This document shows positions 1 through 35,349 of a DNA stretch of 35,349 bases, piece by piece. The DNA is taken from assembly GCA_015490715.1 (NCBI GenBank), contig WFXH01000009.1, positions 1 through 35,349 of the forward strand, given 5' to 3'. The stretch comes from Saprospiraceae bacterium. GTDB taxonomy: Bacteria; Bacteroidota; Bacteroidia; Chitinophagales; Saprospiraceae. Made by a program: the position numbers and the translations under genes. Each line of letters begins with the position of its first letter. Positions within the stretch are counted from its first letter, which is position 1. Under the pieces are notes generated by a model. That model ran no database searches, was not told the origin of the DNA, and was given only the letters and a program-made list of their open reading frames with translations.

Positions 1-1088
1 AATCGCAACTCACGTCGTATTTGCCGAAGGTCTTCTTCGGTCGGCGTAAAGGGAAAATCTCGATACGGCTCACTCGGCCGATAGCTGCCGTAGGGACGCG
101 TACAGCCGGGCTCTCCATTGGCAGCTGGGCAGCCGTCCGTTTCGAAGGGATGACCGAAGTCCAGCGTTTTCAGGATTTTTTCCACATCCGTACCCAAAAT
201 CTTCAACCGCGCGATGTTGCCGTCGTCGTCCAGGCCGATAGCCTGGCGCGGCAAATCGTAGTTTTCGATGAGGTGTTTGACAAACTGTATGCGTCGCCAA
301 CGAGTGATCGGCGCCTTTGGATGGTTGCCCATCCGCGAGTCGGGCTCAGGATTGAAGGAAAACAAATAGGTGTAGATTTGATGCTCCTTGAGGTGATAAA
401 ATAGATCGATCAGCTCTGCATCGGTTTCGCCCAGACCCACCACGGCATGCACGTTGACTTTCCATGGACCGAAGATGTCGCGTGAGGCGTAGATGATATC
501 CCAGTAATTGTCCCAACGCAATCCTCCTTTGGGCACGTTTGTGCGCGTGTCGAAGAAGACGCGCTCACTGACCGCATCCAATCCCACTCCGATCATGTCG
601 GCACCGGCGTCTTTAAAGGTCTGCAGCTTAGTGCGATTGAGCGTGGGCGGCGCCACCAACAGGCTCAATGGCGTCTTCACCCGACGCGTAATGCGCTGCG
701 TGATGTCTAAAGTGTCTTTGTATGCCCTGCCATGGGTCACCATCGATATGCAGAGGCGCGTCATGTAGGGCTCATAACGAGCTATCCGCTCAATGACTAA
801 GTCCGTCTCATACAGCGGCCAGTCCACGCGGATAAATGAGCGATCTTCGTAATGCCCTGGGCGCGTACGCGCTAACCCACAATAGCCGCAGTCGGAATAA
901 CATCCGTCTTCGTAATTGAGCAGCAGGTTGATACCCCCAAAGGCAAAATCCCGCGCAAAGCGCCCGGATTTCAGCCGCAAAGCCATGGCACTGGCCGCGC
1001 TAATGCGCACATAGTCGGGACTGTATTTGCGCTCTTCTTCGTGTTGAACGACTGGTAAGGGTATCTTGCCTTCTTCGATGACTAACAT
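1..1088 (-). CDS. lipS2: Radical SAM lipoyl synthase component LipS2-like (3' end outside window)
   Basis: The frame is open from an ATG at 1088 to the left edge, giving 362 codons with no stop, so the C-terminus is missing. Residues 63-70 form the radical SAM motif CX3CX2C (C63, C67, C70, in CYSDCGYC), followed by GLAR. The length and the biotin-synthase-like sequence with no biotin genes nearby fit LipS2. This enzyme works with LipS1 to insert the two sulfurs of lipoate into an octanoyl chain on a carrier protein. The start lies 13 bases after the stop of the lipoate ligase, so it belongs to the sHdr operon. Assignment as LipS2 rather than LipS1 rests on remembered sequence character and is less certain than the radical SAM call. 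Automatic pipelines often label such proteins biotin synthase. Confidence 0.8.
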   Translation of the reverse strand, partial: MLVIEEGKIPLPVVQHEEERKYSPDYVRISAASAMALRLKSGRFARDFAFGGINLLLNYEDGCYSDCGYCGLARTRPGHYEDRSFIRVDWPLYETDLVIERIARYEPYMTRLCISMVTHGRAYKDTLDITQRITRRVKTPLSLLVAPPTLNRTKLQTFKDAGADMIGVGLDAVSERVFFDTRTNVPKGGLRWDNYWDIIYASRDIFGPWKVNVHAVVGLGETDAELIDLFYHLKEHQIYTYLFSFNPEPDSRMGNHPKAPITRWRRIQFVKHLIENYDLPRQAIGLDDDGNIARLKILGTDVEKILKTLDFGHPFETDGCPAANGEPGCTRPYGSYRPSEPYRDFPFTPTEEDLRQIRRELR

Positions 1089-1101
1089 AGCTCGATCGAT
1101 T

Positions 1102-2253
1102 TTATACCGTTTGTTTTTCGCTCAGTTTCGGATAATAACACGACCCATCGTAGTGGTAATGCATCTCCACATGGGCCTTTCGCACGGCTGCCTTGATGAG
1201 CCGGACGATGTTTTTTACTTCCACAGGCACCTCCATGCCCATGTCCCTGCACCGTTCTACCACCTTTTCGAGCGTTGCGCGCAGGCGGCCTTCTTCGGCA
1301 CTCGACCACTTGAGCGCAGCTTCCACTTCACTGAAGAAGCGCTCTCCATGCAAGAAGTCGCCCGTAATCAAGGCACTCTTGATCAAATCGCCCTTGACGG
1401 CGACGTAGGCGCGCAATAGGCCGGCGGGCGTCTTCATCACCGCCATGCCCGTCATGTCCTCTCCCGGAGCATATTGCCGCAACCAATCGGGGTGCCGATA
1501 TTTCTCCTCGGCAAGTTGTTTGATTTGTTCTTTTTCCGCCTCAGTCCAACCACTTGTCTGCCAATGTGCGGGAAACTGCGTCTCGTACGCCTGCCGTAGG
1601 AGCGCCTTGAGCTCCTCCATGGTAATAGACCCTGAGGTTTCGCGCTTGAGTGTAGTGATGCGATCGTAAACGGATTGGATGCCCTTGCGATCGGCGTACT
1701 TTCGAAGCGGTATCTTGAGTATCCGCAGCATGAGCTCGACATCTAAGTCGTAGAGGAGACTGGTATGAAATTGTACAGCACCCGAAGGGCTGAGATAGAT
1801 GCCCAGCCCCGCGATTTTCTTGCCCTGTACTTCCAGGTCGTTTTTTGATCGAAACTGCACTGCTAATCCAAGAGATTGTAAGACATCGACGATGGGTTGC
1901 GCCAGTTGGTGATACAGCTCGCGAATGTGATGCCATTGAAAGAGGTTGGGCCTGGCAGTGAGGCAGATGCCGAGCTGATCCGGACCCATGATGATCGCAC
2001 CGCCTCCTGTGAGCCTGCGGCTGTATTCGATGTCCTGTGCCTCACAATAGGCCAAGTCGACCTCCGCTTCGAGGTTTTGAAAGCGACCTACCAAAGCACA
2101 ATGCGGCCTGTAGGTATAGAGCCGAAGGCAGAGATCCACCTTGCCATCCCTGTCGTAGAGCGCAGTCAACAGCTCATCGGCTGCCAGGCCCTCCGCAGCT
2201 CGAACATTGGTATCTTCTATGTAGCGCGCATACCATTTCATACCTCCCGACAT
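1102..2253 (-). CDS. Lipoate-protein ligase of the sLpl(AB) type
   Basis: A 383-residue protein with an N-terminal LplA catalytic fold. It shows the RRLTGGGA signature at 79-86 and the KKIAG motif at 145-149, which contains the lipoyl-AMP-binding lysine. A C-terminal accessory (LplB-like) domain starts near residue 280. It should attach octanoate or lipoate to the LbpA carriers. In sHdr organisms this ligase type is encoded next to lipS1 and lipS2, exactly as here. The ATG at 2253 directly follows the TGA of lipS1. An in-frame ATG at 2241 (giving MKWYAR...) is an alternative start, but the GGGAGGT just before it leaves no spacing for ribosome binding. Substrate choice (LbpA rather than GcvH) is inferred from context. 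Confidence 0.88.
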   Translation of the reverse strand: MSGGMKWYARYIEDTNVRAAEGLAADELLTALYDRDGKVDLCLRLYTYRPHCALVGRFQNLEAEVDLAYCEAQDIEYSRRLTGGGAIIMGPDQLGICLTARPNLFQWHHIRELYHQLAQPIVDVLQSLGLAVQFRSKNDLEVQGKKIAGLGIYLSPSGAVQFHTSLLYDLDVELMLRILKIPLRKYADRKGIQSVYDRITTLKRETSGSITMEELKALLRQAYETQFPAHWQTSGWTEAEKEQIKQLAEEKYRHPDWLRQYAPGEDMTGMAVMKTPAGLLRAYVAVKGDLIKSALITGDFLHGERFFSEVEAALKWSSAEEGRLRATLEKVVERCRDMGMEVPVEVKNIVRLIKAAVRKAHVEMHYHYDGSCYYPKLSEKQTV

Positions 2254-3222
2254 TCACTCCACGCCACACGAGCAGGCATTTTCGTAATACTCTGGTGTCA
2301 GTCCCTTGTCGATAGCGTACTGTACGATACCCTCCGCGGGATAGGCGATGCCGTTGAGACCTGCATCGATGGCTGCTCGGTCGACCTCGACTTTGTATTT
2401 GCCCTGTGGTCGAGCGCATCCCAACATGACGTAATCGTCGGCAATGGTCAAGCGCGCATCGGCAAAGAAATTGGATACTTCCTCCACCGAAGGAAGGTCG
2501 ATGTTCCACATGGCTGTGCCGTAGAGCGGAGTGATGATGACGAGCACTAAGGCATGACGCGGATAGCGAGCAATCATTTCTAAGGCCTTCCATTCGCCGA
2601 GGAGCTGGCCGTAGTGGAGGCCAAGGATAATATGCGGTCGCAAGCTCAACTCGTACTTACTCAACCAATACAGGGCGCGATCGAAATCGCGCGTCGTCGC
2701 CTCGAGGTGGTAGACTTTGCGTATGGTCTCGTCGGAACCAATGATGTCGAGTGCCACTCCGTCGACCCCTGCTTCGCTCAAGGCTCGGGCCTGCGCTTCA
2801 CTGCGTATCAGCCCCGTATGCATGATGATTTTCATGCCCAACTCTTCGCGGACACGTGCGATTTGGTCGATATACGGCATAAAAGGCACTTCGCCGGTCT
2901 TGAGGGACCCGCCGCTGAGAAGAATGCCCTCCGTGCCTCCTTCCTTCAAGCGCTTGCACATCTCGAAGAGCCCTTCGCGCTTGTCGAGGGCAAGCATGGG
3001 CTCGAGGATCTTTTTTTCGCAATGGTCGCAATTGAGCGCACAGCCCTTCCCCGTCAGGCTGACCGAGACAAACTGGCGGGGATTGGCCTGACACATCTCA
3101 TCCGTCGCGTACGATTTCAATCCGGGGTTGTAAAATTTTATCCCCTTCCCAAAATGGGCCAAACGTAGCTCAAAGGCGCGTTCCAACTTTTGTGGTATGT
3201 CTGTGAGTACCTGCATCGTCAT
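2254..3222 (-). CDS. lipS1: Radical SAM lipoyl synthase component LipS1-like
   Basis: A 322-residue radical SAM protein. The CX3CX2C cluster motif is GCALNCDHCEKK, early in the protein, followed by a TIM-barrel-like sequence (SGGSL, HTGL, ALDIIGSD). The start is placed at ATG 3222 because it overlaps the lbpA stop as ATGA, a translational-coupling arrangement; upstream in-frame codons to 3258 lie within lbpA. The partner radical SAM gene sits two genes downstream. Together they would replace the single-enzyme LipA route and build lipoate directly on LbpA. Which of the two radical SAM genes is LipS1 and which LipS2 is a judgement by sequence character. The C-terminus ends in a CSCGVE tail. Confidence 0.8.
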   Translation of the reverse strand: MTMQVLTDIPQKLERAFELRLAHFGKGIKFYNPGLKSYATDEMCQANPRQFVSVSLTGKGCALNCDHCEKKILEPMLALDKREGLFEMCKRLKEGGTEGILLSGGSLKTGEVPFMPYIDQIARVREELGMKIIMHTGLIRSEAQARALSEAGVDGVALDIIGSDETIRKVYHLEATTRDFDRALYWLSKYELSLRPHIILGLHYGQLLGEWKALEMIARYPRHALVLVIITPLYGTAMWNIDLPSVEEVSNFFADARLTIADDYVMLGCARPQGKYKVEVDRAAIDAGLNGIAYPAEGIVQYAIDKGLTPEYYENACSCGVE

Positions 3223-3671
3223 TCGGCTATCCAACCCTTTTGCTGCATCTTCTTCCACTCGCCTTCAAACCACTGGCGGATGTTGTCCACGCCAGCGACG
3301 AGGTGGTCAAACTCGTCTTGCATGTTGGTGAGCTGCACCTGTACGAGCCATCCCTTTCCGTAGGGGTCTGTATTGAGCAGTCGCGGATTGTGAAGTACCT
3401 CCTGATTGACGGCTACAATCTTTCCAGAGACGGGCATGCGCAGATGCCCCACGTGTTTTTCCGCTTCAATTTTGCCAAAGACCGCACCGCGCTCTAAGGT
3501 ATCGTCTTCGGCGTCGATTTGTAAGGCGACAAAGGTGCCGCTGGATTCCTCCAGTAGCGGGCTGACACCAATAGTGGCGAGATCCCCTTCGGGTCGTATC
3601 CACAAATACGTATCGGGATCGTATAGTACATCGGTGCGTATGACGGGCATATCGACTTTTTTATCGGCCAT
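3219..3671 (-). CDS. lbpA: Lipoate-binding protein LbpA (GcvH-like), copy next to lipS1
   Basis: A 150-residue protein of the GcvH/biotinyl-lipoyl fold. The modification site is K72, in the hairpin IEAEKHVGHLRMPVSG, where the lipoyl-lysine motif is followed by the usual P-x-S-G turn. GcvH is normally near 125-130 residues; the extra C-terminal helix (DNIRQWFEGEWKKM) is typical of carriers that are not part of the glycine cleavage system. No gcvT or gcvP gene is present. It lies between the fused Hdr subunit and lipS1, so it is the probable lipoate carrier and sulfur-substrate carrier of the sHdr complex. A second LbpA is encoded at 8797-9267; the two are clearly diverged. Confidence 0.88.
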   Translation of the reverse strand: MADKKVDMPVIRTDVLYDPDTYLWIRPEGDLATIGVSPLLEESSGTFVALQIDAEDDTLERGAVFGKIEAEKHVGHLRMPVSGKIVAVNQEVLHNPRLLNTDPYGKGWLVQVQLTNMQDEFDHLVAGVDNIRQWFEGEWKKMQQKGWIAE

Positions 3672-3698
3672 AGTGCTGAGTTTTTATGTTTGGTCTAT

Positions 3699-4973
3699 TT
3701 ATCCCATTGCTTCCTTGATCAATTCAGCGATATCGCGTACGATGATCTTACCTTCGTTGCCGGTCGACTTGACGGCATCTTCAAAGCGGGACACTTCGTA
3801 AGGACAGCAGACGACGAGCACGTCGGCTCCCGTAGCGACGGCTTCTTTGATGCGATTTTCCGAGAGGCGCTCTTTGATGTGGTCGGCCATAAAGCCGTCG
3901 AGCCACATCCCGCCACCTCCGCCGCCACAGCAATAACTCTGCTCGCGACAGCGTCCCATTTCGACAAATTCTACTCCCGGCAGTGCTTCAATCAGCTTGC
4001 GCGGAGCATCGTATTCGCCGTTGTGACGGCCCAAATAGCACGGATCGTGAAAGGTCACCTTGTAATTGAGCGTCTTCTTCCACTCGATCTTGTCGATTAG
4101 CGGCGCTAAAAACGTCGTGTAGTGCACCACCTCAAACTCCCCGCCGTACTTGGGATATTCCTTGCGCAAGGCATTGAGCGCATGGGGATCGGTGGTGAGG
4201 ATTTTATTAAACTTGTATTTCTTCAGCGTTTTGATATTGTGTTCGGCAAACTCTTCAAACAGGCCGACCTCTCCCGCCAGGCGCTGCGAATCACACGAAC
4301 ACTTCTCCTCCACGCCGAGGATGCCGAAGTCGACGCCGAGCCGCACTAAGATTTCTGCCAGCGCCTTTGTCGCATCCTTACTGCGGTGGTGGTATGCCGG
4401 ATAGCATTCGACAAACCACAGCACGTCGACTGGACGATTGATTTCCTTCATGATGGGTACTTCCACCGATACCTCTTTCGTCCAATCGGCTCGCTTTCGC
4501 GGAGATTCGCCCAGTGGATTGCCGTATTCAAAGGTGTTTTCAAAGGCCTCTTGCAGCTCGTCGGGTACCTGGCCCTCCATGACGGCTTCGGCACGCACGG
4601 CAGGCATGATGTCGATCATGTTGACATCTTTGGGGCACACCCGAAGGCAATTCATACAAGTGGTGCATTTCCACAGATCAGGGCTTTCAAACAAGTCGAT
4701 GCCGTACTGTAGATTGCGGTATATCTTGCGCGGACCGTATTCTCCTCCGACAGTATCCACCGGACAGACGGGCACGCACTGCCCACACTGATAACACCAT
4801 CCCATCGACTCTGCCCCGGGAATGGACGTCACCTTGTCGAGCATGGAAGTGTCGTAGTCAAAGATGACGCGCTGCTCAAACATGCGGTTCCATTCCCGCG
4901 AGAGCTCTATGCCGTCTACGACGACCTTTTCCTTTTCAATGATCCTGTCTTTTTCGACATTTAATCTTGCCAT
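3699..4973 (-). CDS. Fused sHdrC2-B2 (HdrD-like) iron-sulfur subunit
   Basis: A 424-residue protein. Residues 60-113 carry two [4Fe-4S] ferredoxin motifs (C60-C63-C66-C70 and C103-C106-C109-C113). From about residue 180 there are two cysteine-rich CCG-type domains. The second is intact in form (C312, C342, C348-C349 followed by a run of six glycines, C389-C390). The first is degenerate: C190 and CSC at 225-227, with TTDPHALN at 260-267 where related proteins usually have a CPHC pair. In classical sHdr clusters C2 and B2 are separate genes; here they form one HdrD-like chain, as in type II clusters (sHdrB3). It should pass electrons between the Hdr-like core and an electron acceptor. It sits directly downstream of shdrH. 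Confidence 0.85.
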   Translation of the reverse strand: MARLNVEKDRIIEKEKVVVDGIELSREWNRMFEQRVIFDYDTSMLDKVTSIPGAESMGWCYQCGQCVPVCPVDTVGGEYGPRKIYRNLQYGIDLFESPDLWKCTTCMNCLRVCPKDVNMIDIMPAVRAEAVMEGQVPDELQEAFENTFEYGNPLGESPRKRADWTKEVSVEVPIMKEINRPVDVLWFVECYPAYHHRSKDATKALAEILVRLGVDFGILGVEEKCSCDSQRLAGEVGLFEEFAEHNIKTLKKYKFNKILTTDPHALNALRKEYPKYGGEFEVVHYTTFLAPLIDKIEWKKTLNYKVTFHDPCYLGRHNGEYDAPRKLIEALPGVEFVEMGRCREQSYCCGGGGGGMWLDGFMADHIKERLSENRIKEAVATGADVLVVCCPYEVSRFEDAVKSTGNEGKIIVRDIAELIKEAMG

Positions 4974-4994
4974 ATGCTCTTACTTTTCTCCAAG

Positions 4995-5744
4995 TCAATT
5001 AGACATTGCTGTATTGGTCAGGTGTTGTACGCCCAAAAGGCGACGGGTAAACTCCGTCATGGTGGGCATCACCTGATTGAATTCCTGTGTCATGCGCATG
5101 CGCAGCACGGTATAGGCATAGATGACGTAGACGCAGCTCAAGAAGACATGCGTACCAAAGAGGTCGCGGCTAATCGTCTGGAATCCCGCTGCATCGCCCA
5201 CTTCGTGGACGAAGGCGATGCCCTTGCCTATGCTGGTGTACTTCTCGCCGGGCGTGCGGCCTTCGACGACATAGTTTTCGGTAGTGACCAGGGGTAGTGC
5301 ACCCGTAGAGGTCTTTTCATCCCAGATCCACCGAGTCCAGAGCCAGTACTGCTCGGGGAAGACGTAGTGGAGGAATTCCGATGCGATTTCTACGCGCAGG
5401 CGCGGGCTGATCCACGGCACGCGCTGGATGAAGGCATCGACCCGTGCCGAAACGGGCCCCTTGTCGTAGAGGAGAGTTTGCAGCGCGTTGCGGAAGGCCT
5501 CCACCTTTTCGGGCTCTTTGATCCATTGATTGCGCCTACGCATGGCGAAAATCATGGACGTCAGCTGTTCGAGCTGAGCGGTCGACAGCGCGCGGACGGC
5601 ATCGGCAGAGCCGAGCGCTTCTTGAAAGCGTCGGCTCTTCTCACGGAGCAGATCCACCGTCTCCTCTAAGGATCCAGGGCGGATCTTTTCCATCGTCTCC
5701 TTCATAAATTCGATGGCCGTCTTTGTGTCGACGATATTGCCCAT
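4995..5744 (-). CDS. shdrH: sHdrH, conserved sHdr-cluster protein without known fold function
   Basis: A 249-residue soluble protein with no cofactor motif, no cysteine cluster and no signal peptide. It is rich in charged helices in the N-terminal half, followed by tryptophan-rich segments (QYWLWTRWIWDEK near residues 132-144). Its position between the HdrA-like gene and the C2/B2 gene is exactly that of the hyp/shdrH gene in other sHdr clusters, and this is the main basis for the call. The biochemical role of sHdrH is not established. It is spaced 18 bases from shdrA and 21 from the fused subunit, so it is co-transcribed. Confidence 0.75.
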   Translation of the reverse strand: MGNIVDTKTAIEFMKETMEKIRPGSLEETVDLLREKSRRFQEALGSADAVRALSTAQLEQLTSMIFAMRRRNQWIKEPEKVEAFRNALQTLLYDKGPVSARVDAFIQRVPWISPRLRVEIASEFLHYVFPEQYWLWTRWIWDEKTSTGALPLVTTENYVVEGRTPGEKYTSIGKGIAFVHEVGDAAGFQTISRDLFGTHVFLSCVYVIYAYTVLRMRMTQEFNQVMPTMTEFTRRLLGVQHLTNTAMSN

Positions 5745-5762
5745 ATGTCGTGCACCTTATGA

Positions 5763-6824
5763 TTAAGCCGTCACTGCTTCGAGTTTGCGCAGGGCGGCCA
5801 TGGCTTTGACAGCCGCAAGTCCCCCCGCGGAAACGCTATCCTCCAAATCCGCCGGGCCCGTACAAGCTCCCGCTGCAAACACGCCGGGCACATTGGTCGA
5901 TACCGTATCGAGTGGCCCTCCGATGGTCTCTATAAAACCGTACTTGTTTTGCTTGAGGCCGAAGATGCGCGCCATTTCCTTGGTGCCTTCACTGGGCTCC
6001 ATGCCCACGGCGAGGATGACCACATCCATTTCTACCTCCATGGGTCTGCGGAAGGTCGTATCTTCTCCCTTGACCAAGAGCTTATCGCCCTTGCGCACGA
6101 TCTCGGTGGCTATTCCCTTGATGTAATTGACTTTGTACTCCTCCTGTGCCTTCCAGTAGATTTCGTTTTCCCAATACCCGTACATGCGCATGTCGATGTA
6201 GAAGATAAACACCTTGCAGTCGGGGATGAGCTTTTTGATTTCGATGGACTGCTTGGAGGAGATGCCGCAGCACACCTTCGAGCAGTACTCATTGCCGAGG
6301 CGTCGATCGCGGCTCCCCACGCACTGGATAAAGCAGACGCGCTTGGGCACTTCTCCGTTGGAAGGACGGACGAACTTGCCTTCACTGAGCATCTTTTCGG
6401 CATCGGTCAAGGTGATGACGTCGTCGAACTCGTAGTACCCGTATTTCTGGGTTTCGCGTCCTGGGTCGAAGTGTTGAAATCCCGTGGCGATGATGACAGC
6501 TCCCGCCTTGATCTCGACCTCCTTGCCGAGCTGTACCCCCTTCAGGGTAAAATCACCCAGAGCACCCTCGGCATCGGTGATGAGGGTGTTGTACATGATT
6601 TCGACATTGGGGTGATTTTCGATGGGGGCGATCAACTCGCGTAGAGCCGTCTGCGTATCGCGCAAGTCGGGCGTCAATGCCGCGTATTTCTGCTCATCGG
6701 GCGTGCCGCCCAGGCGATCGCGCTTTTCAATCAAGATGGCCTTAAATCCGAGCTCGGCCACTCCCTTGGCCGCCTCAATGCCGGCGGGCCCTCCTCCAAT
6801 GATGGCTACTGTTTGCGTCGTCAT
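5763..6824 (-). CDS. shdrA: sHdrA, FAD-binding Hdr-like subunit
   Basis: A 353-residue flavoprotein. The N-terminal dinucleotide-binding motif is IIGGGPAGIEAAKG (residues 8-21), and a second nucleotide region ends in GVFAAGACTGP (314-323). An HdrA-type cysteine set lies in the insertion: C164, C168, C181, C185, C186. The start is ATG 6824; the open frame continues upstream to 6866 with an ATG there, but that falls close to the shdrB1 stop and lacks family similarity. It is far shorter than methanogen HdrA (about 650 residues or more) and lacks the extra ferredoxin domains, as expected for the sulfur-oxidising form. It is the flavin centre of the complex. Alternative labels such as thioredoxin reductase or CoA-disulfide reductase do not fit the cysteine set. 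Confidence 0.9.
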   Translation of the reverse strand: MTTQTVAIIGGGPAGIEAAKGVAELGFKAILIEKRDRLGGTPDEQKYAALTPDLRDTQTALRELIAPIENHPNVEIMYNTLITDAEGALGDFTLKGVQLGKEVEIKAGAVIIATGFQHFDPGRETQKYGYYEFDDVITLTDAEKMLSEGKFVRPSNGEVPKRVCFIQCVGSRDRRLGNEYCSKVCCGISSKQSIEIKKLIPDCKVFIFYIDMRMYGYWENEIYWKAQEEYKVNYIKGIATEIVRKGDKLLVKGEDTTFRRPMEVEMDVVILAVGMEPSEGTKEMARIFGLKQNKYGFIETIGGPLDTVSTNVPGVFAAGACTGPADLEDSVSAGGLAAVKAMAALRKLEAVTA

Positions 6825-6866
6825 ATGGCTTGATCTTTTTTGTCGATACTCTACGACTATGCACAA

Positions 6867-8054
6867 TCACGCATCGGCATCTTCCCAAGTGAGATAGGCC
6901 TTCTCGCCTTTTCGGATTTTTTCGCATTCGGCTTCGAATTCGTCCCATTTCTTTTTCCAGTCGATGCCGAGCTTTTCGAGAAACGGCTTGTTGTTCGTAT
7001 TGTGCCAGTGCAGCTGGAGTACTTTGTACGGATGGGCACCCATGGCCAGTGCAGCCATCTGGGAATCCGACATTACGGGCACTCCGACCTTCTTTCCGTG
7101 GGCTTTGGCGGCAAACTGACTTTGGTCCAGCGTCGTCACACAGCCCGTATCGTGGGTAACTACTACATCGGGATTGGCCTCTTCTTTCATCACCTCGATC
7201 TTTCGCTGCACGGCAAAGGAACGCGAAAAGTCTCGGGATACCAGTATGTGGCGGAAGCCAAATCCACAGCAGTCAAACCACGTGGAATAGTCCTTCACCT
7301 GCACACCGAGCGCCTGGAGCGTACCCGTCACGATAGCCGTGCGCTGAGCTCCGTAGATCTCCTCGGAGTAGATGGCGTCTTCTTCGATGAGCTTGTGGTA
7401 ATGACAGGCGGGGTGTACGGTCGCCACGATGTGGCTCATGTCGATGACCTGCCTTTCGGCAATGCGATCGCGCATGGCGTATACCCACTCGCTGTAGTGC
7501 ACAATCTCCTCGGGTATGACAAAGGGCAAGCCCAGTCGGTCCATGATCTTTTTGACCTTTCGGCGCAATTCGGGCTGATGTACCAGGGCATGACGTACTT
7601 CCTTGTAGTGCCCAAAGCTCGTACCGCAGTGGATCAAGGGGAAATACCCCGTCTTATAGGCAGAGGCAAAGTTGCGGATGGCCACTGCTGCCTGTGCCTC
7701 GGGGTTGGAGGTGGCCGAAGCGTAGTAGTTCCATGCCGTACACGAAGTCTGATTGGTCGGATCGTGGTAGTCGAGACCAAATTGGCGGTTGAGCCAAAAG
7801 ATCGAGGTCGAATACCCGGGTATGTGTCCACACTGTCCACAGCTCTTGTGGTGCCAGGTCTTCTCCAGCGGAATCTTCTTGATGCGGCCGTATTTGGTCT
7901 TTACTTCGAAGTACGGTTCAGGTACGCGTTGGACGATCCATTCCCCTTCCTTCTCGAGTTGGAATATCTCATCCTTCAGGTCGTGCGTGGGAGCCTGAGA
8001 GGGATCGGTTTCCCATTTTCGGTCCGTTGCCTTGAGAATAGGTAGATGTATCAT
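6867..8054 (-). CDS. shdrB1: sHdrB1, CCG-domain subunit
   Basis: A 395-residue protein related to heterodisulfide reductase subunit B, which binds non-cubane [4Fe-4S] clusters in CCG domains. Cysteines visible are C72 and C75 (SCGQCG), C105, C143, then C217, C262-C263 (DCCGFGF) and C305. The second half therefore keeps a C...CC...C pattern, while the first half has single cysteines (SCTAW, HCGTS) where a CC pair is usual. It is about 100 residues longer than classical HdrB, with an N-terminal extension of about 65 residues and a C-terminal tail. The ATG at 8054 is preferred because the upstream ATG at 8102 lies inside shdrC1. It is predicted to hold the active-site cluster where the sulfur substrate is handled. 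Confidence 0.87.
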   Translation of the reverse strand: MIHLPILKATDRKWETDPSQAPTHDLKDEIFQLEKEGEWIVQRVPEPYFEVKTKYGRIKKIPLEKTWHHKSCGQCGHIPGYSTSIFWLNRQFGLDYHDPTNQTSCTAWNYYASATSNPEAQAAVAIRNFASAYKTGYFPLIHCGTSFGHYKEVRHALVHQPELRRKVKKIMDRLGLPFVIPEEIVHYSEWVYAMRDRIAERQVIDMSHIVATVHPACHYHKLIEEDAIYSEEIYGAQRTAIVTGTLQALGVQVKDYSTWFDCCGFGFRHILVSRDFSRSFAVQRKIEVMKEEANPDVVVTHDTGCVTTLDQSQFAAKAHGKKVGVPVMSDSQMAALAMGAHPYKVLQLHWHNTNNKPFLEKLGIDWKKKWDEFEAECEKIRKGEKAYLTWEDADA

Positions 8055-8073
8055 GGCTATGAAGTTTTTATGG

Positions 8074-8784
8074 TTAGTCAAAGGTGACGTCGTAACCGGC
8101 ATCTTCGAGGCGCTCTTCCATGACGTCGACGAGGATCATGTAGAGGCCTTCGTCGATCTGTTCGATCATGTCCATCACGCCGGTCATATGCCAGATGAGA
8201 TAGAGTTCGATCAGCGTCTTTTCGTCGACCTTCCATCCCGTCTCGGTAGTATGCAGTGTCTCGGGGGGAAGGGCTTTGCGCCATACTTCGAGGTGTTCGG
8301 ATATTTCATTGACATGTCCGCCCCAGTCGGGGAAGGCGTTGGGCTGAAGCATGTCTGGAGACACTTGCGTACCAGTCGACATGATCTTGTAGATGATCCG
8401 CCCATAGCCTTCGAGGGCCTCCTTCGCCGACTGTAGACCGTTGCGCACGGCCACTTCCCGCATGACGGTGATGATCTGCCCCGGCGAATTTCCACGCGGA
8501 CAGCGGTCGCAAGAGAAGCACTGCGAACAGTCCCAGACACTGTCGTTCATCAAGGTATAGAGCAGATCCACATCTTCCCGCGCCGCCGCTTGAGCAATGA
8601 TGCGCGGACTAAAATCGTAAAAGCGCGCCGACGGACACGAGGCCACGCATATGCCGCATTCGTAGCATCCATAGAGCACATGCGGCCAGCGCTCATCCGA
8701 TTTCATCTCGTTAAAGAGACGCTCCTTCTCCTCGTACGGAACGTCGGCATATTTATTGGCGGATAAATCCAGTGCGAATTCCAT
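8074..8784 (-). CDS. shdrC1: sHdrC1, ferredoxin-type subunit
   Basis: A 236-residue protein with two [4Fe-4S] motifs near the N-terminus: C40-C43-C46-C50 (CYECGICVASCP) and C86-C89-C92-C95 (CSQCFSCDRCP). The second has only two residues before the last cysteine instead of the usual three. The helical C-terminal half has no cofactor motif. HdrC proteins pass electrons between the HdrB and HdrA subunits. It is followed by shdrB1, and preceded by lbpA with a 12-base gap, so the core order C1-B1-A-H-(C2B2) is intact. Confidence 0.88.
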   Translation of the reverse strand: MEFALDLSANKYADVPYEEKERLFNEMKSDERWPHVLYGCYECGICVASCPSARFYDFSPRIIAQAAAREDVDLLYTLMNDSVWDCSQCFSCDRCPRGNSPGQIITVMREVAVRNGLQSAKEALEGYGRIIYKIMSTGTQVSPDMLQPNAFPDWGGHVNEISEHLEVWRKALPPETLHTTETGWKVDEKTLIELYLIWHMTGVMDMIEQIDEGLYMILVDVMEERLEDAGYDVTFD

Positions 8785-8796
8785 AGTTTGACGATT

Positions 8797-9267
8797 TTAG
8801 TCTTCGTAGCTATCCGTGCCTTCGAGATGCGTACACTGCAATCCTTCGGCTTCGATTTTTTCGCGATATTTGGCTACTGCTTCATCGCCTGTGACCAGGT
8901 CTTTGAGCTCTTCGTCGAGATTGTCGGGCTTGAGCTTGACAACCCAGCCCTTGCGATATGGGCTCTTGTTGAGAAGTTTCGGATCATTTTCGAGCTCTTC
9001 ATTGATTTCGGCGATTTCTCCCGATACGGGGGCCTTGATCGGTCCTACCCATTTACCACTTTCAACCGTCGCTATGGGCTTTCCGCGCTTGCGGTACATG
9101 CCGATCTTCTTGGTCTTGGCGTGCAAGATGGGCCCGGCAAGCGATTGAGCAATATCGGTCATCCCAACCGTCACCGTGCCGTCGTCGTTGAGCTTAACCC
9201 ACGTATTGTCTTCTACCTTGTAATAGAGGTCTTTGGGAATGACGCAATTATTCACTCGCTCTACCAT
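8797..9267 (-). CDS. lbpA: Lipoate-binding protein LbpA (GcvH-like), copy upstream of shdrC1
   Basis: A 156-residue GcvH-fold protein with the lipoyl-lysine K72 in VESGKWVGPIKAPVSGE. This is closer to the usual GcvH hairpin (ESGK...PxSG) than the other copy at 3219-3671. The C-terminal part (DLVTGDEAVAKYREKIEAEG) is longer than in GcvH. It is encoded at the head of the Hdr subunit block, whereas the other copy is at its end. Having two carriers fits sHdr loci known to hold lbpA1 and lbpA2. Which copy serves catalysis is not decidable from sequence. Confidence 0.88.
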   Translation of the reverse strand: MVERVNNCVIPKDLYYKVEDNTWVKLNDDGTVTVGMTDIAQSLAGPILHAKTKKIGMYRKRGKPIATVESGKWVGPIKAPVSGEIAEINEELENDPKLLNKSPYRKGWVVKLKPDNLDEELKDLVTGDEAVAKYREKIEAEGLQCTHLEGTDSYED

Positions 9268-9279
9268 AATCCGCTGATT

Positions 9280-9657
9280 TTAAAAGTACATGACGTGATC
9301 ATAGCTCAAAGCCAAATCGATGATACTGGTGGCACCGAGTATCTCTACGCCGTCGATGAGGTCGTCGGGCGTCATATTCCAGAGGTTGAGGCTCTGCTGG
9401 CAGACGGCGAGCTTGACGTCGTTGTCCAAACACATCTGCAGCATGTCTTTGAGACACACATTACTCGACGGATCGAGTTTGATCATTTCAGCAACTCCTT
9501 TGCGCAGCTGATTGGTGCCGTTCATCGTAAACCATACCATGACTTCCATCTCCATGGCGGCTGCGGCCACGGCGTAATACAGCGGCGAATACGTGCGCGT
9601 AGGAGCTTCTACGCCGTGGGTCTGAATGACCAGTATCTTTTTTCCTTCCAGCTCCAT
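9280..9657 (-). CDS. DsrE-family sulfur carrier (short form, DsrE3C-like)
   Basis: A 125-residue single-domain DsrE-fold protein: an N-terminal strand (KKILVIQTHG), a small-residue helix (AVAAAAMEM) and a conserved cysteine at C86 in KLAVCQQSLNL, the usual position of the persulfide-carrying cysteine. Further cysteines are C68 and C76. DsrE proteins accept and hand on sulfane sulfur, usually with TusA. It is encoded between the ligase-like gene and lbpA, gaps of 13 and 12 bases. The subtype (DsrE3C) is inferred from size and association with tusA and shdr genes and should be treated as tentative. Confidence 0.78.
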   Translation of the reverse strand: MELEGKKILVIQTHGVEAPTRTYSPLYYAVAAAAMEMEVMVWFTMNGTNQLRKGVAEMIKLDPSSNVCLKDMLQMCLDNDVKLAVCQQSLNLWNMTPDDLIDGVEILGATSIIDLALSYDHVMYF

Positions 9658-9670
9658 AGGTCTATGCGTT

Positions 9671-10759
9671 TTACTTTGGTTTTGTCTGATCGATGCGTTT
9701 GATCTCTTCGATACACGTTTGAAGCCATCGTCTTAATTCGCCATCGATGGCTGGATGGATTACGGAGACTGCCAAATCCGCTATTGGCATGCCGTCCCAC
9801 CGATGTACGATTTCCTGAATTGCCGAGCCATCGTCCACACCTTCGACGGCCATCCACTTGGGATGGCGGATGCGTTCCTCGTGGATTTCGAAGAGCAGGC
9901 TTCCTCGGTCTGGCCACTTCAGCTGTGCGATGTAATGCTGTGCGCATACTTTGACGATGCGATCCGAGCTGCGTTTGCGGCGGTAGTGGAACAACCACGC
10001 TGGCGTGGACATTTCCCTATCGAGCTGCCGCATCGCTGTGCGCTCTTCTTCGGTAAAGGCCCCGCTCTCTATGCGGATGTGTGGCCAGAGTTGCTTCACC
10101 GCATCCAAGTAGCGCTGTCGCATCTCGGGCCAAGGCGGAAGGTGTTGCATCAGCTTAGAGAGCGTCGTCATCTTTTGCTGTACGCGCTGGCGGAAGCGCT
10201 CTCGAAAAGCCTCGCTGGGTGCGCGTAAGATTTTAGACATCCGGGCGAAGTCGAAGTCGAAGAGGAAGTTGCCCGTGATGATTTCGGCATGGCCGATGGT
10301 GGCTGCGCCCAGTCCCGCTATCTTTTTGCCCTCTACTTGGATGTCGTTGGGCTCTACATAGCGGGCATCGAGGCCGTAGCTGCGGAGCACTTCGATCATG
10401 GGCTGCGCAAAGAGCCGAAAGCGGTCTTGCACCCTCCACGGCAGCGACTTTGGATCAAAGACCCACTGGACAAAGACTTGTCCATCGTCTACCAACACCG
10501 TGCCGCCGCCCTGCTCCCTCCGTATTACGGGCAGCCCCTGCCGCGCGCAATACTCCAAATCCACCTGCTCTTCCGCATCCTGAAAATACCCTATGCACAC
10601 ATAGGCATCACTCGGCTTTGCAAAGACTATCGTATTGGGCACTCCCGGCTTTCGGCAATGCCCCAACGCGTGGTATATGGTCTGCGATCGTATGCCCGAG
10701 ACTCGACCGGCATCGATCCAGCGTATGTACTGCACCTTTTCAAATAAATAGGCTGACAT
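9671..10759 (-). CDS. Second lipoate-protein-ligase-like protein
   Basis: A 362-residue LplA-fold protein with a C-terminal accessory region. The signature RREQGGG (residues 80-86) and KKIAG (145-149) with the nucleotide-binding lysine are present, so it could be an active ligase or acyltransferase. It differs from the other ligase at 1102-2253: the Ser/Thr before GGG is a glutamine, and the segment after it (TVLVDDGQ) is also different. The start is uncertain because all candidates overlap the end of the upstream dsrE gene: ATG at 10765, ATG at 10759 (used here) or GTG just after that stop. It may serve the second LbpA or transfer octanoate between carriers. Neither role can be proved from sequence. 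Confidence 0.78.
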   Translation of the reverse strand: MSAYLFEKVQYIRWIDAGRVSGIRSQTIYHALGHCRKPGVPNTIVFAKPSDAYVCIGYFQDAEEQVDLEYCARQGLPVIRREQGGGTVLVDDGQVFVQWVFDPKSLPWRVQDRFRLFAQPMIEVLRSYGLDARYVEPNDIQVEGKKIAGLGAATIGHAEIITGNFLFDFDFARMSKILRAPSEAFRERFRQRVQQKMTTLSKLMQHLPPWPEMRQRYLDAVKQLWPHIRIESGAFTEEERTAMRQLDREMSTPAWLFHYRRKRSSDRIVKVCAQHYIAQLKWPDRGSLLFEIHEERIRHPKWMAVEGVDDGSAIQEIVHRWDGMPIADLAVSVIHPAIDGELRRWLQTCIEEIKRIDQTKPK

Positions 10760-11255
10760 CGGCATCGGCGGCAAACTCCAAAAATGTCGCCGCCCCTCCG
10801 ATCTCTATACCATCTATGAAATCTTCCTTCTTAAACCCAAAGACGTCCATCGTCATCTGGCAGGCGATGAGCCGCACACCCAGCTCCAAACACATCTCGC
10901 GCAGCTCTTCGACCGTTGCCACGCCCTTATTCTTAAAGGTCTTCTTCATCAAGCCCGTAGCCATGGCTTCAAACCACGGCACGTTGCTCATGATCAAATT
11001 GGGTATGGGCCAGTTGATCTTCTGAAACCACTCGGGACCAAAAGGCATGTTCATCGGCATGGCTGGATTGCCCAGCGGGGATACTTGCGCACTGATCTTC
11101 GGCTTGAGCAACGGAAGTCCGTAAAAGGTAAAAAATATCGCTACATCCCAATCCATCGATGCAGCACCCGAGGCCAGTATGAAAGGCGGATAAGCCCAGT
11201 CTAAAGTGCCGCGACTGGCAATGAGCGCTAAGCGACGTCTCTTTTCTTCGGCCAT
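10740..11255 (-). CDS. DsrE-family protein of the longer (DrsE_2/DsrE3A-like) type
   Basis: A 171-residue protein of the DsrE/DsrF/DrsH-like superfamily. It opens with a strand (RLALIASRG), has a hydrophobic middle (DVAIFFTFYGL) and a conserved segment LIACQMTMDVFG with C132, the probable sulfur-carrying cysteine; C122 lies nearby. The insertion rich in M, P and N at residues 60-95 is characteristic of this longer subfamily, which often sits beside tusA in sulfur oxidisers. It is 11 bases downstream of tusA and its 3' end overlaps the next gene. A sulfurtransferase relay with TusA is the likely role. Confidence 0.83.
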   Translation of the reverse strand: MAEEKRRRLALIASRGTLDWAYPPFILASGAASMDWDVAIFFTFYGLPLLKPKISAQVSPLGNPAMPMNMPFGPEWFQKINWPIPNLIMSNVPWFEAMATGLMKKTFKNKGVATVEELREMCLELGVRLIACQMTMDVFGFKKEDFIDGIEIGGAATFLEFAADADVSLFI

Positions 11256-11266
11256 GGCTCAAACGT

Positions 11267-11512
11267 TTAATGCGTCTTCTTGATCAAAAAGCGATATTCA
11301 CCATTGCCGAGGTCTTCTGCTACCAACAACTCGTGTCCCGTTTGCTTTGCCCAAGCCTTCATGTCGGGAATCGATCCGGGATCCGTCGAAATCATCTCTA
11401 AAATATCGCCTACCTTGAGCTTCTTGATGGCAATCTTGGTCTTCACAACGGGCATCGGACAACACAGCCCCTTGCAGTCGAGCGTTTCCGTAATTTCATA
11501 TTGCGCACTCAT
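11267..11512 (-). CDS. tusA: TusA sulfur carrier protein
   Basis: An 81-residue TusA/SirA-family protein. The CPxP motif is C18-P-M-P, in the segment LDCKGLCCPMPVVKTK, with a second cysteine immediately before it and another at residue 13. The ATG at 11512 gives a normal TusA length; the open frame reaches further upstream to 11614 but that part overlaps arsR and has no TusA similarity. TusA receives persulfide sulfur and passes it to DsrE partners and, in sulfur oxidisers, towards the sHdr complex. It lies 16 bases after the repressor gene and is the first enzyme-type gene of the operon. Confidence 0.93.
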   Translation of the reverse strand: MSAQYEITETLDCKGLCCPMPVVKTKIAIKKLKVGDILEMISTDPGSIPDMKAWAKQTGHELLVAEDLGNGEYRFLIKKTH

Positions 11513-11528
11513 GGCTATAGCGTTTGGT

Positions 11529-11837
11529 TTAGTATTCGATGTTGCACCGCTGCATACACCGCAGCACCTCCAACAACTCGGGAATGGCAATGCGATAGTA
11601 AATGCGCCTGCCATCCCGACGCGACGCCAGTATCCGCTTGTCCTTCATCTTGATCAAATGCTGCGAAATCTGCGCCTGCTCGCGCGCCAAGGCCTCCTGC
11701 AGCTTCGCCACCGACAGCTCCCCGTACTCCTTCAACAATTCCAAAATCTCCAGGCGCACGGGGTGCGCTATCACCCGCAAAATGTCTGCTATCCGCTCAA
11801 GCTTTGCCGGATGAATCTTGTTCGCTACTTCCAACAT
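11529..11837 (-). CDS. ArsR-family repressor, probable sHdr operon regulator (sHdrR-like)
   Basis: A 102-residue winged-helix ArsR/SmtB protein. The core is HPVRLEILELL, then a recognition region REQAQISQHLIKMKD and the beta-wing SRRDGRRIYYRI. The usual metal or redox cysteine before the recognition helix (ELCVCDL-type) is absent; the equivalent is ELSVAKL. The only cysteines are C94 and C98 in the last helix (CMQRC), four residues from the C-terminus. Related repressors of sulfur oxidation (sHdrR, SoxR) use a pair of cysteines that react with sulfane sulfur. It is first in the operon and overlaps with no gene, with a promoter and likely operator just upstream. Control of the whole sHdr operon is inferred. 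Confidence 0.85.
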   Translation of the reverse strand: MLEVANKIHPAKLERIADILRVIAHPVRLEILELLKEYGELSVAKLQEALAREQAQISQHLIKMKDKRILASRRDGRRIYYRIAIPELLEVLRCMQRCNIEY

Positions 11838-11863
11838 CTACCTCGTTTTTGCGGCCTAAAGAT

Positions 11864-11891
11864 ATGCAAATATATGCATATGTACATGCAT
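11864..11891. promoter_or_regulatory. Candidate ArsR operator: three ATGCA boxes
   Basis: ATGCA begins at 11864, 11874 and 11886. The second box is the centre of the perfect palindrome ATATGCATAT (11872-11881). Boxes 2 and 3 extend to ATGCAT, so boxes 1-2 and 2-3 both form inverted repeats. The cluster covers the -7 element and spacer of the promoter, so a bound repressor would block RNA polymerase. Symmetric AT-rich sites like this are typical for ArsR/SmtB proteins. The link to the adjacent repressor is inferred from position. Confidence 0.55.
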
Positions 11892-11899
11892 CGTGCCAA
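11867..11899 (-). promoter_or_regulatory. Bacteroidota-type promoter of the sHdr operon
   Basis: On the minus strand a TTG (11899-11897) and TATATTTG (11874-11867) are separated by 22 bases, matching the phylum consensus TTG-N(19-22)-TAnnTTTG. Transcription would start near 11860, about 20 bases before the repressor ATG at 11837. This is the only strong promoter seen upstream of the operon. Confidence 0.7.
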
Positions 11900-12014
11900 A
11901 AAATTATTTCTACGCACCTGCCGCGCGCCGCCTTTTGAAGTACTTCCAAGGCCTACTATTTCATACTAAATCAAGAATTTCACCATTTTATGTATGAAAT
12001 TGTTCGATGATGTG

Positions 12015-12022
12015 TATCTTTG
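12015..12022 (+). promoter_or_regulatory. -7 promoter element upstream of the SPOR gene
   Basis: TATCTTTG matches TAnnTTTG, 82 bases before the ATG at 12104. No TTG lies at the correct -33 distance. An inverted repeat, ATTTCATAC at 11958-11966 and GTATGAAAT at 11992-12000, sits just upstream and might be regulatory. Confidence 0.45.
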
Positions 12023-12103
12023 CAGCCGTAAAGATTTTTTTGCCAACATATCCGACCAACCTGCCTGAACGAAGTATTTCATAAACCGTAAAATCGCAAC
12101 TGT

Positions 12104-12727
12104 ATGAAACCGTGGTTAAAGTATTTGCTCTACGCCATAGCTGCTGTCGTCCTCACAATTTGGGTTATGGCCCTCGTCCGAAACTGCGGTGGGAATACCG
12201 ACGAGACGCATTCGAACGTCACCGCCGACACTAACGACGGCATCACCGAAGAGGAAATCAACCTCGAATCGCTCATCGAAGAGGAAGAAGCGTCTTTTTC
12301 TGAAGACCAGACCGATCAATCCTCTACGCCGGCAGAAACCACAGCCCCCGCCTCTTCCACACAAACAGACGACGCCACAGAATCGCCCACCTCAATCGTC
12401 GAAGAGAGCACTGAGGTCAACACTGAGGAGGAGCAGCCCTCTCAGGAGGCCACCCCACCCAAGACAGCGCCTTCGTCTTCTTCCGCTTCGACGGGCGAGT
12501 ACATGGTCATCGTGGGCAACTTCGTCGTGCCGACCAATGCCGAAAAGCTCGCGCGCAAACTTCGGGGTATGGGCTACGACGATGCCGAGGTCGTGGTCTT
12601 CGACTTTTCGGAATACCACACCGTCATCGCAGGGCGTTATAGCAGCCGTAGTCAAGCTGAAAAGATCAGAAATGCGCTTCGACGAAAGGGATTCCGCGAC
12701 GCCTACGTCCATAAAAAGAAACACTAA
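12104..12727 (+). CDS. SPOR-domain membrane protein
   Basis: A 207-residue protein with one N-terminal transmembrane helix (residues 8-25). A long acidic, Ser/Thr/Pro/Glu-rich linker (about 35-130) follows, then a C-terminal SPOR domain (about 131-204; YMVIVGNFVVPTNAEKLARKL opening, GRYSSRSQAEKI in the second half). SPOR domains bind denuded glycan strands of peptidoglycan, so the protein is probably anchored in the inner membrane with the domain in the periplasm, working at the cell wall or septum. It is divergent from the sHdr operon and its stop overlaps the next gene, so the two are coupled. Confidence 0.85.
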   Translation: MKPWLKYLLYAIAAVVLTIWVMALVRNCGGNTDETHSNVTADTNDGITEEEINLESLIEEEEASFSEDQTDQSSTPAETTAPASSTQTDDATESPTSIVEESTEVNTEEEQPSQEATPPKTAPSSSSASTGEYMVIVGNFVVPTNAEKLARKLRGMGYDDAEVVVFDFSEYHTVIAGRYSSRSQAEKIRNALRRKGFRDAYVHKKKH

Positions 12728-13742
12728 CGCCACACCGAAGGCTCTGTACATTTTACCCCTTCTGCTGGGGGCCCTCGTCCAATGGCAGTGCAAGTCGGAT
12801 GTCAAATACGAAAAGGCCCTCCAACAATCCTCCCCCACCGCACAAACGGAGCAAGCCCCTCCCGAAATCACCGACACCAGCCATTGGATGTACCACCTGC
12901 AGCAAGCAGAGACCTACTTTCAAAACCACCAGCACGGGCTGGCTGAACTCCACCTCAAGCGCGCCCTGCGCAAAAATCCCAATGCACCTCAAATCTATCT
13001 CGCCCTGGCTGAAGTGTATCTGGATTGGCCTAAGTCGCGCAAAGCCATTGAGGTGCTGGAAGAGGCCGTACAAAAATTTCCGCGCGATACCGCTCTGCGC
13101 CTCCAGCAGATCTACGTACTCCTGGTGCTCCGCCAATACGCTACGGCCCTGAAAAAGAGCTCCGAGCTCTTGCGTCTCGATCCGCAAAATGCACGCAACT
13201 ACTTCTTCCGCGGAATGATCTTCAAAGAGACGGGCCACGACTCGCTGGCATTGGTCAACTTCCAACGCGCCGTCGAGTTTGACCCCGAATTCATCGACGC
13301 ATACATCAACATCGGCGAAATCTATACACGCAAAAAAGATCCCATCGCCCTGCAATATTTCAACAACGTGCTCGACATCGATCCCGACAATCCCTTGGCG
13401 CTCCATTCCATCGCCTACTTCCATCAAGTGACGGGACACCCCGATCGCGCTATCGAAATCCTCGAAGACCTCATCAAAAAACAGGGGAAATACTACGACG
13501 CCTACCTGAGCCTGGGACTCCTCTACCTCGACAAGGAAGACTACCGCAAAGCTTTCGAAAAGCTCAGCATCTTACTCTCGATCAACGACCAATACCTCGA
13601 CGCTTACTACTACCGCGCCGTCGCCGCCGAAGCACTGGGATTGAAAGAGCAGGCCATCAAGGACTTAGAGACCCTCCTGAGCTTCGCCCCCGACTACCCC
13701 AATGCACGAGAACTCCTCCAAAGCCTTCAGAAAGAGAAATAA
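12672..13742 (+). CDS. Tetratricopeptide-repeat protein, probably exported
   Basis: About 356 residues from ATG 12672, which overlaps the end of the SPOR gene by 56 bases; a start just after that stop (at a CTG codon) is an alternative. Near the N-terminus is a hydrophobic stretch (ALYILPLLLGALVQW) ending in QC, which may be a loose lipoprotein signal although the residue before the cysteine is unusual. From about residue 75 there are roughly eight TPR-like helical pairs (for example HGLAELHLKRALRKNPNAPQ, DAYINIGEIYTRK). TPR proteins act as scaffolds. Its pairing with a SPOR protein suggests an envelope role. No specific partner is visible. Confidence 0.8.
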   Translation: MRFDERDSATPTSIKRNTNATPKALYILPLLLGALVQWQCKSDVKYEKALQQSSPTAQTEQAPPEITDTSHWMYHLQQAETYFQNHQHGLAELHLKRALRKNPNAPQIYLALAEVYLDWPKSRKAIEVLEEAVQKFPRDTALRLQQIYVLLVLRQYATALKKSSELLRLDPQNARNYFFRGMIFKETGHDSLALVNFQRAVEFDPEFIDAYINIGEIYTRKKDPIALQYFNNVLDIDPDNPLALHSIAYFHQVTGHPDRAIEILEDLIKKQGKYYDAYLSLGLLYLDKEDYRKAFEKLSILLSINDQYLDAYYYRAVAAEALGLKEQAIKDLETLLSFAPDYPNARELLQSLQKEK

Positions 13743-13778
13743 CGCCTTCACACGGGCTTCCAACATTGCCAGCATTTT

Positions 13779-13796
13779 AAGACATGTGTCTTTTTT
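13779..13796 (+). terminator. Weak hairpin with T-run after the TPR gene
   Basis: AAGAC-ATGT-GTCTT forms a 5-bp stem followed by TTTT, 37 bases after the TPR stop. The stem is short and AT-rich, so termination would be weak. Confidence 0.3.
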
Positions 13797-13913
13797 AAGG
13801 TCGTGTAGTATAAAACCGTAGGTGCGAGGGCTTTAGGATGGTTTAGATGATGTATAAAATCGCGGACCACTATGATTTGATCGACTTCAAGCTGATTTTC
13901 TGACACCGATACT

Positions 13914-13944
13914 TTTGCAACACAGGATTTTTGAATTAACTTTG
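13914..13944 (+). promoter_or_regulatory. Bacteroidota-type promoter of the YifB gene
   Basis: TTTG (13914-13917), a 19-base spacer and TAACTTTG (13937-13944) give a full -33/-7 match. The ATG follows 42 bases later, leaving a leader of about 35 bases. This is the best plus-strand promoter in the window. Confidence 0.7.
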
Positions 13945-13986
13945 TAGTGTTGAGAAAATTGGGGTGAACGCCCAAAAGGGAAAGCG

Positions 13987-15540
13987 ATGTTAGCGCGCAC
14001 GTATGCAGCAGCACTACAGGGGATTAACGCCATCAAAATCATCGTGGAAGTCAACGCAGGTGGACAGGTACCCCTTTCGGGGCCGGGATATTACTTAGTG
14101 GGTTTGCCCGACAATGCCGTCCGCGAAGGTTATCAGCGGATCGCCTCGGCATTGAAAAACAACGGATACCGACTGCCGCGAGTAAAGCTGGTGATCAACT
14201 TAGCGCCGGCAGATATCCGCAAGGAGGGCTCGGCCTACGACTTGCCCATTGCCATCGGCATCTTGGCCGCTACCGAACAGCTGCCTCTCGATCAGTTAGA
14301 AGATTTCCTCTTGATGGGAGAGCTGGCCTTGGATGGCTCACTTCGCCCTGTCAAGGGAGCCCTTTCCATCGCCTTAGAGGCGAAAAAACGCGGATTTCGA
14401 GGTGTCATCTTTCCCAAAGCCAATGTACAAGAAGCGGCTGTCGTCGACGGTATCGAAGTGTACGGCGTTGAGCATCTGCGGCAGGTAGTAGATTTTCTTC
14501 GAGGTGAGGAGGAGTTACAACCTGTGCACATCGACCCGGAAGATCTCTTCGGCCGACATCACTGGCCGTACGTCGAAGACTTCTCCGACGTCAAGGGTCA
14601 GCACAACATCAAGCGCGCGCTGGAAATTGCTGCCGCAGGAGGGCATAACGTCATTCTCATCGGCCCGCCGGGTTCTGGAAAGACGATGCTTGCGCGTAGA
14701 CTGCCCACCATTTTACCACCGCTGACCTTGGAAGAGGCATTGGAGACGACGAAAATTCACTCCGTAGCGGGAAAACTGCCGCCCGGCTCTTCGCTGTTGA
14801 CGCACCGCCCCTTTCGCGCACCTCATCATACCATCAGCGATGTGGCCCTGGTCGGCGGTGGCTCCAATCCCATGCCGGGCGAAATATCCCTTGCACACAA
14901 TGGCGTGTTGTTTTTAGACGAATTACCCGAATTTAAGCGCTCCGTGCTCGAAGTGTTGCGCCAACCCATGGAAGAACGCCGGGTCACCATTTCACGGGCC
15001 CGATTTACGATCGACTATCCCGCGGGCTTTATGCTCGTAGCCTCGATGAACCCCTGCCCCTGTGGCTACTACAACCACCCCGAAAAGAGCTGTACTTGCC
15101 CGCCAGGAGCCGTAAAGCGCTATCTCAACAAAATTTCCGGACCGTTGATGGACCGCATCGACCTACACATCGAAGTGGTACCCGTCAGTTATGACGAGCT
15201 ATCGGAAACGCAGTATACCGCCGAGCGATCCGAAGTCATCGCCCAGCGCGTCGTCAGGGCAAGGGAAATCCAGCTGGAACGCTTTAAAGAACATCCATCC
15301 ATCTTCTGCAACGCCCAGATGCCCTCGCGGATGATCCGACAGGTGTGTACACTCGACGAGGAGTCCCAAAAGCTCTTGCGCATGGCTATGGAACGCCTGC
15401 AGCTCTCCGCGCGTGCCTACGATCGCATCTTGCGCGTAGCGCGCACCATCGCCGACCTGGATGAAAGCAAAGACATCCAGACGCATCATATCTCCGAAGC
15501 CATCCACTTTCGCACCCTCGACCGCTCGACATGGGCATAA
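13987..15540 (+). CDS. yifB: YifB/ComM-family magnesium-chelatase-like AAA+ ATPase
   Basis: A 517-residue protein of normal family length. An N-terminal ribosomal S5-like/ChlI domain (about 1-165) precedes the AAA+ core with Walker A GPPGSGKT near residues 225-232 and Walker B in VLFLDELPEF. A cysteine cluster (NPCPCGYYNHPEKSCTCPP) and a C-terminal Mg-chelatase-like helical domain follow. Relatives (ComM) are hexameric helicases that promote branch migration during uptake of DNA by natural transformation; the family was formerly annotated as competence or Mg-chelatase protein. It has its own promoter and a separate transcript from the genes before it. Confidence 0.93.
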   Translation: MLARTYAAALQGINAIKIIVEVNAGGQVPLSGPGYYLVGLPDNAVREGYQRIASALKNNGYRLPRVKLVINLAPADIRKEGSAYDLPIAIGILAATEQLPLDQLEDFLLMGELALDGSLRPVKGALSIALEAKKRGFRGVIFPKANVQEAAVVDGIEVYGVEHLRQVVDFLRGEEELQPVHIDPEDLFGRHHWPYVEDFSDVKGQHNIKRALEIAAAGGHNVILIGPPGSGKTMLARRLPTILPPLTLEEALETTKIHSVAGKLPPGSSLLTHRPFRAPHHTISDVALVGGGSNPMPGEISLAHNGVLFLDELPEFKRSVLEVLRQPMEERRVTISRARFTIDYPAGFMLVASMNPCPCGYYNHPEKSCTCPPGAVKRYLNKISGPLMDRIDLHIEVVPVSYDELSETQYTAERSEVIAQRVVRAREIQLERFKEHPSIFCNAQMPSRMIRQVCTLDEESQKLLRMAMERLQLSARAYDRILRVARTIADLDESKDIQTHHISEAIHFRTLDRSTWA

Positions 15541-15581
15541 GGGTAGGCCTCAGCGGATTCTGGGCTATTTGTGCCTTCTAT

Positions 15582-15589
15582 TAACTTTG
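15582..15589 (+). promoter_or_regulatory. -7 element immediately before menD
   Basis: TAACTTTG ends four bases before the menD ATG. The expected start of transcription would fall on or next to the ATG, so the mRNA would be leaderless. A TTTG lies ten bases upstream of the element, too close to be the -33 box. Confidence 0.45.
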
Positions 15590-15593
15590 CGCA

Positions 15594-17303
15594 ATGCTTT
15601 CCGACAAGCGCCGCATACGCGATCTGGTCGAATTGTGCTACGCCGCAGGCCTCCGCGAGGTAGTCCTCTCTCCGGGTTCGCGCAATGCGCCGTTGATCAT
15701 CTCCTTTACAGGACACGGCGGCTTTCGCTGCCATACGGCCGTCGACGAACGCAGCGCCGCCTTTATGGCTCTGGGCATGAGCCAAGCCAACCGCACGCCC
15801 ACCATTTTATGCAGTACATCAGGCACAGCTGTGCTCAACTACGCTCCCGCCATCGCCGAAGCGTATTACCAGCTCGTACCCCTGCTCGTCCTCACCGCCG
15901 ATCGCCCCCCCCACCTCATCGACATCGGCGACGGCCAAACCCTGCGTCAATACGAAATTTACCGCAATTACATACGACTCTCCCTGAGCCTACTCCCCTC
16001 TGACGAGCCCATCGAAGACAACATCCGCATCGCCTCGACGGCCATCGAAGCTGCCACCACTCCGCCACCGGGCCCCGTACACCTCAACATCCCACTCGAC
16101 GAACCCCTTTACGGGCAAAGGGACTACTCTCAGGAGCCCAAGCCGACCTTTAAAGCACAGCCGCCACACCCAACATCCCAACATTCAGTCCTACCCAATG
16201 TTTCCTCCGTGCCCTACCGCAAAATTATGATGCTCTGGGGCAGCCTGCCACCCGACACCCCCACCACCCGCGCCGTCGAAGCGTATTTTAAAGCCGCCGA
16301 CACCAAGGCAATCATGCTGAGCGAGACGACTTCCAACACCTTTCACCCTCAGATCATCCCGCACATCGATCGCACCTTAGCGGTTATCCCACCCGACCAA
16401 CGCAGCCAATACGCCCCCGAACTGTTGATCACCTTTGGCCACAACATCGTCTCCAAACACATCAAGAAGTTTTTGAGACAGTACCGCCCCATCGAACACT
16501 GGCATGTCACCGACACTCTGGTGTATCAAGATACCTTTCACGCGTTGAAACGAACCATTCCGCTCTCCCCCGAGGAATTTTTGGAGTGGTTTGGGAGCCT
16601 GCGGCTCGAAGGGGACGAAACGTATGTCCGCAGATGGCACGAAGCCGCACAGCTGGCTGCTCAACGCCATGAAGAGTTTATATCGCAAGCTCCGTTTACG
16701 GACCTTACGGCCTATCATGAGATCCTCACGCACCTCGTCGATCCGACGATTGTCCATATGGGCAATTCCACCGTCGTTCGCTATTTTCAGCTCTATCCCC
16801 CTAACCCTCGGCATCGATATTTTGCCAATCGCGGCGTCAGCGGCATTGACGGTTGCAGCTCTACTGCCGTGGGCCATGCGCTGGTCAGTGGCCAACCCAA
16901 TATCTTATTTACGGGCGATTTGGCCTTCGGCTATGATGCCAACGCATTTTGGCTGAACCAACTCCCAGACAATCTCCGCATCGTCGTCTTCGACAATGGC
17001 GGGGGCAGCATCTTTCGCTTTATTGAAGGCCCCGACACCACACCGCAGTACGAGCCCTATTTCGTCACGCCCCATCCGGGAACGGTGGAGGGCATCGTAC
17101 GGAGGTACCACTTGCCCCATTTTATTGCCGACTCCGAAGAGCGCCTATTGCCGGCACTGCATGCCTTCCTTCGCGAGCGCAAACCCTGCCCCGTACTCCA
17201 CGTCAAGACCGATGGGGCTAAAAACATGCAGATACTGCGACGGTACTTTCGCTACCTACAAAACCCCGATGCCGCTGCCCTACAAGAGTTAGAGGCGAGC
17301 TAA
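15594..17303 (+). CDS. menD: MenD, SEPHCHC synthase (menaquinone biosynthesis)
   Basis: A 569-residue thiamine-diphosphate enzyme that condenses isochorismate with 2-oxoglutarate, the first committed step of menaquinone synthesis. The N-terminus DLVELCYAAGLREVVLSPGS is the family opening and fixes the start. The ThDP/metal region is GDLAFGYDANAF...VFDNGGGSIF. Length is normal. It is preceded by yifB with 53 bases between and followed by the helicase. Menaquinone is the main quinone of Bacteroidota and the plausible final electron acceptor for sulfur oxidation here, although that link is inference. Confidence 0.95.
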   Translation: MLSDKRRIRDLVELCYAAGLREVVLSPGSRNAPLIISFTGHGGFRCHTAVDERSAAFMALGMSQANRTPTILCSTSGTAVLNYAPAIAEAYYQLVPLLVLTADRPPHLIDIGDGQTLRQYEIYRNYIRLSLSLLPSDEPIEDNIRIASTAIEAATTPPPGPVHLNIPLDEPLYGQRDYSQEPKPTFKAQPPHPTSQHSVLPNVSSVPYRKIMMLWGSLPPDTPTTRAVEAYFKAADTKAIMLSETTSNTFHPQIIPHIDRTLAVIPPDQRSQYAPELLITFGHNIVSKHIKKFLRQYRPIEHWHVTDTLVYQDTFHALKRTIPLSPEEFLEWFGSLRLEGDETYVRRWHEAAQLAAQRHEEFISQAPFTDLTAYHEILTHLVDPTIVHMGNSTVVRYFQLYPPNPRHRYFANRGVSGIDGCSSTAVGHALVSGQPNILFTGDLAFGYDANAFWLNQLPDNLRIVVFDNGGGSIFRFIEGPDTTPQYEPYFVTPHPGTVEGIVRRYHLPHFIADSEERLLPALHAFLRERKPCPVLHVKTDGAKNMQILRRYFRYLQNPDAAALQELEAS

Positions 17304-17355
17304 ATCCCTTGAAACGCCGTATCTTCGTCAGCGCGCTACAACCATTTATACCTTC

Positions 17356-20300
17356 ATGGAAAACGACCGCAATGCGTTAAAACAGCTCAAGGAGGATTTT
17401 CGCAATCTCGTCTACGCACGATTTCATACACCACCCTTAATATGTGCTACATTGCTGGAAGGGCTGGCATTCCTTCACCAGCAGGAAAGCTGGGACGAAG
17501 ATATCCGACTCCTACTTCACACGTTTCGCTTGTATTGCGAAGGGAAGGGCAAGCTACCTTTCGAAGACGATAAGCTGATCGAAATCGGTCGAGCGGCATG
17601 CACATTTCTCCGCGAGGGAAAAGACGGACTTCTCCAATCCGATGCATATCCTGAGCTCATTGAAGAGCTAAGATCCTGGGTGCACTCCCAGGACCTCACC
17701 ATCGACGCCAGAGATATGCGCGTCCTCATACTCAAGCCCGACGCGGAGGAAGAGCACAACACGGGCATTTACCAAATTTTAATAGATAGGGATCCCGCGG
17801 CGCGTAGCTACACCTTAGACATACGGCACCTCAAAGAAGACGCCGCCATCCTGGATAAAATGTTGGCCTTTCCCGAACTCCACTCCCTCACTGCGCAGCT
17901 CCTCGACGTCGAATACCACGAGGGCATCTTGCTGCCGCAAGCTGTGGTCCTTGTGCCGGATTTTCTCATCGATGTCACCTCCATTGCAGACTGTTTTGAT
18001 CCCGATGAGCATTACGAACCCTTTCGGTACGTGTTGAAGAAGCTGCTACCGAGCAAGCCCTCCGAACACCTCCTCATTGGGCGCGTCATCAATTACTTTT
18101 TAGATGAGCTCATCAAAAATCCGCATCAATCGTATGAAACGCTGTTGAAAAAGTCCTTCCGCATCTCTCCTCTACAGTGGTCACTCTACGACGACGACAA
18201 GGTGCGGGAGCTCATTCAAGCTCTGGAATCGCATTTCGACGTACTCAAAAAGACCATCTTAGACGAGCTCATCCCACTGACCCGACGAGAAAAGGAGAAA
18301 ATCTCCATTGAACCCACTTTTTTCTCCAATCGCTTTGGAATTCAAGGTCGTCTGGATGTGCTCATTGCCGATGCCCAGCTGCGCAAGATGAAGCTCATCG
18401 AGCTCAAGAGCGGCAGAATCTACCGACCCAATAACCTCGGCCTCGGCACCAGCCACTATGTGCAGGCCATTTTATACTACCAGCTCTTGCGATCTACCCA
18501 TCCCGAACTACAAAGCATCATGCCCTTCATCCTGTACTCCTCACAGTCCGAAAAGCCCCTGCGCCCCGCTCATTTCTCGAAAGAGCTCTTCTACAAGTCC
18601 CTCACCGTGCGCAACCAACTGGTCTATTGGGACTTTTTGCTCTCGATCTACGATCGAGTGGACTTGTTCGAGCAGCGATTGGAGGAGCTAATGAAGACAG
18701 CCATGGGCTATGTTCGCGACCGCATTGCGGATTTCTTCTCCACTTTAGAAGGGGCAAGTCCCATCGATCGCGCCTATTACCGAACGATGGTGGCTTTTCT
18801 CGCCCGTGAGCACCTCATAGGAAAAATCGGCTCGATTAGCCCTAACGGAGCCAGCGGACTGGCCTCCCTATGGCTCAAAGACATCGATGCCAAAAAACAG
18901 GATTATGAAATGCTCCACCAGCTGCAGTGGCGCAGCATGAATAGCGCCGAAATTGCACAACGCCTACGCGAAGAATGTCGCGTACAGCTCTACGTCCACG
19001 ACGACGACGAACACCCCCTCATGTTGTTCGAGCTACCCACCAACGAAAAGGGCGAACCCGAAGATATCGCCAATTTTCGCGTAGGAGACATCGTCGTACT
19101 CTATCCCACCCTGGAAGAAGAAATGTCCTCAGGTCTCATGCAACACCGCGTGTACAAGGGCACCATCGCCTTTTACAGCAGCAAATACCTCGTCGTACGC
19201 CTCCGAAGCAGATACATCGAAGAAGAAGACTTCCAAAACGCACTCTTCTGGAATGTCGAACACGATTACCTCGACAACCAAATCATCCAGCAATATCACA
19301 GCCTCTTCCGCTTTCTCCAGAGCGAGCAGCGCTTCAAGCAACTCTATTACGGCCAACGAGCCCCCGAGCAGGACAAGCATCCTCCAGAGGGAGATTTTAC
19401 CCCCATTGATGGCACACTCAATCCCCATCAATTACAAGCCCTTCAAAAGATGTGGCACGCTAAGGATTACTTCCTCCTATGGGGACCTCCCGGTACGGGT
19501 AAGACGCGCTTTATGCTGAAAAATTATGTCGGATACTGGTATAAACACGCTCCCAACGAGCGCATGCTCATCATGGCCTATACCAATCGCGCCGTCGACG
19601 AGATCTGCGAAACCCTTTTAACGATTCAGACCGCGGATGACGAACAGTTTCCCTTTATTCGATTGGGTTCGCGCATCGCCACGGGAGAAAAATATCGTCC
19701 GTACCTCCTCTTACACCACATGCAGCGACTCAACTCCCGAAAGAAAATCGTGCATTTTTTAAAGCAACACCGCATCTATGTGGGAACGGTGGCAGCCTTT
19801 TTAAACAATCCCGAGCTCTTTGAGCTGTTGCGATTCGATACACTCATCGTCGACGAAGCCGCCCAGCTGCTCGAGCCCTCTATTGTAGGCATGCTGATGA
19901 AGGTGCGCAAGTTTATCCTCATCGGCGATCACCGCCAATTACCCGCTGTGGTCACACAGCCCAGGGAATATACCAAAATTGGCTTTGAACAACTCATCAA
20001 CCTGGGCTTTCGGGATTGTGCCATCTCTGCCTTCGAACGCCTCTACGAGCGCTGTCGCACTATGGGTTGGCACCAGGGCTACGACAAACTCCTCCATCAA
20101 GGGCGCATGCACAGCAAAATCATGCAGTTCGTCAGCGCACAATTTTATGAAGACAACCTCCAGGTACTCCACCACGACGAAGCCCTTCGCAGCCGCTCGC
20201 TCTATCCACATCCCTATTCGGTCAATACCCCTGAGGACCACCCGCTGCTGAATCACCGACTGCTCTTCGTACCCGTGCGACGCAATCAAAACCGCAATTT

Positions 20301-20769
20301 TCGAAAATACCACCGCCAAGAAGCTTTCCTGACCGCGAAGGTCATCGATCAAATCGCTCATTTTATCGGTCATGCGGGCCGCACCTCGATGATTCGCATT
20401 GGTATCATGTGTCCCTTCCGTGCGCAGATAGCCGAAATCCGAAAGAGCACCTTACTCCCTTCAGACCGCTGGGACAATTTCGATCTGACGATCGAAACGG
20501 TGGAGCGATATCAGGGCTCCCAGCGCGATGTCGTCGTCTTTTCGCTGAGCGTCAATCATCCCCACCAACTCAGTAGCATTCTCGACTTCGACTATGCCCA
20601 GACTGAGGGTTTTATCAACCGAAAGTTGAACGTGGCGATCACGCGCGCCCGTTATCAATTTATCCTGCTGGGCGACGATCAAATCATCCGTGAAGTCGGC
20701 GAGCCGGCGCTCAATAACTTTTTATCTCAGGCTTATTATTGGCATTTGTCTGTCGACGAGGCGCACTAA
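17356..20769 (+). CDS. Dna2-like PD-(D/E)XK nuclease - superfamily 1 helicase
   Basis: A 1137-residue protein. Residues about 310-380 hold a PD-(D/E)XK nuclease core (GRLDVLIAD, then IELKSG with the catalytic E and K near 348-351, and a QAILYYQLL helix). The C-terminal half is an SF1 helicase of the Upf1/Dna2 group: Walker A GPPGTGKT (about 710-717), DEAA (about 832), GDHRQLP (about 856), YQGSQRD (about 1051) and NVAITRAR (about 1092). The three-cysteine group that follows the nuclease in Cas4/Dna2-type iron-sulfur nucleases is not visible. The likely job is DNA end processing or Okazaki-type flap handling. Its TAA overlaps the stop of the convergent S4 gene. Confidence 0.88.
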   Translation: MENDRNALKQLKEDFRNLVYARFHTPPLICATLLEGLAFLHQQESWDEDIRLLLHTFRLYCEGKGKLPFEDDKLIEIGRAACTFLREGKDGLLQSDAYPELIEELRSWVHSQDLTIDARDMRVLILKPDAEEEHNTGIYQILIDRDPAARSYTLDIRHLKEDAAILDKMLAFPELHSLTAQLLDVEYHEGILLPQAVVLVPDFLIDVTSIADCFDPDEHYEPFRYVLKKLLPSKPSEHLLIGRVINYFLDELIKNPHQSYETLLKKSFRISPLQWSLYDDDKVRELIQALESHFDVLKKTILDELIPLTRREKEKISIEPTFFSNRFGIQGRLDVLIADAQLRKMKLIELKSGRIYRPNNLGLGTSHYVQAILYYQLLRSTHPELQSIMPFILYSSQSEKPLRPAHFSKELFYKSLTVRNQLVYWDFLLSIYDRVDLFEQRLEELMKTAMGYVRDRIADFFSTLEGASPIDRAYYRTMVAFLAREHLIGKIGSISPNGASGLASLWLKDIDAKKQDYEMLHQLQWRSMNSAEIAQRLREECRVQLYVHDDDEHPLMLFELPTNEKGEPEDIANFRVGDIVVLYPTLEEEMSSGLMQHRVYKGTIAFYSSKYLVVRLRSRYIEEEDFQNALFWNVEHDYLDNQIIQQYHSLFRFLQSEQRFKQLYYGQRAPEQDKHPPEGDFTPIDGTLNPHQLQALQKMWHAKDYFLLWGPPGTGKTRFMLKNYVGYWYKHAPNERMLIMAYTNRAVDEICETLLTIQTADDEQFPFIRLGSRIATGEKYRPYLLLHHMQRLNSRKKIVHFLKQHRIYVGTVAAFLNNPELFELLRFDTLIVDEAAQLLEPSIVGMLMKVRKFILIGDHRQLPAVVTQPREYTKIGFEQLINLGFRDCAISAFERLYERCRTMGWHQGYDKLLHQGRMHSKIMQFVSAQFYEDNLQVLHHDEALRSRSLYPHPYSVNTPEDHPLLNHRLLFVPVRRNQNRNFRKYHRQEAFLTAKVIDQIAHFIGHAGRTSMIRIGIMCPFRAQIAEIRKSTLLPSDRWDNFDLTIETVERYQGSQRDVVVFSLSVNHPHQLSSILDFDYAQTEGFINRKLNVAITRARYQFILLGDDQIIREVGEPALNNFLSQAYYWHLSVDEAH

Positions 20770-21176
20770 TCTTCGTCGTCGAAAAAGCTGTGCTTAAACC
20801 AGTCCAGTTGGCGTCGCTCCTTTTTGGTGGGTCTACCCCGTCCTTTTTCCCGAACTTCAATCGGAAAGGAGCGCACATCAAACCACCTTTCGAACTTTTC
20901 CCTTTCTTCGGCAGGCGTAATGTCCCGATAGCACTCTCGTGCCATGGCATAGCCCACGCGCTTGTGGAGCAACTTACACACCCTATAACAAAAAGTAAAT
21001 CCCCCTCTTTTGATACGCACTTCCTGACCGACGCGCACGGGGGTGGCGGGTTTAGCCGTCACGCCGTCGATGCTGACTTTTCCCGCCTTGCAAGCCTGGG
21101 TGGCCTTGCTGCGGGTCTTATAGAGCCGCACCGACCACAACCACAGGTCGATCCGCACTTTTTCAGGTGTGTTCAT
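20766..21176 (-). CDS. Hsp15-like S4-domain RNA-binding protein
   Basis: A 136-residue protein. The N-terminal S4 domain (RIDLWLWSVRLYKTRSKATQ...GKVSIDG) is followed by a basic C-terminal region (REKGRGRPTKKERRQLDWF), as in the heat-shock protein Hsp15, which binds free 50S subunits carrying nascent chains. ATG 21176 overlaps the TGA of the PPK2 gene as ATGA, so the two are translated as a coupled pair; longer upstream frames are inside ppk2. Its TAG (20766-20768) overlaps the helicase TAA on the other strand. Confidence 0.85.
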   Translation of the reverse strand: MNTPEKVRIDLWLWSVRLYKTRSKATQACKAGKVSIDGVTAKPATPVRVGQEVRIKRGGFTFCYRVCKLLHKRVGYAMARECYRDITPAEEREKFERWFDVRSFPIEVREKGRGRPTKKERRQLDWFKHSFFDDED

Positions 21177-21916
21177 TGCGACTGTTGTAGTGGTGGATAG
21201 CGCAATTGCATCTGCTGCAGCGTCTCGAGTACCTTTTTGGCGACAAAGTAATTGCGATACCAACGGCGGTTGGAAGGTACCACAATCCACGGAATTTCAC
21301 TCCTGTTGAGCACGTCTTCATAACAGCGCATATAATCGTCCCATCGCTCACGCTCCTTCCAATCGGCGGGGTTGTGTTTCCAGTATTTGCGTGGGTCTTC
21401 CATGCGCTCGCGCAACTTTTCCCCCTGGCGCTCGTACGACAAATGGAGATAGAACTTCAAAATGACGGTCTGATTGTCCTCCTGGAGGAGGCGTTCGAAG
21501 GCGTTGATTGCTCGAAATCGCGCATCTACTCGATCTTCGTCAATCCATCGATGCACGCGCTGGATGAGCACATCTTCGTAGTGCGAGCGGATAAAAACGG
21601 CTATTTCCCCCTTGGCGGGCACATGCGGATGCACGCGCCAGAGAAAGTCGTGTGCCAACTCCGCAGGCGTGGGTTTCTTAAAGGCCGCCGAACGCACTAT
21701 CGCTGGGCTGCAATACTTGAACACCTCGCGACAGACACCGTCTTTGCCACTGGCATCCATGCCCTGAAGGACCACCAACAGACTGCGCTGGCCTTCGGCC
21801 TGGAGTATTCGACTGAGTTTTCCTATTTCTTTGGAGAGTTTTTTAAGTGCCTTTTTGGTAGGCTTCTTTTGAAAGCCCTCTGGAGGTTCTGGATCAAGCG
21901 CGTCTATGCGAATCAT
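21173..21916 (-). CDS. ppk2: PPK2-family polyphosphate kinase
   Basis: A 247-residue PPK2. Walker A is GMDASGKDG and the lid/Walker B region includes FKKPTPAELAHDFLWRVHPH and FIRSHYEDVLIQRVH. PPK2 enzymes use polyphosphate to phosphorylate nucleoside mono- or diphosphates. The ATG at 21916 is chosen because the frame upstream to 22030 runs through a terminator hairpin. A TATCTTTG promoter element sits 18 bases before it. The downstream coupled gene is the Hsp15-like protein, a pairing that hints at stress or ribosome recovery. Confidence 0.92.
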   Translation of the reverse strand: MIRIDALDPEPPEGFQKKPTKKALKKLSKEIGKLSRILQAEGQRSLLVVLQGMDASGKDGVCREVFKYCSPAIVRSAAFKKPTPAELAHDFLWRVHPHVPAKGEIAVFIRSHYEDVLIQRVHRWIDEDRVDARFRAINAFERLLQEDNQTVILKFYLHLSYERQGEKLRERMEDPRKYWKHNPADWKERERWDDYMRCYEDVLNRSEIPWIVVPSNRRWYRNYFVAKKVLETLQQMQLRYPPLQQSQ

Positions 21917-21933
21917 CCCCACCTGATTTTTGT

Positions 21934-21941
21934 CAAAGATA
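21934..21941 (-). promoter_or_regulatory. -7 promoter element of ppk2
   Basis: On the minus strand TATCTTTG begins two bases after the T-run of the terminator. Transcription would start near 21928, about 12 bases before the ATG. No TTG is seen in the -33 region, which is occupied by the hairpin. Confidence 0.45.
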
Positions 21942-21942
21942 T

Positions 21943-21973
21943 AAAAAAGGGGGCTCCTCGGTGAGGAGCCCCC
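21943..21973 (-). terminator. Strong rho-independent terminator of the T9SS cargo gene
   Basis: An 11-bp perfect GC-rich stem (21949-21959 with 21963-21973) closes a 3-base loop and is followed on the minus strand by TTTTTT. It lies 23 bases after the stop of the large secreted-protein gene and ends that transcript before ppk2. Confidence 0.9.
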
Positions 21974-21995
21974 ATTCCACTTCCCATAAACGGAT

Positions 21996-24900
21996 CTAAT
22001 GCCCCAGGACCACCATTTTATTCGTAGCAAATTGATCGCGGTACTCTAAGCGGTAGTACAACACTCCACGGCGCGTGAGCTCTTCACGCGTCAGCTCGAC
22101 GCGATTGTATCCCTTGTGCGCTGCGATGACGCGCTTGAGGAGCACTTTGCCGTCGACGTCGTACACCGTCAACAATACCTCATCTTCCTCAGGTACGACG
22201 AAACGTATCCAGGTCTTTTCGTCAAAGGGATTGGGAACGTTGGACAACACCTGGAAGGTTTCGCTATCCGATGATTGGATATAGTGCATCACTATCGGCC
22301 GATCTTGGCCAGCAGTATAGACCTCACTGGGAAATGCCGTCGAGCTCAATCGAAGTACTTCCGAAGCTCGGCAGTCTTCCTTTACCTTCATGCGAACCTC
22401 AAGGACAGGAGCATCGGTCGTTACTTTTGTCTGCTCTGCACGGCGGTGATAGGCCACCACGGTGAGTTTGCCCTCTTCGGACAAGTTCCAATCGACGAGC
22501 CAATCCCTCTGCAGCGCCTCGTTGCCCACGCGCACATCGATGGGCTCTGCCAAACGCGTATCTACCGTCCATTGCAGCTGGACACCTTCCCATAGAGCGG
22601 TTTCCTGTGGATAAATCACTACGTCCACCACGTCATCACTGCGCTCCATCCACCGATCGTGCACGCGCAAGATGTAGCTTTGCTTGTCCCTAGTCGATGA
22701 GCCTGAAAATTTGCCGTTTGCTCCTGGATCTCCCGATACATCCCCCAATTTGATACCCCGAAAATCGAGGTTGGTCCTATCGCGATTAAACGGATCTAAG
22801 TGGTACGTATCGGGAAACGACCACGGTTCGTTGGGATTGGGAAAGTTATAATCCATGCGCACAAACCGCCACGACGGACTATTCGGGAATTTGCGGATCT
22901 TGCCAAGGATCAGCTTGCGCAAGATGCCCACATCGGCCACCGATACGTCGTTGGACATGTTGACATCGGCAGCTATATACTGATACGGCGAATGAAAGTA
23001 CATCCTGCCGAGTAGGTGGCGATGAATGAGGATGAGATCCCGCGTAGTGACCCCATTCAGATAACCGGTTTCGCGTTTGGGGACGACCTCGTACGACCCT
23101 CCAAACGGCATAGCGGGAAATTCGTAAGTCCCATCTGCTTCGGTCTTGACAGTCATGTGCGCCGATCCCCCTAAGATCACCTCTACTCCAGCCAGCGGCG
23201 CATCTTCGACATTGACCACATGACCAGCCATCACCCCTCCCGACGGAACCAGGGAATCCGGACAGACGTTCATGTTGTCCTGTACGATCAATTTCGTCGT
23301 ACAATACGCCTGCTCGCCCGTCACTAAATCCGTAATCCACATCTCCACCTCCTGGGTATCGAGAGTGTTACAGTTAAAAATCCGCGACTTATCCGTCGTG
23401 TCGCGCGAGAAGGAAAACGTAATGGGATGACCACAAGCTCCCGTACTCTTGTCGTCAAAGTCGGAGGCCCATACTTCGAGCATGCCCCAATCGGGCGTTC
23501 CATCGCCATCGCGGTCGACCGGCATGAGATCGACAACTAAGCCCGAACGACAATAGGGCGAAGGCGCCTTGCAGCTCACTACGTGAAACTTCCTCTTCGC
23601 CGTAACGACATTGCCACACTTGTCTTCAAAGCTGAAGACCGCACAATGCCAACCCAGCGGTACGCTATCCCGGAAGTGAATGGTGTCGCCATTACCACTG
23701 CGCAAGACATCATAGCGCCCATCGCAGTCGTAGTCGAGATGCATCTCCCAGTACAACTCACTTCCCGGCGTACAATCATCGCGCCCTACCACGGTAAACT
23801 CCACAAGGCCATTGCGACACCGCGTATCGTAACTGCATATAGAGACGTTGTCGTCCGGCAGAGATACAAATTCCGGTGCCGTTTTGTTGATCACCTTGAT
23901 AAACTGCGTGTGCTTCCACACCTTGATGAGATAGTCGTTCGACCAGTACTCATCAAAGGTCTTCGCCTTATAACACCAGTCGATCACGCGCCACTCGCGA
24001 GCAATCTTAAAACAGGTTTGGTTGGCATCGAAGAAGCGGAAGATATCCTGACTGTAGTCGTACCCCACCTGCGAACACTCGTTGTCGTTAAACTGTGGCT
24101 TGCCCGTAATGTCGGGACTCAAACTGTCGGGATTTAAACATCCATCTACATTGACATTGTCCGGCCAGATGATATCGTCCGGACCAAAGGGATTGATGGG
24201 GTAAAAGAAGATGTGTTGACAGCACGAACTCGACCCGTTATTGTCCGAAGCAGTAAAGATGCGCTTCACATATCCTATGCCGCAAGCATCGCGATGATCT
24301 TCAAGGGTCTGATCGATGTTGAAATCGCAATTGTCAAACGCAAAGCCATCTTTTACAAATCGTTTAATCGGCACCGGGTCTCCATTGAAGAGAATGAAAT
24401 CCGATCCCACGACGTAGACGATTTCCACTTCCCGCGTCAAATGGCGTGGCCCCGGCACAATGGGCACCACCGAACAACCCAAGGTGTCTTGTCCATCAAT
24501 TACCACAAAACGCACCACAAGAGGATCCGGAAATAGATCACACAGCGACTGCATTACCGTGGGCGGTATATCGATCGCAAAGGCATAATCGCCGTACAGG
24601 GGACGCTTTTTCACAGCGTGCTTGTCCTTCACCACAGTACCAAACTGCGAGTCAATGCGCGCCGTATCTAATGGGAAACCACAGGGCACAAACACCAATT
24701 GACTGGGACAACTGATCACCGGAGGAATCTTATCCTGTACCTCTACCTCCACCATACACTCGTTGTAGTTGCCGTGACAGTCGTACGCCCGTAAGATGAC
24801 CATGACCGTGTTTCCAATATCGGCACAGCAAAACTCCACATAGGGTTTGAAATCCGGCTGATACGTACACACCCCGCCATTGTCCATGCGCTTGACTAAG

Positions 24901-26279
24901 ATGCTGTCCAGACAACAATCGTCGTACGTGCCGTTGTCAAAGGCATCGGCATAGACACGCACAATACTGTCGTAAGTCATAGAGACCGTCGTGTGTTTCT
25001 TACAGATGACGACGGGTGGCGTTAAATCTTTGACCCACACGTCGATGGTACACGAATCCATATTGTAGCAGCCCTTGAGGTCTTTTGCATCGTAGACGCG
25101 ATAGGTGACTTTGTGATGTCCTGCCGGCAGCTTGGCCAGTACAGGTCCCTGCATGTCCTTGACAAACCCTCCTGGCCAGCTCACATCAATGGTGATGTTG
25201 TCCCCCTGACAAACATCATATGCGTCCGGCTTGGGCAACCACACATCCGCCTCACACGCACTTCCACCACTGGTCGTAACCGTGATGTCGTGGGGACAGG
25301 TGATGACCGGCGGAATGGTATCGACGATCTCAATGCCCTGGACAATCTGGCGCACAAAATCCGTGTCGCACCACCACTCCTGGATAGTCCAGATACGCAA
25401 CCACTTCTCCACACAGCCTACCTTACCCACATAGATGTCGTTAAAATAGGTTGTAGTATTGCAATAAACGTCCCTTGGTGGATATAGGGGAAAATCACCC
25501 ACCTTGGGCACCCCCGTGTACTCCCAGCTGGGCGCACCATTGGGCAATAGAGGTATCCTGCCGGCCACGACGTCATCACATGAAATGGCAGGGCTGTCCA
25601 TCACAATCGTATCGGGCGGATAGATGATGACGCCCTTGACCCAGTTTGGCGGAGGCATGATCGAATCCAGAGGAATGCGCTGCAGGGAAAACGTGTCCTG
25701 ACACATCGTCGTGTTGCCATAGGCATCCGATACGACGTACTTGCGAATGACCCGCTTGATCAACACCGAGTCGCAATGCAAGCGCTGAATCTGCTCATCC
25801 ACTATGCGCAACGTGGTATCCGTACACTCACTGATGAGCACGGGCCCCGTCCAGCTGTAAAGCTCATAACAAAACACCGTGTCATTGCCGCATTCGACCC
25901 GCGGTGGTAGTTTGTCCTCCACCTTAATCAAGCCCCAGCAACTGTTGCCCGTCACCGTGTCGCGCACCGTCACTTCAATGGTCTTGCCTACCCAACTCGA
26001 ATCCACCACCGGACTCGTCGGAATAACCTGGCCATTGTACTTCAAAATGATCTCAAACACCCCCCCGGGACAATGCGTGCCCCCCGAATTGAGCACCATG
26101 TCCGGCGTGACTTCCGCCATGCAGTCCTCATCCAGGGATAACTGAATGTGCGATACGCAGTCCAACGCACACTGCGCTTGTACCCTCTGAATGGTCATGG
26201 AGCTCAACCATAGGAGAAGCCATGCAATCCCTATCGCTGGCCAACTCCTCAACCGTAAGTTCGTTCCGTACTTTTTCAT
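21996..26279 (-). CDS. Giant secreted HYR/dockerin-like protein with T9SS C-terminal sorting domain
   Basis: A 1427-residue protein. The signal peptide is residues 1 to about 35. The body is cysteine-rich with repeated hyalin-like (HYR) starts: DKLPPRVEC (about 122), DTIPPVITCPHDITV (320), DLTPPVVICKKH (418) and DKIPPVISCPSQ (about 520). From about 1018 there is a carboxypeptidase-regulatory-like beta domain (AGHVVNVEDAPLAGVEVILGG...DGTYEF). A dockerin-like calcium segment follows (AADVNMSNDVSVADV..., about 1100-1130, with GDVSGD near 1180). The last 80 or so residues are a type A T9SS sorting domain (VPNPFDEKTWIRF...LTVYDVDGKVLLKRV). It is an adhesin- or matrix-like surface protein; the ligand is unknown. 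Confidence 0.9.
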   Translation of the reverse strand: MKKYGTNLRLRSWPAIGIAWLLLWLSSMTIQRVQAQCALDCVSHIQLSLDEDCMAEVTPDMVLNSGGTHCPGGVFEIILKYNGQVIPTSPVVDSSWVGKTIEVTVRDTVTGNSCWGLIKVEDKLPPRVECGNDTVFCYELYSWTGPVLISECTDTTLRIVDEQIQRLHCDSVLIKRVIRKYVVSDAYGNTTMCQDTFSLQRIPLDSIMPPPNWVKGVIIYPPDTIVMDSPAISCDDVVAGRIPLLPNGAPSWEYTGVPKVGDFPLYPPRDVYCNTTTYFNDIYVGKVGCVEKWLRIWTIQEWWCDTDFVRQIVQGIEIVDTIPPVITCPHDITVTTSGGSACEADVWLPKPDAYDVCQGDNITIDVSWPGGFVKDMQGPVLAKLPAGHHKVTYRVYDAKDLKGCYNMDSCTIDVWVKDLTPPVVICKKHTTVSMTYDSIVRVYADAFDNGTYDDCCLDSILVKRMDNGGVCTYQPDFKPYVEFCCADIGNTVMVILRAYDCHGNYNECMVEVEVQDKIPPVISCPSQLVFVPCGFPLDTARIDSQFGTVVKDKHAVKKRPLYGDYAFAIDIPPTVMQSLCDLFPDPLVVRFVVIDGQDTLGCSVVPIVPGPRHLTREVEIVYVVGSDFILFNGDPVPIKRFVKDGFAFDNCDFNIDQTLEDHRDACGIGYVKRIFTASDNNGSSSCCQHIFFYPINPFGPDDIIWPDNVNVDGCLNPDSLSPDITGKPQFNDNECSQVGYDYSQDIFRFFDANQTCFKIAREWRVIDWCYKAKTFDEYWSNDYLIKVWKHTQFIKVINKTAPEFVSLPDDNVSICSYDTRCRNGLVEFTVVGRDDCTPGSELYWEMHLDYDCDGRYDVLRSGNGDTIHFRDSVPLGWHCAVFSFEDKCGNVVTAKRKFHVVSCKAPSPYCRSGLVVDLMPVDRDGDGTPDWGMLEVWASDFDDKSTGACGHPITFSFSRDTTDKSRIFNCNTLDTQEVEMWITDLVTGEQAYCTTKLIVQDNMNVCPDSLVPSGGVMAGHVVNVEDAPLAGVEVILGGSAHMTVKTEADGTYEFPAMPFGGSYEVVPKRETGYLNGVTTRDLILIHRHLLGRMYFHSPYQYIAADVNMSNDVSVADVGILRKLILGKIRKFPNSPSWRFVRMDYNFPNPNEPWSFPDTYHLDPFNRDRTNLDFRGIKLGDVSGDPGANGKFSGSSTRDKQSYILRVHDRWMERSDDVVDVVIYPQETALWEGVQLQWTVDTRLAEPIDVRVGNEALQRDWLVDWNLSEEGKLTVVAYHRRAEQTKVTTDAPVLEVRMKVKEDCRASEVLRLSSTAFPSEVYTAGQDRPIVMHYIQSSDSETFQVLSNVPNPFDEKTWIRFVVPEEDEVLLTVYDVDGKVLLKRVIAAHKGYNRVELTREELTRRGVLYYRLEYRDQFATNKMVVLGH

Positions 26280-26455
26280 ATAGCGATCCGTTTTGGTGAT
26301 TAAATTCCTACTCGCTGGTGAAGACTACGCCACTTGCCATACACGTAGCCTTGCTGCATTACAGCCACAATGGGCTCTGCCTACTTGTGTACCACGGATC
26401 TATTATCTACACTCAGGTTGGGTGTCGAGGTAGGTTCTCTATCGCCTTGACGTGA

Positions 26456-26463
26456 CAAAGGTA
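26456..26463 (-). promoter_or_regulatory. -7 element of the T9SS cargo gene
   Basis: TACCTTTG on the minus strand matches TAnnTTTG, 177 bases before the ATG. The -33 position is a T-run rather than TTG. Confidence 0.4.
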
Positions 26464-26646
26464 TGACCACATTTCATATATAAAAAAATGCGATATGTAA
26501 TTTTTTTACCCTTAGGACAAAAAATATCACAAGCTCTCATATATGAATCGAGCTAACTCATTGATGCCCTTTGGATTGTGTGCCCGATGGCGATATCATC
26601 AATTTGCTTATATTACAAAAAAGCCTCATCCTTTTCAGTAAAATAC

Positions 26647-26654
26647 TACCTTTG
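26647..26654 (+). promoter_or_regulatory. -7 element of scpB
   Basis: TACCTTTG lies 17 bases before the TTG start codon of scpB. No clear -33 TTG is found at the standard distance. Confidence 0.45.
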
Positions 26655-26671
26655 CAGGCAAATACGCAACC

Positions 26672-27307
26672 TTGGACAAGAGCCTCCTCCCGCATATCGA
26701 AAGCTTGATATTTGCCGCTAAAGACCCCATCAGCGCGGAGCAAATCCAGCAGGCCATCGCACTGCGCTTTAAGCTACAACTCGACGCATCCACCATCCAT
26801 GATGCCCTCACACAGCTCATCGAAAAATACCGAAGCGACGAATACGCCTTTGAAATCATCGACGTTGCAGGCGGATACCGATTCGTAACCAAAGGAGCGT
26901 ACTACGACACCATTGCCGCACATCTACAACTCCTCCAGCGTCGCAAACTCTCCCGAGCGGCCCTCGAAACACTCGCCATCATCGCCTACCGACAGCCCGT
27001 CACCAAGCCCTACATCGAAAAACTTCGCGGCGTCAAGTGCGACTACATCCTCCAAAAACTACTAGAAAAAGAGCTCGTCCAAATCGCCGGGCGCTCCGAC
27101 GAACCCGGCCGTCCTCTTCTCTACACCACCACCGATAAATTTCTCGACCATTTCGGCATCCGGGACATCCGCGAACTACCCAAGCTGTCGGAAATGCAAT
27201 CCGCAACCCAACAAATCGGTCACCCCGACGAAATCATGTCCCTACCACCAGAAGAAGACTCTGTACCATCTCCCGCACCAGCGCCCAACCACACGGCCGA
27301 AAAATGA
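26672..27307 (+). CDS. scpB: ScpB, segregation and condensation protein B
   Basis: A 211-residue protein of the ScpB kleisin-associated family: tandem winged helices, opening LLPHIESLIFAAKDPISAEQ and containing RAALETLAIIAYRQPVTK and LRGVKCDYILQKLLEKELV. It works with ScpA and SMC in chromosome condensation. The start is a TTG at 26672; no in-frame ATG gives the family N-terminus, and the promoter element lies only 17 bases upstream. The C-terminal 30 residues are acidic and Pro-rich. Its TGA overlaps the next ATG (ATGA). scpA is not in the window. Confidence 0.92.
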   Translation: MDKSLLPHIESLIFAAKDPISAEQIQQAIALRFKLQLDASTIHDALTQLIEKYRSDEYAFEIIDVAGGYRFVTKGAYYDTIAAHLQLLQRRKLSRAALETLAIIAYRQPVTKPYIEKLRGVKCDYILQKLLEKELVQIAGRSDEPGRPLLYTTTDKFLDHFGIRDIRELPKLSEMQSATQQIGHPDEIMSLPPEEDSVPSPAPAPNHTAEK

Positions 27308-27666
27308 ACTCTTCGCCTGCAGCTTCCGTTTTTCCAATACAAAGCCTTGCCATGCATTTTCTCACGCGCATCTTCCGCCTTCCAAGACCCATGCAATACG
27401 ACTACAAACCGCGCTTCTATCGCCCCGAAAGCGAATGGGTCCAACAAATACGACAGCAATATGCCCCCACCGACGACCCTCAAAAAAACATCGAACAGCG
27501 CATCCGCATGCACTTCCAAAGCAGATTTAGCACCTACGCGCAAACGCGACGGCGACTCCGCCGACAGGCCAACATACGCGTCCTCATCATTGCCCTCATC
27601 CTTCTCAGCGCAGCCGTAATCTTCATCGGACAATACCTGGACAAACTCATCGACTGGTTGGAGTAA
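27304..27666 (+). CDS. Small membrane protein between scpB and mutL
   Basis: Up to 120 residues. The conserved-looking part starts at MQYDYKPRFYRP (residue 30); the first 29 residues may not be translated. The central region is basic and helical (RRRLRRQ) and the C-terminus has one transmembrane helix (VLIIALILLSAAVIFIGQYL) with a short tail. Similar small proteins lie near mutL in other Bacteroidota, where they are often mislabelled as riboflavin synthase subunit beta; nothing here supports that function. The stop overlaps the mutL start region (TAATG). Role unknown. Confidence 0.7.
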   Translation: MNSSPAASVFPIQSLAMHFLTRIFRLPRPMQYDYKPRFYRPESEWVQQIRQQYAPTDDPQKNIEQRIRMHFQSRFSTYAQTRRRLRRQANIRVLIIALILLSAAVIFIGQYLDKLIDWLE

Positions 27667-29432
27667 TGCCAGACAAAATCCACCTGCTCCCCGAACCCCT
27701 CATCAATCAAATCGCCGCCGGCGAAGTCGTCCAGCGACCCGCTTCCGTCGTCAAAGAACTCCTCGAAAACTCCCTCGACGCCGGCGCAAAAAACATCGTG
27801 CTGGAAGTCCGTGACGGCGGAAAGACTTACATGCGCGTCAGCGACGACGGATGTGGCATGTCGCCCACCGATGCGCGTATGAGCTTCGAGCGCCACGCCA
27901 CCTCCAAAATCCGCAACGCCGACGACCTCTACGCCATCCACACTATGGGCTTCCGCGGAGAAGCCCTCGCCTCCATCGCCGCCGTCGCCCAGGTAGAGAT
28001 GAAAACGCGACGTCCCGAAGACGAACTCGGAACCCACATCATCATCCACGGCGGCAAGCTCATCACCCAACAGCCCACTGCCTGCCCCCCCGGCACCACC
28101 ATCGAAGTCAAACAGCTCTACTACAACACCCCCGCTCGAAGAAAATTCCTCAAATCCAACACCACCGAACTGACACACATCCTGCGTGAATTCAAACGCA
28201 TCGCTATCCCACATCCTGAAGTGCGTTTCGACCTCATCGTCGACGACAAAGAGCTCTTCATCCTACCCGCCACTCGCCTCAAACAGCGCATCGTCGCCCT
28301 CTTCGACAAAAAGCTCGACGAACAACTCATCCCCGTCCGCGAAGAAGTGGACGACATCGCCATCCACGGATGGATCACTCTACCCGAAGCCGCCAGAAAA
28401 AAGCGACCCGAAAGCATGTTCTTCGTCAATAACCGCTTCGTGCGCAGCCCCTACCTTCATCACGCCGTGCACCAGGCCTATGGCGAACTCCTCAGCGATG
28501 ATCTTCACCCCATGTATTTCTTGCTCCTCCACATCCCTCCCACACGCGTCGACGTCAACGTACACCCCACCAAACAAGAAGTCAAATTCGACGACGAACA
28601 CCTCATCTACCGATACGTGGCCAGCGCCGTGCGCCACGCCCTCGGCCAATACAGCCTCAGCCCTCTCATCGACTTTCAATCCACACCCGACTTCTCAAAC
28701 CCGCACTCCCATAAATCCTCCCCCTTCCCCACTCCTGCCACGAGTTCGCCCAACCAGAAAGACAGATCCACCTCTCGGCGCAGCGATTGGGAGCAAGTGT
28801 ATGAAATCATGCGCGCCGAAGTTCCCCCCAACGACCCACCTCCCAACCCTACACCATCGCCCGTACTGGTCAAGACCGAACAATTTCACAACCGATACAT
28901 CTTCGCCTCCGTCAAAGAGGGCGTACTCATCGTCCACCAACAACACGCCTTTGCACGCATCTATTACGAAGAGCTCAAGCGACAGCTCGAAGCTGGCCCC
29001 ATGAGCTCCCAACAGCTCGTCTTCCCACACCCCCTCGACCTACCGCCCGACAAAATCCTCCTCCTCGAAAAACGCATACCCCACCTACGGCGCTTAGGCT
29101 TTGCCATCGAACCCCAAGGCAGCTCCTCGTATGTATTACAGGGCATACCCTCTCTGCTGAGCGAATGGAATGCCGACCCCACCAGCTGGATCACCCTCCT
29201 CCTCGATGCACACCCCGATACGCATTCTCCACAAGGGGGCGATGCACTGCTCGACCAGTGGGCGCGCTCCCTCGCCGTCCAAATGGCCTCCTACAAACGC
29301 ATCCCCCTCAACGCCGACGAACGCCAATGGCTCATCGACCGCCTCTTCGAATGCGAAATGCCCTCCTACGACCCGCGAGGTAGAAAGTGTTTCGTAACTT
29401 GGTCTCTCGATAGCCTGGATAAAATGTTTTAA
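27666..29432 (+). CDS. mutL: DNA mismatch repair protein MutL
   Basis: A 588-residue MutL. The GHKL ATPase motifs are clear: ENSLDAGA (about residues 36-43), DDGCGM, RHATSKI and GFRGEAL. A Pro/Ser-rich linker occupies about 340-400 and a C-terminal dimerisation domain follows. The endonuclease motif of nicking MutL proteins (DQHA-X2-E-X4-E) is degenerate here: QQHAFARIYYEE, near residue 424. The C-terminal CEMPSYDPRGRKCF element near 558-571 is the Bacteroidota version of the zinc-site region. MutL couples MutS mismatch recognition to strand removal. Confidence 0.95.
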   Translation: MPDKIHLLPEPLINQIAAGEVVQRPASVVKELLENSLDAGAKNIVLEVRDGGKTYMRVSDDGCGMSPTDARMSFERHATSKIRNADDLYAIHTMGFRGEALASIAAVAQVEMKTRRPEDELGTHIIIHGGKLITQQPTACPPGTTIEVKQLYYNTPARRKFLKSNTTELTHILREFKRIAIPHPEVRFDLIVDDKELFILPATRLKQRIVALFDKKLDEQLIPVREEVDDIAIHGWITLPEAARKKRPESMFFVNNRFVRSPYLHHAVHQAYGELLSDDLHPMYFLLLHIPPTRVDVNVHPTKQEVKFDDEHLIYRYVASAVRHALGQYSLSPLIDFQSTPDFSNPHSHKSSPFPTPATSSPNQKDRSTSRRSDWEQVYEIMRAEVPPNDPPPNPTPSPVLVKTEQFHNRYIFASVKEGVLIVHQQHAFARIYYEELKRQLEAGPMSSQQLVFPHPLDLPPDKILLLEKRIPHLRRLGFAIEPQGSSSYVLQGIPSLLSEWNADPTSWITLLLDAHPDTHSPQGGDALLDQWARSLAVQMASYKRIPLNADERQWLIDRLFECEMPSYDPRGRKCFVTWSLDSLDKMF

Positions 29433-29444
29433 AACCCATAGCCA

Positions 29445-30074
29445 ATGCATATTACCCCCGTCGTACGAGCGCTCATCATCATCAACGTAGTATTCTACTT
29501 CCTCACCCATATGGGCGGATTCCGCACCACCATCATGTCGACACAAATCCTCGGCCTCTTCTACTTCGAGTCCGAATTCTTTCGCCCCCACCAGCTCATC
29601 ACGCACATGTTCCTGCATGCCAACCTCATGCACCTGATGTTCAACATGCTGTCGCTATACTTCCTCGGTCCCTTCCTCGAAATACAGTGGGGAAGTAAAA
29701 AGTTTCTTAAATTCTACTTCGCCGCAGGCCTGGGTGCCGCCTTCATCCACCTGCTCGTCAAATACATCCAAGTGCATTACTTCGGCATGGTCAGCGATAT
29801 CGACATACCCGTCATCGGCGCTTCTGGTGCCATTTACGGCATCTTCATCGCTTTTGCCATGCTCTACCCCAATGCCGAATTGATGCTGCTGTTCCCCCCC
29901 ATCCCCATTAAGGCAAAATACCTCGCACCTATCCTGGTCTTTATCGACCTGTCTATGGGCATCTCCGGCACGGCCACCACCATCGCACATTTTGCACATG
30001 TCGGAGGCGCTTTGATCGGTTTTATCGTTATAAAATATTGGCAACTCACCGGCCAACTCTACAATCGCGAGTGA
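29445..30074 (+). CDS. Rhomboid-family intramembrane serine protease
   Basis: A 209-residue membrane protein with about six transmembrane helices. The catalytic serine is S128 in GASGAIYGIF and the histidine is H185 in AHFAHVGGALIGF. The HANLMHLMFNM motif of helix 2 supplies the oxyanion asparagine. It is an inner-membrane protease cleaving transmembrane segments; the substrate is unknown. It is 12 bases after mutL and two bases before the second rhomboid gene. Confidence 0.92.
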   Translation: MHITPVVRALIIINVVFYFLTHMGGFRTTIMSTQILGLFYFESEFFRPHQLITHMFLHANLMHLMFNMLSLYFLGPFLEIQWGSKKFLKFYFAAGLGAAFIHLLVKYIQVHYFGMVSDIDIPVIGASGAIYGIFIAFAMLYPNAELMLLFPPIPIKAKYLAPILVFIDLSMGISGTATTIAHFAHVGGALIGFIVIKYWQLTGQLYNRE

Positions 30075-30075
30075 C

Positions 30076-30966
30076 ATGTTTGACGACTTGCGTAGAGACG
30101 TCCAACAACTCATCCGACAGGGCCATAGCCTCACCAAAATCATCCTGCTCAACATCGCCCTGTGGGTTCTGCTCGTGCTCCTACGCGCATTCGCCGGCCC
30201 CATGCATGTCCACGCTACCGGCATCGCCAATATTCCCCTCTGGGCCATACCCTCTTCTCCCCTCCAGGCCCTCATCACCCCCTGGACTTGGCTGATCTAT
30301 GCCTTTACACATTTTTCCATATGGAATCTCATCTGGGAAATGCTCTTACTGTGGTGGTCCGGCTCCATTGTCGGCGATCTCATCGGCGACAAACACGTAC
30401 GGCGCCTCTTTCTCACAGGGGTCCTCACGGGAGCGTTGGGCTACATACTCTCGGGCATGCTCTTTCACCTGCTCGACCGCCCCTATACCCCACTCAGCGG
30501 CACCATGCCCGCCGTACTCACCATGATGACCGCAGCCGCCACCCTCGCCCCCTCCTATCAAGTACGCCTCCTTCTGCTCGGCAACGTCAAAATATCGCTC
30601 ATCGCGGGCGTCTTCTTCTTCGGCTACGCACTACTCTTCCTACTGCACCCCGACCCCTACTATTCCGCTGTCCTCCTCTCCGCCCTGGCCGGTTACTACT
30701 ACATCAAACACCTCTATTCCTCCCTCCCTTCGCTCCTCGATATCTTTGGATGGAGCAAAATCATTCCCAAAAAGCCCAAACGATCAAAGCCCCGCATCTT
30801 TACCATGCACACCAAAAGCCCTAAAACTCCCTCGACCACCATACGACAAGAAGATATCGACGCCATCCTCGACAAAATCAACCGCGTGGGATTCGACGCC
30901 CTCACCCCCGAAGAAAAAGAAATACTCTACCAGGCCGCTAAACAAAAGGGCAACAAGCCCGACTAA
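30076..30966 (+). CDS. Rhomboid-like protein lacking catalytic residues
   Basis: A 296-residue protein with a rhomboid-like helix pattern and a cytoplasmic tail from about residue 225. Where the active family has GxSG or GASA, this one has LSGTMPAV (140-147), so the serine position is M144. The helix that normally carries the catalytic histidine reads VLLSALAGYYYI (199-210) with no histidine. The tail ends in a small helical domain (QEDIDAILDKINRVGFDALTPEEKEIL) common on the second rhomboid of Bacteroidota pairs. It is probably a pseudoprotease, perhaps a partner of the upstream rhomboid. Confidence 0.8.
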   Translation: MFDDLRRDVQQLIRQGHSLTKIILLNIALWVLLVLLRAFAGPMHVHATGIANIPLWAIPSSPLQALITPWTWLIYAFTHFSIWNLIWEMLLLWWSGSIVGDLIGDKHVRRLFLTGVLTGALGYILSGMLFHLLDRPYTPLSGTMPAVLTMMTAAATLAPSYQVRLLLLGNVKISLIAGVFFFGYALLFLLHPDPYYSAVLLSALAGYYYIKHLYSSLPSLLDIFGWSKIIPKKPKRSKPRIFTMHTKSPKTPSTTIRQEDIDAILDKINRVGFDALTPEEKEILYQAAKQKGNKPD

Positions 30967-31033
30967 GTCTACAATACACTATAAGCGCTGTCGTATAAAA
31001 TTTTACATATCGAGATTTTTTATAAAATTTTTC

Positions 31034-31041
31034 TATCTTTG
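31034..31041 (+). promoter_or_regulatory. -7 element of the DUF2853 gene
   Basis: TATCTTTG, 36 bases before the ATG at 31078, in a very AT-rich stretch (about 30985-31035). No canonical -33 TTG. Confidence 0.45.
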
Positions 31042-31077
31042 CCCCAACTCTGACTTAGATGTAAAATTCGATGCCTT

Positions 31078-31407
31078 ATGAGTAAAAAAGATGATTTGAT
31101 CGCTAAGTACAAGGAGAAGCTCGCCGAAATAGGCGAAAGCATCGACGAAGACCTCCTCGTTAAAGTTGTCAACGGTCTGGGACCCTCCATCTACCTGCCC
31201 GACGCATCAAAAGTGTCTTGCAGTGATCAAGACGAGCTCGATCGCATAAAGAAGAATTTTCTGATCAAAAAGCTCAACTTACCCGATAGTCCCAAACTCG
31301 ACGAAGCCATCAAAGAAGTGTGCGGCAAATTCGATTCCTCCGACAGAAGCAAATACCGAGCAGTGTTTTACTATCTCCTCGCTAAAAAGTTCGGCAAGAC
31401 CCCCTAA
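31078..31407 (+). CDS. DUF2853-family protein
   Basis: A 109-residue charged, helical cytoplasmic protein. The opening SKKDDLIAKYKEKL and the GLGPSIYLPDAS segment fit the DUF2853 family, whose function is unknown. It has its own promoter element and a strong terminator, so it is a single-gene transcript. Two cysteines (C48, C81) have no recognisable motif. Confidence 0.8.
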   Translation: MSKKDDLIAKYKEKLAEIGESIDEDLLVKVVNGLGPSIYLPDASKVSCSDQDELDRIKKNFLIKKLNLPDSPKLDEAIKEVCGKFDSSDRSKYRAVFYYLLAKKFGKTP

Positions 31408-31434
31408 GCAAGACCCCAATACGACAACATACTG

Positions 31435-31478
31435 AGCGAAACAACGCCCTATGGGGTAGTTGTTTCGCTTTTTTTATA
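31435..31478 (+). terminator. Rho-independent terminator after the DUF2853 gene
   Basis: AGCGAAACAAC (31435-31445) pairs perfectly with GTTGTTTCGCT (31459-31469), and TTTTTTT follows. The loop contains an inner CCC/GGG pairing. It starts 27 bases after the stop. Confidence 0.88.
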
Positions 31479-31540
31479 CCCCTCCTCCTGAACAATTGCC
31501 GTAACTTAGACCGCGCTATTCCTCAAAGTCGATACTGTAG

Positions 31541-32242
31541 ATGGCTCGCATACCGTACATAGTCGATCTCATCATCCCTGCCTTCAACGAAGAAAAAGCC
31601 ATTGCCAAAGTATTAGACGATCTGCCCCCCATCTTTCGGCATGTCATCGTCTGCGACAACGGCAGCACAGACCGCACGGCACAAGTTGCCCTCCAACGCG
31701 GAGCCACCGTATTGTACCAACCCAAACGCGGCTACGGCATGGCCTGCCTCACCGGCATCAACTATGTTCAAAAAACCCATCCACTACCCGATGCCGTCGC
31801 TTTTGTCGATGCCGACTACTCCGACTATCCCGAAGAACTGGAACTGCTCGTCCGACACCTCTTCGATAAAAATCTCGACCTCGTACTGGGATCCCGAACA
31901 CAATACCCAGGCTCACGAGCAGCTATGGGCCTTCACCAACTGTGGGGAAACTACCTTGCCGTCAGCATCATTGAAATGTTGTACGGCGTGCGGTATACCG
32001 ACCTCGGACCCATGCGCGTTATCCGTTGGAAAGCTCTGCAGCAATTGCAAATGCGCGATACCAACTACGGATGGACCGTCGAAATGCAAGTCAAAGCAGC
32101 CCGGCAAGGCCTCCGCATCGCCGAACTGCCCGTCCACTACCGCCCACGCATCGGCCAATCCAAAGTCAGTGGCACAATCACGGGATCCCTGCGCGCAGGA
32201 TACAAAATCCTCTCCACTATCGTTAAATATGCCCTCACATGA
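31541..32242 (+). CDS. Family 2 glycosyltransferase (dolichyl-phosphate-mannose-synthase-like)
   Basis: A 233-residue GT-A enzyme without transmembrane helices. It shows the PAFNEEKAIAKVL nucleotide-sugar motif (13-25), CDNGSTDRT (38-46), and the DAD metal motif at 90-92. The C-terminal part (DLGPMRVIRWKAL, YGWTVEMQVKA, RIGQSKVSGT) matches the polyprenyl-phosphate sugar transferase type. It probably loads a sugar onto a lipid carrier. Its TGA overlaps the ATG of the next glycosyltransferase (ATGA), so the two likely act in one glycan pathway. Confidence 0.88.
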   Translation: MARIPYIVDLIIPAFNEEKAIAKVLDDLPPIFRHVIVCDNGSTDRTAQVALQRGATVLYQPKRGYGMACLTGINYVQKTHPLPDAVAFVDADYSDYPEELELLVRHLFDKNLDLVLGSRTQYPGSRAAMGLHQLWGNYLAVSIIEMLYGVRYTDLGPMRVIRWKALQQLQMRDTNYGWTVEMQVKAARQGLRIAELPVHYRPRIGQSKVSGTITGSLRAGYKILSTIVKYALT

Positions 32243-33777
32243 CTGCATCAACACTCACCTACGCCCTCGGCTCCCTCGTCTTATTAGGCTATACCCTCTG
32301 CCTGATTTACATCCTCGGCTACAGCATCATGCAATGGGATCTCCTGCTCCTCTTCTTGAGAAAAAAACACCTCCTCACTGCTCCACAACGCTCGCAAAAC
32401 ACCAACAACACCCATACAGATCTTCCCTTCGTCACTGTCCAGCTTCCCATCTACAACGAACGCCACGTCGTCGGTCGCCTCATCGACGCCGTCGCTGCAT
32501 TGGACTATCCCACCGACCGTTTTGAAATACAGGTGCTCGACGACTCCACCGACGAAACCACCGAAATCCTGCGCGAGCGCATCCGACACCATCGACAGCG
32601 TGGCATCGATATCCAGCTCATCCGCCGTCCTACCCGCACGGGCTACAAGGCCGGCGCCCTCCAATACGGACTTCAGCGCGCCAAAGGATCCTACATCGCC
32701 ATATTCGATGCCGATTTCATCCCCCAGTCCGACTTTCTCCGCCGGGTCATACCCCATTTTCATGATCCCTCTATCGCCGTCGTCCAGACCCGCTGGGCCC
32801 ACCTCAACGAAGACCATAGCTTGCTCACCAAACTCCAGGCCTTCCAGCTCAACAACCACTTCTACGTCGAACAAAGCGGCCGCTATCTCGGCAATCTCTT
32901 CCTGCAGTTTAACGGCACCGCCGGCATATGGAGAAAAAAAGCCATCCTCGACGCCGGCGGCTGGCAATGGGACACCCTCACCGAAGACCTCGACCTGAGC
33001 TACCGCGCCCAACTCAAAGGCTGGAAAATACGCTACCTCCCCTGGGTAGGTACACCCGCCGAACTCCCCGTCGAAATGAACAGCTTCAAAGCCCAACAAT
33101 ACCGCTGGATCAAAGGCGGCGCCGAAACCGCCCGCAAAATCCTACCCCTCCTTTGGCACGCCCCCTTGCCACTGCGCACAAAACTCCATGCCTCCTTCCA
33201 CTTACTCTCCAATTTTATCTTCGTCGTCATCTTGCTCGCCGGCATCCTCAGCATCCCCATGATGTTTGTGTGGGAGCTCTTTCCCATGCTAAAACCCCTG
33301 TATTCCATCTTCATCATCAGCCTCCTGGTCGTCATCGCCGTCTACTTCGTAGCCAATGTCCTCCACGCATGGCGACATAAACCCCTCTACACCTCCCTCG
33401 TGCGCTTCCTGTGGATGTTTCCCACCTTCCTTTCCCTCTCGATGGGCATGAGCGTCCACAACACCATCGCCGTGCTGCGCGGCATCCAACGCCAATCCTC
33501 CCCTTTCATACGCACACCAAAACTCAACATCTCCCAGACCCAAACCATTAAACCCTCCCCCTATCTCCGACCAAGCCTGCCATCATCGACCTATCTCGAA
33601 TTCCTCCTCGCTGCCCTCTTTACGGCCGGCGCCCTGCTCAACGCCCTGCGACAGGATTGGTCCTTGCTCTACTTTCACGGCATGCTCGCCATGGGATTCA
33701 CCACCATCGCCCTGTACAGCTGGCAACACTACCGCATCATCAAACGATTTCATGCCCAAAACATCCAATATGCATGA
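32239..33777 (+). CDS. Processive family 2 glycosyltransferase (cellulose/mannan-synthase-like)
   Basis: A 512-residue membrane protein. An N-terminal transmembrane helix (about 10-38) precedes the GT domain with the D,D,D,Q-x-x-R-W signature of processive synthases: DDSTD (101-105), DADF (157-160), TEDLD (248-252) and QQYRW (286-290). About three helices follow at 315-420 and two near 465-500. The closest general resemblance is to bacterial proteins like glucomannan 4-beta-mannosyltransferase; no PilZ domain is present. It would build and export a beta-linked polysaccharide or add sugars processively. The product is unknown. Confidence 0.87.
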   Translation: MTASTLTYALGSLVLLGYTLCLIYILGYSIMQWDLLLLFLRKKHLLTAPQRSQNTNNTHTDLPFVTVQLPIYNERHVVGRLIDAVAALDYPTDRFEIQVLDDSTDETTEILRERIRHHRQRGIDIQLIRRPTRTGYKAGALQYGLQRAKGSYIAIFDADFIPQSDFLRRVIPHFHDPSIAVVQTRWAHLNEDHSLLTKLQAFQLNNHFYVEQSGRYLGNLFLQFNGTAGIWRKKAILDAGGWQWDTLTEDLDLSYRAQLKGWKIRYLPWVGTPAELPVEMNSFKAQQYRWIKGGAETARKILPLLWHAPLPLRTKLHASFHLLSNFIFVVILLAGILSIPMMFVWELFPMLKPLYSIFIISLLVVIAVYFVANVLHAWRHKPLYTSLVRFLWMFPTFLSLSMGMSVHNTIAVLRGIQRQSSPFIRTPKLNISQTQTIKPSPYLRPSLPSSTYLEFLLAALFTAGALLNALRQDWSLLYFHGMLAMGFTTIALYSWQHYRIIKRFHAQNIQYA

Positions 33778-33808
33778 TTACACCACCCCCCCACACCAAA
33801 CCGTTGTG

Positions 33809-33816
33809 TATCTTTG
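33809..33816 (+). promoter_or_regulatory. -7 element of the asparaginase gene
   Basis: TATCTTTG, 21 bases before the ATG at 33838, with no TTG at the -33 distance. It separates this gene from the glycosyltransferase pair. Confidence 0.45.
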
Positions 33817-33837
33817 GTGCGTTAAAATCTCTTCAGT

Positions 33838-34824
33838 ATGAAATGGTACTATCTCTGGTGTCTAATTCTTCTCATGAGCACACAACAATCCGACTGCACC
33901 ATGGCACCATCCGATAAGACCGCTTCGAAATACGCCATCGCCATCCACGGAGGTGCAGGAGCCATGTCCCGATTGAAGAAAAACCCCCATCTCAAAGAGC
34001 AATACCTGCGCGCCTTAGACACTGCCCTCCACATCGGCTCCGAAGCGTTAAAACACGGGGGCACAGCACTGGATGCCGTAGAAAAGGTCATACGCTACCT
34101 TGAAGATAATCGCCTCTTTAATGCCGGTAAAGGCTCCGTCACCAATGCCCTCGGCGAATACGAACTCGACGCCTCCATCATGGACGGCAAGACCCTCATG
34201 GCCGGTGCCGTCGCCGGAGTTTCGCGGATCCGCCATCCCATCAGCGCCGCAAGAGCCGTGATGGAAAAAACACCCCACGTACTCATCGCAGGCACCGGCG
34301 CCGAAGCGCTGGCCGAAAAATGGGGCCTAGAAATGGTCAACCCTGCCTTCTTTCACGGAAACGTCCCCTCCCCTTCCTCCCCATCTCTCGACGACCAACT
34401 CCCCCTGGATAAGTGGGGAACCGTGGGCTGCGTCGCCTTAGATCAATACGGCAATCTCGCCGCAGGCACCTCCACAGGCGGTCTCTCCAAAAAACACCCC
34501 GGACGGATCGGTGACTCTCCCATTATTGGCGCCGGCACCTATGCCGACAATGCCAGCTGTGCCGTCTCCTGTACCGGCGTCGGTGAATACTTCATCCGCC
34601 TCGCCATCGCCCACGACCTCTCCGCACGTATGAAATACAAAAACCTCTCCCTTTCCCAGGCCGCCAACGAAACCCTCCAACGCCTCTCCGCCCTCCAAGG
34701 TAAAGGCGGCTTTATCGCCATCGACACCAGCGGCAACATCGTCACCCCCTTCAACACCCCAGCCATGTTCCGCGCCTACCTAACCTCCAACGGCCAACGC
34801 CATATCGCCATCTTCCCCGACTAA
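33838..34824 (+). CDS. Isoaspartyl peptidase / plant-type L-asparaginase
   Basis: A 328-residue Ntn-hydrolase. AIHGGAGAM (35-43) and the NAGKGSVTN segment (95-103) are family hallmarks. Autocleavage is expected before T195 in DKWGTVGCVALD, giving alpha and beta subunits; GGLSKKHPGRIGDSPIIGAGTY supplies the substrate-binding loop. Residues 1-20 look like a signal peptide, possibly with a lipid-attachment cysteine at C20, but the preceding D makes a lipobox doubtful. The enzyme removes beta-aspartyl residues from peptides or hydrolyses asparagine, here probably in the periplasm. Confidence 0.92.
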   Translation: MKWYYLWCLILLMSTQQSDCTMAPSDKTASKYAIAIHGGAGAMSRLKKNPHLKEQYLRALDTALHIGSEALKHGGTALDAVEKVIRYLEDNRLFNAGKGSVTNALGEYELDASIMDGKTLMAGAVAGVSRIRHPISAARAVMEKTPHVLIAGTGAEALAEKWGLEMVNPAFFHGNVPSPSSPSLDDQLPLDKWGTVGCVALDQYGNLAAGTSTGGLSKKHPGRIGDSPIIGAGTYADNASCAVSCTGVGEYFIRLAIAHDLSARMKYKNLSLSQAANETLQRLSALQGKGGFIAIDTSGNIVTPFNTPAMFRAYLTSNGQRHIAIFPD

Positions 34825-34850
34825 ACCCCAGCCAACTCCTCGTTGAAAAC

Positions 34851-34917
34851 ACCTTGCGCACACGGAGCGCTTACTGCGTCCTCTGTGGAAAAATCTCTGC
34901 AGCCTCTGTGGTTTGCT
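34851..34917. repeat. Degenerate CTCTGTGG-type interspersed repeat
   Basis: Contains CCTCTGTGG twice, about 28 bases apart, separated by AAAAATCTCTGCAG. On the minus strand this reads as CCACAGAGG units, resembling a short repeat family found between genes in many environmental bacterial genomes. Only one locus is visible here. Confidence 0.4.
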
Positions 34918-35070
34918 CCCCCACTTTTGCAAAAAGGAGGGAAAATTTGTACCTTTTGTAGGCATCGTTTGGTTATCTTACACCTTAGATAGGATAAAAA
35001 AGTGGTTGTACTACATACCTGTAGCATCACTTTTCGATTTTTTTAGTATAAAATTGTAGTACCCTATGGC

Positions 35071-35125
35071 ATGCCAAAATGAGCACAGGTCATTGATAAT
35101 GTTAAAGTTATGCCAAAATAGCACA
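35071..35125. repeat. Direct repeat ATGCCAAAAT(G)AGCACA, two copies
   Basis: Copies start at 35071 and 35110, 39 bases apart, differing by one inserted G. They lie about 90-130 bases upstream of the promoter of the last gene. Confidence 0.6.
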
Positions 35126-35174
35126 AACAATTGAAATCACTTTTCACATGTAATTGTGAAAAAAATTCAAGATA

Positions 35175-35209
35175 TTGCAACACATGTTGGATGAGATGCA
35201 TTATATTTG
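35175..35209 (+). promoter_or_regulatory. Promoter candidate for the right-edge gene
   Basis: TTG (35175-35177), a 24-base spacer and TATATTTG (35202-35209). The spacer is slightly long. The leader to the ATG at 35324 would be about 108 bases. Confidence 0.45.
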
Positions 35210-35323
35210 TACAACGATACGGTGTTTTGCGCATCAGTAGTTTGTGATGATAAGTAGGAGGGCACTTTAGGAGATGCGCAACGGCACAGAGGCGATCGTG
35301 CAAAACAACAAAATACTATAAAT

Positions 35324-35349
35324 ATGAAAGCACAACACTTGAACTCCGG
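35324..35349 (+). CDS. Start of a gene cut by the right edge
   Basis: ATG at 35324 opens MKAQHLNS before the window ends. The AT-rich leader and a TAnnTTTG promoter upstream support a real start, but eight codons are too few to name a product. Confidence 0.4.

Follow-up and report, generated by a model that had tools for sequence, protein, structure and literature searches.

A probable type II sHdr-LbpA operon with two unlike lipoyl carriers in a Saprospiraceae bacterium

The Bacteroidota are best known as consumers of organic polymers, and accounts of the Saprospiraceae and of related Cytophagia usually present them as degraders of polymers. Why would a member of this family, a T9SS-bearing bacterium of the Bacteroidota, carry what looks like a full set of genes for oxidizing sulfur in the cytoplasm? 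The question arises in a window of 35,349 nucleotides (the whole stretch of DNA analysed, from contig WFXH01000009.1 of assembly GCA_015490715.1), in which an initial annotation had proposed a sulfur-oxidizing-type (sHdr) operon. The proposal stands. The host belongs to the Saprospiraceae, and among PDB entries its sHdrA is closest to 6tjr. The initial annotation knew of no described case in such Bacteroidota, and our literature searches likewise found no printed account. Very probably, the locus encodes a complete type II sHdr-LbpA system that converts sulfane sulfur to sulfite in the cytoplasm, passes electrons via EtfAB and an EMO-type reductase to menaquinone, and brings its own lipoyl assembly and an ArsR-type switch. 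A full operon of this kind points to possible sulfur oxidizers that surveys based only on sox, dsr or sqr could miss.

Open reading frame calls and family searches confirm fifteen adjacent minus-strand genes of the proposed families at 1-11837, packed in a single run with overlaps of at most 40 bases and gaps of at most 42. Read along the minus strand, the run opens with an ArsR-type repressor (11529-11837; NCBIfam HTH_metalloreg 81.9 bits, above the cut-off of 55), directly upstream of which lies a candidate operator, a perfect inverted repeat with 7-base arms and a 6-base spacer (11862-11881, no strand assigned) that is identical in the sister species. The sulfur carrier TusA follows (11267-11512; Pfam TusA 92.8 bits), the sole PF01206 match in the genome; its start is most likely 11512, so that it does not overlap the repressor. 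Next come a DsrE3A/DsrE2-type sulfur carrier (10740-11255; NCBIfam SulfCarrDsrE2 216.7 bits, above the cut-off of 210), the lipoate ligase Lpl2 (9671-10774; Pfam LplA-B_cat 129.6 bits, no Pfam C-terminal domain match), a small DsrE-family sulfur carrier (9280-9657; Pfam DsrE 75.7 bits) and the lipoate-binding protein LbpA, here Lbp_a (8797-9267; Pfam GCV_H 131.8 bits). The core consists of the Fe-S subunit sHdrC1 (8074-8784; Pfam Fer4_8 38.4 bits; NCBIfam HdrC 83.1 bits, under the cut-off of 350), the proposed catalytic CCG subunit sHdrB1 (6867-8102; Pfam CCG 39.9 bits; one hit across the whole genome with E<=1e-20 as the limit; 53-98% identical to four relatives), the FAD/Fe-S subunit sHdrA (5763-6866, likely ATG start 6824), sHdrH, or Hyp (4995-5744), and sHdrB3, a fusion of sHdrC2 and sHdrB2 (3699-4973). 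The all-helical AlphaFold2 model of sHdrH is confident (pLDDT 90.8), but the protein matches no Pfam or NCBIfam family and the model no PDB entry at E<=0.001, so the fold gives no function. A lipoyl block closes the run: the GcvH-like carrier Lbp_b (3219-3671; Pfam GCV_H 86.7 bits), the radical SAM lipoyl synthase subunit LipS1 (2254-3258; NCBIfam LipS1 218.9 bits, slightly below the cut-off of 230, although the context fits), the sLpl-like lipoate:protein ligase Lpl1 with its C-terminal domain (1102-2253; Pfam LplA-B_cat 141.4 and Lip_prot_lig_C 24.0 bits), and LipS2, the other synthase subunit (1-1088; Pfam Radical_SAM 51.3 bits), named from its context and from homologues in the same position. 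Where the initial annotation counted one ligase with LipS1 and LipS2, the run has two.

The contig breaks off inside lipS2, cutting its 3' end, and an exact 151-bp overlap, not reads, joins it to contig C55, where the stop codon lies at 168-170. Downstream on C55 are etfB, etfA and a gene for a 700-aa Fe-S reductase (EMO type), bringing the operon to 18 genes, so it is not self-contained as had been claimed; a polA-like gene (named by eye) comes after it. Gene content and order, this continuation, the families, the conserved residues and the conservation in relatives are direct observations.

Sulfur transfer, the sulfite product, the electron path and regulation are modelled on studied homologues. 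The sHdr complex (C1-B1-A-H-B3) and LbpA, the lipoyl carrier with cysteines, would receive sulfane sulfur from TusA and the two DsrE-type proteins, and the sulfur would be oxidized to sulfite in the cytoplasm. Electrons may then pass from sHdrA to EtfAB, and on through the EMO-type membrane Fe-S reductase to menaquinone; this quinone is plausible because a thiamine pyrophosphate (TPP) enzyme in the same window, its domains found by profile search, fits MenD. The lipoyl group would be made and attached by LipS1, LipS2 and the ligases, and the repressor, through its CX3C pair, would switch the operon. From the sequence, we infer that the operon oxidizes sulfur, more probably as a supplementary energy source in a heterotroph than in support of autotrophic growth. 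A SoeA-like enzyme on contig C61 was also considered as an sHdr-tied step; relatives 69-75% identical occur in 19 other genomes of 60, none of which carries sHdrB1, so the enzyme is not tied to sHdr.

The same machinery could instead serve sulfane-sulfur homeostasis or survival of starvation, oxidizing the cell's own thiol sulfur rather than supporting growth on an external source. No donor route was seen in the host genome: SoxZ gave no match (nor did the controls in that search), YeeE/SoxT was not found (0 of 1 genome; controls gave matches in 6 of 14) and no SQR/FCSD was recognized among the Pyr_redox_2 matches, so that thiosulfate, suggested earlier as a substrate, finds no specific support. 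Moreover, in the accessible part of its description, a related 19-gene cluster of Thermomicrobium roseum is up 45-fold on average in persistence (PMC6776052). A patchy occurrence, however, ill suits general housekeeping: sHdrB1 is found in 14 of 398 sampled Saprospiraceae genomes, in 9 of 112 genera (the host's own included), so it is not confined to this organism, and it recurs in MAGs titled Cyclobacteriaceae and Flammeovirgaceae. On balance we consider a homeostatic role unlikely, though it deserves to be kept in mind, and we favor oxidation of sulfane sulfur, probably for energy.

Which kind of sHdr system is this? The initial annotation read a self-contained type I operon (C1B1A-H-C2-B2), and every core domain does lie inside the window. 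The (C2B2) subunit is indeed present; it is, however, encoded by one fused gene, whose 424-aa product combines Fer4 with two CCG stretches, and not by the separate shdrC2 and shdrB2 genes of type I. In addition, etfB, etfA and the EMO-type gene follow downstream on C55 and also in relatives, the nearest of which carry the fused B3, all of which makes a type I assignment highly improbable. By the published definition, as far as its accessible text goes, type II is shdrC1B1AHB3 plus etfAB in a single cluster (PMC11582611). With C55 included, the genes found here are those of type II, etfAB being linked by the 151-bp overlap and not by reads, and the cluster is very probably a type II sHdr-LbpA system. 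The absence of YeeE/SoxT agrees with a trait reported for type II, which, in the portion of the literature at hand, stands outside the definition.

A methanogen-type or electron-bifurcating Hdr unrelated to sulfur oxidation, a placement that, in trees, the initial annotation had named as refuting, would share the HdrA-, HdrB- and HdrC-like domains, but it is very improbable: sHdrA is short and scores 270.5 against the NCBIfam HdrA2 cut-off of 1100, its best PDB relative is 6tjr (292.9 bits over residues 20-361 of 367) while methanogen HdrA ranks lower and matches only from about residue 110, and the operon includes TusA, DsrE and LbpA. Contamination or a chimeric assembly is equally hard to sustain, even in a draft genome of 115 contigs with the operon at a contig end, since the break feared near 11838-12104 was not found (the sister species, the other genome of the genus and likewise Saprospiraceae, has the same junction in collinear order, with DNA 92% identical, which argues strongly against a chimeric contig), contamination is 0.04%, GC is level (0.52-0.56 across the operon and 0.50-0.58 beyond it, the continuity of composition that had been asked for) and the polA-like gene follows on C55.

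How far is this arrangement conserved? Among 80 named loci, full fused B3 is found in 70 (none or partial in the other 10) and both etf genes in 61; 18 have no etf gene, mostly on short stretches, although L057 (21 kb) lacks etf while being uncut near the cluster. The order B3-Lbp_b-LipS1-Lpl1-LipS2-EtfB-EtfA occurs in 10 of the 80, all titled Bacteroidota or a group thereof. The window falls within a 16-row Bacteroidota clade (SH-aLRT 100) formed by 15 loci and the window itself. Of the 19 Bacteroidota-titled loci in the scan, one, L014, did not enter the tree because two of the four genes are missing from it, and three others (L026, L028 and L034) fall outside this core. A single origin of all 19 named Bacteroidota rows is rejected by the AU test (p 0.000176), as is a group of the 16-row core and the f35 pair (p 4.3e-29), both p-values being optimistic because the sets were picked after the tree had been seen.

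The two carriers differ where it may matter most. An LbpA is marked by a lipoyl lysine and by an N- and a C-terminal cysteine, and the reason for having two LbpAs was left open in 2018 (both according to the accessible part of PMC6067878). Lbp_a has the lysine (ESGK) and both cysteines; Lbp_b has the lysine, in an EAEK motif, and zero cysteines, and is therefore named an LbpA-like carrier only. The split recurs among 130 lipoyl carriers from sHdr clusters: all 21 that adjoin LipS1/LipS2/Lpl1 lack cysteine at both LbpA-marking positions, and 104 of the 109 located elsewhere have both. This suggests that the assembly carrier may be separate from the sulfur-handling carrier, and makes the question of the two LbpAs directly testable. 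Both ligases keep their signature, RRxxGGG and K146 being invariant in Lpl1 (23/23) and RR..GGG and K151 in Lpl2 (45/45). LipL-type amidotransferases use a cysteine, and C76 of Lpl2 is near-invariant (44/45), with C70 of Lpl1 at a like place (20/23); Lpl2, its ligase signature kept, might conceivably act as such an amidotransferase. Tentatively, and as one possibility that we would not yet favor, the cysteine-free carrier could be a dedicated scaffold for lipoyl assembly, loaded with octanoate by Lpl1 and given its sulfurs by LipS1/LipS2, while Lpl2 would serve or refill LbpA, the carrier with the cysteines, on which substrate sulfur would be handled. If so, cofactor building and sulfur oxidation would be parted onto two carriers, which would answer the 2018 question for these clusters.

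Against known type II systems (Group III of PMC6067878, in Actinobacteria and Firmicutes, and the Thermomicrobium roseum cluster of PMC6776052, as given in the accessible parts of both), the common ground is sHdrC1B1AH, fused B3, etfBA, TusA, DsrE and LbpA in a single cluster. The Bacteroidota differ in the lipoyl-synthesis block (Lbp_b, LipS1, Lpl1, LipS2) inserted between B3 and etfB, in their two ligases and in a carrier without the LbpA cysteines; the Thermomicrobium locus L073, cut by the end of its stretch, has three cysteine-bearing LbpAs and one ligase. A possible analogy is the GcvH-centred LipM/LipL relay of Bacillus subtilis (PMC10332631), where the lipoyl group is first placed on a GcvH-like carrier and then moved, except that here both ligases retain the ligase signature. 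With the type I system of Hyphomicrobium denitrificans (PMC10332631, PMC12423496), the cluster shares the core subunits, LbpA, LipS1/LipS2/sLpl and an ArsR-type repressor, but in that system C2 and B2 are two genes and the definition does not include etfAB, in contrast to the fused B3 and etfAB found here. Its repressor sHdrR senses via Cys50 and Cys116 (PMC12423496), whereas the only cysteines of the window repressor are a C-terminal CX3C pair, C94 and C98, with no apparent equivalents of the sHdrR cysteines, which suggests a sulfur switch unlike that of sHdrR.

Fifteen genes are packed on the minus strand at positions 1-11837 of the window, with neighbours overlapping by at most 40 bases or separated by at most 42, and gene calls, Pfam and NCBIfam bear out the sHdr-type operon that the initial annotation had described there. 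In order, these genes encode an ArsR-type repressor, TusA, DsrE3A, the lipoate ligase Lpl2 (9671-10774), a small DsrE and the lipoyl carrier LbpA (8797-9267); then sHdrC1, sHdrB1, sHdrA, sHdrH and a fused sHdrC2-sHdrB2 (sHdrB3); and finally a second lipoyl carrier, Lbp_b (3219-3671), LipS1, the ligase Lpl1 (1102-2253) and LipS2, which is truncated at the contig start. The protein families are backed by Pfam and NCBIfam with some exceptions: sHdrH matches no family in either, the Hdr-like subunits score far under the thresholds of the methanogen models, LipS1 reaches 218.9 where NCBIfam asks for 230, and LipS2 takes its name from its context. The top PDB match of sHdrA, 6tjr, carries the label of a fumarate reductase-type flavoprotein and is presumably sHdrA of H. 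denitrificans. The AlphaFold2 model of sHdrH (4995-5744) is confident and all-helical (pLDDT 90.8), and at E<=0.001 it matches nothing in the PDB. In two other Bacteroidota loci (L015 and L022), TusA consists of two fused TusA domains with CPMP in each.

The operon had also been considered self-contained in the window, which it is not: an ETF-alpha search of the genome picked up a further contig, C55, whose bases 1-151 are the exact reverse complement of the window start and which carries the LipS2 end, etfB (ATG at 190), etfA, and a gene for a 700-aa Fe-S protein, followed by a gene identified by eye as polA-like. The 700-aa protein, judged by eye to be membrane-bound, combines Fer4 and CCG domains with a weak N-terminal QmoC match (39.7 bits vs a cut-off of 300). 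Its sole PDB match at E<=1e-8 (residues 361-697) is the iron-sulfur-binding reductase 9ojn, which we take to belong with the EtfD/EMO-type ETF:menaquinone reductases.

According to passages of PMC6067878, the lipoyl lysine is common to 95 LbpAs, which also have two cysteines absent from GcvH, except in some archaeal LbpAs; why two LbpAs occur is called unexplained there. Our carrier alignment (136 rows, the sister genome's locus L010 being omitted as a near copy) retained 130 carriers after six, truncated or lacking the lysine, were excluded; cysteines were scored in one column for the first and three for the second, with ORF 5' ends untrimmed. Both LbpA cysteines are absent in all 21 carriers that have LipS1, Lpl1 or LipS2 as a nearest detected neighbour, and the other 109 have both (104), one (4) or none (1), the last being a Bacteroidota Lbp_b adjoining a contig end (L011). 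The 22 carriers without the two cysteines form one group in the carrier tree (support 99); 16 are cysteine-free throughout and six have one or two cysteines elsewhere. Beyond the window they are titled Bacteroidota (13), Planctomycetota (3), Calditrichota (1) and Acidobacteriota (1), and the remaining three, without a phylum in the table, are one member of the coded family f35, one KSB1 and one plain bacterium. An ordinary GcvH is encoded separately in the genome; added to the tree, it joins the 22 (99 for the join, 58 for the 22 alone, with a long-branch warning from the tool). The ligases split likewise, 22 rows beside LipS1/LipS2 vs 46 others, with two changes on the tree. A strict relay fits poorly with a locus that has the lipoyl block yet no Lpl2 in its stretch (L038), with two that have LipS1/LipS2 yet no Lbp_b in theirs (L056, L059), and with the ligase signature being kept in both Lpl1 and Lpl2. 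We infer that Lbp_b is part of lipoyl synthesis and not of sulfur handling.

The only cysteines of the repressor are C94 and C98. This CX3C pair lies near the C-terminus in 12/12 alignable repressors of Bacteroidota loci, the window and its near copy counted, and in 1/14 ArsR-type ORFs from loci of other phyla; several further Bacteroidota loci yielded no repressor. At 11862-11881 lies a perfect inverted repeat that the sister species shares, and other loci have differing repeats (judged by eye). Many shdr-adjacent repressors lack the two cysteines of sHdrR and may work otherwise, as stated in part of PMC12423496.

The search for a sulfur donor in the genome gave no YeeE/SoxT (6/14 controls matched) and no SoxZ, the latter absence being weak because no control matched either. 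Two of the 16 Pyr_redox_2 matches are sHdrA itself; ORF starts were viewed for 13 of the remaining 14 (the neighbouring ORF for L096 and L106) and families were run on L094, L096 and L097, and no SQR or FCSD was recognised by eye among those viewed. Sulfite could be oxidised by a 955-aa molybdopterin enzyme on contig C61 (L113, 5780-10274) with its fused Fe-S/NrfD partner of 527 aa. No export signal was seen in the enzyme, its NCBIfam matches are far under cut-off, and the label SoeA is our assumption; it is matched in 24/60 relatives at E<=1e-20, its own genome included. Relatives of 69-75% identity occur in 19 other genomes of the 60, regardless of sHdr. On contig C52 (L115, 780-4044), a 624-aa multihaem cytochrome c7/c3-type protein adjoins a 462-aa Fe-S flavoprotein.

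The window, which is the whole of contig C9, belongs to a genome of 2.45 Mb (98.58% complete, 0.04% contamination), small for a family whose other genera, among the 60 relatives, have genomes of 2.8-11.2 Mb; some sHdrB1 carriers in the family sample are also small (2.7-3.3 Mb). The other genome of the genus has an 8182-bp contig that matches a public record titled Saprospiraceae bacterium exactly and runs collinear to window 4223-12406 with 92.3% identity. A chimera near 11838-12104 is made unlikely by this contig, which spans the junction, and by level GC across the window, the continuity of composition at issue in the initial annotation. A T9SS sorting domain passes its threshold by a narrow margin: that of a 1427-aa protein (21996-26279) scores 23.7 for a cut-off of 23. 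This domain is C-terminal, and the protein has no Pfam matches at 1e-5.

sHdrB1 is matched in 2/60 relatives (its own genome and the other of the genus), in 14/398 family-sample genomes from 9/112 genera and in 3/395 phylum-sample genomes, each count including its own. The other two phylum-sample carriers are of one family of another class, f35, in which both sampled genomes are positive and one is a single contig. At least 588 stretches of genome contigs encode a relative, and among the best 80 of these a complete fused B3 is found in 70, both etf genes in 61 (none in 18) and an EMO-type protein in 56. Ten of the 80 share the layout B3-Lbp_b-LipS1-Lpl1-LipS2-EtfB-EtfA, every one titled Bacteroidota or a subgroup, Saprospiraceae and Cyclobacteriaceae included, MAG titles being accepted as given. 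Of ten further loci that the family scan gave, eight duplicate DNA already among the 80, four of them titled Saprospiraceae. In the coded genus g29 (G544, G029), sHdrB1 is found in one species and not in another, which hints that it was gained or lost recently. An sHdrB1-like gene (54.5%) is present on three Acidithiobacillus ferrooxidans plasmids; in one (NZ_AP025161.1, L007 787-4490) it lies near genes for a GcvH-like carrier and hemerythrin/DUF2249 proteins, with no further sHdr subunits detected in the 16-kb stretch.

A tree of C1, B1, A and B3 (82 rows, 1404 columns, quick method, LG+G4, without type I and methanogen outgroups) places the window and its sister in a 16-row Bacteroidota clade (SH-aLRT 100), which contains a six-row clade (support 100) with five members titled Cyclobacteriaceae or Flammeovirgaceae. 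Two Bacteroidota-titled loci (L026, L028) adjoin the 16 together with Calditrichota, a third (L034) lies beside Planctomycetota, and the f35 pair clusters with SAR324 and Neomarinimicrobiota. AU tests, with row sets picked after the tree was seen, rejected monophyly of the core together with f35, and likewise of the full set of 19 named Bacteroidota rows. Given these placements and rejections, either Bacteroidota acquired sHdr at least twice or transfer has mixed its history; the system looks old within Saprospiraceae and Cytophagia.

We find sHdr undescribed in this lineage within the literature searched, a scope that left aside most subscription papers and all preprints and in whose partial texts no report for Saprospiraceae or other T9SS-type Bacteroidota was found: passages of PMC12345210 place sHdr MAGs in Proteobacteria, and those of PMC13029343 and PMC13283197 contain both words, unlinked. 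PMC11582611 is a GTDB-wide survey whose supplementary data may list such genomes. By the type II definition published there (shdrC1B1AHB3 and etfAB in one cluster), with which the cluster agrees once the C55 genes are added, this is a genuine and complete type II sHdr cluster, a variant that is new in its lipoyl block, two-carrier split and repressor.
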